Shown piece after piece: positions 1 to 64,000 of a stretch of 64,000 bases of DNA (position 1 is its first letter; every line of letters begins with the position of its first letter). The position numbers and the translations under genes are program-made. The DNA is from Limonium bicolor (Eukaryota; Streptophyta; Magnoliopsida; Caryophyllales; Plumbaginaceae). The stretch is from positions 477,253,594-477,317,593 of the forward strand of contig CM041777.1 of NCBI GenBank assembly GCA_023374045.1. Direction: 5' to 3'. A model generated the notes under the pieces. The model ran no database searches. It had not been told where the DNA came from and was given only the letters and a program-made list of their open reading frames with translations.

Positions 1-1213
1 TGGAATGTTTTGTACGATTTCTCGTACTCCGATATTTTTGCTGATTGACTTGTGGAATGTTTTGGAAAACGCTAACCGAGTTTAAGAGGAATTTCTAAAA
101 GGAATTGGTTGTGTGACTAACTCAGCTTATGTGACTAACGGAGCCTTGAATGTGAAACTCACTTGGGTTGGTTCCTTCTTTTTTGTTGTTCCATTAGACA
201 TTGGCTGCTTAGGGTTTACGCTTCTGCACTCTGTAGGACTGAGTGTTTTGGTATTGCTCTGGGTAGTTAGTGATCTGGTAGGAATTTGGTAAAGGTCAAC
301 TTTGGTAAATTCTTCTTTGACTCTGGATATCATTTCATCCATGAGCTGGTTCTTGATGTTTTGACGTGCGCGCGTCTTCAATGGTAACAGCAGGGGGCTG
401 TATATCCCTCGCCCATAGGGGCATTGATATTTAACAGCAGGGGGTTGTATATCCCTCGCCCATAGGGGCATTTATATTTAACAGCAGGGGGCTGTATATC
501 CCTCGTCCATCAGGACATTTTTAATCTGACAGCAGGGGGCTGTATATTCCTCGTCCATACGGACATTTATATCTGGCGGTGGGGGCCATCTCTCCCAATT
601 GGTATTATTCCATTCTTGAGTTATTGGTTCTTGGATCTATCTTATTTTTCCTAGTCCTTTGTGACTATCTGAGTCTTCCTACTCCTAACGGGAATTGGGT
701 TTAACTAAGGCAATGGATGTTCACTAACACATGATGTGGTTTTGTTTCACTAACCTTACTTTTATATTACTAACCTTTATTCTTATCCTGATATCTTGAT
801 TTGGTGATTTGTGAAATGTCTTGCTCCTCTGTGTGGTTTAAGTGATTGCTTTCAAGCTAATATTATTTAAGAGTTGTTTTATAAGTTTGTTTTTGGAGAA
901 TTGTACCAGTTCCATTCCAGGGAACTGACTCACCCCTCTCGGGGTGGGCTGCTTGGTTTCATCTTGCAGGTACAAGTTGATTTACAGGTGGCCACGAAGA
1001 GCATGAGTGATTGGGATGGGATTAGGTTTATGGAGAGTGAATGTATTTTATTATTGTTATGTTTGTGTTAAGTTTTCTCGAAGTTCAGACCGTAACTTAG
1101 TTAATTGTAATGGTTGTAATTGGTGAGGTTGGTACCGGGTGTTTGGAGCCCGATGGTATGTAGCACCTTTAGTTTATTTTCCGCTGTTGTTTTATTATTA
1201 TAGGGGTGTTACA
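1..1213 (+). repeat. LARD-1 5' LTR, 3'-terminal part
   Basis: This stretch matches the split sequence 7640-8212 plus 12526-13254 almost base for base and ends in GGGGTGTTACA directly before a primer-binding site. It is therefore the last part of the 5' LTR of a plus-strand element; the rest lies upstream of the window. Inside it is a four-unit array of about 47 bp (386-575). Open frames here, such as the minus-strand one at 127-471, recur in the 3' LTR with frame-breaking differences, so I do not call them genes. Confidence 0.85.
386..575 (+). repeat. 47-bp tandem array in LARD-1 5' LTR
   Basis: Four units start near 386, 433, 479 and 528. Each begins with ACAGCAGGGGG and carries TATATCCCTCG(C/T)CCAT. 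The small dyad CAGC...GCTG lies in each unit. In the 3' LTR copy a solo LTR separates the second and third units (8113-8212 and 12526-12620). Confidence 0.8.
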
Positions 1214-1218
1214 GAAAG

Positions 1219-1230
1219 TGGTATCAGAGC
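1219..1230 (+). other. LARD-1 primer-binding site (tRNA-iMet)
   Basis: TGGTATCAGAGC, five bases after the LTR end at 1213, is the exact complement of the 3' end of plant initiator tRNA-Met. This is the standard minus-strand primer site of many Ty3/Gypsy and Ty1/Copia elements. It fixes the 5' LTR boundary and the plus orientation. Confidence 0.9.
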
Positions 1231-2749
1231 GTAGTTACGCTCTGAACCCGAGAAAACAAGCCGAGTGAAATACTTAGAATATAGGTGCACTTAAAACTGG
1301 GGAATTGGGGTAGAATTGGGAAGTGAGGATTCCAGTAAGGCACGACTCCTAACCCTGCTTAGATTAGTGAATGATTTCTTTATACACTTTTCTTTTTATG
1401 AATATCTGTAGAGAATGGTGTGCTGTTGTTCTATTCGAACATTAAACTACGGTAGAAATATAGGTTGGAATATCATCTATTAAGTACGATAAGATTTTGG
1501 TTGAGATAAACCAAATATTAAGCTATTTTTCAAAAGCATACTTATGGAGAATACATTGCCAAAAATGCAATCCTTTAAAAGCTAGTACATGTTCTTAGAA
1601 ATTTTAAAGAATACTTTTGATTGAAAACGGTATACAAATAGAACTTTAAATAACTAAATTAGTATTGATATTATGTGAAAGTGCTTCAACTCCTTTAAAG
1701 TTTTAAAATAAATCTCAAGAATTACTTGGTACAAATTGTTGCCTAAAGGTAATGTTTGGATAAATCTTAAGTCTAGAGAACTATTAAGTTAACGAACACT
1801 AGTAGCATGCACCCGAACCCGTAAACCGCGCTAAAACTCTATGCTAACTTTAGAAAGAAAACACCTAAACCTAACACCCTACAGGAAGTGCCTGGTGCGA
1901 CGAACTCCTAGGCCGAAAGTAGTGGGGGTGCACACCCCTTCTGGAAGTTTAGGGGCTAGACAAGCCTTGTCATTTAACCGTATATAATCTTCTACGCAGT
2001 TGATGGATTGTGTTGAACTTGAGGGAAGTGGTGGTAAGACGTTACCATCATGAAATCTTGAGCTAGACATATTTCATTACTAGCCACAATGAACAATTCA
2101 AAACTTATATATTAAGATCCAGTACTAAATTCGTACATGTAAAGAGTTTACCGAGTTAAATCCATGGTGAAAAAACTTACCTATGGAGTGAAAACACATG
2201 AGTAATAATAAACTAAATACTATTGAGCCTTAAATACTGGGAGTATTGAGCGTCTAGTGAAAAAAAAAATTGAGAGTTACTTAAAGATTGGAATTCTCAT
2301 GTTTACTTGGAAGTTTAACATTATACATGTATAAAATTTTAGAAGCCACACTAACAGATATTTACCGAAAGCCACCATTATCTAAGAGAGTACTAAGATC
2401 TAATGATCAGAATAATACTTACATAGAACAAACCCTTGAAGTTGATTTTGGAAGATTATTGAGGATTATTAAATGATCTGAATATTATTTTAAACTACTC
2501 AAATACGTTACACCTGATTTATAGCTTGTTAATATAATTGATATGATAAAATGAACATATAATAGACATATAATGAATGGATAATACTCATAAGGTAAAA
2601 TTTTATTACAGTTAAGAAAATACAAATACAAAACAATCAAGAGATACAAATATATGTATATCTATCGCAGATAAAATCAACAGTGCAATAAAATTTACAA
2701 CAAAGCTGGTTAATAAGGTGTTGAATTCTTTGAATGTGTCGTTAGTAGC

Positions 2750-2783
2750 GGTACGAGGGCGTACCTTAGCTCTTTTAAGGGGG
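2750..2783 (+). other. LARD-1 internal hairpin plus polypurine tract
   Basis: GGTACG, loop AGGG, CGTACC (2750-2765) is followed 11 bases later by AAGGGGG (2777-2783) and then ATATACTG. The same order (hairpin, T-rich spacer, AAGGGGG, ATATACTG) recurs at 3081-3118, where it abuts the 3' LTR. This copy is not followed by an LTR start. Confidence 0.6.
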
Positions 2784-3080
2784 ATATACTGGCATACTCT
2801 TCCTTCGTCACCTCATCCAGATTATGTCATGTTGCCTTATTAGCAGAATGAGAGGTGTTTGTATGTGCTTGGGTTTTACATTATGATACAGTATGTGACT
2901 CTTGATTTTCATCATGCTATATCTTGGTATATCTTGGTTCATTTTGATTTTGAGTAATCTCGAGTGGAATGTTGTTATGGGAATGGGTGGAAGTAAAGGA
3001 TTGAATTGGTATGGAATTTCATTGGAATTATCACTGTCTCAGCACACCCGAAGCGGTGTGAGTGCCTACTAGTTGATTTT

Positions 3081-3116
3081 AAACTTCGAGGCGAAGTTTC
3101 TTTAAGGGGGATATAC
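3081..3116 (+). other. LARD-1 3' polypurine tract with hairpin
   Basis: AAACTTCG, loop AGG, CGAAGTTT (3081-3099), then CTTT and AAGGGGG (3104-3110), ends six bases before the LTR start TGAAATACCCC at 3117. A purine tract here primes plus-strand synthesis in LTR elements. It resembles the terminus of LARD-2 (30415-30451 on the minus strand). Confidence 0.8.
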
Positions 3117-6100
3117 TGAAATACCCCTAAATTAATTTAAATTAATTTATGGGATTTCTTTTATTAAACCTTTAATAATACTATTAAGTATTAAATTATT
3201 ATATGGAATTATGAATATTAAATTATTGTATGGAATTATAGTATTAATATTTATGGAATTATGGAAATTATTTTAGGGGATTCCTCCTATTTAACTCTAA
3301 AGAATACAATTAAATATTTAATTATATATATTATTATATAGTATTATGAATTTAATAATAAGATTTATAATGTCAATAAATCTTGGGAAATTTCTAAACA
3401 CTCCAAGTATATTATAAAGATTTTAGAAAGAGTTGGAACATTGTTTTGAAACATAAAAGTCAAAATAAAATTATAGAAACCTTAAAGCTTATTAAGCCTT
3501 GCTAGGGTTGACTTTTTGAGAATGGTCAAACTAGCACATGAAACCTATACCAATAAATAGGTTATGGAAAACCATGAAGATCGATAAAAAGAACGTCAAA
3601 AACGGATCATCCTAGCCAAAGTTATGCTAGATTGAAGTTTAGAGTCAAACTTTGAGATCTGCCACGTGTCAGTCAATCACAGGCCGCCCAACACTTAGTC
3701 GATTTTCTCCTTGTTTTTCGCCAACAGAAATCAGTTTGTTGCCCTATCTTGTGACCTTCATAACTTTCTCATCTTAAGGGATTTTTGAGTGCCGTCTTCT
3801 TTTTGCCTTCTCCTACATTTCCTCTAAACAACCATAACTCACACTAACCCTAACTAATCCTAAATCAACCGGAAAATCGAATCAAAGTAGCCACCTTGCA
3901 AAAACCGAAACTGCAGTTTCCAGTTTTTCCTTCGAATCAGGTAACTTCGTCTAGCCATAACTTCTTCGTTTCTCATCCAAATTTCATGTTCTTTAGCTCG
4001 TTTTGAAGAGATCTAATTCCTCTACAACTTTCATGTTGATGACAAAAGCTAATTCCCAACCGTTTGGAAGAGAGAGGTGTCTAAAGTTTCGGATTTGTCA
4101 TCTCATAAAATCATGGATTTTTTCCGGAAAACGTAAGGTATAAACTCGTAACTTTCGGCTTAGATTTCTTTTTGTGTATTGCAAATTAGAGTGATTTCTT
4201 GCTATCAATGTGTAGAGCTATGTTTCCTCTTTCGATTAAGCCCACATACGTATTCTAATTCGATCTAGAACATAACTTATAGATCCTCAAAGTGAGCTCC
4301 TCGAAACAGTCAAGTTTGAACCTTTTCCAGAAAAGCGAAATCGAATTCCTTCGATTTGTGCAATTCCGGTGCGTTTTTCTTCAAATTCTTCCGATGTTGT
4401 CAATCGGTTTTACATTGTCGACCAAACCCACGTACCAATTTCGTTTATTATGCACTGTAATAGGAGAATTTGACAGATTTAAGTTCGAATATACGAAGAA
4501 CCCTAACTTTGAATACCCAGAATCGTTTTTGCAATTTAGTGCACCTTAGATAGTAAAATTGGTATCAATAGAACCGCAAGAGAATTTCGAATCGATAGAA
4601 ACAAAAATCAGCCGATTTAGTTCTGAGTTGAGAGGAATCGGTGATTTAGTACTCGGGATTTCGTTTGAGGTTGGGGAAGAACTGGCGCTTCAGCATCCGT
4701 CGATCTGGACTTAAGGAAATGGACGGCCAAGATTAGATCGTAGATAATAAAGATGTTTTAAGTTTATAATGTTTCAGAATTTAACTCTAACTTGTTGAAT
4801 TAATTTAAATACCTTCCCGAAGGTATTTTGACTTTAATTTTAATCATAGATTCCTTATTAAATCTAGTTTATTTTGATGTAAATTAATAAGGTTTTGGAG
4901 TTTTTAAACATAAGTTATGATTTTTGCAAGTTACGGTTTTATGGAATTATTTGGCTAATTTAAAAAATTTTTTATGAAATAAAATTTTTATAATATGTCT
5001 AAAATGTTATAGTTACTGTATATTAAATTTGGGAATTTTTGGGCAATGGAAAAAGGTTTTAAAAATTGTTTTAAGAGTTTTTCATAAGAATAACCTATAT
5101 AAGGTTTTTAATGTAACCAAAAATTAAAGTATGGTTTGTTAATGATCTTTTTAAGCTGGGGAAAATATGGGAAACTAAATTAACATTTTATAACAGTAAG
5201 TTTATAAATGTTTTGGTATTAGCTTTTAAGAGAAGTGAAATTATTTACATATATGTATATATACTTATATGGTAGGATTAAAATAGAAACTTATGTTAAA
5301 TCAAGGAATTTAATTATTCTACATTTTATTTATTATATTATATGGGAGTTAGTATTTTTAATTAAACTAAGGAATAAATAATTTTTACGCATTTATAAAA
5401 AGGGAATAAGTAGTAACTTAGAGTAAAATAAGGAACTAATAAATTAACACTTATAATAACTAAATATTATAAGAGCTAGAATCCTAAGATATAGTAAAAG
5501 AAATACTTTATGAAACATACTTGGGATACAGTTAAAGGTTGTAATAATAAGATAGTTTAATATAATGTGTTACATAGGGGATGTCTTAATTAAATTCTAA
5601 TACAGGTATACGTATATATGTATTAAATAATAAAGGGAAACACTTTATTTTATAAACCGTATATCGGTTGTAGTTATGCCTAAAAGTTATTAAACATAAT
5701 TAAATACAATAAAACTACATAAATAATGTTTTGAAATAATCCTAGTATATATAAATATATACACATTAAACATAATAAAATTAAATACCTTATAGGAAAT
5801 ATAATACGAAGGAATTAATAAGTTAAACTAACCTCTACATAATACTAATAGGAGAATATTATATGAGGTGGTATTAAATTATAGTTATGTATTAGGCTTA
5901 AAGAGTTACCTTTGAATTCCCAAGGTTTATATATAAACCATATTAAAATACATGTATAGTATTATTTGTCGATGATCAGAATGTAATCTAAAATTGGGAT
6001 TAAGTAATTAATAAGTTTAAAACTTAGGAAAAATTGGTGATACATAAAATGTTGTACAATAGATCTTATTCTATAATTAATGACAAACAGATGTAATACG

Positions 6101-7594
6101 TTTACATCTAGAGTGTTCTTAATATATAACCATAATAAAATAAGTAAAATACTTTTACATCTAAAGGTGAGGTGGATTAGTAAGTCTATATTTAATCATT
6201 TCTTAACATTTTGGTATGAAATATCACTTAATGTTTTAGGATAAAATCATTAAAGGATTATGGATTAAACTATATTAAACTAGATTAGAAATTTATCTAA
6301 TAATATCCTTAAGTTTCTTGGCATTAGATAAGCCATATGAAATACATTTATAACATTTTTACCATACTTAGGATGTGTTTACAATTAAGTTAGGTATTTA
6401 GTAGTTCGAATTTAAGAAGTTTAAATAGGAATTTGATACTTAAAACCTTTGAACCTTTTATAGATAAATTAAGTTAATAAGATATTATATGATATACTTT
6501 ACGGTAATGGAATAAGTGGGTTATTGAATATAAAATATGAGAATTTTCATAATAGATTATCTTATTAATACTTAACAATTTCACTTATGAACCAGAATTT
6601 AATTCTCTGATAAATTCTACTCTATGTAGATATATTTCCATCCTAATACAATAAAGGAAATTAATTTATTAGGTTATTCCTTTGAACCTTAGGTTTTGTA
6701 AAACAATTTAAAACGTATTTAAGGCTTAAGTTTATTGAAGTTCGTACAAAGGATTATGCATAGCTATAGAGAATGTGTGTAAAAATAATACATTTAGGAA
6801 ATTAATGTAAGTAAGGATACATAGAAGGTTATACTAACACCTTATTGTATAGGTAAATAAAACATATAATATACCGTTGTGAATACTAATGTAAGATTAT
6901 TCGTTAAATCTAAGTTAACTATATAGTTATTCAGGATGAGAAGCATTTTAACATCTTTGACAAGTTTATTAGATGGTTTAATTAAAGTCATTCTGAACTA
7001 AGATGAGATAATTGAGTTTAGCATTTCAATTAAGTTAAATAAAACCCGCGTCTACACACTACGATTTCAATATACAAGAGATCTTAATTAAGTTAAGGGA
7101 AAGACTTAATCATAATGGGTTATCTATGGATATTGTTGAATACATAATCTTTACATTGTGGGATAGTAGTATAGTATTTCTGAGATGAGTCCATCGTAGG
7201 TCATAATACAATGTTTATTCTAAATTAAGAATAAGGTATTGAGCTTACGATTATTATTGAATTCTTAGATTTACTTATATAATATAAACACATTTATGAT
7301 ATAAGGTCTCAAAAGTCTTGAATGTGAGGATTGTGGTTAAGTATGAATAAAGTGGATAGGATGGACAATTAGCAAATGTTAATCGAATACATTCTTGATC
7401 TTACCACCTTGGGCTATACAACGTTCTCGGATAACTCAAAGATTATACCTAACATTTAAGTAAGGGCTTAAAACAATGAGACTTTGGAATAAGATAAGGA
7501 GTTTATTTAGCTAACATAGGCTACAATGATTGATGATAGACTACCTTTAATTCTTCAGAGTAATGTGATTGTTCGCAAGTTGACTAGAATTGCT

Positions 7595-7780
7595 ACAGCG
7601 TTACCCACGTACGTTTCTCGTACTCAGTTTGTTGTGTTTTGGACTTTATGGAATGTTTTGTACGATTTCTCGTACTCAGCTTGTGTGTTTTGGACTTTAG
7701 GAATGTTTGTACGATTTCTCGTACTCCAGCTTGTTGTGTCTTGGACTTTATGGAATTTTTGTACGATTTCGTACTCCATA
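7595..7780 (+). repeat. ~54-bp array of GTACG/CGTAC dyads
   Basis: About three and a half units carry GTACGATTTCTCGTACTC, in which GTACG and CGTAC can pair across ATTTCT, separated by TTGGACTTTATGGAATG. The 5' LTR enters the window inside the last unit. Confidence 0.75.
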
Positions 7781-8212
7781 TTTTTTGTTGATTGACTTGT
7801 GGAATGTTTTGGAAAACACTAACCGAGTTTAAGAGGAATTTCTAAAAGGAATGGTTGTGTGACTAACGGAGCCTTGAATGTGAAACTCACTTGGGTTGGT
7901 TCCTTCTTTTGGGTTGTTCCATTAGACATTGGCTGCTTAGGGTTTACGTTCTGCACTCTGTAGGACTGAGTGTTTGGGTATTGCTCTGGGTTTAGTGATC
8001 TGGGTAGGAATTTGGAAAAGGTCAACTTTGGTAATTCCTTCTTTGACTCTGGATACCATTTCATCCATGAGCCGGTTCTTGATGTTTTCGACGTGCGCGC
8101 GCGTCTTCAATGGTAACAGCAGGGGCTGTATATCCTCGCCCATAGGGGCATTGATATTTAACAGCAGGGGGCTTTATCCCCCGCCCATAGGGGCATTGAT
8201 ATTTCACATCTG

Positions 8213-11200
8213 TGTAACACCCCTACTATTAATACAGTCATTAACGTCCGATCTCCTTGCTCATCAGATACACGCAGCGGATACCTACTTACATACACTG
8301 GGTGATACAATGCCGTTAGCCACCCACGTGGCTAAGGCTACTCCTATTACATAGAGCATCGGTCTGATGGACCGGAATCCCCTACTACAAATCTACAATA
8401 CATACTCCATTCTCCAGTTCAATACTACTATATTCCATTCAACACGTTACTCCTTTACAATACCATACAATATAATCCACATACCGAGTTTACTAAGATC
8501 CTTATACAAATATACTTCCTCTTCAAAGTTCATACGTACTCACTACGAGACTACTCACTACCCGTTCCTCACAAACTACTTAAAACTAATTACAAGGGTG
8601 CGCCTCCGGTCTCTTCCTTGACCATAATCGCTTCGGGTACCTGCACACTAAAAAATGCCCCCCGAAGGGGTCAGCTTTCGCCGAGCATGATAACCGCATA
8701 CCCCGCATACTAGTGAGGTACGCCGACCACTTGGTCGTATACATGCGGTTGATTATTCAAACATACATGCATACATGCTTTTGTACACGATACAATACTA
8801 CTCACACAACATACATACATACAATTCATACAAGGGATTCAATATGAACCAACCAATACATACTTACCTCTTCCCGAATTACACATACACATCTCATGCA
8901 CATATACAATATTGTTAGCTTCATTGTCCACCGGGTTAATCGGGTGGAGATTACTCTTTTACTCGTTACTTCATACGCGCATACATACTCATACATACTT
9001 ACGGATCCATACTTACTTACTCTTACTCTTACTCAAGTTAAGTCGTCGGACCTCCGGCCCTGGGGACTCCGTCCCCACTCCGGGATTTACTTGACTCACC
9101 AATCCGGGATGCTACCCATTTAAGGATTTGGGCCCGGACCAGTGAAGAGTCAGGAATTGCAGCCAACCTCTTGTGACTCTGCATCCTCACGCGTGGCCGA
9201 AGCTATATCGGACTTCTACTCATTCCGGTTTACTCACTTAAGTTAGGAGTTAGTAGTTAGGAATTAGCAGAATTCATTCATTCAAGCCACATAATACAAC
9301 ATAAAGCTCATAACACATCCATACAAATACAGTGCAATATATACAAGTACACTATAAAATACAATACACATCATCATCATTCATATGTTTCATGAATTAT
9401 ACAAACTATTGTTCAGGACAAATATCAAGAACAATGTAAACAAACACAAGTAGGTGCAATATAGTCCCGATTCATGCATTTATCTTATTAGGTGATCAAA
9501 TAAGCACACAAATCGGGGTAACCAGATTAGGATACAGGGCATGAAATCATACCTTTCACCGTTGTACTTGTTCCCAACGTTCCTCCGGTGTTCACAATTC
9601 AAATCCTATGATATACATACAACCGAATAATTTATCTAACTATCATTAATTCATTTCGGTTACCCTTACGTTTCTAACTCATACTTACTAAGTCTTCACA
9701 TTCTTATACTTACATTTTATTTACTCACTTTTAATTACTTAACAATGGTTTACTTACATATATATGCACGTATGTATAGGTGGGTATACATGTACATACA
9801 TACATATACTAACCATAGTCTTATATATATATATATATATTTTTGTAAGTTTTGACCCGACCGAACTTGCGACCGACCTTGCAAGTTCGGTCCGAGTCAG
9901 TAGGTTACATCGGGTGAAAATTCCAGGGCCGACCGACCTTGCACGTCCGGTCCCAAGGTCGGTCCATTCCAGTATGTTACTTAACGGAAAAATTTTAGCC
10001 CGACCGACCTTGCAAGTCCGGTCGCAAGGTTGGTCCATTCCAGTAGCTTACTCGACGAAAATTTTTCTGGCCGACCGAACTTGCATATCCGGTCGCAAGT
10101 CCGGTCGATTCCAGTAGATTACAGACGGAGAATTTTTTCTGGTCCGACCGAACTTGCAAGTCCGGTCGCAAGTCCAGAAGCTTTCCCGTCTTTGTAATTC
10201 TGGGCTCGACCGAACTTGCAAGTCCGGTCGCAAGTTCGGTCGGGCCCAGTATTTGCATTTTTACTTCTGTTTTCAGTCCCATACTTTACCCATTTTTCTC
10301 CAATCTTCTTACATGTAAACTCACATGTTTAAGCACTACCTAGGCCCTTCAAATTGCCTTAGTTTACCCACCAAATGCTTTACTAAATCCATCAATCACT
10401 TACACCATTTCATCACTTCCCTTCCACACTTACAACAGTTTTTCATCCTCCAATGCTACAGATCTTTGCTCCTATTTCCCCCATGCATATTCTCATCTCC
10501 TAATGCCATTTCCAGATCCTACAATGTATTACCTTACCCTCCAATTCATTCCCAAGCCACTACCATATCTATACCCAAGTCCAACACTCTGTTTACCAAT
10601 TCTTACACACTAATTTTTCCTAACCTCTCCAATGCATTTTTATGCATCTTGCTACAGATTTTGTTCTCAACTTCTAACCTCCATTACTTCCTCAACCAAT
10701 GCTACTCCTAGTATCCAAAATACATCCATTCACTTCCTAATTACATCCCATCAACAAATCATACCCAAATCTTTTACAAGCTACTAAACACTCCTATTTT
10801 ACTCTCCACATACACCTAGTCACTACCTAGGTTGTTTCCTCACCTTGAACACTCAAGTCCTCAAACTCCTAGGTAAAATTTGACATAGTCTCCCCTATAT
10901 TATTAACATTCTCCACATGGTTTCACTCACATTATTGATCCATACCACCTGTTCACAACCAATACCAGTATACCCATTCTCATATACAAAATACCATGCT
11001 AACCAACCTTAAATTCCTGCACTCAACATCTCATTCCCAATCCAATTTGTAACAGTTTTTAAAACTGTTGTTAAAGCTTCAAAGTACATATATTCTCCTA
11101 CACATTACACTACTAATACATTACCATCTACAATACCTATTTTCATTCCCGGAAATCTGTTACATTATACATATATACAAGGCTACACAAAAGAGCATTC

Positions 11201-12525
11201 TTACCTTGTTCCTCCTCTAGATTTTCTTTCTCCTTCTTTCTTCTTTCTTCCTCTCTTTCTTGCCCAAATCGGCCATATGGGGAATGGAGTTACCAAACTC
11301 CATTCCCATCACCCAAAGCATATAAAACAAGTGCAATTAAACTACTAATCCTTAAATTAATGCTAATTCATTTAAAGTGTTAAAACACAATTTCTAGGGT
11401 TTACCTTTTGAAGCTTTTAAGAGGGTTTTTAGCCCTTGGTTCAAGAAGGTGAATCCACCACCATTGCAAGGTTAATATTATGCTCAAAAGGGAGAAAGAA
11501 GGCAAGGTGTTACAATGGGCAAAAATCGGTTATCAAAGGGAGATGAAGAAAATATGAGTTTTTCATGTAGATTTTTACCTTAATGGAGAGAAGGAGACTC
11601 TAAGCTACCCATTGGTGTCATTTTCTCTTTGAATGGGGAAAACCCATGGAGATGAACTTCCTCATTTTTAAATTTTGAAAAGAGGGAAATGTAGAGGAGA
11701 ATGAGGGGATTACAAATATGTAATTATTTTTGTGATTGGAGCTCAAATGGAGGTAGGGCATGGAGAAGAAGAGGAAGCTTCCATGGTTGTGGAGGGGGAG
11801 CTCAAATCGCAGCCAGAGGAAGGAGAAGAGAGGGAGTACGGTGGAGTAGAAGGAAATGGGAGAGAGAGAAGAAAGTGAGAGGTGAGAGAGTATGTAGGTA
11901 CTCTTACCTTTGTCACTTTATTTGCTTTTTGCTCTCTTATTTAATTAACTAGTTACATGTGTGTGTGAGGGGGTTATTTGACTTATTAAAAATCGGTCCC
12001 ACTCAGTATTACTTGTTGGAGCGTTTTTCTTCTTTTACAGAAAACGCTCGTTATTTTACCCGGTTTAGGTACTGTTCACTAACCGGGCCCGTTTTCCGGA
12101 ATTTTCTTGTTTCTTTATTTTTATTGACTACTAAGCTCCCGTAAATGCTTAATAATTATTATTTAATGGTTTATAATTTTTACGGGTCTGTTTGACCACT
12201 TAAAAATCACGTTTTCGGTTTTCTCGAAAAACGTGCGTTAAAACCCTATTAGCGTCTTAATGCCTTATTTGGATCCGTTTTCTTCGGGAGTTGTTGCCAT
12301 ATATTATTTAGGTCTTATTACACCTTTAGAATCCATATAACACGCTAATCGAGGTCTCATACCTCCTATGGTTATTTAACGCTTATTTAGCGTTTTTCGC
12401 CTTTTAAGCGTTTCTTTATTTCTTTTGGATTTATTTTTCCTTACTATTATTAATTAGGTACCATTAGGCCCTTAAATACGTATTAGGTTAATTTTAATCC
12501 CTGTATTTAAGTTCGGGGTATTTCA
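8213..12525 (-). mobile_element. Solo LTR, Tekay-like, nested in LARD-1 LTR
   Basis: On the plus strand the insert reads TGTAACACCCC...GGGGTATTTCA, so its sense is minus. It interrupts the 47-bp array of the LARD-1 3' LTR; the host sequence resumes at 12526. It is 4313 bp and has no internal domain, primer site or second LTR, so it is best read as a solo LTR. Bases near 8310-8390 (CGGTCTGATGGACC block) match the LARD-2 LTR near 26000, so the families are related. A clean 5-bp target duplication is not visible (ATCTG before, GCAGG after). Confidence 0.75.
9850..10255. repeat. GC-rich dyad tandem array in solo LTR
   Basis: Five to six units of about 70 bp contain GACCGACCTTGCAAGTCCGG followed by CGCAAGGTCGGTC-type complements, so each unit can fold on itself. 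The array is much more GC-rich than its surroundings. The frames that stay open through it (plus 9764-10117, minus 9754-10282) follow from the repeat period. Preceded by an (AT)n run at about 9823-9840. Confidence 0.85.
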
Positions 12526-13254
12526 GCAGGGGGCTTTATATCCCTCGTCCATCAGGACATTTTTAATCTGACAGCAGGGGGCTGTATATCCCTCGTCCAT
12601 ACGGACATTTATATCTGGCGGTGGGGGCCATCTCTCCTAATTGGTATTATTCCATTCTTGAGTTATTGGTTCTTGGATCTATCTTATTTTTCCTAGTCCT
12701 TTGTGACTATTGAGTCTTCCAACTCCTAACGGGAATTGGGTTTAACTAAGGCAATGGATGTTCACTAACACATGATGTGGTTTTGTTTCACTAACCTTAC
12801 TTTTATGTTACTAACCTTTATTCTTATCCTGATATCTTGATTTGGTGATTTGTGAAATGTCTTGCTCCTCTGTGTGGTTTAAGTGATTGCTTTCAAGCTA
12901 ATATTTATTTAAGAGTTGTTTTATAAGTTTGTTTTTGGAGAATTGTACCAGTTCCATTCCAGGGAACTGACTCACCCCTCTCGGGGTGGGCTGCTTGGTT
13001 TCATCTTGCAGGTACAAGTTGATTTACAGGTGGCCACGAAGAGCATGAGTGATTGGGATGGGATTAGGTTTATGGAGAGTGAATGTATTTTATAATTGTT
13101 ATGTTTGTGTTAAGTTTTCTCGAAGTTCAGACCGTAACTTAGTTAATTGTAATGGTTGTAATTGGTGAGGTTGGTACCGGGTGTTTGGAGCCCGATGGTA
13201 TGTAGCACCTTTAGTTTATTTTCCGTGTTGTTTTATTATTATAGGGGTGTTACA

Positions 13255-14733
13255 CACCTCTCCCGTTTGTTATCACTCGTTTCTTCGAAGTGGTAATATA
13301 TGCAGTTTGAAAAACAAAAAAATGTGAAACGGATGATGAGATTGAGAAAGTGGTAATTTGCTGGGGATGTTAGATCGGTCGCTATCAGTTTCAATATATG
13401 TGATTAAGCATATTCGAAAATAGACATTGTTATATGTGTATTTAGATGATACCCCGGTAACAAAGGCGAGTAGAAAGAGGAGGATATGAGCAAGACAAAA
13501 TCAGGTCTTGGTCTTTAGATGCACGATGTTGAGTTGAAGTATGACATCGTGACAGGCTCAAGCAGATTTCTTCTTCCTTCGGATCGGTGGGTAGAAAGGT
13601 GTACTAGTGATTTGGGTACGATTTTAATCTGTGGTACTTTGTTTCTAGTTAACAGGTATTAATATATAGTGAAGCTGGTACTTTATCAATAAACTTTTGG
13701 TATGTCATCATCTATTGTTGTTAATTATAAACTTTAGTCAATGGGATATATTTGAAATAGTACTGGTAAATAAAGTGTAATGATCATGTATTTTGCTTCG
13801 TGTAAGAGATATTATATTCGGTTTGTTAGTGCAATCGATTATTTTCCCTCATTTGATAGACTACCCGATATCATTTTTAATTGTTGGTACTTTATATAAT
13901 TCGCGCTGGTATAACATTGACAATTACTTGTATTTTATTCATACACAGTATGTAATATTGGCCAAACCAGTTGCGGTCTTTAAAGTGCAAGCTGTTGGTT
14001 ATTTGCTTATAGATAAAAGGTATTATGTTGTTTAGGTTCGTGCATTTTAGCTTTTTTAAAACTCTTAAATCAGTGTTTTCAGCTTCCTTAAAAATTGTGG
14101 TTTTTGGTTGATATCGTTTTGGTACAAAATTGATGTTAACTTGGTACTTTGTTCCAAAACATTTGGTATGACGTCAACTTACGTCGCTAGTTGTTATCAA
14201 TTATCAGCGGTTCTTTAAAAATTGGTTAAGCTCTTTAAGATGCAAGGTGTAGGTACTTTATTTGGGGACAAGAGGCATTCAACTCTTGTGGTTTGTGCAA
14301 ATTATGTAAAAGTTTTTAATTAAGTGTTTCCAAAGTTGTATAGAATTATGGCACTTTCTTGTTGCAGTAATAGTATTTCATTGAGATTATCATGGTACAA
14401 AAAAATGTTGCAGACATAGCCACCTGTAAAAGTGTATTAAACAACAAGCGCTACCAGGCATCAATAAAGTGGGCACTAACATAATCTGCAAATGCATGTC
14501 ACAATAATTACGCCATACCCAAACTTTAACAAAATATAAGGCCCACTGCCAACAACTTGAAAGTTGAAACCGTTAGCAAAGTTTTGTTTCATGCTACTTC
14601 CTTGTTTACATCATACTTTTATAGTTTGATAATAACTGTATTCGAAGCATAAAAAAAGCATAAGCAAAATCCAAACTCTTACAAAGTACGAATTACAAAC
14701 TAGAATTACATGCATCAAAAATGTTTAAAACAA
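13255..14733. mobile_element. Unclassified element, left part (GGTACTTT repeats)
   Basis: No gene is recognised. On the plus strand GGTAC, mostly as TTGGTACTTT or CTGGTACTTT, recurs at about 13633, 13677, 13886, 14121, 14142, 14252 and 14393. In the right part the motif appears as its complement. Subterminal repeats facing each other are typical of CACTA and other TIR elements, but no terminal inverted repeat was found, so the class is uncertain. Confidence 0.35.
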
Positions 14734-15147
14734 GGGAAAATTCATGATATACCCCTGTTTTCTTTCATAATTCACAATATACCCCTGTTGGTTTCGTAAT
14801 TCAACTTTAAACATGCTTAAATGTTGTCCAAAATTGATGAAACTTTACATGGACGATGCTAAAGTGTTATATTTTGGTCCAATATCAAATTTGAAGTTTT
14901 TTATGCTCACATGTGACCTGGGGACCCAATGAAAATTGTGATATGTTCATTGGATCCCACATGTCACATATGAGCTTAAAAAACTTCAAATTTGATATTG
15001 GACCAAAATATAACACTTTAGCATCGTCCACGTAAAGTTTCATCAATTTTGGACAACATTTAAGCATGTTTAAAGTTGAATTATGAAAACCAACAGGGGT
15101 ATATTGTGAATTACGAAAGAAAACAGGGGTATATCATGAATTTTCCC
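14734..15147. mobile_element. 414-bp Mutator-type MITE, near-perfect palindrome
   Basis: Both ends read GGGAAAATTCATGATATACC inward, and the two halves are almost complete inverted copies meeting near 14935. It is flanked by an exact 9-bp duplication TTAAAACAA (14725-14733 and 15148-15156). Nine-base duplications and long inverted ends point to a Mutator-like non-autonomous element. There is no coding capacity; the minus-strand frame at 14885-15067 is an accident of the palindrome. Confidence 0.9.
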
Positions 15148-15156
15148 TTAAAACAA

Positions 15157-17200
15157 TTATCACTGTCTTACACCACCTGAACCTAACTGAAACTCTATAT
15201 TTCAGCTTTTCTAACTACATCTTCATTTTCTGTTGTGGTCGTTGACCTTTCTTCGCTTGTGTTAATGCTTTCAAATGTTGCAACTCAGCTCTCCATGAAT
15301 CAGCTAATGTATTCCCATCATACAACACACCACAAGCACAAAGTTGTTTCCCTAATGAGAGCAATGAGCTTGATTTTACGCAATTGAATGTCCGGCTAGG
15401 GTTTTCATGTGCATTCCAATACTGCATCAGAAGTGCCACTCGCATATGGAAAGATATACCAACCATATGCATTATTACGTACGAGCTTCATTCATATAGA
15501 AGTACCACTCGTATACACTACATGGTACCACCTACCTCCACATAAAGAACAGCATACGCATAAGGTTTTCCCATATTAATGCAGCAAGAAACATCAGCAC
15601 AAGTTGGAAGTTATACCAGCATTATGTATAAATAAGTACCAGCCATATGCCAAAAAAGTACAGCCATTTGAAAAAAAAAGTACCGCCATAGTAAAAAAGT
15701 ACCAGCCATAAGCAGAAAAAGTACCAACCATATGCAAAAACAAGTACCAATCATAAATTGACAAAAGTGCCACTCACATATGAAAGATATAACAACCATA
15801 TGCATTAATAGTACCAAACTCATGCATACAAAAGTACCACTCCTATACACTACATACCTACATCAAAATAAAGATCCAATACGCATAAGGTTTTCACATA
15901 TTAATGCAGTAAGAAACATCAGCCACAAGTTGGAAGATATAACAAAATGCATAATTAAGTACCAGCCATAAGCATAAAAAGTACCAGCCATATGCAAATA
16001 CAAGTACCAACCTTAGAAAAGAGTTAGTATTGGCCACAGGCTTAAAAAAGTACCACACATTTACAATACATGGTACCATCAACATCAACTTAAAGAACCG
16101 AAACAGAGAGTTGAAAATGACAAATACTCAGTACTAATTCATTGCTAATACTAGTCGTCCAAAGAAAGAAGTACCAGTCGTTGAACTATTTTAATAACAG
16201 CAATGCCAATAATTAATACCACAGACATAGTGGTCTTAGCACCATCATTTTGCAGCACATCGTACCAGCCATGTAGAGTAAGTTGTACCAATGATTTTAC
16301 CATTTACTACCACCCAAATCATAAATTAATACCACACACACTGGAATAAGCACCATGATATTTGTAATGCAGAAAGAAGTATAAGCCATAAGTAGAAAGA
16401 TGTACCAGACATATTCATAAATAAACACCAACAATGACAAAGACCCACTGAAAAATCAACAGAGCTCAACAACATAAAGCAGCGAAGCACAAACCCTAAA
16501 AAAATAACCCGAAAGAAGAAACAAGGTTCAATCAGAAGAAACTCAAGGAAATAAAGAGATAATAAAAAAAATACCTTGAGGAAGAAAGTGCCACAGTTGA
16601 AATCTCGTTAGATTATGGGTGAATCAACTAATCACCACAGAAGATGCACCAATCGTAGCCATAATGAATGAATAAAATTGCAGACACTAAGCAAAATTGA
16701 TTCCCGGAAACCGGCAGCAAATGTATGTTCCTTGTGTCGACTGTAAGGGATTCAAATGAGGATGAATAATCGATAATTACTATGTACGGAGATGCATTCA
16801 CAAGTAGGGAATCAAGAGAGGTGCAGCGCGTTTGTTACCTGTTCTCAAGTTCGTTGTTTACAACACCGTCTTCAATTGCTTCAATCTCGTCCAACACTTT
16901 CGTGCCATAGACACAAGCTACGAATCGACAGAAGCGCAGCGATTATATGTTCCTCCTTCGTCGGTTGGGTTTAATGACGATGACAATGAAGAGAGGCAAA
17001 ATTGTACTGCCTGTTCGTCGATGTTCGCTGGTGAAGAACTTCTTCGTCAAGGTGTGGGTCGCAGTGAATAGCAATGTCGCGCGAGAGATTCAACAAGAGC
17101 GGGAGAGAATAGAAACTGCAAATGAAGAATCCCATATTTTGTGGTACCAAATTAGAGATAATAGGTATAACATATAATCTGGACCCTCTATTTTTATTTA
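15157..17200. mobile_element. Unclassified element, right part (GTACCA repeats)
   Basis: From about 15480 to 16440, GTACCA recurs more than fifteen times in units such as AAAGTACCAGCCATATGC, the reverse complement of the motif in 13600-14400. From 16450 to 17150 the sequence becomes more GC-rich and looks like the 5' end of a minus-strand gene (UTR-like with AGGT junctions), but no protein family is recognised. From 17200 to 17724 it is AT-rich with nothing recognised except an arm inverted relative to 18540-18633. Confidence 0.35.
15215..15472 (-). CDS. Unrecognised 85-residue open frame
   Basis: This minus-strand frame lies just inside the MITE and before the GTACCA repeats. It has a mixed, protein-like composition with a basic C-terminus (KKGQRPQQKMKM) and three cysteines in its first half. 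I do not recognise the family and see no start context or intron signals that settle it. It could be a captured host exon or chance; it is kept only because the composition differs from the repeats around it. Confidence 0.15.
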   Translation of the reverse strand: MHMVGISFHMRVALLMQYWNAHENPSRTFNCVKSSSLLSLGKQLCACGVLYDGNTLADSWRAELQHLKALTQAKKGQRPQQKMKM

Positions 17201-17724
17201 TTAGAATCCAATGGTCACAAATGATTCCAGGACCATTCAGGGACATTTATAAGTCCGGAATATAATCTATATTCGTGGCAGTAACTGGTTGGGGAAAAAA
17301 ATAAAGGAAGAGTAATGTGTGGAAGAAAGAGAAAAAATAAAAAGGAAAATATATTATGGGCGGATGTGGGAGTTTGGGGGTGTGTGGTTTTTGTTATTAG
17401 GAGGGAGAAATAATATTTTTTCAAAATGTTATAACTTATAAAATAAAAGTGCAAAAATAAAAAAATTATAGCATTGTTCATCATAATTCGTGCTCTTCGA
17501 AACAACATGCATCATGGATTTGTTTAGGTAAATTTAAAGTTTTATGTTTTTACCATCAGTATATATTACATATTTTTAAAGTGAACCTTATTCATTGACA
17601 AATTGAATCTTATTCAATAATAAAATGAACCTTATTCATTAACAAAATGAATCTTCTTTAAGATTTACTTTTCTTAAAATTAAAATTCGCCTTTAGACTA
17701 ACAAAGGATTCACATTATTTAAAG

Positions 17725-18633
17725 TGAAAGATTCCCTTTTTTAAATATAAGATTCATTTTTCTTGAACATTCAATTAACTATTCTTAAATGAAATATTCA
17801 CGTCTAAATAAATGAAAGGTTCATATTGTTCTCGTATAAATTTGTGGTAAGTTTCACTTTTCTTAAACATTTGATTCACTATTTTAAACAAACTATTCAA
17901 TTTTCTTAAACGAAGGATTCATATTGTTCTCGCGTAAGTTTGTGATATGATTCACTTTTCTTAAACATAAGATTCACTTTTCTTAAACAAAAAAAATTCA
18001 CTTTACTTAACATGTGACTCACCTTTTTTAAATGAAATATTCACTTTTCAATAAACCCTTAACCACAAACCCTTAAAAAATGTCGAGTCAGTGATGACAA
18101 TATAAAGTATAGTACAATTTCAAAAAATATTGGCCTACACCAACCAACCTAAAAACTACCCTAGAAAAGCGAAATTCGTCGAAGAACTTTTTAGGGTTCG
18201 TAGTGCGAGGTTTAGGGACCTTAAACCCTGCACTACGAACCCTATAAAACTGTCGAGTCAGTAACAACAATATAAATTGTAAAACTAATGGTAAAAAGAT
18301 TACTTTACCCCCAAACACCCTAAAACCCACCCTAGGAAAGCCAAAAATGTCGAAGACATTATTAGGGTTTGTAGTGCAAGGTTTAGGGTCTAACGACCTC
18401 CGATTCACTTTTTAACAACCTTTGTTTCACTTTTTAACAACCTTTGATTCACTTTTTAACAACCTTTGATTCACTTTTTATTAAACTTAAGATTCACAAT
18501 GAATCTTAAAACATATGTACATACAAAAGATATAAAATTTGAAATTTATCAAAACATATTCTTCTTTGGTCTTATTTTGAAGAGCTCGAGTTATGATGAA
18601 CAACGATATAAAATTTATGTTATTTGGACTTAT
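17725..18633. repeat. Repeat C copy A, left part
   Basis: GATTCACTTTTCTTAAAC-type units (17725-18020) are followed by two units starting GTCGAGTCAGT (18083 and 18251) with CCCTAAA-like stretches, then TTTTTAACAACCTTTGATTC units. The order matches 25632-25866 plus 40012-40696, so there are two copies of one repeat. The stretch 17405-17500 resembles the reverse complement of 18540-18633 plus 22859-22915, suggesting inverted arms. No coding capacity; superfamily unknown. Confidence 0.6.
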
Positions 18634-21600
18634 TGAAGTACCCCTAACTTCTAAAACTTAATTAAATGATCTACTAATGGTCTAAGAAGACTAATAATCA
18701 TCTTAATACCATTGGGGAACAATCTAAAAGATCTCAACAAGGCAAAAACATGTCTTAAGATTGGTTAAGCCAAAAATGTGCTTTAAGAAACCATAGAGAT
18801 TGTATGACCTCAATTGGGATCCAAGTGGATTCCTAAGTATTATAATTAAGTTATGAACACAATAAAACCATTATCAAAGGAAACCTAGCTCAAAAACATG
18901 TTCTAACACAAACTGCGCTTTAAAACTCCTTAAGGCACGTTTTTGAGGAAAATTGACTTTCTAAGTGGGTTTTGAGTGGTGTTAGGTGTTGTATTACACC
19001 TTGTTATACTAATTTACTATAATTTACCACATTATAAGGTCTAATTCAAAGAATTTCAAAAAAAATCAGAAATATGTGCATTGGTTTGTGAATAGTACGT
19101 TTATAACACTTATTTTCTTAATCTAGTCAATGGTCAAGCCAATGTCCTTGACTTTGACCATCCATTTCTGCCTGTTTAAGGCTTCCTTTTTATCCTTTAT
19201 CCAGCCCCAAAATATCCAAGGATGAGTCATAAGTGACTATTACCTAAAGTAAGATAATCTTACCTTATAAGCTTATTTTACTCTTTCTCTTTCCTCTCAC
19301 CCCATTCCAAACGTGGGTTCAGCAACAAGACCCTCCATTCCTTCATTTTTGAGCTAGGAAGCATCCAAATTCAAAGAGAAACTCCCATGGCATAAGGTAA
19401 ACATTCGAAACATGTTATATGTCATTCTCTTCATCTTTTCTTCCTTTTTCCATTAAGCTAACTTCCAACCACTTCCATCCACTCATCTAGAACGAGTTGG
19501 TGTTCAAAGCCATAAATATACAAAAATTAGAGGGCTGTAGGTGAATATAGCCGAAAATTGGGATTTAAAATGAATTTAAATAAAAATTATAAGATTTTAT
19601 AAAGTTTTGGGGTGAAATTGTAAATATTGGAAAGTTTGGGGTAATTTATATAATTACCGAGGAAGTGAGGTCAAAATGATGTTTGGAAGTCAAACATTGA
19701 CCAAGTAGAAGACTTTGACCAGATTTGATGATTTATTAAGTTAATTATCAATTTATACTAAACTATATAGTAAATTGTAAAATTTACATAACATATGGGG
19801 TATATGTGAGATTACCAAAAGTTGTAGGTATAAAATGGTATTTAATACACCTATGAGTTATTAGGAATTTTTAGGAATTTATTTGGTTGAATTTGGGGTT
19901 ATAATGAACCATATATGTATAATATATAGTATTTATATCATTGCCACATTTTGGATAAATATTTGGGGTGAAAATGTGAATAACCGAAAGTGTATGGTTA
20001 GGAATGATATTTATAACCTTTTGGTATAGTTTAATGATTTTTAGAATAATATATGAGGTTTTAATAAGATATGTGTATAATATATAGTTTTAATGACATT
20101 AGGAAACTATATGTTATAAAATGGGGTGATTTGGTAAATTTAGAAAGTTGAGAGTGGGAATTAAATTGGAATAGACCATAGGGTCTGTTCGGCAATTATG
20201 AAGTATTATAACCATAGGTTATAATTATATTAAGGTTTAAAGGTTATAATATAAGGTATATGTTATAAGTGTAACAAAGAAATAATATTTGGGGTTGTTT
20301 TGTAATTTCTGGAAGTTAAATGGAATTAAATAAAAACCGAACAGCATAGGTCTGTTTGGTATTTTATAACATTTTATAACCATAGGTTATAAATGAGTTA
20401 ATGATATAAATATCATAATATATGTTATATAACTATAATGTAACATTATATAATTAATGTAGTGGATTTTGTAAATATTAGAGAACATAAGTGCTGTTCG
20501 GTAATAATGTGTGTTTTAGAATAAGAATTTATAATATGGTTTATAATGTTATAAGGGTTGTAACATTTATAATATAAGAAATATTCATTAAATAAGAATG
20601 AATATTTTATAAAGAATTACCATATAATAAATGGTCCCATAATACATATATATAAATAAATATATGTTATGGAGTGAGACATACAATATGGTTCAATAAC
20701 CATATAATATCATAATTAAAATGATATAAGATAAGAAAAAAAGAATCATAAACATTAGTGAAGGAAATTCTAATGTTATGTTGTACATGAAATAATGAGT
20801 TATATAATTCAAAATATTTTAAATATGGATTATACAACATTACACTTGGAAAAACTAACCTTAGGAAAATAAATACTAAGGTGAGATGTATAATATATGA
20901 TCAAGATTATACATGCACTATAGTGACAAACTATATAATATACAAATGTATATTAAGCTACATGCGATAACGAACGTCTAAGTTAAGTATATTAATATAC
21001 CACGACCTAACCATGCATGTAATATAGCGTTTACTAATCCCGAGTTAAAACAAAAACCCGACAAACGTTGTTAGTAAATAACGGGGAATGAACCGGGAGG
21101 GATTAGCGACGGTACGGGGTACCGTAGAGTAATGTTGTTATACGGGATACTAATCTGTAGTGTTATACGTATTATTAGACTGTTAGAGGCGACTCGAGGA
21201 GCATCGGATCTAGCTGATTCATACTCCACAGTCTTATAATCCCGGTGCACGGTATGTTATTATGTGGCTTGATTGTCTCTGAGGATTTCCTCAGTTCAGA
21301 CATTGTATTAAAATTTGTGTTAAGATTGAATGTCTGCTTGTGTGGATTAATATGCGTGACTTGTGTATTAACGCTGCTTATTATTATTACTGTTGTGCGA
21401 TAACAGTACCGTTCGTATATATGAACATATTTATAAAACGAACTAGCGGCTATGATGCTATCTTATATGTGTAATATAAGGAACGTAAGAAAAACGTTGT
21501 AGCATTAGGATAATAAGATATATATATATATATATATATCCGAGACTTATATACAGAGCATTGGCCTTCTTAACGCCGCTCTCGTATCTAACACTGGATC

Positions 21601-22858
21601 CCGAGTCGACATACTCAGGATTGGACTAACGACCTTAGTCTGCTGTGTTAGGAAAATGGTAATGCGATGCGATGGTATAGATGAGTTAATCAAGAGGATG
21701 TGGCTCTTGGTGAGAATTGTGATCAATTAACGATACTAGGATGGCGTGTGGGTATCTGCAAGTATCAAGATAAATTCCAACGGACTACAGATGGTTCGTC
21801 GGTCGGAGACTCTATCGCTGGAGTGGCTACTGCCGTAGGTGACCCGCCATAAGAGATGGGTAACTTAGAGACACGTCGTTTTAACTAGACGTTGTCATTA
21901 GGTATGACTGAACAATTACGAATGGCTATATTAGCTCGTACAGTAGGAGAACATTATTTGGGCTTGTATGCCAAAGACAGGAATCTATACTTGTTTATAA
22001 TCCTCGTTGTTTCGCCTTGTCGTTCATCGGTTATGCTATGTGGTTATATGATGTATGTGAATTATTATGGATTGATTGGTTGAATTGAGTCGTTGTACTC
22101 GTATGTATGTTTGTGGATTGGTTGAATTGAGTCGCTGTACTCATATGTATGTTGTGAATTGGTTGAGTCGAGTCGCTGTACTCGTGTGTGGATTATTGTG
22201 TGTTTGGTCGAGTCGAGTAGCTGTACTCGAACATGAACTATTAAGTGTTTGGTGGAGTGGAGTCTTCGTACTCATATATGCGTTGTGACGCCTTCATTTG
22301 GTTTATTGTGGTGTGATATGTGAAGTCGGGGGCTTGTTTACTATTTGAGTTTACTGCAATATATTATTGCTTTACAGTTTTATATTAAACTACATGCATG
22401 AAAATGAACTGCATGCTCTCGACCAACTAATTGTGGGTCTGAGGGGGCATGATAGTCATGTAGTAGCATACTCAGCAGGGGCTGATTCCATACCACAAAC
22501 AAACATTTTGCAGGTATGCAGCTTCCAGTGTCGGCAGAGAGCGGGACGCGCTGGGTAGTTAGTTACAGTTATGTAAATATGTACAGTCGTATTCCGATAC
22601 GAACATAGAAACGTGTATAGGACTGGAATACTTGGAATGCTCACCAGGGTTGTATTTTATGTTGGAATGGAAAGTTAAGTCTATCTCTTGTTGTCACTGT
22701 GGGAAATTGTTTCGTATTATGAATATTTCAGTAAGTGTGTTATTACTCGTACGGGCGAGTGAGAACGGTGACACCAATAGTTCGATTGTTTTAGATTACC
22801 GCTGCGATTACTATGTTAAGTACGACGATTAGGAGTCAATTTGAGTAGGGGTGTTACA
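18634..22858 (+). mobile_element. Solo LTR, Tekay-like, in repeat C copy A
   Basis: The insert reads TGAAGTACCCC...GGGGTGTTACA, 4225 bp, plus orientation. The flanks are CTTAT (18629-18633) and CTTGT (22859-22863), a 5-bp target duplication with one change; the uninterrupted sequence is visible at 40687-40705. There is no internal domain, so it is a solo LTR. The first 700 bp resemble the other Tekay-like LTRs of the window. A (TA)n run lies near 21517-21538. From 20000 to 21000 the sequence is AT-rich with nothing else recognisable. Confidence 0.85.
22070..22290 (+). repeat. ~50-bp array of GAGTCG..TGTACTC dyads
   Basis: Five units of about 45-55 bp carry GAGTCGCTGTACTC, in which GAGT and ACTC pair, joined by TGGTTGAATT or similar. 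The open frame at 22076-22288 simply repeats with the array. Confidence 0.75.
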
Positions 22859-24234
22859 CTTGTATCTAATAAACTACAACATTTTAAAATTTTACAAAAA
22901 GACAAAGCAGAAAAATATAAAAGTGGTCACCAACACTAGGTTCGGTTTCGTGAAGTTAATTTGATAGTATAGATTTTTACTTTTTCTATAAGGGTAAAGA
23001 TGTAAAGTGTAATTTCTGATTTTACATGTCCTTATGATTTTTTTAAAAAATAAATCCTTATCTTTGAATCAAATTCATCAATTAATAATCACACGATTTT
23101 TGTTAGTTTTTTTGTTAAAAATCTATATCTGATTAATTAGTAGTAATAATTTTTTATAGAAATTGCAACAAAATATAATATTAATTTAGGATGTGATTGT
23201 AATAATTTTGGATACAAAATTAGTAATAATTTGTACATAACTAGTAACTGTATCCATTTATTTATTTTCTTTTTTTACTAGAAAAAATGGACTGAAATAA
23301 TAACTCCACATCTAGACGATCCCACCTTAGTTTTAATAACAACTTCATACATTTTAATTGAATTTTATAGTAATATTAATTCCGCATAACCCCTTGATTA
23401 AGCAAAATGAATAATTATTTTTAGGTAACTAATGGACTTCACATTTGCATGATCCTACAATAAAGGATAATAACAACAACACATTTAATATATTTTGAGG
23501 GTATATTGTTGCACTTGGTGTATATATAGTAGGTGAATGTGTATATTTGGTATACGTATAAGAATACATCTTTAGTATGAAGGTGTACTTTTAACCTAAA
23601 CCTTTATCAGACCGTCATTTAATTAAAATAAATTTACACTTTCATTTAGTGTATTATATGATCTAAATTTTAAATCTACACTTATCATAAAATCTATACA
23701 ATCATTTCAAAATTCTAGAGTATTATTTTCCTAAAATACATTTTTTTTAGGTAAAGAGAAAGTAATATTGAAGGTGATTATATGTTTTCCACGATCTAGT
23801 AGGAAAAGTAAAGTAAATATCAGTACATTTGTATTACATAATAAAAGTTTACCATCAACTAATAAAATATACACTTTAGTTTAATAAATTATGTGCTCTA
23901 ATTTAAAACAAATCTACACCTACACTTTGTGTTAGATGGCAAATTAATAAAAAAAATAAACATCTATAAAACAAATCTACACCCACATATTGAAAAATCT
24001 ATATTTTACTTAAATATCTACACTTTCACTTAAATTAGAAATTAATAAAAACCTAAACTTATTTAAAACAAATCTACACCTACATTTTGAAAAATATATC
24101 ATTTTACTTAAATATCTACACTTTCACTTAAATTAAAATTAATAAAAATCTTAACTTCTTTAAAACAAATCTACACCTACATTTTGAAAAATCTATCATT
24201 TTACTCAAATATCTACACTTTCACTTAAATGAGC
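22859..24234. repeat. Repeat C copy A, right part
   Basis: From 22859 to about 23240 it matches 40692-40768, 60247-60315 and 61426-61652. Beyond that, 23880-24234 holds several ~70-bp units of the type AAATCTACACCTACATTTTG followed by ATCTACACTTTCACTTAAAT. There is no gene. It stops where a Tekay-like LTR starts at 24235. Confidence 0.6.
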
Positions 24235-25631
24235 TGAAATACCCCAAACCTATCTATGGTAATTAAATGTTAAATTATGGTATAATAAGGCTAAATCATG
24301 TCTTAGAAACATTGGTAAACAATTTAAACCATAGAAAACACCATAAAGACAATTTAAGCAAATACTTGCTCAAGACTTGGTGTAACCTTGGATAGGACCC
24401 AAATAGCATTCCTAAACCTCATTAACATGCTAATGAACATATAAAATCAATTACCAAATAAAACCAAGCTCAAAAACAAGTTAAAACACAAATTATGCTT
24501 TAAGACTCGTTAAAACACATTTTTGAACAATTGTCTTAGAAATGGGTTTTGAGTGGCTAAATGACCAAGTTTATACCTTAATCAACATGTGTGCTATTTA
24601 GTATCACATTAGGAAGCCTAAATCAATGAGAAATAAAAAAATCACAAATTTGTGCACTAATTATGAATAGTGACCAAATAGTGCCCAATTAAGACTTAAA
24701 TCTCCTTTAATTAGTCAATGGTCAAAACTAGTCCATAAATATCTAAGGGATAGAGGGGGGCCGGTTTTTAGAAGGGTGAGCCATCATCAATGCTCTAGCA
24801 TTTTTAGAAAAGAAGAGGGAAAGGGGAAAAGGGAATTATTCACTATCTTACCTTTTAGCAAATATCTCCTTGTATACCTCTCTCCTCTCTCCTCTCTTCC
24901 CCACCGGTTTCTTCATCCTTCTTCCTCCCAAGAAAAACGTTGAAGCTCCAGCACTTGTTATTCATCTTGTTTTGCTTGCCAAATACAACTCCAAGCTCCA
25001 AATCCAAAACAAAGTGCATATTTATGCTAGTTGAGTCAAGGTCTACCATTCTCTCTTTTCAAAACTCCAAAATCTGAAGTTGGACTCCATTGAAGGAGCT
25101 CCATTTGAAGAGGAAAGATCATGTTCTAGAGCTAGTTTACTCTCTTTTTGGTTCAAGGTATGAAAGAGCACAAAAACTCATCTTTTCTTCCATCTTTTGT
25201 AAGTGCCGAAAATTGCCTCTCAAGATGTCTTGTTTACTCCTTGTATTAGCCTTGATTCAATCTTCAAGAGACTAGAGGAGGTCTTTCCTTGATTCCTTAT
25301 CAAAGTTCATTCCAAAATTCCTAAGGTAATCACTCATTTTAGTGCACTAAGCACACCTTTGTAACCTAGAGATGATTCCATGAGTCTGGGTGTATTACTT
25401 AGCACTCATTACCTCTATTTGAATATTGGTTAGAAGATTTGCAAGTAAACAAAACTCCTTGGCCAATTTTCAATCAAGAAAAACAAAAGGAAGAGAAAGA
25501 GAGAAAGGCTTGAAAACCTAAGATAAATGATCTACCTTAATGTAGTTTAATACCTTAGGAAATTGTATTAATATTGATATAAACAAACTAAAAAGTTAAT
25601 GACCTATGAGTTAGAAAAATAATCATAAGGT
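24235..25631 (+). mobile_element. Truncated Tekay-like LTR (5' part only)
   Basis: It starts TGAAATACCCCAAACC and follows the minus-strand sense of the LARD-2 LTR (from 40006 leftwards) for about 1.35 kb, up to CCTTAGGAAATTG near 25565, then loses similarity and joins repeat C copy B at 25632. About 3 kb of LTR is missing. The frames at 24855-25049 and 25090-25275 are not conserved in the sister LTRs. Confidence 0.7.
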
Positions 25632-25866
25632 GAAAGATTCACTTTTCTTAAAAAAAAGATTCATTTTTCTTGAACATTTAATTAACTATTGTTCAATGAA
25701 ATATTCACTTCTAAATAAATGAAAGGTTCATATTGTTCTCATATAAATTTGTGGTAAGATTCACTTTTCTTAAACAATTGATTCACTATTTTAAACAAAA
25801 GATTCACTTTTCTTAAACGAATGATTCATATTGTTCTCGCACAAGTTTGTGATATGATTCATTTTT
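25632..25866. repeat. Repeat C copy B, first fragment
   Basis: It matches 17725-17960 of copy A closely and stops at the LARD-2 insertion. The break falls inside GATATGATTCA|TTTTT, and copy B resumes at 40007-40012. Confidence 0.8.
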
Positions 25867-27704
25867 TGTAACACCCTCAACTACAACATCATACTTAACA
25901 TCAAACTGCAGCGGAAAACACAACTCAACATTTATTAATTCCTTGGTGTTACACGCCATTAACCACCCACGTGGTTAACAAGGCTAATACATATACATTG
26001 TATCGGTCTGATGGACCAGATTCCCGAGCATCTATACAATACAATACCGTTCCATTTCCAAAAATCCATATACATTACATTCCAACTATACCGAGTATTT
26101 ATACACTAATGCCGATAACAGTTTCGGTCTTACTACACCTACAATTTATAAGCAGTTTAATTAACTACCCACGCACATATAACCACCCCGTCCTACTCTC
26201 GAACGGATCAAGCTCCATTGTAGCTGAAAAGGAAAAAGGGTGGCCCCCCAAGGGGCTCAGCACCTTTGCTGGTATGGTAATCGTGCAGCCCGCATACTAC
26301 CGGGCCACGCACAACTAATTGTCGTCTAAGCATGCGGTTGATTATATTTAAATCATGCATGTAACTAAAAACACATAACATACGTACATTTAACACACAT
26401 CCAAACAATAGGACTCAAACGAGTCAGTCAACACATCAACAATTGTTAGATCACATTATTGCGTTCTTTAATCCCTTGAGGGTTTCTACCTTTATGGAGC
26501 TAACCCTTCACTAGACGACATTTACCCGTTTAGTCGGGTTATACTTAAATTCCTCGTATTATAACGTAGGGGTTAATACCCGTGATCAACATACTCAACA
26601 CAACCACACACATCACATATAAACATACATACAATACAACGCGGGGAGAGTCACGTGGGACTCGTACCCAAGATGAGAGTTAGTCTTCTCATTTGAGCCT
26701 AGAGAACTTTCTATTCCCATGCTAAGCTCATTACACAATAAATTATTGTTCCTCTTAGAGAACGTATACTTACTTAAGATGTGTCGGATATAACATAGTT
26801 CCCAACACATCGTACATACTCACTTTACTTAGATGCGTCGGTCTTAATATAGGCCCGATCACACCATACATATATCCCCCTAGCCCCGAACAATAATCAA
26901 GGTAGGTAAGCTTTGGTTAAGCTTGCGGGTGATTGTAATCCAAGAAGGAAAAACAACCATAACATAACAGAGAGGGAGTTAGAGCAACTATAGACATCAA
27001 CTCCCAAACAACACGCGCGACCGGAAAGACCGGATTCCTCACCCCCTATAATACATATATATATAGTTAAGAGCTCCATCATGGAACCTATCACATCTAC
27101 ACACACCATAGGGTGTTACAACCGGGTCAAACACAAAAGGGAGGTAAATATACTTACACGCACAAACAACACACAACCAACTCACGCATAGCCGTGGTTA
27201 GAACGTTCCCATGGTTTGGGTCGTCAAATCCGAATACCGATCTCTTATGTGATCCTAGATTGGGTTAGCTAAGGTTTAACACTTTCGAGGTTAAACGGTA
27301 TCGGAATTAAACACGCCACATAATTGAATTACTATAAAGTCATTTCATGCTTATTCTTGCAAGGTGGCAAACACACAGAAAAACAAGTTGGCATACAAGC
27401 CGGTGTAATCCGGTAGAAAACAGGTTGCAAGAAAACCATACCTGTCACCAAGGTCCACTCTATTGTGTCCTCTTATGTACCTCGAATAATTCTCGAACAA
27501 CTGGTAACATTACAATGGCTTTCATTAACATCGGGGTAATATGATTATTTAACGTCTAATGCCCATAGTTAACTCTTTTAACTAGTTAAATAACTTCACA
27601 TTTTTAACTTGTTTTACTTCCACATTTTACTACAACTTTTCACCCACTTAATTATCTTTATAACTCACCTAACATGTCTTAAACAACCTTATAACATCAT
27701 TACA

Positions 27705-27890
27705 TACCAACCTTGCAGGGTAGGTCCCAAGGTCGGTCGGAACCAGAAACATTCCCGTCTGCAAAATTTTAGCCTGGCCGACCTTGCCAAGGTCGGTCCT
27801 AAGGTAGGTCGAAGTCAGAAAGCTTCCTGGAGGGTATTCTGGGCCCGACCTACCTTGCCAAGGTCGGTCCTAAGGTAGGTCGAAACCAGA
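27705..27890. repeat. Dyad array in LARD-2 3' LTR
   Basis: Three units of about 70 bp contain GACCTTGCCAAGGTCGGTCC, where CCTTG pairs with CAAGG, and TAAGGTAGGTCG. The array at 37297-37495 in the other LTR is the same. Confidence 0.8.
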
Positions 27891-29948
27891 AACTTGTTTT
27901 TAAGTGTTTATTTCCCTCCAAATTCACCCAAATCTTTTCCTAATCATTCCATAACCTTTCCACATGTTTCCTACATGTTTAAACATCTTAAAACATGCAC
28001 TAAACCTTCCTCAATCATCACCCAACTTGTTACTCAATTTCTTACAAAAATTCCTAGCACTTATAACATTTTTCCTTAGGTTTTCTAAGTGGTGGATCAT
28101 GCTTACAATACCACTAACCAAAATGTTGCCTCACAAACATTACAACTACTCCAAAAGCATTATTTCTCACGAACACCTCTTTTACACAACTCATTAAGAT
28201 TGTTCCACAAGTTCATACTTAATCCTTCACAAGGCATTTTACCTCTTCGTTACCAAATTTTGCACAAGTCTTAACACTTCACATAACATAACTTTGGTGT
28301 GTAATAAACACCCGTTTGATTCTCTAAATCCTTCATGACCATTCCTAGGTCATCCTAGGGTTCATTAACACATTAATTCATTTTCTTTCACCAATTTAAC
28401 ACTTAACACTTCCTAGTACAACCTAGGTCACAATGCCTCGCCAAAACACTTAAAACTCTTGTTTTCCCAACTAAATTTTGCCATAGCTTCCCTAACACCT
28501 TCTTATCCCCAAACACTTAGGTTTTCACCTTTAGACAACCAAGAACACTCAATCCCTTAATACACATCCTTACACACAAACACATGGTTTTTCATCCTTT
28601 AGCCAACAAAGACATTCATCTTCACAAGAAGTGTTCTTTACACACAACTAAACCTTTAAACTACACTACATCACAATATAGTCCATAAACTTAAATTTCT
28701 TGGCACTTAGGCCCTTAAATAACATGGCTCTTAGGCCCTTAAATTGCATTAATCTTAAACACTGAATTTCCCACATAATAATTGCCTTTAACCTGCAAAT
28801 ACACACAACATCACATATGCCATTAATAACCTCCTTGAGGATAGTTTTCTATCTCATTTACCATTGGCTCTTTAGGTTATTTATGAAGCAATTATAGCTC
28901 AATTTCCTAAGGCACAAAACTACATTAAGAGAGGTCATTTACCTCTTTGTTTTCCAAGCTTTCTCACTTGTTTTCACTTGTTCTTTCTTGATTGAAAATC
29001 GGCAAGGAGCTTTTATCACTTGTCAATCTTCTAACCAATACACACATAAGCGTAATGAGATTTAATATTCATACTTAAACTCATATATAAACCCTAAATT
29101 TACATAAGTGTTTTAAACACTAAAATGGAAGTTTACCTTGGAATTTGAAAGAGAACTTGATTAAGTAATAAGAGAGGACTCCTCCTAGTCCTTTGAAGAT
29201 TGAATCAAGCTAACTGAAGAGCAAGATAATGCACCATTAAGAGGTGAATTTTTGGCCATGAACCAAAATGAGAGGAAACTTAGATTTTTTTTTTATTTTC
29301 CTTACCTTGAAGCAGAGGAGAATGACAAGGCATGAAAAGATGAGCTCAAGCTCCTTCAATGGAGATTCTTCATGGCACCAAAATGAAGTTCTTGAAGATT
29401 TGAAAAGAGGGAAATGAAGAGCTTGCTCCAACTAACACAAATATGGTCTTAGATTTTGAGTTGGAGCATGGAGTTGGATTTGGCAAGCAAAACATGGTGG
29501 AGAAGTATACTTGCTGTAGCAAAACGTTTTTGAATAAGGGAGGAAGAAGATGGAGATGGTGGGAATCAAAATAAATGAAGAGAATGAGGTGAGAGGCAAG
29601 CTTTAGAATATTTTGACTTATAAAGGTAAATAGTAACTTTTACTTTATTTCTTTTTCTTTTCTTTAGTTGGCTGACTAGGTTGGTGACTCCCCACCTTAA
29701 AAACCGTTCCCCCTTCAATATATAAGATATATATGTCCTTTGTTGACCAATTAAAACAACTTATGTTGACTTATGACTTAAACTAGCACTATTTGAGCAC
29801 TATTCACAAATTAGTGCACATAATTGTGAAATGTTTGATTTCTTATTGATTTAGACTTCCTAATGTGATACTAAGTAGTACACATGTTGATTAAAGAGTA
29901 ATGATGGGCATTTAGCAACTCAAAACCCATTTCTAAGACAATTTTTCA

Positions 29949-29982
29949 AAAATGTGCTTTAAGACTCCTTAAAGCACATTTT
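29949..29982. repeat. 34-base hairpin in LARD-2 3' LTR
   Basis: Arms AAAATGTGCTTTAAG and their exact complement flank a 4-base loop (ACTC on the plus strand). The same palindrome occurs at 39540-39573 and 62094-62127, and degraded forms in the LTRs at 18634 and 24235. Confidence 0.85.
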
Positions 29983-30414
29983 GTGTTTTAACTTGTTTTC
30001 AAGCTTGGGTTTCTTTAGTAATTGATTTAACATGTTCATTAGCATGTTAATAAGGTCTAGGAATGACCTTTAGGTCTTATACAAGGTTACACCAAGTCTA
30101 GGGCAAGTATTTGCTTAAATTGACTTTATGGTGTTTTCTGTGTTTTCTTTGGTTTAAATTGTCTACCAATGTTTCTTAAGGACTTAATTAGTCTTATCAA
30201 ATCATAATTGCATTATATCAAGTCTTGGTAGGCTCTTTGGGTCCTAACCAAGTTCATTCCAAGCTTAGAGCATGTTTTTGCTCAAACTGTCTTTATGGTA
30301 CTTTACTGTGTTTACTATGGTTTAAATTGTTCACTAATGTTTCTACGGCACTTTTTAGCCTTTATATACCATATTCTAATATTTAAAAAACATATCAAGG
30401 TTTGGGGTATTTCA

Positions 30415-30451
30415 ATCTACCCCCCTTAAAAGAACTTCGTCCTCGAAGTTC
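30415..30451 (-). other. LARD-2 polypurine tract with hairpin
   Basis: On the minus strand: GAACTTCG, loop AGGA, CGAAGTTC (30451 to 30432), then TTTT and AAGGGGGGTAGAT (30427 to 30415), then the LTR start TGAAATACCCC. As I recall them, Tekay/Del chromovirus elements end their internal region with a similar GAGGACGAA..TTTAAGGGGGG string. Confidence 0.85.
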
Positions 30452-30529
30452 ACACTTCCCTCGCATCATTTGGAATAGAACACGGGGATTACTTGCAAAA
30501 TAAAACTTCCATAACCAAACATACTTTAC

Positions 30530-30720
30530 ATCACAACCTCGGGCTTAACGGTCCTGGTAGCATATCCACATCCACACATAACATAACATACTTACATAAT
30601 AACCTCGGACTCGACGGTCCGGGTATCTTAACAACATTTGTACTTACATAACAACCCTTAGACTCTCAGGTCTGGGTAACATAACAACATTTAGACTCAT
30701 AGGTCAGGGAATATTTATTA
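30530..30720. repeat. ~60-bp tandem array in LARD-2 interior
   Basis: Four diverged units of the type CTCGGACTCGACGGTCCGGG followed by TATC and a CATAACATA-rich spacer (30538, 30602, 30655, 30688). GGAC and GTCC flank TCGACG in the best unit. Not coding. Confidence 0.6.
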
Positions 30721-31800
30721 CGCATACCACTCACATGTCATAACATGTATAACAATCAAAATACCTTTTCTATCTCTTCATGGGCTCGGTCCTAAGACTA
30801 CAGGACATTTCCGTCCTCGAGTCCCATGTCGAGTACATATACACTGTAATCCCGCAGAACCCGTCGCGATGGACACGTTCTGGTCCCCGTTCCCTTGGGA
30901 GGTCAAACAATCACTTAACTTTTAACATATACTTCTCATGTCACCGGTCCGAAGACAAAGGCTCATACGTCCTCAGCTCGTGATCAAGTACTATTAAAAT
31001 ATTCTTTACGAGGTTAAGTATAAGAATCCTTTATTCAAAATAGCAATCAAAAGTTTGGAAATACCAATTGAAAATCCTTTTTGAAAACGCAATACAACTC
31101 CAAGTCCAATTTATGCTCTTTGCATCTTTCCTTAGCGCGGTTATTTGTGACCACTTATAGGGAGCTTCAAGAGTCATCCAACCCTGATGTGATCAGCATC
31201 AGTGTTGAACTATCCTTCCACCCCAATTTGTGTTCGGCTTCCCTAGATCACATGCAAATCAATTTCCACCTCCCATCATTTTCAAGCATCAAATAATACA
31301 CTCATTTCCAATTTCTATATTTTTAGTCATTCTAGTCATAATCATTACATCTCCAAGGGATAGAACTCCGTCTATCAGTTATCTCCATTTCACCTTTAAT
31401 CAAGTTACCTAGGGAATTTAATTCTCACTAGGTTCTATGTCGATTTCTTACCTCTTCATAAATCACAATACTGTATTTTATAATATATATATATATATTA
31501 TCAAAATACGATACACGGTTTTACATTTAGTATTATGTGAACACTTACTGTCGGGGTCTTAGTTCCCCGGGAGTTTCTTTACTCCCTTACACTTGTACTC
31601 TCACACAACAGTTAACAAAGTAGACACACTTATCACAATGGTATTCGCATCTTCTGTGCACAATTACCACAATTAAACCATGAATGAATGCGTATGTTCA
31701 TATTACATACGCACCAATCATCAAAACAAATTATTTTGCGCTATACACAACATAGTTCACATACACTTGTACGGTAAAACACACTAAGCAGTTTTGCGCT

Positions 31801-31835
31801 CTACCCCCCTTAAAAGGGATTACGCCCACGTAATC
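31801..31835 (-). other. LARD-2 second hairpin plus polypurine tract
   Basis: Minus strand: GATTACG, loop TGGG, CGTAATC (31835 to 31818), then CCTTTT and AAGGGGGGTAG (31811 to 31801). It lies about 1.4 kb upstream (element sense) of the 3' tract and has the same layout. Confidence 0.65.
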
Positions 31836-34800
31836 AATCAATGAACATTGGTTTAAAATGTTCTGCCGCCATGAAGTGTTTTAACTTCCATGCGGTCTGT
31901 TATACAATGCGTTCTGGTTACAGGATCTTAACCATATTGGCGGTTTAGTCTATAAACCAAGAATTCTCATTGGAGTTTGTTTAACTCATATTCGGTTTTG
32001 GTTCTGGCCTGTGAGGCTTCTAGGTTAATAATTAGCTATTTACTCATATTCACTATGCATATTCAACATTTGAATCACGGGTCCACTGGCTTCTGCTGTG
32101 CGACTCTGATAACTTTAGAGCTTAGTTTGCCCCATTCGTTATTGTTATTGTATTGTACAACTCCGATTTATCACCTTTATCTTGGTAATAACGGTTTCTC
32201 AACCGATGCGTGGTATTTCTTACCGTGAGCAAATTCGGTGAGTTACAAACTTTCTATCCACTTCCATGATAATTTACTGTGTATACTGCTATGTATTTCA
32301 CAATGATTGACTTGCTTCTACCAACTCACTATCGGTTGAGGTTGAGCTTCTACCTAATGTGTAGTGCTCTCTCGGTTATTTCCCACACTTGAGGTATATT
32401 CCATACCGATATTTGGTATTTAGTGCTACTGTAGTCACTTATTGCTAATCATGCTTCCACACTTGGTCCCGTACAAGTATCCTTTCATTTGTACGACCTT
32501 GCATTTCCTATGCCTCGGTCCTTATAGCGTTATAAGCCTCTTTCTACTTCCACCACAATTAACATCTTCCCAAATTCCTAACTATCTCACTCGATCATTA
32601 CTGCGCAAGTGCAATACCAAAACACTCAGTCATACAGAGTGCAGAGGCGTAAACTCTTGGCAGTAAATCTCTTATGTGATTGTACTAGGAATGGACATTG
32701 TTTCCTTGTTGCCCGGTCTGTCTACCATCTTTACTCATCAACTCCATATTATTGTGTGATTTATCTACATGTATTGGTCGCTTGCTGCGCACCATATTCT
32801 TACTTCTTGCACAACACTAACTTACATGGCATCCACTGTCATATTACCTTCCGCACATGTACTTTCATCATTTGTAGTATGGTTCGTCGTTTATTTGGAT
32901 GATTACCGACTACACTATTTTTTGAGTCTTTATGCCCCTTGAGCGTTGCTCACTCGGTGCTTCTCATTATACACACATGCTACTAAACTAACTGTCCTCC
33001 CGCAATAACAACATGGTCAATCCTTAACATATTTCTTGAACTTGGTTCACATAACTACCGCTCCTGCGGTCTCACAATATCGAGAGGTATCCCCACTCTT
33101 TAAGCAGTGGTTCGTTCTCCGCTCTATTCACTGGTACAACATAAACTTTCATAATCAATTAAATTTACATAACACCTTTGTTTGTGGCTTATAAGCCTTA
33201 CTGCCTCGAGCTCTGCTCATTGTAGGCTGTTCACACACATTTACTTTTCTGTACAACATTACATGGTTTGGAGGTTGTATTGGGCTCCATGACAAGGTCG
33301 TTGCATCACGCTTCCTTTCATGGGATGCCCCTTAGAAATGTCAGTCTGCCTCCTGACGACTTATGTTTTACTGAGTGTAAGTTTCAACCCTTGCGTTTCC
33401 GTCACATTATTTCGTTCAACATTTGTTGATCCAAACACCCTTCAAGGATTGCTCCTGGGTGCTGCTAAGTTATGCCATCATATCTGGCTTGCACTTATTG
33501 GTATGTTTAGTTAACTACGCCGTTTTGTGTTCTTAGCTGGGTTTACTATCCTCTTCTGTGAAGATCGATATTCCCCGGTAGTCTAGGTGATCATTCCGGG
33601 AGTTTCATCCCGTTTGTTGCACATTAATGTGTCCACATTAGGCATCTGCCCTACCATGTATAGGCTGGGTATTCGTTCCAGCTATCATGTTTTATCCCTC
33701 ATGACACTTGAGACATATGCTATGTCTTTACTTACTTGTCAGTGCACTTCGTATTTCCTGACTCTTAAACATTTCCTTGAAATGAACTCACTAATTCCCT
33801 TAGTCTCGTTGGCTTAACTGGGTTCTTTCACTTCAATCATTCGGTGGTAATCCGTTGCTCTTGTTTGGTTTTTACTGCTGACCGTAGTATGGAGTCGACT
33901 ACTTCCCGTGTTCCCGACTCTACTCATATACATATGTGGGGTACCCTACTGATACATTGCTACTTACCCGACTAACCCGTAAGTAGGTCTGTCAGGCCCA
34001 CAAGCTCCTATCAGAGTGCGGTCGTCCCACATTTCATTTTTGTAAACTCGTAGTGTCTGTCACACGCCTAGGTGAGCTATTCTATTGTCAACTCCCTTAT
34101 ATCATCCTGTGATAATATGCATTCCGTGCTTCCCGAACTTAATCAAGGGAATTCCAACTACTGTGCTCTTAGGCATGCCCTACTTCCTTATTGTATTTAA
34201 CATAGGTTCGGTCTTCTCCTTCGGGTTAATACCCTCGGGTTATCTGATTTTCGTCCGGTTATTCAAAGTGAACTGGGTGTAACTTACCTACCATGTGGCG
34301 CAGAGGCCGGTGTAGGTCCTCTGATTTGGTTTAAAAGAAGGTTTGAAATAAATATGGGTTTGAAAGAAAATTTAGTTTTGAAAGAGAGTTTGAAATAAAT
34401 CTGTGTTTGAAAAAAGATCCTCGTGGTTTCACAGCGTCTTCTTGTCTTAACCGAGTCCAGCTTCTTGCTGACTGGTGTATTCCCAATTACAAAGGTTAGG
34501 CTGTTAAGCCCTTCCACGGTTGCGATTATCTCACTCGACTTCATGGTACTTACTAAGTACTTCGTAGTTGTTAAAAATTTTCCCCGAACAGCCCTGTTAT
34601 AGCAGCACTTGCCATGGCAAGTGCGCCATGTTAACTGACTTATCGGCTGAACACTTACCGGTTGCGGTATTGATTTTATCTGCACCATATTCAGTGGCCT
34701 TGTTGGCTCTTACTTTGATGCTCTAATTTGATAATCAATCTTCTGCACAACTCCTCATTGGTCTTCACATGGTAATCATTAACTAGGGTGTTTCCTATTC

Positions 34801-35440
34801 TTGGAGTCCCCTTTTACTTAGTATTGTATCTTCGTCGTAGCCCGTTCCACGCATCTGTCGTGGTTACTGAGACTTGTCTCTTGTTTGGGTACTACACTGT
34901 AGTTCCTTAGTCGGTTGGTATACCGTTGGCGACAGTATTTAATAATCGTGGTCCCATAGACATGTGTCTCGGGTTCCATTACTTCGCTTCTTGCCTGTTG
35001 CACGGTTGGTGCGTTGCAAGCTGGTTGTTCTCGACTGCTCGGCATGTCAACCCAGGTTGCCGGAAATTCCATTCTTCTGTGCGTAGGATTCTTCATTCTT
35101 CGCTCTTAAATGCAGTTAACATTGTTCAGATGGAAACCGTCTCCGGGATTCCCACTTTTCGGGATCTACCGTATGACAGGTTCTCCGTACTTACAGAGGT
35201 ACTTAATAACAGCCAGATTGGGTTTTCCCGAGTATGAGAGGACTTCCATCTCTCTGGTGTTCTTTCCTGAGTTATAAAACAGGGTTTGTGGAGGGCGGGA
35301 AGGATACTGTCGGTATCCAGTACACACTGGTAATTCCTAAGTAGCGTATCTCTCACGCTATCACTCAACCCTTAACCCAAAGTCTCATATCCTAACTTGG
35401 TACTTCCTAAGCTCGGTAATTCCAGTCATCAGAGCGATAC

Positions 35441-35456
35441 TTCACTCTTATACCAA
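35441..35456 (-). other. LARD-2 primer-binding site (tRNA-iMet, degenerate)
   Basis: Minus strand TGGTATAAGAGTG, four bases inside the 5' LTR end, matches 10 of the first 12 positions of TGGTATCAGAGC. It fixes the minus orientation. Confidence 0.75.
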
Positions 35457-35460
35457 TTTT

Positions 35461-38400
35461 TGTAACACCCCCAACTACAACATCATACTTAACATCAAAC
35501 TGCAGCGGAAAACACAACTCAACATTTATTAATTCCTTGGTGTTACACGCCGTTAACCACCCACGTGGTTAACAAGGCTAATACATATACATCGTATCGG
35601 TCTGATGGACCAGATTCCCGAGCATCTATACAATACAATACCGTTCCATTTCCAAAAATCCATATACATTACATTCCAACTATACCGAGTATTTATACAC
35701 TAATGCCGATAACAGTTTCGGTCTTACTACACCTACAATTTATAAGCAGTTTAATTAACTACCCATGCACATACAACCACCCCATCCTACTCTCGAACGG
35801 CTCAAGCTCCATTGTACCTGAAAAGGAAAAAGGGTGGCCCCCCAAGGGGCTCAGCACCTTTGCTGGTATGGTAATCATGCAGCCCGCATACTACCGGGCC
35901 ACGCACAACTAATTGTCGTCTAAGCATGCGGTTGATTATATTTAAATCATGCATGTAACTAAAAACACATAACATACGTACATTTAACACACATCCAAAC
36001 AATAGGACTCAAACGAGTCAGTCAACACATCAACACTTGTTAGATCACATTATTGCGTTCTTTAATCCCTTGAGGGTTTCTACCTTTATGGAGCTAACCC
36101 TTCACTAGACGACATTTACCCGTTTAGTCGGGTTATACTTAAATTCCTCATATTATAACGTAGGGTTAATACCCGTGATCAACATACTCAACACAACCAC
36201 ACACATCACATATAAACATACATACAATACAACGCGGGGAGAGTCACGTGGGACTCGTACCCAAGATGAGAGTTAGTCTTCTCATTTGAGCCTAGAGAAC
36301 TTTCTATTCCCATGCTAAGCTCATTACACAATAAATTATTGTTCCTCTTAGAGAACGTATACTTACTTAAGATGTGTCGGATATAACATAGTTCCGAACA
36401 CACCGTACATACTCACTTTACTTAGATGTGTCGGTCTTAATATAGGCCCGATCACACCATACATATATCCCCCTAGCCCTGAACAATAATCAAGGTAGGT
36501 AAGCTTTGGTTAAGCTTGCGGGTGATTGTAATCCAAGAAGGAAAAACAACCATAACATAACAGAGAGGGAGTTAGAGCAACTGTAGACATCAACTCCCAA
36601 ACAACACGCGCGACCGGAACGACTGGATTCCTCACCCCCCACACACCATAGGGTGTTACAATCGGGTTAAACACACAAGGGAGGTAAATATACTTACACG
36701 CACAAACAACGCACAACCAACTCACGCATAGCCGTGGTTAGAACGTTCCCATGGTTTGGGTCGTTAAATCCGAATACCGATCTCTTATGCGATCCTAGAT
36801 TGGGTTAGCTAAGGTTTAACACTTTCGAGGTTAAACGGTATCGGAATTAAACACGCCACATGAATGAATTACTATAAACTCATTTCATGCTTATTCTTGC
36901 AAGGTGGCAAACACACAGAAAAACAAGTTGGCATACAAGCCGGTGTAATCCGGTAGAACACAGGTTGCAAGAAAACCATACCTTTCACCAAGGTCCACTC
37001 TATTGTGTCCTCTTATGTTCCTCGAATAATTCTCGAACAACTGGTAACATTACAATGGCTTTCATTAACATCGGGGTAATATGATTATTTAACGTCTAAT
37101 GCCCATAGTTAACCCCTTTAACTAGTTAAATAACTTCACATTTTTAACTTGTTTTACTTCCACATTTTACTACAACTTTTCACCCACTTAATTGTCTTTA
37201 TAACTCACCTAACATGTCTTAAACAACCTTATAACATCATTACATACCAATCCCCATCATTAGAAGCCTTAAAAAAAATTTTTATATATAAGTGGCCGAC
37301 TGACCTTGCAGGGTAGGTCCCAAGGTCGGTCGGAACCAGAAACATTCCCGTCTGCAAAATTTTAGCCCGACCGACCTTGCCAAGGTCGGTCCTAAGGTAT
37401 GTCGAAGTCAAAAAGCTTCCTGGAGGGTATTCTGGGCCCGACCTACCTTACCAAGGTCGGTCCTAAGGTAGGTCGAAATCAGAAGCTTGTTTTTAAGTGT
37501 TTAATTCACTCCAAATTCACCCCAATCTTTTCCTAATCATTCCATAACCTTTCACATGTTTCCTACATGTTTAAACACCTTAAAACATGCACTAAACCTT
37601 CCTCAATCATCACCAAACTTGTTACTCAATTTCTTACAAAAATTCCTAGCACTTATAACATTTTTCCTTAGGATTTCTAAGTGGTGGATCATGCTTACAA
37701 TACCACTAACCAAAATGTTGCCTCACAAACATTACAACTACTCCAAAAGCATTATTTCTCACAAACAACTCTTTTACACAACTCATTAAGATTGTTCCAC
37801 AAGTTCATACTTAGTCCTTCACAAGGCATTTTACCTCTTCGTTACCAAATTTTGCACAAGTCTTAACACTTCACATAACATAACTTTGGTGTGTAATAAA
37901 CACCCGTTTGATTCTCTAAATCCTTCAAGACCATTCCTAGGTCATCCTAGGGTTCATGAACACATTAATTCATTTTCTTTCACCAATTTAACACTTAACA
38001 CTTCCTAGTACAACCTAGGTCACAATGCCTCGCCAAAACACTTAAAACTCTTGTTTTCCCAACTAAATTTTGCCATAGCTTCCCTAACACCTTCTTATCC
38101 CCAAACACTTAGGTTTTCACCTTTAGACAACCAAGAACACTCAATCCCTTAATACACATCCTTACACACAAACACATGGTTTTTCATCCTTTAGCCAACA
38201 AAGACATTCATCTTCACAAGAAGTGTTCTTTACACACAACTAAACCTTTAAACTATATTACATCACAATATAGTGCATAAACTTAAATTTCTTGGCACTT
38301 AGGCCCTTAAATAACATGGCTCTTAGGCCCTTAAATTGCATTAATCTTAAACACTGAATTTCCCACATAATAATTGCCTTTAACCTACAAATACACACAA

Positions 38401-40006
38401 CATCACATATGCCATTAATAACCTCCTTGAGGATAGTTTTCTATCTCATTTCCCATTGGATCTTTAGGTTATTTATGAAGCAATTATAGCTCAATTTCCT
38501 AAGGCACAAAACTACATTAAGAGAGGACATTTACCTCTTTGTTTTCCAAGCTTTCTCACTTGTTTTCACTGGTTCTTTCTTGATTGAAAATCGGCAAGGA
38601 GCTTTTATCACTTGTCAATCTTCTAACCAATACACACATAAGGGTAATGAGATTTAAGATTCATACTTAAACTCATATATAAACCCTAAATTTACATAAG
38701 TGTTTTAAACACTAAAATGGAAGTTTACCTTGGAATTTGAAAGAGAACTTGATTAAGTAACAAGAGAGGACTCCTCCTAGTCCTTTGAAGATTCAATCAA
38801 GCTAACTGAAGAGCAAGATAATGCACCATTAAGAGGTGAATTTTTGGACATGAACCAAAATGAGAGGAAACTTAGATTTTTTTTATTTTCCTTACCTTGA
38901 AGCAGAGGAGAATGACAAGGCATGAAAAGATGAGCTCAAGCTCCTTCAATTGAGATTCTTCATGGCACCAAAATGAAGTTCTTGAAGATTTGAAAAGAGG
39001 GAAATGAAGAGCTTGCTCCAACTAACACAAATATGGTCTTAGATTTTGAGTTGGAGCATGGAGTTGGATTTGGCAAGCAAAACATGATGGGGAAGTATAC
39101 TTGTTGTATAAAAACGTTTTTGAATAAGGGAGGAAGAAGATGGAGATGGTGGGAATCAAAATAAATGAAGAGAATGAGGTGAGAGGCAAGCTTTAGAAGA
39201 TATTTTGACTTATAAAGGTATATAGTAACTTTTACTTTATTTCTTTTTCTTTTCTTTAGTTGGCTGACTAGGTTGATGACTCCCCACCTTAAAAACCGTT
39301 CCTCCTTCAATATATAAGATATATATGTCCTTTGTTGACCAATTAAACAACTTATGTTGACTTATGACTTAAACTAGCACTATTTGAGCACTATTCACAA
39401 ATTAGTGCACATAATTGTGAAATTTTTGATTTCCCATTGATTTAAACTTCCTAATGTGATACTAAGTAGTACAAATGTTTATTAAAGAGTAATGATGGGC
39501 ATTTAGCCAATCAAAACCCACTTCTAAGACAATGTTTCAAAAATGTGCTTTAAGACTCCTTAAAGCACATTTTGTGTTTTAACTTGTTTTCAAGCTTGGT
39601 TTTCTTTAGTAATTGATTGAACATGTTCATTAGCATGTTAATAAGGTCTATGAATGACCTTTAGGTCTTATACAAGGTTACACCAAGTCTAGGGCAAGTA
39701 TTTGCTTAAATTGACTTTATGGTGTTTTCTTGTGTTTTCTTTGGTTTAAATTGTCTACCAATGTTTCTTAAGGACTTAATTAGTCTTATCAAATCATAAT
39801 TGCATGATATCAAGTGTTGGTAGGCTCTTTGGGTCCTAACCAAGTTCATTCCAAGCTTAGAGCATGTTTTTGCTCAAACTGTCTTTATTGTACTTTACTC
39901 TGTTTACTATGGTTTAAATTGTTCACTAATGTTTCTAAGGCACTTTTTAGCCTTTATATACCATAGTCTAATATTTAAACAACATATCAAGGTTTGGGGT
40001 ATTTCA
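35461..40006 (-). repeat. LARD-2 5' LTR
   Basis: Element sense TGAAATACCCC (40006) to GGTGTTACA (35461). It contains the dyad array 37297-37495 and the palindrome 39540-39573. Open frames at 35565-35912 and others recur in the 3' LTR only because the LTRs are duplicates. Confidence 0.9.
37297..37495. repeat. Dyad array in LARD-2 5' LTR
   Basis: Same three-unit array as 27705-27890. It is preceded by about 50 bases, including an A/T run at 37270-37290, that the other LTR lacks. Confidence 0.8.
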
Positions 40007-40011
40007 TTTTT

Positions 40012-40768
40012 CTTAAACATAAGATTCCCTTTTCTTTAATAAAAGATTGACTTTACTTAACATGTGATTCACTTTTTTTAAACAAAATCAATAAACCCTT
40101 ACCCACAAACCTTAAAAAAAATTATCGAGTCAGTGATGACAATATAAAGTATAGAACAATTTCAAAAAAGATTATCCTGCACTATGAACCCTAAAACACT
40201 GTCGAGTCAGTAACGACCATATATGGTGTAGAACTAATGCCAAAAAGATTATCCTACCCCCTAAAACCCTAAAAACCATCCTAGGATAGCTAAAAACGTC
40301 GAAGACATTTTTAGGGTTTGTATAACCCTAAACCACAAACCCTAAAAAACTATTGAGTTAGTAACGACAATATAAAGTGTGGTACTAATGCCAAAAAGAT
40401 GACCCTACCCCCCCCCCCCCCCCCCAAACACCCTAAAACCCACCCTATGATAGCTATAAACGTCGAAGGTATTTTTAGGATTTTTAGTGCAAGGTTTAGG
40501 GTCTACCGACCTATGATTCATTTTTTAACAACCTTTGATTCACTTTTATTAAACTTAAGATTCATAATGAATCTTAAAACATATGTACATACAAAAAATA
40601 AAAATTTTAAAATTTATCAAAACATATTCATGTTGGGTTTTATTTTAAAGAGCTCGAATTATGAACAACGGTATAAAATTTATGTTATTTGGACTTATAT
40701 CTAATAAACTACAACATTTTAAAATTTTATAAAAAGACAAAATAGAAAAAAATAAAAGTGGTGCCACC
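40012..40768. repeat. Repeat C copy B, second fragment
   Basis: It resumes at CTTAAACATAAGATTC and matches 17961-18633 then 22864-22930 of copy A. It has three units starting (G/A)T(C/T)GAGT(C/T)AGT (40126, 40201, 40352), where copy A has two, and a run of 18 C at 40408-40425 where copy A has five. CCCTAAA-like stretches are part of the unit and are not telomeric arrays. Confidence 0.75.
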
Positions 40769-40879
40769 TTGTATGTAACATTCTGGATTTTGCCTTAAAT
40801 GAAAGCTTATGAAAATACAAGTCAAATGGCGCAAACGGAATTGAAAACGGACTCCAAACGAGTCCTAAAAATGCAAAAC

Positions 40880-41285
40880 AAAACTGGTCTGAACTTGTGT
40901 CCGGACGTCTAAGTTCGGACACAAGCCGAGAAGAAATTTGAGAAATCCCGAATGTCCAAACTTGTGTCTGGACGTTGATGTTCGGACACAAGTCGAGAGT
41001 TGAAAATCCAAAAGACAAAAGCGTCCGAACTGTGTCCAACATTGAAGTTCGGACACAAGTCGAGTTTCAAAGTTCTGAAAAATTCCTTACGTGGTCCGAA
41101 CATTGGTCCAAACTTGTAAGTTCGAACATATGTCGAGACTTACAAGTTGGATCGTCCTCGCATGCTGTCCGAACATTGATGTTCGGACAGATGTTCGGAC
41201 ACACTCAAACCTGCAAAATCATATTAAAATCTCGGGGCTGTCCGAACATTGATGTCTGGACGGACGTTCAGACAGGTCCTGAAAT
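40880..41285. repeat. Dyad array in solo LTR D
   Basis: About six diverged units of 50-75 bp carry GTCCGAACTTGTGTCCGGAC-like and AAGTTCGGACACAAGTCGAG halves that can pair (GTCCGAAC with GTTCGGAC; CTTGTGTC with GACACAAG). Open frames on both strands follow the repeat. Confidence 0.8.
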
Positions 41286-42443
41286 GCAATTTCACGTATG
41301 AATTCAGAGTCAAAATCACACCCAAAATGTTGCAAAACTAATGCCAACAGATAAGAAATGTTCCGGTAAGTGTAAACGGTATTAGATATCAGATAAACAC
41401 AATAAAAATTACCATTCACTTGACATACGAAAGCCTTAACACATTTTATAAACTTCAAGAGAATTACTCCAAACAAATCATCCATAGTTAAGTCAAATAG
41501 CAGAATGGAAATGTAAAACTATCGGGGTGTTACCGCCACACTCAAAATCACTGAGTGCTCAGGCTTAACCCAACCAAAACAAATCCAAAATATTTCCAAC
41601 ATTATAAAGTAAATGCATTCCAAACAACAACTCAACTTAACAATCTGAAAAGCAGTTCGGTTCGTTCATCCTAAACTATTTGGTAGCGTGTCCCCAATTT
41701 CCCAATTCAGCCATAGACACCTACGATCAGAAAACATCAATGGAAAACGCAAAGGGATTGCGTAAATCAGTAAAACTGAATAAACATTATTCAACACGCA
41801 AAATACATTTGAAACTCATTTATATTTGCAAAAAAAATAACTCACACAAATGAAACATTTCCAAAATCACCATCAGCAAAAGTATTTCGGGGGAAAACTT
41901 TCAACAAAATACAATTATCAGTATACACAGACGACACCCAAATTGGGGTTGCAACAATAATTCCCACCTCACCCTAAGTCCTTAAGTGTGCACACCCCCC
42001 AGAAGGTACTTTTGACCCAAAGGAGTAGATCATAGAGCTTAACTGCAAGTAATGTCTACAGGCAAAGTTATATAAATATTCACGGGGTACAAAGTACCAA
42101 CAATTCCACACGGAGTACCACAAGGTACCATCAATATACACAGAGTACCATAAGGTACCATCAACCCAACAATTAATCCAATGAAAGTCTCCCAAAAAAC
42201 ATTTATCCAATACTGATTGCAAAACCATACCATCCAAATCACACGGGGGAAAATAAATCCTGAATCCAACAACACCAAAACAGAGTTTAATCCAAACCAT
42301 TGGTATTTTGCAAAACACTTGCGTGATAGAAGATGATGAGCACACTGTTTACCTGGATACGCTCACCGCTATGAAGATAACCCAGCCAAAACATTAGAAG
42401 CACCCATCAGAGAACTCGGGGTCTAGAATTGTGAAACAGAGAT

Positions 42444-44003
42444 TGATAAGTGTGAAATTGATATGGTTTTATAGGTGCTAAATTCTTTTTATGCAACCTT
42501 TTTATGCACTTTCTCACACTTATCGTATGCTTTTCATGACTCTTACTTTGGGCAAAATCTGATGCAAATTTATATTTAAAAACAGGAAATGACGGTGAAA
42601 TTCATAGTTCTCCTCAAGAGCTTTCCAACGCCGCAAACGGGGAGCAAATCAGAGCTCTTACGAACAATTTGGACCCTGTCGAAGTTTACGGAAAAAAAAA
42701 GGCACGAATATACAGGTGTCCTGCTGACCTGTCCGGCCCATTGACCCGGACATGTGTAACGTGTCCGGCAAACTGCCCCGGACAGGTGGTCTGGACAGGC
42801 CCCAAAAGTATATTTTTTCGAATTTTTCACATGTCCGGCTCTCCTGTCAACCTGTGACCCGGACGTGCTCAGAAGAACAGAAATATTTATGACCACGAGT
42901 GCAGGACAGAGATTTCGAACATATACGCGTCCAGCCAGACTGTCCAGCTAAGTGACCCAGACGTAGAGCCGGATGTCTCACAAACGAGAGAAATCTCGCC
43001 TGACAACTCTATCTCACGTCGGCTAAGTGACCTGGACGTGTGTATTTTGTGTGCAATAATTTCATTTTAAGGAGCATTCGCGAGGGTAGGGAAAAGACAT
43101 TCAGAACTCACGCACGAACAGAGGATACGCCGCGCTTCTCTCATTCTCTTGCCCTGCCGTGACCACTTCAACTCCGGAGAAGAAGATTCTGTCCAGATTC
43201 GCTCATCTGCTCAACCTCTCATCTAGTGAATTTCAAAACTAATATCAAGATGATTTCTACTCTCTTCTTGTATTTGTTCTTTGATTATGCTCGGCTAAGA
43301 GGGTTAGACTCCGGGGATGGTTATCTAACTAAAATGATTTTGTAATTCCAAGTACTAGTCGGTTCGAGATTTTCTGTCGATTGTTGCACGTTAAGTTATC
43401 TATGTGCTTTCAATAAAAGTAGCTAATTTATTGATTGCTTTACGAATTCCATTTGAGCGAGATTTTTGATAAAATGGAATGGTTGATTAACCTGTAAACT
43501 TGTGGAAAATTATACTGGATAGGTTAGATTTTCCCTCAAGTGCAAACTTTAATTCTTCGCGCACATTCTGTCTATTCATGTTGTGCTGAATCTACATTAG
43601 ATCTAGTACGTTCTGCTAGGCGAGTTCTTGAGGCTAGGATTTAGTCTTTATTAGGAATTTTTCCAATCGACATCTCAAACTAACCAACAGGAATTGCATA
43701 ATCTGATAGTCGAAAAAGATAACCTGACCCGGAGTTCCATTTCACACATAGTTTTCATTGAATTTATTTGCTCAAAAATTTACTAGTTTCTCTTTTTTTA
43801 ATTCACAAAACCAAACAACAGACAACCCTTCTATTTGCTGTTTCCCTAGGATTAGATTTAATCACAAAGTCCCGTGGATTCGACCCCGGTATCTTATAGT
43901 TCACTATACTCATTGATCGGGATTTATTGCAACCTGTAGGAATTTAATTTATTACTTCTAGGATTAATTCATAGTTTTTAGTAGATCAAAATTCTCAGTT
44001 GCA
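42444..44003 (+). repeat. Outer Athila 5' LTR
   Basis: TGATAAGTGTGAAATTG... to ...GTTGCA, 1560 bp. It carries a GC-rich dyad array at 42714-43040. The partner LTR is 57703-59290. Confidence 0.92.
42714..43040. repeat. CCGGAC dyad array in outer Athila 5' LTR
   Basis: Repeated GTCCGG and CCGGAC in opposite orientations (for example CCTGTCCGGCCC, ACCCGGACATG, CCCCGGACAGG), about 270-600 bases into the LTR. The same array lies at 57960-58300. It opens spurious frames on both strands. Confidence 0.8.
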
Positions 44004-44005
44004 AA

Positions 44006-44023
44006 TTGGCGCAGTTGCCTGGG
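44006..44023 (+). other. Outer Athila primer-binding site (tRNA-Asp type)
   Basis: TTGGCGCAGTTGCCTGGGA follows the LTR end by two bases. It differs at two positions from the exact complement of the plant tRNA-Asp 3' end seen in the nested element at 47219. Confidence 0.85.
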
Positions 44024-44325
44024 ACTTTACTTTTGTCTAGTCCTTGACTTTAGTTGTCATTTATTTGTTTTGTTTAATTTTAATTTTATTTTATTTCAGT
44101 TTTTTTTAGTTTCTTTGTTTTCGTTTTATTTTTATTTCTGGTTTCTATTCTATTCTTAGTTTATATTGTTTTCTTTGTTTTGTTTTATTTTCAATTTATT
44201 TTGAGTTTATTTGTTTTAGCTATTTCGTTAAGTTTTTTTTATTGTTATCCTTCTCTTGTTTTATTTAGTTCTAATTTCAAATCCTTTTTATTTCTTTCTT
44301 CCTTGCTGTTGTAGGTACCTAGTGA
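44024..44325 (+). promoter_or_regulatory. T-rich untranslated leader
   Basis: About 300 bases of TTTTATTT-type sequence end in TTTCTTCCTTGCTGTTGTAG followed by GTACC, a textbook plant 3' splice-site context, 15 bases before the gag ATG at 44326. No donor was identified, so splicing is only inferred. Confidence 0.45.
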
Positions 44326-45176
44326 ATGCATAGAACGCGTTCCTTTGGTCCTCTTAAAGCAAATTTTGATCCTGAGATTGATAGGACTTTCCTCCATGCT
44401 CTCAGAGCGAGAAGGCAGCTAGATTTCGACATGGCTGGTAATATTCCTCAAATCGAGAATGCCCAGAATAATGCTACGATGGGCACACTTAATAGGTCGC
44501 CTGCTACTCCAAGAGGGAACCCTGTTGTTTTGCCACAGTTCACCGCTGAGTTACTTGCTGAGTGGTAAAAGCTAAAGCCCTCACATCAATCCACTGCTGT
44601 GTGCAATCATCCAGCTGGGTGTTTCTATGGAGCCGATCGTTCAGATGCTTTAGACCATGTGCACCGGTTCTTGGTTCATCTAGACACTCTTGGGCTTGTT
44701 TCTGGTTTGGTGGAGTATGCAAGGTTATGTTTATTTTCGAACATCCTTTCAGGAGAGGCATCAAAATGGTATCATCACTTGCCTCCTGGCATTATCACTT
44801 CTTGGGATAAGATGACAGAGAAATTTTATGAGAAGTACTTGCCTATCTCGACGACTCGCCAGTTGATTGCTGGGTTGATGACTTTCAAGCAGTCTGGATC
44901 TGAGACAGTTTGTGAAGCTTGGGACCGCTTCAAGGAGCTTCTGCGACAGTACCCTCACTATGGACAGGACACTACCTCTCTAGCACTTGGTTTCTTCCAT
45001 GGGCTTAGAGATGAGAATAAGGGTGAGGTGCATTCGGCCTTGGGTGGTAACCTGCTAGCTAAGAATGGTGAAGAGTTTATGGCTGCTATAGAATCATACT
45101 GTGAGGATCTTAGACAGTGGAGCTCCAGTGGTGGTAGAGTTTTTTCTGTGGGTTCTTGTTCATCCAGAGTTGTAGT
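44326..45176 (+). pseudogene. gag: Athila gag, N-terminal part (capsid region)
   Basis: Gag packages the element RNA into virus-like particles in the cytoplasm. The frame opens at ATG 44326 with a basic/proline region, has an in-frame TAA at 44566-44568 (codon 81), then runs on to 45176 through a retrotransposon-gag (capsid) domain recognisable by FLVHLDTLGLV, ASKWYHHLPPGIITSWDKM, FYEKYLP and ETVCEAWDRFKELL. The reading frame breaks off because the inner Athila is inserted at 45177; it resumes, still gag, at 51541. Apart from the stop, this half is well preserved. Confidence 0.85.
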
Positions 45177-45414
45177 TGATAGAAGTGTCCAAATGAGCAA
45201 GATTTATAGGTGTATTTCATATATAATATTAGCACTTTTCTTGCTCATTTCTCCACTTCGGTTAGTTTTCCTCTAGTTTATGTTTTATTGTTTATCTCAC
45301 AAATTTATTGGTTTAACATGAGGAAAACCAAGCTGGGAGTAAAGTAGATAAAGAGACAAACGCATAGACGCAAACGGCTCAGAAAACGGACTTATAACGA
45401 AGAATGTAGAGCCG

Positions 45415-45730
45415 GTCAAACAGAGTCACGCGAGAGTCACGCGGTGGACTGGTGCAACCGCCCCCCTAAGTCGCGGACGTCACAAGAGCAACCGCCGGGC
45501 GGACGAGGCTGAGTCAACCGCCACTTAATGGGGGTGAAGGAGGCGGACGTGAGAGCAGCAACCGCCTCGCGGTCGACACAGAGGCTACCGCCTCTTAACT
45601 CGCGGACAACACTGAGGCTACCGCCTCGCGGACAACACAGCTCGGACAACATGAGGCTACCGCCTCGCGGACAGCACAGAGGTTACCGCCACTTATTGGG
45701 CGGTAACAACAGGCGGACACAAGCAGAACC
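45415..45730. repeat. CGCGGAC array in inner Athila 5' LTR
   Basis: Units of about 25-30 bp combine ACCGCC(T)C with CGCGGACAACAC and GAGGCT, very GC-rich inside an AT-rich element, followed by GCGGTAACAACAGGCGGAC. The matching array is at 49735-50060, where one unit differs. Confidence 0.8.
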
Positions 45731-45936
45731 GGCGGTCGTGACTAATTATCAGTCTCGACCAGTTTTTCTTCGCCCGTCTTCGCCGTCTGCAACTCGCACA
45801 ACTCGTCCACTGCCATATCTATCTACTACGCACCGCCTACCTTAATTTCCTCACGCGTGAGCTTTGTCCCCTGCGCAATCAATGAAGCAATCAATGCTCT
45901 TCTTCATCTGCAATCAAATTCGTACGGATCCAAACC

Positions 45937-45946
45937 TCTATATAAA
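45937..45946 (+). promoter_or_regulatory. TATA box of inner Athila LTR
   Basis: CTCTATATAAACCC is a canonical plant TATA box about 760 bases into the LTR and about 205 bases after the GC-rich array. The 3' LTR has the same box at 50259-50268. It probably marks the U3/R start. Confidence 0.65.
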
Positions 45947-47218
45947 CCCACGCCCTCTGCTCAATAAAATCATTCCCTTCCTCACAATCCAAAGCAGACC
46001 ACATAGACCACCGTATCATCCCATCCAGTAAATAATCGCTCACTCCCACGATCCATTCCATCCTCTTATCTCCCACTTCTCCATTTTAGTTTTATTCTTC
46101 ATTCCACCACGAAGCAGAAACACGATAAGAAGAACAGAAGAAAAGGGAGCTGGAGCAGAAGCGAATCGCAGTCCAGTCTCCGCCGGCAGTCTCCAAATTA
46201 ATGGCTATTTCTGTTTCCTTTTTATTACTGTTAATGTCTGAGTGATTTTACTCGTATCCTAGGATGGGGTTTGACCTTAAATAATTCAGACTTATATTAA
46301 TACCAAGTTTGCTTATAAATATTTGTTTTGTCTCTCTAAATTATTAAATGCTTAATAACTGATCATTTTTATGCATTTACGGTTTCTCTTATTTCAATGA
46401 TTTTGTAAATCTGAGAATAGACCACAAAGAGAGATAAACGTTAGATATTATTCTCCTTGATTAGCAGATAAAATCCATCGCTGTTATTAAAAGAATTCTC
46501 ACTTAAACTAATTAATGATTTTAGACTTTTTCTGATTGTAAAAAGTCTATTGATTTAATTAAGAGTTGTCCTTATCTATGATTTAGGAAGGCCACAAGAT
46601 TAATTCTTAAACAGACAAATAAGAGCAAATTAGGATTATAATTATTGTCTGTACTTAAATAAATATTTATCACCTGTTTCACTTATTAGACTTGTTTTAA
46701 TTCCTTTCAGCAAATATTGTTAATGCTTATTCTGACAAAATACTGCATTTATTTGGTAGCTATCAATATATGATTTTGAGATAGTTAAAGTACCACAAAG
46801 GAATTAATCTTGGTATTTACACTCCGGATTGAGCAGGAAAATACTAAGGCTATTAATAGGAGTTCGTAACTGACAATTATTAACTCTAATAGACAATAAA
46901 TATTTGAGACAGGATTATAAAATTGTTTAAGTAATTTAGGAAATTCCCCCGCTATCCTAGGATACCTTTTTTACATCCATTTTACTTTATTATGTATTTA
47001 TTATTTCTGTACTAATTCTAAAAACCAAGCTTGCCCTGGCTAAACCCCAATTTATATTTTATGCATTTTTATTTATCTTTTTTTTTACATTAACTAAACT
47101 GGATAATTAATTAGATAATTGCGAAGTCTCTGTGGATACGACCTTGTTGTACTACAAAGATTGGGTTCACTGCCCATATTAGAAGATAGTTTAACTGCTA
47201 TTCTGCCCAACAAGTTTT

Positions 47219-47236
47219 TGGCGCCGTTGCCGGGGA
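47219..47236 (+). other. Inner Athila primer-binding site (tRNA-Asp)
   Basis: TGGCGCCGTTGCCGGGGA is the exact complement of the 3' end of plant tRNA-Asp (GUC), seven bases after the LTR end at 47212. Confidence 0.93.
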
Positions 47237-47344
47237 CTTCGGTCCAACTATCTGGTTTATTATCTGTTAGTTTTCTTTTATTTTCGTTATTTGCCCTTTT
47301 GTGTATAATTTTTTTTGTTTTGTTTTTAATGGTACTTAATTCTG

Positions 47345-47449
47345 ATGGATAGTCACTACGATCAAGCAGGAGATTGGTATGGTTACCCCTATGGCGCAGA
47401 GGACTACAATCAATGGAGTGTTGTCAAAGGTGGTAGCGGAGTACCATGA
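47345..47449 (+). CDS. Short leader frame, Athila gag-start remnant
   Basis: A 34-codon frame starts at ATG 47345, just after a T-rich leader like that of the outer element. Its product is rich in Y, W, G and D (DQAGDWYGYPYGAEDY) and ends at TGA 47447-47449. The zinc-knuckle frame begins to overlap it at 47379 in another phase. This looks like an original gag start whose frame has slipped. Function unproven. Confidence 0.4.
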   Translation: MDSHYDQAGDWYGYPYGAEDYNQWSVVKGGSGVP

Positions 47450-47666
47450 AAGCCCCCAATGTTCAGACCCAAATGCTGAATTGAGAGCTCTCTTGGAGGA
47501 TTACAAGTCATCTCTCAAGCCTATCCCCATCTTTGTGTGCCAAGAGTGTGGAGGAGACCATGAAAGTTCCCAATGTCCTATGGTTGCAATAGAGAGAGAC
47601 AACGCCATTTTAACAGAAATGATGGCAAATTTACCCAGTTTGAAAGGATCCAGCAAAGAACGCTAG
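47379..47666 (+). pseudogene. gag: Inner Athila gag remnant with zinc knuckle
   Basis: A 95-residue frame. Residues 54-66 form C-x2-C-x3-H-x4-C (CQECGGDHESSQC), the same spacing as the knuckle of the outer gag at 51690-51728. The zinc knuckle binds the packaged RNA. The capsid domain is absent. Beyond the stop, coding-like sequence continues in other frames (47640-47745, ERIQQRTLDQIERMEQ, coiled-coil-like; 47853-48239 proline/acidic fragments) but with stops throughout. It is probably a decayed gag of a non-autonomous derivative. Confidence 0.6.
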
Positions 47667-48310
47667 ATCAGATCGAACGCATGGAACAACCGTTTCAACA
47701 ACTGAATGAAGTGGTTCATGAGGAGGAACACCTGCTAAGGACATAAGCTACTCTCCACCTCCTCCACTATTCGAATTAGAGAATCCATCACCAAACAACC
47801 ATCAGCTTGATTATGAAGACAACCCTCAGAAGAGAGTTTCTCCATAGACTTCATGGAGTTTCCTCCCTCTGAAGTCAACTACTATTTCCCTCCTTCTCTG
47901 TGCTCTATCCAGAAGATGAGGATATTTATATCCTCGAAAATAAAGAGAAGGAATTGCCACCACCTCCCACCAAAATATCCAAAAAAAAACGCCACTATCA
48001 CTTTCAAAGAATCAGTTCTCTCTGAAGATGATATCAAGCGTTCTTTCTACAAGCCTCACCTACAAGAGGAGGATATTTACATCCTCCAATTTGAGGAAAG
48101 AAAAATCATCACCGCCGGGTCTTCTGTTAGAACTACTTACCGGCAGTACCTCCTCAAACACCAGGTTTTGTGGAGTATTCATTTTCCTATTATATTTGCC
48201 GAAGTAACGTTTGTTTTGATCCAGGTGGTTTGTTTTTAATTACTGCCAACCTCGTTTTCCTGCCAGAGCTATTGTCTACTTATATTTTTGATCCAGGATA
48301 ACGAAGCGGG

Positions 48311-48360
48311 CGTCTAGCCAAAGACGTTAAAGAAGGGCAGCTTTCCGGGAGGCAACCCGG
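48311..48360 (+). ncRNA. Paired hairpins of inner Athila 3' region
   Basis: CGTCTAGCCAAAGACG (48311-48326) and CCGGGAGGCAACCCGG (48345-48360) are two small stem-loops. The outer element has the same pair at 56397-56446 just after the integrase stop, which marks this as the former gene end. The GGGAGGCAACCC element is familiar to me from many plant Athila-like elements. Confidence 0.65.
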
Positions 48361-48514
48361 ACGAACTTATCTTTTATATGCTTTTATGCTGTTTTAATTT
48401 TCAGTTTCCCTTTAAATTTTATTTTTGCTAACTTTTAACCCCGTTTATAGTATGGTTGCTTCTAGTGTTTTATGCAGGTGCAATTTCATGTCTACACCGC
48501 AACCAAGCTACGCT

Positions 48515-48545
48515 ACTTGAGGCTGAAGCTCAAGTGTGGGGGAAG
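48515..48545 (+). other. Inner Athila hairpin/purine module A
   Basis: ACTTGAG and CTCAAGT pair across GCTGAAG (48515-48535) and run straight into GTGTGGGGGAAG. First of three such modules in this element. Confidence 0.6.
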
Positions 48546-48727
48546 TCCAAAACACGCTAGCAAAAATAAAATCAGGGGAGTACCAGTTTCTTTAAACTTG
48601 CTTTTATTTAAATAAAATATGCAGAGGAGAATTTATATGCTTAAATGAATATTCGTGAGCTTCGTGTTCTCTCTATTTTATCTACTTACCGAAAAGGCCT
48701 TCTGAGGCTTTCCCTTGTTTTTCTGGT

Positions 48728-48765
48728 GAACAATGAGGACATTGTTCAAATTAAGTGTGGGGGAG
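48728..48765 (+). other. Inner Athila hairpin/purine module B
   Basis: GAACAATG, loop AGGA, CATTGTTC (48728-48747), then five bases and AAGTGTGGGGGAG (48753-48765). The outer element has the same module at 56805-56845. Confidence 0.7.
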
Positions 48766-49462
48766 TGTGCCCTTTTCGGTGACATTTTGTGCTTAAATGT
48801 TTAATCTCTCTCCTTATCTTGCGTTTGTCCAATTCAATATTATGGAGCCTTTATATGTGGGTTGTTCTCTTTAGGAATAAATACTGTTATGAATTGTGGG
48901 ATAAATGGTACAAATTTTAAAAATTTTGATTACTTTTGAGGAGCATTTTTATGCGGTATGACCAAATGATCTGAAATGGTTGGATTTTTATTACTCAGGG
49001 GTTCTTCTGTCTTCTTTCTTAGGGATTGCTAAGGGGTGCTTCTCTGTCAAAAAGGAAAAAATAAATAAGGGACTTGTGAGACACCATTGGTAACCAACAA
49101 AGAGAGTTGAGTGTTCTTAAATACAAAGGCTTGATGCCTACATATTATCTTCTCATCCTTATGCAAAAGTGAAACAAATGCATAAACCTATTTTTCCTTT
49201 TGTTTTCTCCTCAATGCCCATTCTTGAGAGAAGTTGGCCATGGTAAAAGTTCTCAAAGTCACCTTAAATCAAGAAGCATTGAAGTACTCCGGATCATACC
49301 CCGAAACTCTTTTTTTATTTTTGCCCTGAGTACACCTATGCCACCAGTAGGTGATGGATCACACTCCTCTAAAAAGTTTAAGATCATGTACTATTGACTT
49401 CTTTATCCTACCCTTCATAATAGTATTTGTTAATATTGAGCATTCCCTACTTAGGTACGTAG

Positions 49463-49501
49463 TTTTGCTTGAGGACAAGCAAAAAGATAAGTGTGGGGGT
49501 G
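49463..49501 (+). other. Inner Athila 3' PPT with hairpin (module C)
   Basis: Arms TTTTGCTTG and CAAGCAAAA around loop AGGA (49463-49484), then four bases and AAGTGTGGGGGTG (49489-49501), which abuts the 3' LTR. This is the plus-strand primer. Confidence 0.8.
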
Positions 49502-51540
49502 TGATAAGTGTCCAAATGAGCAAGATTTATAGGTGTATTTCATATAATATTAGCACTTTTCTTGCTCATTTCTCCACTTCGGTTAGTTTTCCTCTAGTTT
49601 ATGTTTTATTGTTTATCTCACAAATTTATTGGTTTAACATGAGGAAAACTAAGCTGGGAGTAAAGTAGATAAGATAAAGAGACAAACGCATAGACGCAAA
49701 CGGCTCAGAAAACGGACTTATAACGAAGAATGTAGAGCCGGTCAAACAGAGTCACGCGAGAGTCACGCGGTGGACTGGTGCAACCCCCCCTAAGTCGCGG
49801 ACGTCACAAGAGCAACCGCCGGCGGACGAGGCTGAGTCAACCGCCACTTAATGGGCGGTGAAGGAGGCGGACGTGAGAGCAGCAACCGCCTCGCGGTCGA
49901 ACAGAGGCTACCGCCTCTTAACTCGCGGACAACACTGAGGCTACCGCCTCGCGGACAACACAGCTCGCGGACAACACTGAGGCTACCGCCTCGCGGACAG
50001 CACAGAGGTTACCGCCACTTATTGGGCGGTAACAACAGGCGGACACAAGCAGAACCGGCGGTCGTGACTAATTATCAGTCTCGACCAGTTTTCTTCGCCC
50101 GTCTTCGCCGTCTGCAACTCGCACAACTCGTCCACTGCCATATCTATACTACGCACCGCCTATCTTAATTTCCTCACGCGTGAGCTTTGTCCCCTGCGCA
50201 ATCAATGAAGCAATCAATGCTCTCTTCATCTGCAATCAAATTCGTACGGATCCAAACCTCTATATAAACCCACGCCCTCTGCTCAATAAAATCATTCCCT
50301 TCCTCACAATCCAAAGCAGACCACATAGACCACCGTATCATCCCATCCAGTAAATAATCGCTCACTCCCACGATCCATTCCATCCTCTTATCTCCCACTT
50401 CTCCATTTTAGTTTTATTCTTCATTCCACCACGAAGCAGAAACACGATAAGAAGAACAGAAGAAAAGGGAGCTGGAGCAGAAGCGAATCGCAGTCCAGTC
50501 TCCGCCGGCAGTCTCCAAATTAATGGCTATTTCTGTTTCCTTTTTATTACTGTTAATGTCTGAGTGATTTTACTCGTATCCTAGGATGGGGGTTTGACCT
50601 TAAATAATTCAGACTTATTATTAATACCAAGTTTGCTTATAAATATTTGTTTTGTCTCTCTAAATTATTAAATGCTTAATAACTGATCATTTTTATGCAT
50701 TTACGGTTTCTCTTATTTCAATGATTTTGTAAATCTGAGAATAGACCACAAAGAGAGATAAACGTTAGATATTATTCTCCTTGATTAGCAGATAAAATCC
50801 ATCGCTGTTATAAAAGAATTCTCACTTAAAACTAATTAATGATTTTAGACTTTTTCTGATTGTAAAAAGTCTATTGATTTAATTAAGAGTTGTCCTTATC
50901 TATGATTTAGGAAGGCCACAAGATTAATTCTTAAACAGACAAATAAGAGCAAATTAGGATTATAATTATTGTCTGTACTTAAATAAATATTTATCACCTG
51001 TTTCACTTATTAAACTTGTTTTAATTCCTTTCAGCAAAATTGTTAAATGCTTATTCTGACAAAATACTGCATTTATTTGGTAGCTATCAATATATGATTT
51101 TGAGATAGTTAAAGTACCACAAAGGAATTAATCTTGGTATTTACACTCCGGATTGAGCAGGAAAATACTAAGGCTATTAATAGGAGTTCGTAACTGACAA
51201 TTATTAACTCTAATAGACAATAAATATTTGAGACAGGATTATAAAATTGTTTAAGTAATTTAGGAAATTCCCCCGCTATCCTAGGATACCTTTTTACATC
51301 CATCCTTTTACTTTACTTTACTGTATTTATTATTTCTGTACTAATTCTAAAACCAAGCTTGCCCTGGCTAAACCCCAATTTATATTTTATGCATTTTATT
51401 TATCTTTTTTTTACATTAACTAAACTGGATAATTAATTAGATAATTGCGAAGTCTCTGTGGATACGACCTTGTTGTACTACAAAGATTGGGTTCACTGCC
51501 CATAATTAGCAAGATAGTTTAACTGCTATTCTGCCCAACA
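49502..51540 (+). repeat. Inner Athila 3' LTR
   Basis: TGATAAGTGTCC to GCCCAACA, near-identical to 45177-47212. GC-rich array at 49735-50060; TATA box near 50259-50268. Confidence 0.92.
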
Positions 51541-52410
51541 TAGACCCTATTCTAGAGCAGATGGCTGCTAAGCAGGCTCAGACCGAGACTACCATGAGCC
51601 ACATGTTGAAGATGTTGGTGCAGCTCACGATGGGTAAAGCTCCTGCTCATTCTGTGAAGCAGGTATCTTCTAGCTCTTGTGATTTGTGCTGTTGTCAGTG
51701 TGGTAGGCCACATGAATTTGAATCATGCCCAGAGATAGTTGAGATGCGTAGGAATGAAGAAGCAAATGTTGTGAGCCAGTCTTTTAACAGACAACCTTGG
51801 GTTCAAAATCAGCATCCAAACTTAAGGTATGAAAACCCCAATAATGCCTTGAACTCATATCAGGTGAGGCCTCAGCAGCCTACTCAGGGAGTGCCTCCTG
51901 GTTTTTCTCGGCCTTCCTACAATCAGAATCAGCAATCTCAGTTTCAACAATTAGGCCCTTCTTCTTCAAATACTTCCAATCTTGCAGATTTGTTGGCTAA
52001 ATTGGAAGCCTAGCAGCAGAGTCAGTATGAGCAGCAGATGATTACTAATTAGACTCTGACTGCTGGTCAGCAGAAGCTTGAGCAGCACATGGAACAACTG
52101 ACTAAGTTGTTATTGAATCAAAGGATTTCTGGTTCATTACCTTCTCAATCGGATCCCAATCCAAAGGAGCAGATAAAGGTAGTGATTGTCCTAGATGTTG
52201 ATGAAGCAGAGGTTTGTCAGGGAGTTAGTCTTCGAAGTGGGAAGCAACTGATAAATAAAGATCAGTGGCTGAGGACCTTACTGGCGAAGAGACCGGTCTT
52301 CTTTCATCTAGCACTGGTGCACCGGCAGGTCTCCAGCCCCTCCTGAGGAAGTTTCTGAGGAGACCCAGGCTCCTATCTCTTCCCCTTCCCATAATATAAT
52401 TGCTAAAAAT
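51541..52410 (+). pseudogene. gag: Athila gag, C-terminal part
   Basis: Resumption of the outer gag after the nested element: the frame continues with DPILEQMAAK, then a zinc knuckle C-x2-C-x3-H-x4-C (51690-51728), a Q/N/P-rich stretch (PQQPTQGVPPGFSRPSYNQNQ) and the VSLRSGKQL motif that precedes protease in Athila. In-frame TAG codons at 52011-52013 and 52050-52052 and a frameshift between about 52250 and 52345 make it non-functional. The knuckle would bind element RNA. Confidence 0.8.
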
Positions 52411-53280
52411 TCCATGGGTAAAGTGGTTCCTAAGGAACTTCCTTTCCCTAATAGATTGAAAGAAAAAGAACTTGATGATCAATTTGGGAAATTTTTGAAT
52501 GTGTTTTCTCAGCTTACTATCATTATTCCCTTGATTGATGCTATTAAGCAGATGCCTAATTATGCTCGCTTTGTGAAGGATTTGATTTCTAACAAGTAAA
52601 AGTTCAAGGAGAGTGAGATTGTTCAGCTGACAGAGACATGCTCTGCAGCCATCCAGCAGAAGCTTCCTCCTAAGTGTGGAGATCCAGGGCAGCCCATCAT
52701 CCCTTGCACCATTGGAGACATGGACTGTGGTTTTGGACTCTATGACCTTGGAGCGAGTATAAATTTGATGCCTTATTCAATGTTTAAGAAGTTTCATGCT
52801 GGTGAGCTTGTTCCGATTCATTTTAACTTGCAATTAGCTGATCGTTCTTCAATCAAACCTCATGGTATGGTTGAGAATGTTGTGGTAGGTGTTGGTAACT
52901 TCTTCTTCCCTGCCAACTTTGTCATCCTTGATATGGATGAGGATGTTGAAGTACCACTGATTTTGGGTAGACCTTTCCTGCGAACTGCTAAAACTGCCAT
53001 TGATGTTGACAAGGGAAAGATCATTCTTAAGTTCAATAATGAGGAACCCAATTTTGATATCACTAAGATGATGAGAACAAATGCCTCTTCTCATGTCGTG
53101 CTTTCAGTTGACGTTGATTATTCTGATGATTATGATGCTTGTGTTGCTAAGAATGTTGATGACTCTTCTTTCTTGCTTGAGAATTCTGATTTGCTAGAGA
53201 ATGTGTTATGCCACTTAATTGAGGATGATAAGGAGAGCATTGAGGTAGCTACTATTGTCCAGCAGCTCAACCAGGGTTGA
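52411..53280 (+). pseudogene. pro: Athila aspartic protease region
   Basis: The retroviral-type aspartic protease cleaves Gag-Pol in the particle. The leader VPKELPFPNRLKEKELDDQF (from 52414) leads to a TAA at 52597-52599. The frame is then open from 52600 to 53280, with the active-site motif DLGASINLMP (residues 9-18 of the ATG frame at 52720) and ILGRPF (residues 81-86), both typical of Athila protease. The domain itself is uninterrupted; the stops at 52597 and 53278 separate it from gag and RT. Confidence 0.85.
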
Positions 53281-54390
53281 TCTTACTTTCGCCCTTATGC
53301 TCCTCCTGTGGAGTCACTGGACAGGCCTACTCAGAGGCTCGTTCCTTCAATAGAGAAGCCCCCTACTCTTGAACTCAAAACACTTTCTTCAAATCTTAAG
53401 TATGTTTTCTTAGTAGAGGGTAGCGCCCTACCTGTTATTATTTCTTCATCTTTGTCTGTTTCGCAGGAAATCAGACTTCTGGAGGTGTTAAGAAGGCACT
53501 GGGGGGCTTTGGGGTGGACAGTGATAGATATTAAAGGGATCAGTCCAGGGTTCTGCACTCATTGAATTTACATGGAAGACAGTGTCAAGCCAGTGAGGCA
53601 GCCCTAGAGGAGATTGAATCCAAACCTGAAAGAAGTTGTGAAAGCTGAAGTTCTGAAGCTTCTGGATACATGTATCATTTATCCCATCTCTGATAGTCGT
53701 TGGGTTTCTCCTGTGCAAGTTGTTCCCAAGAAAGGGGGAATAGTTGTAGTTCCCAATGAGAAAGGTGAATTGGTGCCTCAGAGGTAAACCACTGGTTGAG
53801 GATGTGTATCGATTGCCGACGCTTGAATGATGCCACAAGGAAGAATCACTTCCCGCTACCGTTTATTGATCAAATACTAGAGCAGTTAGTTAGGCAAGAG
53901 TTCTACTGCTTCCTTGATGGGTATAGTGGTTATTTTCAGATTCCCATTACGCAGAGGATCAGGAGAAGACCACCTTCACTTGTCCTTATGGTACTTTTGC
54001 ATATAGGAGGATTCTCTTTGGTCTTTTTAATGCTCCAGCCACATTTCAGCGTTGTATGATGGCAATCTTTAATGATTTTATTGAGAAGAGCATAGAAGTT
54101 TTCATGGATGACTTTTCTGTGTATGGCCAGAGTTTTGATGGGTGTCTTGATCAGCTAGATCAGATACTAGGCCGGTGTGAGGAGACCCATCTGGTTTTGA
54201 ATTGGGAGAAGTGCCATTTCATGGTATAGGAAGGTATTGTGCTTGGTCACAGGGTCTCCAAAGCTGGTATTCAAGTGGATAAGGCTAAGGTGGAGGTCAT
54301 TGAGAAGCTGTCTCCTCCCACTTCAGTTAAGGATGTCAGATCTTTTCTGGGTCACACAGGGTTTATAGGAGGTTCATCCAGGACTTCTCC
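53281..54390 (+). pseudogene. pol: Athila reverse transcriptase, frameshifted
   Basis: RT copies the element RNA into DNA. The readable order is LKYVFL, VSPVQVVPKKGG, RMCIDCRRLNDATRKNHFPL, FLDGYSGYFQI, TCPYGTFAYRRILFGLFNAP and the catalytic FMDD (54101-54112; usually YVDD). One-base losses near 53792, 53952 and 54362 move it through three frames, and stops lie at 53278, 53563, 53785 and 54227. All RT blocks can still be found, so it was once complete. Confidence 0.88.
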
Positions 54391-54948
54391 AAAATTGTCA
54401 AGCCCTTGTATGATCTTCTGCAGAAAGATGTGAAATTTCAGTTCTCAAAGGGGTGTTTGAAAGCCTTCCAGACTATCAAGAGTAAGCTCATTTCTGCTCC
54501 TATTGTGGTTCCTCCTGATTGGTCTCTTCCTTTTGAGATCATGACAGGTGCCAGTGATTATGCTGTTGGTGCTGCACTCTGTCAGAGGAAGGACAAAATT
54601 CTAAGGGTTATCACTTATAAAAGTAAGACTCTATCTGAAGCCCAAAAGAATTACACCACTACTGAAAAGGAGCTACTTGTTGTGGTATTTGCTCTTGATA
54701 AGTTCAGGCCATATCTACTAGGAAGTAAGGTCATTGTCCACACGGACCATTCTGCATTGAAGTACCTCTTCCAAAAGAATGATTCTAAGCCCAGACTCCT
54801 GAGATGGATCTTGCTCCTCCAAGAATTCGATTTGGAAGTCGTTGATAAGAAAGGAAAGTAGAATGGAGTTGCAGATCATCTGTCTAGGCTTGAGACTCCA
54901 GATGATGGGGTTCCCATAAATGAATTCTTCCCTGATGAGACAGTCTTT
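54391..54948 (+). pseudogene. pol: Athila RNase H and connection to integrase
   Basis: RNase H removes the RNA strand during reverse transcription. The frame open to 54861 carries [11 protein letters not shown] (D51 of the ATG frame at 54406), YTTTEKELL (E87/E89) and [11 protein letters not shown] (D114), the D-E-D set. A TAG at 54859-54861 cuts it off, but the same frame continues ([11 protein letters not shown]) into integrase, so the TAG is the only lesion here. Confidence 0.87.
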
Positions 54949-56382
54949 GTGATTGGGAAAGTTAAAGAGCCATGGTATGCTGACCAGGCTAACTATCTTG
55001 CCTCTAGTTTGATTCCTCATGATCTAAGCTACAACCAGAGGAAGAAATTTTTGGCTGAAGCCCGTCATTATGTTTGGGAGTACCCTTATCTCTTTAGGGT
55101 GTGCGCTGATGGTTTGATTAGAAGGTGTCTTCCCGATGAAGAGATTGAAAGTGCGATTGAGTTCTGCCATTCTCGAGAGGCAGGTGGACACCATGGTCCC
55201 ACTAGGATAGCTGCTATGGTGTTAGAGTGTGGTTTCTATTGGCCCACTCTACACAAGGATGTCCACTGCTTCTACTCTCACTGTGATAATTGCCAGAGGA
55301 TGGGGAACATTTCAAGAAGGCCTGAGATGCCTCAGAAGGGAATTCTTGAAGTAGAGTTGTTTGATGTTTGGGGTATTGATTTCGTTGGCCCATTTCCCTC
55401 TTCTCTTGGAAACCACTACATCCTTGTTGCTGTAGATTATGTTTCCAAGTGGGTCAAAGCAATCCCCTGCCCTTCTTTTGATGCTAAAACTATGGTTAAA
55501 TTTTTGAAGAAGAACATCTTTACTAGATTTGGAGTGCCCAGAGCTATCATCAGTGATGGTGGTTCTCACTTTTGCAACAAGGCCTTTGATTCCTTGATGT
55601 CTAAGTATGGGGTGACTCATATGGTTGCTTTGCCTTATCATCCCCAAACTAATGGTCAAGCAGAAGTGAGTAACCAAGAGCTAAAATGGATTCTTCAAAA
55701 GACAGTTAATTCCTCGAGGAAGGATTTGTCTGTCAAACTAGATGATGCTCTATGGGCTTATAGAACTGCATTCAAGACTCCCATTAGGATGTCTCCTTAT
55801 AAGTTAGTGTATGGGAAGTCTTGCCATCTCCCAGTTGAGATAGAGCATAAAGCCTATTGGGCTCTGAAAGCCCTGAACTTTGATCTAAATGCTGGCGATG
55901 AGAAGCGAAAGTTTCAATTGTCTGAGCTGGAGGAATTAAGGGAGCAAGTTTATGACAGCTCTAGGATCTACAAGGAACACTCTAAAAGAATCCATGATCA
56001 GATGATCCCGAGGAGAGATTTCAGGGTTGGTGATTACGTGTTGTTGTATAACTCTAGACTTCGTCTGTTTCCTGGAAAGCTCAAGCCCCATTGGGCCGGC
56101 CCATTTAAGGTTGTGGGAGTCACTTCCTATGGTGCGTATGAGCTAGAGAACAGGTCTGGAGAGGTCTTCAAGGTGAATTGTGCTCGTCTGAAGATGTACC
56201 TTGGCTCTGCCTTTGCTCTGCCTTCTGCACCTGGAGTATCCTTGATTGAGAGTTCCTCTTCTACTACTCCTGTTTCTGATGTTACTCCAACACCGAATTC
56301 TGAATCTTTGAAGAAGTCGTGCATGCAATGGCGTTTCCGACTGAAGAAAGCCCTTGCAAGCTGCTGTGGTGGCCCTCCTTGA
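54949..56382 (+). pseudogene. pol: Athila integrase, open frame
   Basis: Integrase inserts element cDNA into the chromosome. The 477-residue stretch from 54949 is open. It has an N-terminal zinc site (H74, H81, C112, C115), the core with D144 (WGIDF), D203 (ISDGG) and E239 (QAEV), giving the D-x35-E spacing, then the [17 protein letters not shown] segment and a C-terminal [12 protein letters not shown] motif. No chromodomain follows, as expected for Athila. The ATG is internal to the old polyprotein, so expression depended on readthrough of an upstream frame that is now broken. The serine/threonine-rich tail (residues ~428-460) is unusual. Confidence 0.9.
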
Positions 56383-56396
56383 TGCTATCTTGTGAA

Positions 56397-56446
56397 GTCT
56401 AGCCAGAGACTCTAACTCCGGGTAGCTTGGTGGGAGGCAACCCACC
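56397..56446 (+). ncRNA. Paired hairpins after integrase stop
   Basis: GTCTAGCCAGAGAC (56397-56410) and GGTGGGAGGCAACCCACC (56429-56446). Same loop and different stem ends compared with 48311-48360 of the nested element, so pairing is kept. Confidence 0.65.
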
Positions 56447-56588
56447 GGTTTGTGTCTCTTTTCATTTTCTTAGTTAGCTGTTTGTTTTACTTTTTTCTCT
56501 TTTAGCTTGTGGTGTGTTGACTGGTGCTATGCTTACTACAAGATCCTTGGCTCTTATTATTTTTCTACTAATGATTTTGTCTGGTTCC

Positions 56589-56665
56589 ACTTGAGTTCTT
56601 CTGGCTTAGCAGATAATATTATCATCTTGCTTACTTCATCGCTTAGCTGAACTCAAGTGTGGGGT
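56589..56665 (+). other. Outer Athila hairpin/purine module A
   Basis: ACTTGAGTTC (56589-56598) and GAACTCAAGT (56649-56658) are exact complements across a 50-base loop and lead into GTGGGG. Equivalent of 48515-48545, with a longer loop. Confidence 0.5.
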
Positions 56666-56804
56666 TGGCCTTGCTACACACCCTGAGCGGACTCTAGGGA
56701 GTATTCTTTACTTTTCTACTCTTTTATGTTTTACACGCTCCCTTCTGATCTGTGTGTGATTTTGTTTCCCCTGTTGGATTGCTTGCTCAATGTTAATTCT
56801 TCCT

Positions 56805-56845
56805 AAGCAATGAGGACATTGCTTCACTCTAAGTGTGGGGTGGGG
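56805..56845 (+). other. Outer Athila hairpin/purine module B
   Basis: AAGCAATG, loop AGGA, CATTGCTT (56805-56824), six bases, then AAGTGTGGGGTGGGG (56831-56845). Confidence 0.7.
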
Positions 56846-57661
56846 TAAGTTCCTTCGCCGCTTGTTTTTTGTGCGTCTCTGAGCTCTTTTCTCTTGCATT
56901 TGTTAAAGTTAAGCTGTGGTTACTCAACTTGGAAGGAGATCATAGAGGTAGTTTAGTTGGTTAGCTGATCTTGGGGTGCAAAATTTTGAGATTCTTCGTG
57001 TTTTTAATTGCTGAATTTAAGTCTTTGTTCTGGAATTGCTGAAACAAATGAGAATTGAACCTTGTTCTTAGCTTTGAGCCTTGGAAAGAACTGGATTGAA
57101 ATGGTTGAAAAAGAACAAGGCAAGGTACTCCGCTGATCCTAGGCAGGCTAGTTCTAATTTTGATCCAAAATCAGGCCTCATCCACTTGGTTATTAAGTCC
57201 TTTGGGGTGCTTCATCACCTAGCTACCTATGGTCCTTGTGATCTGGGATAGTTGACCCAACCCCGTTACATGGGTGGAGAGAAAAGTATGTGATGAAAGA
57301 ATTGAAAGTGCTTTAATTGAATTATTTGTGCAAGTGCGATGCTGAACATAGATTGTTTTCTCTTATGGATCAAGAGTATGTGGCATTGAAAGGTATGATG
57401 AAATATGATCTTGTTTCATGCCCCTTGTCGTTTCTATGGTTTATGAAGGAAAAAAAAGGTGGATTGGCTCAAGGTTAAAGACAAGGCTCTTATGGTTTTG
57501 TTTCTCATTTGTTAGCTTTGATGACTTCATGTTTATGGAAATAATGAATTGTTTTGAATAATTTGAATTGCCCCTCGATTGGTAAAGCTAGCAATACCTT
57601 TCTTCTGTGCTCTTCCTTTTCTGTTGAGTTCCATTAGCTTGGCTTTATTTGTGCTTGAGAG

Positions 57662-57702
57662 TTTTGCTCGGGGACAAGCAAAAGGCTAAGTGTGGGGTGA
57701 TT
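57662..57702 (+). other. Outer Athila 3' PPT with hairpin (module C)
   Basis: TTTTGCTCG, loop GGGA, CAAGCAAAA (57662-57683, one C-A mismatch), then AAGTGTGGGGTGATT (57688-57702) and the LTR start TGATAAG at 57703. Confidence 0.75.
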
Positions 57703-59290
57703 TGATAAGTGTGAAATTGATATGGTTTTATAGGTGCTAAATTCATATTTTATGCGCTTTCTCACACTTATCGTATGCTTTTCATGACTCTTACTTTGGG
57801 AAAAAGCTGCTGTAAATTTATATTTTAAAAGCAGGAAATGATGGTGAAAATGCATAGTTCTCCTCAAGATCTTTCCAACGCCGCAAACGGGGAGCGAATC
57901 GGAGCTCAAACGAAGAATCTAGACCCTGTCGAAGTTTGTAGAAAAAAGGCACAAATATACAGGTGTCCGGCAGACCTGTCCGGCCCATTGACCCGGACAT
58001 GTTGTAACGTGTCCGGCAAACTGCCCCGGACAGGTGGTCCGGACAGGCCAAAAGTATGTTTTTTTTTTAATTTTTCACATGCCCGACTCTCCTGTCCGAC
58101 CCTGTGACCCGGACGTGCTCATAAGGACAGAAATATTTACAACCACGAGTGCAGCGCAGAGATTTCGATACATATACGCGTCCAACCAGGCTGTCCGACT
58201 AAGTGACCCGGACGTAGAGCCGAACGTCTCACAAACGAGAGAAATCTCGCCTGACAACTCTATCTCACGTCCGGTTAAGTGACCCAGACGGGTGAGCCGG
58301 ACGGGTGTATTTTGTGTGCAAAAATTTCATTTTAAGGAGCATTCACGAGGGTAGGGAAAAGACATTCAGAACTCACGCACAAACAGATGATTCGTCGCGC
58401 TTCTCTCATTCTCTTGCCCTACCGTGACCACTTCAACTCCGGAGAAGAAGATTTCTGCTCCAGATTCGCTCATCTGCTCAACCTCTCATCTGGCGAATTT
58501 CAGAACTAATATCAAGATGATTTCTACTCTCTCTTCTTGTATTTGTTCTTTGATTATGCTTGGCTAAGAGGGTTAGACTCCGGGGATGGTTATCTGACTG
58601 AAATGATTTTGTAATTCCTAGTACTAGTCGGTTTGAGATTTTCTGTCGATTGTTGCAGGATAAGTTATCTATACGCTTTCAATAAAAGTAGCTAATTCGT
58701 TGATTGCTTTACGAGTTCCGTTTTGAGCGAGATTTGTGATAAAATGGAATGGTCGATTAACCTGTAAACTTGTGGAAAATTATACTGGATAGGTTAGATT
58801 GTCCCAAAAGTGCAAACTTTAATTCTTCACCCTCATTCCGTCTATTCATGTTGTGCTAAATCTGGATTAGATCTAGTACGTTCTGCTAGGCGAGTTCTTG
58901 AGGCTAGGATTTAGTCTCTATAAAAGTTGTAGGAATTTTGCCAATCAACATCTCAAACTAACCAACAGAAATTGCATAATCTGACAGTCGAAAAAGATAA
59001 CCTGACCCGGAGTTCCATTTCACACATAGTTTTCATTGAATTTATTTGCTCAAAAATTTACTAGTTTTCTCGTTTTTTTAATTCACAAAACCAAAACAAC
59101 CGACAACCCTTCCATTTTGCTGTTTCCCTAGGATTAGATTTAATTACAAAGTCCCCGTGGATTCAACCCCGGTAGCTTATAGTTCACTATACTCATTGAC
59201 CGGGATTTATTTTGCAGCCCGTAGGGATTTAATTTATTAATTTATAGGATCCATTTCATAGCTTTTAGTAGATCAAAATTCCTGTTTGCA
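57703..59290 (+). repeat. Outer Athila 3' LTR
   Basis: TGATAAGTGTGAAATTG to GTTTGCA, 1588 bp, followed by the GAGAT target duplication. CCGGAC dyad array at 57960-58300. Confidence 0.92.
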
Positions 59291-60246
59291 GAGATTCAAT
59301 CAGAGACTTACCAAATTATCATAGAAATAATTCTAGAACCTTACCAATCTATTACCCTTACCCTTCTACCTAATCCGGCACCAGGGAAGCACTTGACAGC
59401 AGCAGAATTGAAAGAGCGAGAGTTTGAGAATTTGGGAGTTTGAGGAGAGAGAGGAGCGTGATGGCAATACGGTGAAGGTGAAGATAATCGTGAAGCAGAA
59501 CGTGATTATAAATAGGAAATAAATAAAATAAAGGAAGGGATTAAAATAATTAATTAATTAATGTAATTGGTTTAGAGAAGGAAGAATAACAATCGATGTT
59601 GCAAGTAATTTGGAAGATGAATTTAATAAGTAATATAATAATAATATTTTGAAATTTGGGTGAGCGATTAACGTTGTAATCCTCTTGAGAAGAATCTAGA
59701 TTCAACGAGTTAGAAAAACAAGGAGATATTACTAATTAGAAATAAAATGAGAAAAAGAATAGTTGATCGTTGAGAGAGATAAGGATGAATAAATATCTTT
59801 TAAGGAGAGAGATTTGTTTAAAACAAATAAATAGTTATTAATAAGTTAATTAGGAGATGAGTGTAGATCGTGAAGAGTGGGGAAGTGTATTTGATATTAA
59901 ATATAATTTTGGGAAAGAGAATGTGAGAAAATATATTGGAATTTATAATAATCTAGGAGGAATTAAAGTTAGAATTGAATTCTATTAATTAATAATAACA
60001 ATTTATTATAGGCGCCAAAATCTAATTTGAACTCTTAGGATTGGAGAACGTTATAACGTCTACAGAAGGCTTGTAATATATATAGTATCGGTAAGGATGA
60101 GAGCATGGTAAACAATTATAATTATTATAAGGAGGAACTTCCCTGGGCCTTTATTAATATTACTCCCGACTACCATATAATAATTCATTAATTCCAGCTA
60201 TATACTAATTATATCCTATGTCGCCAATTGCAGGTATTTCATTGTA

Positions 60247-60315
60247 AGGTGGCACCAACACCAGGTTCGATTTCACGAAGTTAATTTGATATTATAGATT
60301 TTAACTTTTTCTATA
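60247..60315. repeat. Repeat C copy B, third fragment
   Basis: It matches 22925-22990 of copy A (CACCAACAC..AGGTTCG to TTTTTCTATA) and stops at the next insertion. Confidence 0.75.
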
Positions 60316-61416
60316 GGAAAATTTCATGAAATACCCACGAGATTTGAACGAATTTTATGTAATATCCTTGATATTTCATTTTTATTATGAGATATCTGTG
60401 AGGTTTCATTTTGTTTACAAGGTACCCAGATGTTTCATTTACATTACAAGATACCTCTAAGGTTTTAATTTCAATACGAGATACCCCTCCGTTCGAATTC
60501 TGATATATATTATATTGTTAATATCCCCATTTTACCCTCACACCATATGCCCCGCAATAACCTCAAGGATTTATGGTTAATTTTAAAATATAAAAAAATA
60601 CACAAAAATAATGAAAGATCATATAAATTTTGAATTTAATTTTTAAATATGAATATAATTAAATAAAAAACAATTAAATCATAAATTTGTTAAAATAAAT
60701 AGAAATGGCTAAACAATAAAAAATTAATTTGTTTCAAAAACATAATTGTTACATCATTTAAAAGCTATTGTGGAGACTTAAAATCATAAAATAGTTATGA
60801 CAAATGCATTAAAATCACAATAAATAGATTATATTTTACGTTTCTTGATACTTTATTTTTCTAATTTTAAATACTGAGTTTTTCTATGTACCATATGAAC
60901 ATTTTCTTTTTAATATATTTCACATTATTGTTATACTTTTCTATGATTTCAGTTATTGCTACGTAACACTTTAACAATTTATATTTATTTTTTAAAACAA
61001 TTTATTGCTTTATTAATTAGTAATTTCCATTTATTTAATTATTTTTGTTTTTTAATATTTAATAATATTCATTTTTCAAAAGTGAATTCAAAATTTTTTT
61101 ATCTTTAATTATTTTTGTGTATTTTTTCTATATTTTATAATTTTTAAAATTTGACCATAAATCTGTAAGGTTATTATGAGGGCATATGATGTGAGGACAA
61201 TATGTGGATATTAACAATATAATATATCATAAATTGAACGGAGGGCTATCTCGTAATAAAAGTGAAACCTTAGGGGTATCTCGTAATGAAAATAAAACCT
61301 CAAGGGTATCTCGTAAAGAAAATGAATCCTTAGGGGTATCTCGTAAAGAAATTGAAACATCAAGGGTATTTCATAAAATTCACTTTAAACCTTAGGAGTA
61401 TCTCGTGAAATTTCCC
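60316..61416. mobile_element. 1.1-kb Mutator-type element with repetitive TIRs
   Basis: Ends GGAAAATTTCATGAAATACC and, inverted, GGGAAATTTCACGAGATACT, inside an exact 9-bp duplication TTTTCTATA (60307-60315, 61417-61425); the empty site is seen at 22982. The outer ~190 bases at each end are runs of ~30-bp units (GGGTATCTCGTAA..GAAA..CCT and complement). The middle is AT-rich with no transposase, so it is non-autonomous. The frame at 61204-61395 is made of the tandem units. Confidence 0.88.
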
Positions 61417-61425
61417 TTTTCTATA

Positions 61426-61652
61426 AGGGTAAAGGGTAAAGTTGTAAAGTGTAATTTCTGATTTTACATATCCTTATGATCCTTATCCTTTGAATCAAAT
61501 TGATAAATTAATAATCACACGGTTTTGGTTAGTTTTTTTATTAAAAAACTATATCTGATTAATTAGTACTAATAATTTTTTATAGAAATTGCAGAAAAAA
61601 TATAATATTAATTTTGGATGTGATTGCAATTAGTAATACTCCATACATAACT
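61426..61652. repeat. Repeat C copy B, last fragment
   Basis: Matches 22991-23250 of copy A (AAGGGTAAAG..GTAAAGTGTAATTTC onward) and ends where the next LTR begins. Confidence 0.7.
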
Positions 61653-64000
61653 TGAAATACCCCAAACCTTGATGTGTTGTTGAAACATTAAACTATGGTA
61701 TATTAAGGATAAAAAGTGCCTTAGAAACATTAGTGAACAATTTAAACCATGGTGAAAACAATAAGTACCATGAATACGGTTTGAGCAAAAACATGCTCTA
61801 AGCTTGGAGTGAACTTGGTTGGGACCCAAAGAACCTACCAAGACTTAATAATATCCAATCATGATTTAATAAGGCTAATTAAGTCCTTAGGAAACCTTGG
61901 TAGAAAATAACCAAACAAAACACAAATAAATACCTTAAAAGTCAATATGAACCGGCAAAAACACTGCTCTTAAGCCTTGGGCGATAATAAATTGTTAAGA
62001 CCTAAAGGTCATATCTACACCCTTAATTATATGTTAATGGTTGTATAAAATCAATTACTAAAGAAAACCAAGCTTGAAAACAAGTTAAAATACAAAATGT
62101 GCTTTAAGGAGTCTTAAAGCACATTTTTGAAAAATTGTCTTGTAAATGAGTTTTGAATGGCTAAATGTCCATCATTACTCTTTAATTAACATTTGTACTA
62201 CTTAGTATCACATTTGGAAGTCTAAATCAATGGGGAATCAAAAATTTCACGAGTATGTGCCTTGTTTTTGTGAATAGTAACTAAGATATGCTAGTTTATG
62301 ACATAAGTCAATATAAGTAAGTTAATTGGTCAACAAAGACTAAAACACCCCTTATTACATAATGGGGGCCGGTTTTTGCAAGGGATGAGTCATCCCCCTT
62401 GTTGGTTTAATAAGAAAGTAAAATTGATAAAGTAAGTTACTATTTACTTTACTTACAAATATCCCCAAACTACCTAGTTTTCTCACATTCTCTCATTCCT
62501 CTCTTGTTCCCACCGTAGCCAACCCTTCTTCCTCCTCTCTCCATCGGTTTTGCTACAGCAACAATGTCATCTCCAACTTCCATAGCTAGTAACTTCTAGC
62601 TCCATGTACCAAATCAAATTCTAAGACCATATTTGTCTTAGTTAGGCCAAGCTCTACACTTCTCTCTTTCCAAATCTTCAAGAACTCCATTTCGGTGCCA
62701 TGAAGATTCACCATTGTTGGAGCTTGAGCTCACCTTTTCATGCCTTGTCATTCTCCTTTGCTTCAAGGTAAGGAAAGTCAAAGAAAATCAATGTTTCTCT
62801 TGTTTGTTGGGGTGTGACCGAAAATCACCACTTATGGTGCCTTCATCTTGCCTTGTTCTAGCTTCATTCCAACCATTCAAGGGCTTGGTGGAGCCCTCTC
62901 TTGATGCTTATTCAAGCTCTCTTTTTATTCCAAGGTAAAACAACTATCCTAATGTGTTAAGACAATATATATAACCTAGGGTTTGTAAGTGAGTTTAAAC
63001 ATGAAGCTTGAATGCTCATTGGTTTTACTTGTATATTGATTAGAACATTGACAAGTAACTAAGTCCTCTTGCCGATTTCCAAACAAGGAAGAACAAGGGT
63101 GTTCAAGTAAAAATCTTGAAGAAAAGAGGTAAATGTGTTAACCTAACGTGGTTAAAATGCATTAGGAAAAATGAGCTTAAGTTGTTCATTAAAACTACAT
63201 AAGGAGCTAATGGTGAATTACCTAGTAAAATGCTCTCAAGGAAACTATTAAAGGGCATATGTGTTGTTGTATGTAATTGCAGGTCAAAGGCATTATTTAT
63301 GTGGGAAATTAAGTGTTTAAGGTTTATGCAATTTAAGGGCCTAAGAGCCATGTTATTTAAGGGCCTAAGTGCCAAGCAGTTAGTTTATGCCCTATATTGT
63401 GATGTAGTGTAAATTTGGTGAAGTTTTGTGTGTGAGAAGGTTCTTGATGGATTTAAGTGTTCTTGGATGTTAAATGGTAAAAACCTAAGTGTTTGGGTGT
63501 GAGAATATACAAGAGAAGCTATGGCAAAATTTAGTTGATAAACAAAGGAGTTTATGTGTTCTAATGAGATATTATGACCTAAAAGGTACTAGGAAATTGT
63601 TAAGTGTTAAGATGGTGAAAGAAAGTGAATCATGATGTTTTAGGTGTTAAGATGCCATGGGCATTGTCTTGGAGGATTTAGAAATCAAATGGGTGTTGTA
63701 AACACACCAAAGTTATGTGTATGAAATACTAAGTTTTGTGCAAGTTTTGGTGATCAAAGGAAAAATAATGCCTTATGAAGACTAAGTGTGAACTAGTGGA
63801 AAATAAAAGGAGAGTGTGTATGGGAGGTGTAAGGTGAAATAATGCCCTTGGAGTAGTGGTAAAGGTGGTAAGGTAACATTTTGGTTAGTGGAGTTATAAG
63901 CATGACTCACCACTTAAAATCCTAAGGAGAAAACATTGCAAGTGCTAGGAATTTTGTAAGGAATTTGTGTAATGATAAAGATGGTTTTGGTGTGTGATTT
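61653..64000 (+). mobile_element. Tekay-like LTR, 5' part, runs off window
   Basis: Starts TGAAATACCCCAAACCTTG and follows the LARD-2 LTR (minus sense from 40006) throughout, including the 34-base palindrome (62094-62127). About half an LTR is visible; whether it belongs to a full element cannot be seen. No gene is supported in it. Confidence 0.8.
62094..62127. repeat. 34-base hairpin in terminal LTR
   Basis: Arms AAAATGTGCTTTAAG and exact complement around loop GAGT, identical in sense to the LARD-2 LTR palindromes. Confidence 0.85.

What the first reader, a model, noticed from the sequence alone, without database searches (positions are those of the whole stretch)
30415..30451. AGGA-loop hairpin placed just upstream of polypurine tracts in unrelated retrotransposon lineages
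Four elements of two lineages share a layout: a 6-9 bp stem, loop AGGA or a near variant closed by G-C, 4-11 bases, then the purine tract. LARD-2: stem GAACTTCG, loop AGGA. LARD-1: stem AAACTTCG, loop AGG; second copy stem GGTACG, loop AGGG. Inner Athila: GAACAATG and TTTTGCTTG, both loop AGGA. Outer Athila: AAGCAATG (AGGA) and TTTTGCT-G (GGGA). Stems differ but stay paired, which suggests selection on structure, not sequence. In coding Tekay relatives the string may also encode the pol C-terminus, but LARDs and Athila tails are non-coding. A role in plus-strand priming, RNase H positioning or RNA packaging is inference.
Basis: partly seen in the sequence, partly recalled or inferred. Interest (0 to 1): 0.88.

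Follow-up and report, generated by a model that had tools for sequence, protein, structure and literature searches.

The report
Hairpin beside retrotransposon second-strand primers
Two branches of plant Gypsy-type retrotransposons in one genome carry a small hairpin with a GG-containing loop just upstream of the purine tract that starts second-strand DNA synthesis; its stems differ in sequence but mostly stay paired, so the shape itself appears to be kept, perhaps to help cut that primer at the right place.

Summary
Six of the seven hairpins are perfect, one has a mismatch, and an eighth was missed. In 200 kb sampled without regard to hairpins, 7 of 9 TTAAGGGGG tracts have a perfect stem of 6 bp or more within 15 nt upstream, against 3 of 40 other tracts and 5.4% of random points. 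At 80 tract-anchored genome sites such a stem precedes 38 of 40 Athila-type and 27 of 40 chromovirus-type tracts; the other 15 have mismatched or shorter stems. Paired changes occur in three of four groups; 93% of inner pairs are Watson-Crick and 0 of 5000 arm reassignments reach that; relatedness is not controlled. In the one coding copy seen both hairpins follow the pol stop. The constant part is a GG loop closed by G-C, not AGGA as such. Best mechanism (inferred): the hairpin pauses minus-strand synthesis, placing RNase H at the tract's end; stem-to-tract-end spacing is 12-15 nt in 76 of 96 units, near Ty3 RT's reported ~13 bp. Predicted folding support is mixed. Untested at the bench.

The parts
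30432..30451 (-). LARD-2 terminal hairpin, 8 bp, loop AGGA
   Evidence: in the RNA minimum-energy fold of its stretch, z -2.47
30415..30431 (-). LARD-2 spacer TTTT, tract AAGGGGGG (30420-30427) and edge; LTR starts TGAAATACC at 30414
   Evidence: 17 nt from stem base to LTR
31818..31835 (-).
   Evidence: same unit in 7 of 8 genome copies L064-L071, one of them with a G.T closing pair (L064 shows none in its 3 kb)
31804..31811 (-). LARD-2 internal purine tract AAGGGGGG
3081..3099 (+). LARD-1 terminal hairpin, 8 bp, loop AGG; tract 3104-3110; LTR TGAAATACC from 3117
2750..2765 (+). LARD-1 internal hairpin, 6 bp, loop AGGG; tract 2777-2783
48727..48748 (+). Inner Athila internal hairpin (s2), 9 bp, loop AGGA; tract 48753-48763
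49463..49484 (+). Inner Athila terminal hairpin (s3), 9 bp, loop AGGA; tract 49489-49499; LTR start TGATAAG at 49502 by sequence
   Evidence: z -3.05
56805..56824 (+). Outer Athila internal hairpin (s2), 8 bp, loop AGGA; tract 56831-56840
57662..57683 (+). Outer Athila terminal hairpin (s3), 9 positions with one C.A mismatch, loop GGGA; tract 57688-57697; LTR start TGATAAG at 57703 by sequence
48515..48542 (+). Inner Athila first tract (s1), no GG-loop hairpin; a different inverted repeat ACTTGAG/CTCAAGT overlaps the tract
56588..56664 (+). Outer Athila first tract (s1), no GG-loop hairpin; 11-bp inverted repeat CACTTGAGTTC/GAACTCAAGTG with a 50-nt loop overlaps the tract
54862..56379 (+). Outer Athila integrase reading frame (rve, H2C2); ends upstream of all three tracts

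Best explanation
The hairpin and the purine tract form one unit for plus-strand priming. Shown by sequence: the unit is hairpin (mostly 6-9 bp, GG loop, G-C closing pair), a short spacer (T-rich in the chromovirus type), then the tract. In the elements examined it occurs at the terminal tract and at an internal tract, and in three of four groups its stem has changed by paired substitutions. Inferred: minus-strand reverse transcriptase, having copied the tract, meets the hairpin in its RNA template and pauses at the stem base. Its RNase H site then lies about 13 bp behind, at the 3' end of the G run, and makes the cut that frees the primer end. The internal unit would supply a second plus-strand start upstream.
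For: Association with tracts: 7 of 9 against 3 of 40; 38 of 40 and 27 of 40. In the 65 sites with a perfect stem, found without any rule on the loop, the loop holds GG in all 65 (read). Pairing kept through change: 33 distinct hairpins; 18 units; 26,255 of 26,720 copies of one motif paired. Conservation: column identity 0.96-1.00 in both arms against 0.57-0.90 in the 34 nt upstream (51 of the 80 sites, subfamilies picked partly by their 5' arm, the 3' arm free). Outside pol: L088, L093. Spacing from stem base to end of the G run (96 units): 12-15 nt in 76; modes 12 (chromovirus-type with LTR start), 14 (without), 15 and 15 (Athila with and without). Ty3 RT sites are given as ~13 bp apart from preliminary studies (PMC5371799, passage seen). 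Elements in three bacterial assemblies, judged plant contamination, carry the same unit (L092-L094).
Against: No bench data. The predicted hairpin is not always the favoured fold: in an 85-nt context its inner pairs exceed 0.5 probability in 33 of 40 Athila-type but only 17 of 40 chromovirus-type sites. In a longer context, leaving the tract out, as if occupied, raises chromovirus-type sites from 22 to 31 of 40 but lowers Athila-type sites from 29 to 23. In the window the hairpin is absent from the minimum-energy fold of 5 of 8 units. 15 of 80 sites lack a perfect stem of 6 bp; in group Athila s3 the changes seen break or weaken a pair. The first Athila tract (s1) lacks the hairpin in the window and in L093. 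The spacing had no control and could be chance, as there are only about four independent unit types.
Confidence: 0.42

Rival explanations
1. The hairpin is an RNA packaging or Gag/nucleocapsid binding site: exposed GG in a small loop on a G-C closed stem is bound by Gag, and non-autonomous LARDs keep it so as to be packaged in trans.
For: The loop core GG and the closing G-C are the constant part while stems vary, as expected for a loop-binding protein; LARD-2 copies keep both units (7 of 8). That retroviral nucleocapsid prefers G-rich loops is recalled, not from a call.
Against: It does not explain why the stem base sits 0-9 nt from the tract in 95 of 96 units, internal ones included, rather than elsewhere.
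Confidence: 0.22
2. The palindrome acts as DNA, for example as a hairpin in single-stranded minus or displaced plus strand, ending strand displacement or protecting the primer region.
For: Covariation cannot tell RNA from DNA pairing; a reused tract, as proposed for Ty3 (PMC5371799, passage seen), implies displaced strands.
Against: Plus-strand synthesis from the tract runs away from the hairpin; the GG loop is conserved beyond what a DNA fold would seem to need (inference).
Confidence: 0.1
3. The hairpin has no function now: pairing is inherited from an ancestral sequence, and the double changes are a few old events carried along by copying.
For: Much of the variety consists of family-level variants; the C-G to T-A change could be one event. 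Shuffles ignore relatedness. Group Athila s3 shows no paired change.
Against: Second Watson-Crick pairs occur at several positions in three groups (terminal positions 2 and 7, internal 3, 5 and 6, Athila s2 position 6), plus a reversed pair in L092 and L093; flanks diverge more than the arms (the contrast is small, 0.90 against 0.99-1.00, in Athila s2).
Confidence: 0.1
4. The pairing is a by-product of conserved codons at the pol C-terminus.
For: The terminal string can be read as an acidic peptide in one frame.
Against: The longest open run upstream is 53 codons over the 22 tracts listed (one of these, L083:3172, is not an element unit); in coding L088 pol stops 12 nt before the internal hairpin and about 270 nt before the terminal one; the outer Athila hairpins lie beyond the integrase frame.
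Confidence: 0.04

Closest known systems
[quoted passage not shown] passages)
   Same: Plant LTR elements; inverted repeat tied to the PPT; multiple PPT copies; authors propose it helps RNase H form the primer
   Different: There the PPT lies in the loop, the right arm is inside the LTR, arms average 28 bp, and upstream PPT copies lack it; here the hairpin is wholly upstream, mostly 6-9 bp with a GG loop, and internal tract copies have it too
U-box / TCTT upstream of PPTs (retroviruses, Ty1, fission yeast Tf elements; PMC10085805, passages seen)
   Same: cis signal immediately upstream of the PPT
   Different: Single-stranded T-rich sequence, not a hairpin; the chromovirus-type spacer TTTT here may be the same kind of signal in addition
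Ty3 PPT in SHAPE-MaP of yeast gRNA (PMC11381356, passages seen)
   Same: Same superfamily; PPT near structured RNA
   Different: The PPT itself is in a low-probability pairing; the passages seen mention no upstream GG-loop hairpin
Conserved Hairpin Site of fungal GalEa Copia elements (PMC5445492, passages seen)
   Same: Conserved hairpin beside an LTR
   Different: Directly after the 5' LTR, in elements without a primer binding site, not at the PPT

Membership tests
Sirevirus-type PPT inverted repeat | Left arm ends at the PPT, PPT in the loop, right arm inside the 3' LTR | tested here: inconclusive
   The hairpin described here has both arms upstream of the tract (which looked only upstream). 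Whether these elements also have a Sirevirus-type repeat was seen only in folds of window stretches: LARD-2's G run pairs with the LTR edge.
Sirevirus-type PPT inverted repeat | Only the terminal PPT has it; upstream copies lack it | tested here: not met
   Units without an LTR start carry the hairpin: 23 of the 40 chromovirus-type sites sort as internal, 17 of the 40 Athila-type sites as s2.
Athila (outer and inner element) | Gag, RT, RNase H, integrase of plant Ty3/Gypsy type with close plant relatives | tested here: met
Outer element: PF03732, PF00078, PF17917, PF00665; integrase relatives named from many plants among the 120 listed of 7969. The inner element has LTRs and a TGGCGCCG primer-site-like string but its coding was not scored.
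Chromovirus / Tekay (LARD-1, LARD-2) | pol with C-terminal chromodomain | tested here: inconclusive
   Three LARD fragments gave no Pfam hit. The coding copy L088 with the same units and LTR start has SH3_Tf2-1 (7.4e-28) and a sub-threshold Chromo match (7.3e-4; 19.9 against cut-off 25.1). The name Tekay was not tested.
Rfam RNA family | Match above gathering score | tested here: not met
   0 matches in the window.

The most novel reading that the evidence does not exclude
A GG-loop hairpin is an ancestral part of the plus-strand priming site of plant Ty3/Gypsy elements, shared since before the chromovirus and Athila branches split: a measured brake in the RNA template that stops reverse transcriptase so that RNase H, one enzyme-length behind, cuts at the tract's end, with a second such unit acting as an internal start.
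Probability: 0.33. Interest if true: 0.88.

Novelty: new variant of a known kind. Interest (0 to 1): 0.72.

Why it matters
How RNase H picks one exact cut at the polypurine tract is an old question in reverse transcription. [quoted passage not shown] Here one genome holds tens of thousands of tract copies, and the sampled ones carry a tract-linked hairpin in several natural variants, with a spacing close to the enzyme's own reported length. That makes the question directly testable and offers a signal for finding the 3' ends of non-coding elements.

Tried and rejected
Rejected: coding constraint; chance; Rfam family; AGGA loop as a strict requirement. Led nowhere: viral contigs patterns gave only chance-like matches (51 stretches, no AGGACA in the 60 nt upstream of any; 12 stretches, by eye no stem of 6 bp); integrase searches of viral contigs found nothing or one distant relative; a genome-contig search gave 4 loci, one of them (L095) distant and without the unit. 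Two LTR starts (24235, 61653) have no tract before them and so could not be tested. Of the places listed (100 each) I fetched 40 and 40, chosen by hand across the lists without sight of the flanks, all on contig C1. The arm table required GG in the loop and picked the best register, and required a 5' G and 3' C or T at the closing position, so loop and closing counts from them lean that way; the perfect-stem counts had no such requirement. In one search units without a recognised LTR start include three s3-type Athila sites (L117, L123, L139). Not done: a control set of Copia tracts, a tree-aware covariation test, a control for the spacing, and the count for CAWTGAGGACAWTG (not completed).

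Novelty searches: (open-access PMC papers only; some searches listed only part of the papers found). I opened ten papers, by passages or named sections; none of the viewed text describes this hairpin. Subscription papers and preprints were not searched.

Full report
What was checked. The window is 64 kb of a 2.92 Gb genome (G000, contig C2) with nested LTR elements. Self-BLAST gave the LTR pairs: LARD-2 on the minus strand (LTRs 25860-30414 and 35454-40006), outer Athila (42443-43994 and 57702-59281) and inner Athila (45183-47212 and 49506-51540), as aligned. LARD-1's 3' LTR starts at 3117 by sequence. The outer Athila has gag, RT, RNase H and integrase matches; the three LARD fragments scanned have no Pfam match.

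Observation. Starting instead from purine tracts gave ten element tracts: eight have a GG-loop hairpin, including a new LARD-2 internal unit (GATTACG-TGGG-CGTAATC, 31818-31835 minus), and two (the first tract of each Athila) do not; those two have other inverted repeats that overlap the tract. By a fixed rule (perfect stem of at least 6 bp, loop 3-8, within 15 nt) 8 of 10 pass, 1 of 6 non-element tracts passes, and 6.1% of 6000 random points pass; the sites are not independent.

Unbiased sample. Twenty 10-kb stretches at fixed places on C1 and C2 held 9 TTAAGGGGG tracts; 7 pass, against 3 of 40 other AAG..GGGG tracts and 5.4% of 20,000 random points. Of the two that fail, one (L073:7132) has a mismatched version of the internal hairpin and one (L083:3174) does not look like an element unit. 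A further 40 kb gave 5 tracts, none of that type and none passing.

Genome scale. TAAGTGTGGGGG occurs 20,534 times against 190 for the pattern read backwards, and many listed places pair about 700-770 nt apart, as the two Athila units in the window do. TTTTAAGGGGGG occurs 106,705 times against 550. I fetched 122 nt around 40 of the 100 listed places of each. A perfect stem of 6 bp or more lies upstream in 38 of 40 and 27 of 40; in all 65 the loop holds GG, though no rule asked for it. The remaining 2 and 13 have mismatched or shorter stems; each of the 80 has at least 5 of the 7 innermost pairs when the best GG-loop register is taken.

Covariation. The 80 sites hold 33 distinct hairpins in four groups. 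Several positions carry more than one Watson-Crick pair: chromovirus-type terminal position 2 (C-G, T-A) and 7 (A-T, G-C); internal 3 (A-T, T-A), 5 (T-A, G-C) and 6 (A-T, G-C); Athila s2 position 6 (A-T, G-C). Athila s3 has none: its changes break or weaken a pair. Unpaired cells also occur in the other groups (for example C.A at internal position 2 in 4 of 14 distinct hairpins). 92.9% of the six innermost pairs are Watson-Crick; reassigning 3' arms within groups gives 84.0% on average, at most 90.9%, and 0 of 5000 reach the observed value; sliding the register by one gives 32.8%. The closing pair is G-C in 32 of 33. An earlier set of 18 units that includes the window and L092/L093 behaves alike. 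For one pair the whole genome was counted: TTYGAGGACRAAGTT 26,720, of which TTTG..CGAA 143 and TTCG..CAAA 322, leaving 26,255 (98.3%) paired. These controls do not remove relatedness: two main variants, each in many copies, make up the total.

Conservation. Among copies of four subfamilies (n 7 to 23; 51 of the 80 sites) mean column identity is 0.57-0.90 in the 34 nt upstream of the hairpin, 0.96-0.99 in the 5' arm and 0.98-1.00 in the 3' arm. Subfamilies were chosen partly by their 5' arm; the 3' arm was not used.

Outside the genome. Three bacterial assemblies hold Athila-type sequence, which I take for plant contamination. L093 and L094 share the stretch checked; it has ACATTG-AGGA-CAATGT before AAGTTGGGGGG, and L092 has CATTG-AGGA-CAATG in the same place. 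Relative to the window's CAATG/CATTG these reverse one base pair and keep the pairing. L093 also has a first tract without a hairpin after a 2004-codon open frame, a layout like that in the window.

Not codons. None of the 22 tracts listed has an upstream frame open for more than 53 codons. L088 is a coding chromovirus-type copy (gag, protease, RT, RNase H, sub-threshold integrase core, SH3_Tf2-1, sub-threshold chromodomain). Its pol stops at 6490-6492; the internal hairpin is at 6505-6521 and the terminal one at 6767-6786, just before its LTR at 6803. Whether that stop is original cannot be told from one copy.

Mechanism. Stem base to end of the G run is 12-15 nt in 76 of 96 units (80 fetched, 8 window, 8 from the 200 kb sample), with modes 12, 14, 15 and 15 in the four classes; stem base to LTR start is 16-19 nt in 41 of 45 units with an LTR start. 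A review of Ty3 RT gives, from preliminary studies, about 13 bp between polymerase and RNase H sites (PMC5371799, passage in section 13). This suggests that a template hairpin pauses the enzyme so that RNase H rests at the end of the tract. The step from spacing to function is inference. Predicted folding gives mixed support: strong for Athila-type sites, weaker for chromovirus-type sites; leaving the tract out of the fold helps chromovirus-type and hurts Athila-type sites.

Known work. The nearest published structure I found is the Sirevirus inverted repeat, in which the PPT sits in the loop and only the terminal PPT has it (PMC2829016, sections 8 and 18). The hairpin here differs in both respects, though LARD-2 may have a similar second pairing of tract and LTR edge. 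A 2013 paper said a search for PPT hairpins in other LTR elements is warranted (PMC3601003, passage). Ten searches of open-access papers turned up no description of this hairpin in the text I viewed; papers outside that library were not searched.

Verdict. The structure is real, appears to be under selection and is widespread in this genome; its link to priming is supported by position, and the pausing mechanism is a testable proposal.

Noticed in passing
window 48515-48535 and 56588-56659: The first tract of each Athila lacks the GG-loop hairpin but overlaps a different inverted repeat (ACTTGAG/CTCAAGT; CACTTGAGTTC/GAACTCAAGTG).
   Followed up: partly
window 30390-30430 (-): The LARD-2 tract is predicted to pair with the LTR edge, so two hairpins would stand side by side, the second like the Sirevirus arrangement.
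   Followed up: partly
L073:8640-8657 and L081:7298-7315: A palindrome (GTACTAAATTAATAGTAC, GTACTAAATTCATAGTAC) directly abuts AAGTGGGGGC in two copies of another repeat; its identity is unknown.
   Followed up: no
L092, L093, L094: Contigs filed under bacteria (Nomurabacteria, Solirubrobacter, Geminicoccus) look like plant Athila-type elements, i.e. contamination; L093 and L094 share the stretch checked.
   Followed up: partly
G000:C1:10052972-10081463 (listing): LARD-2 terminal units recur about every 9.5 kb four times in a row, suggesting tandem LTR-internal arrays.
   Followed up: no
window 475-1213 and 12519-13254: 98.5% identical direct repeats 12 kb apart around LARD-1 sequence, with 1-483 similar to 7751-8208 at only 90%; the arrangement was not resolved.
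   Followed up: no
window 24235 and 61653: Starts of LTRs without tract or hairpin before them, likely solo LTRs.
   Followed up: partly
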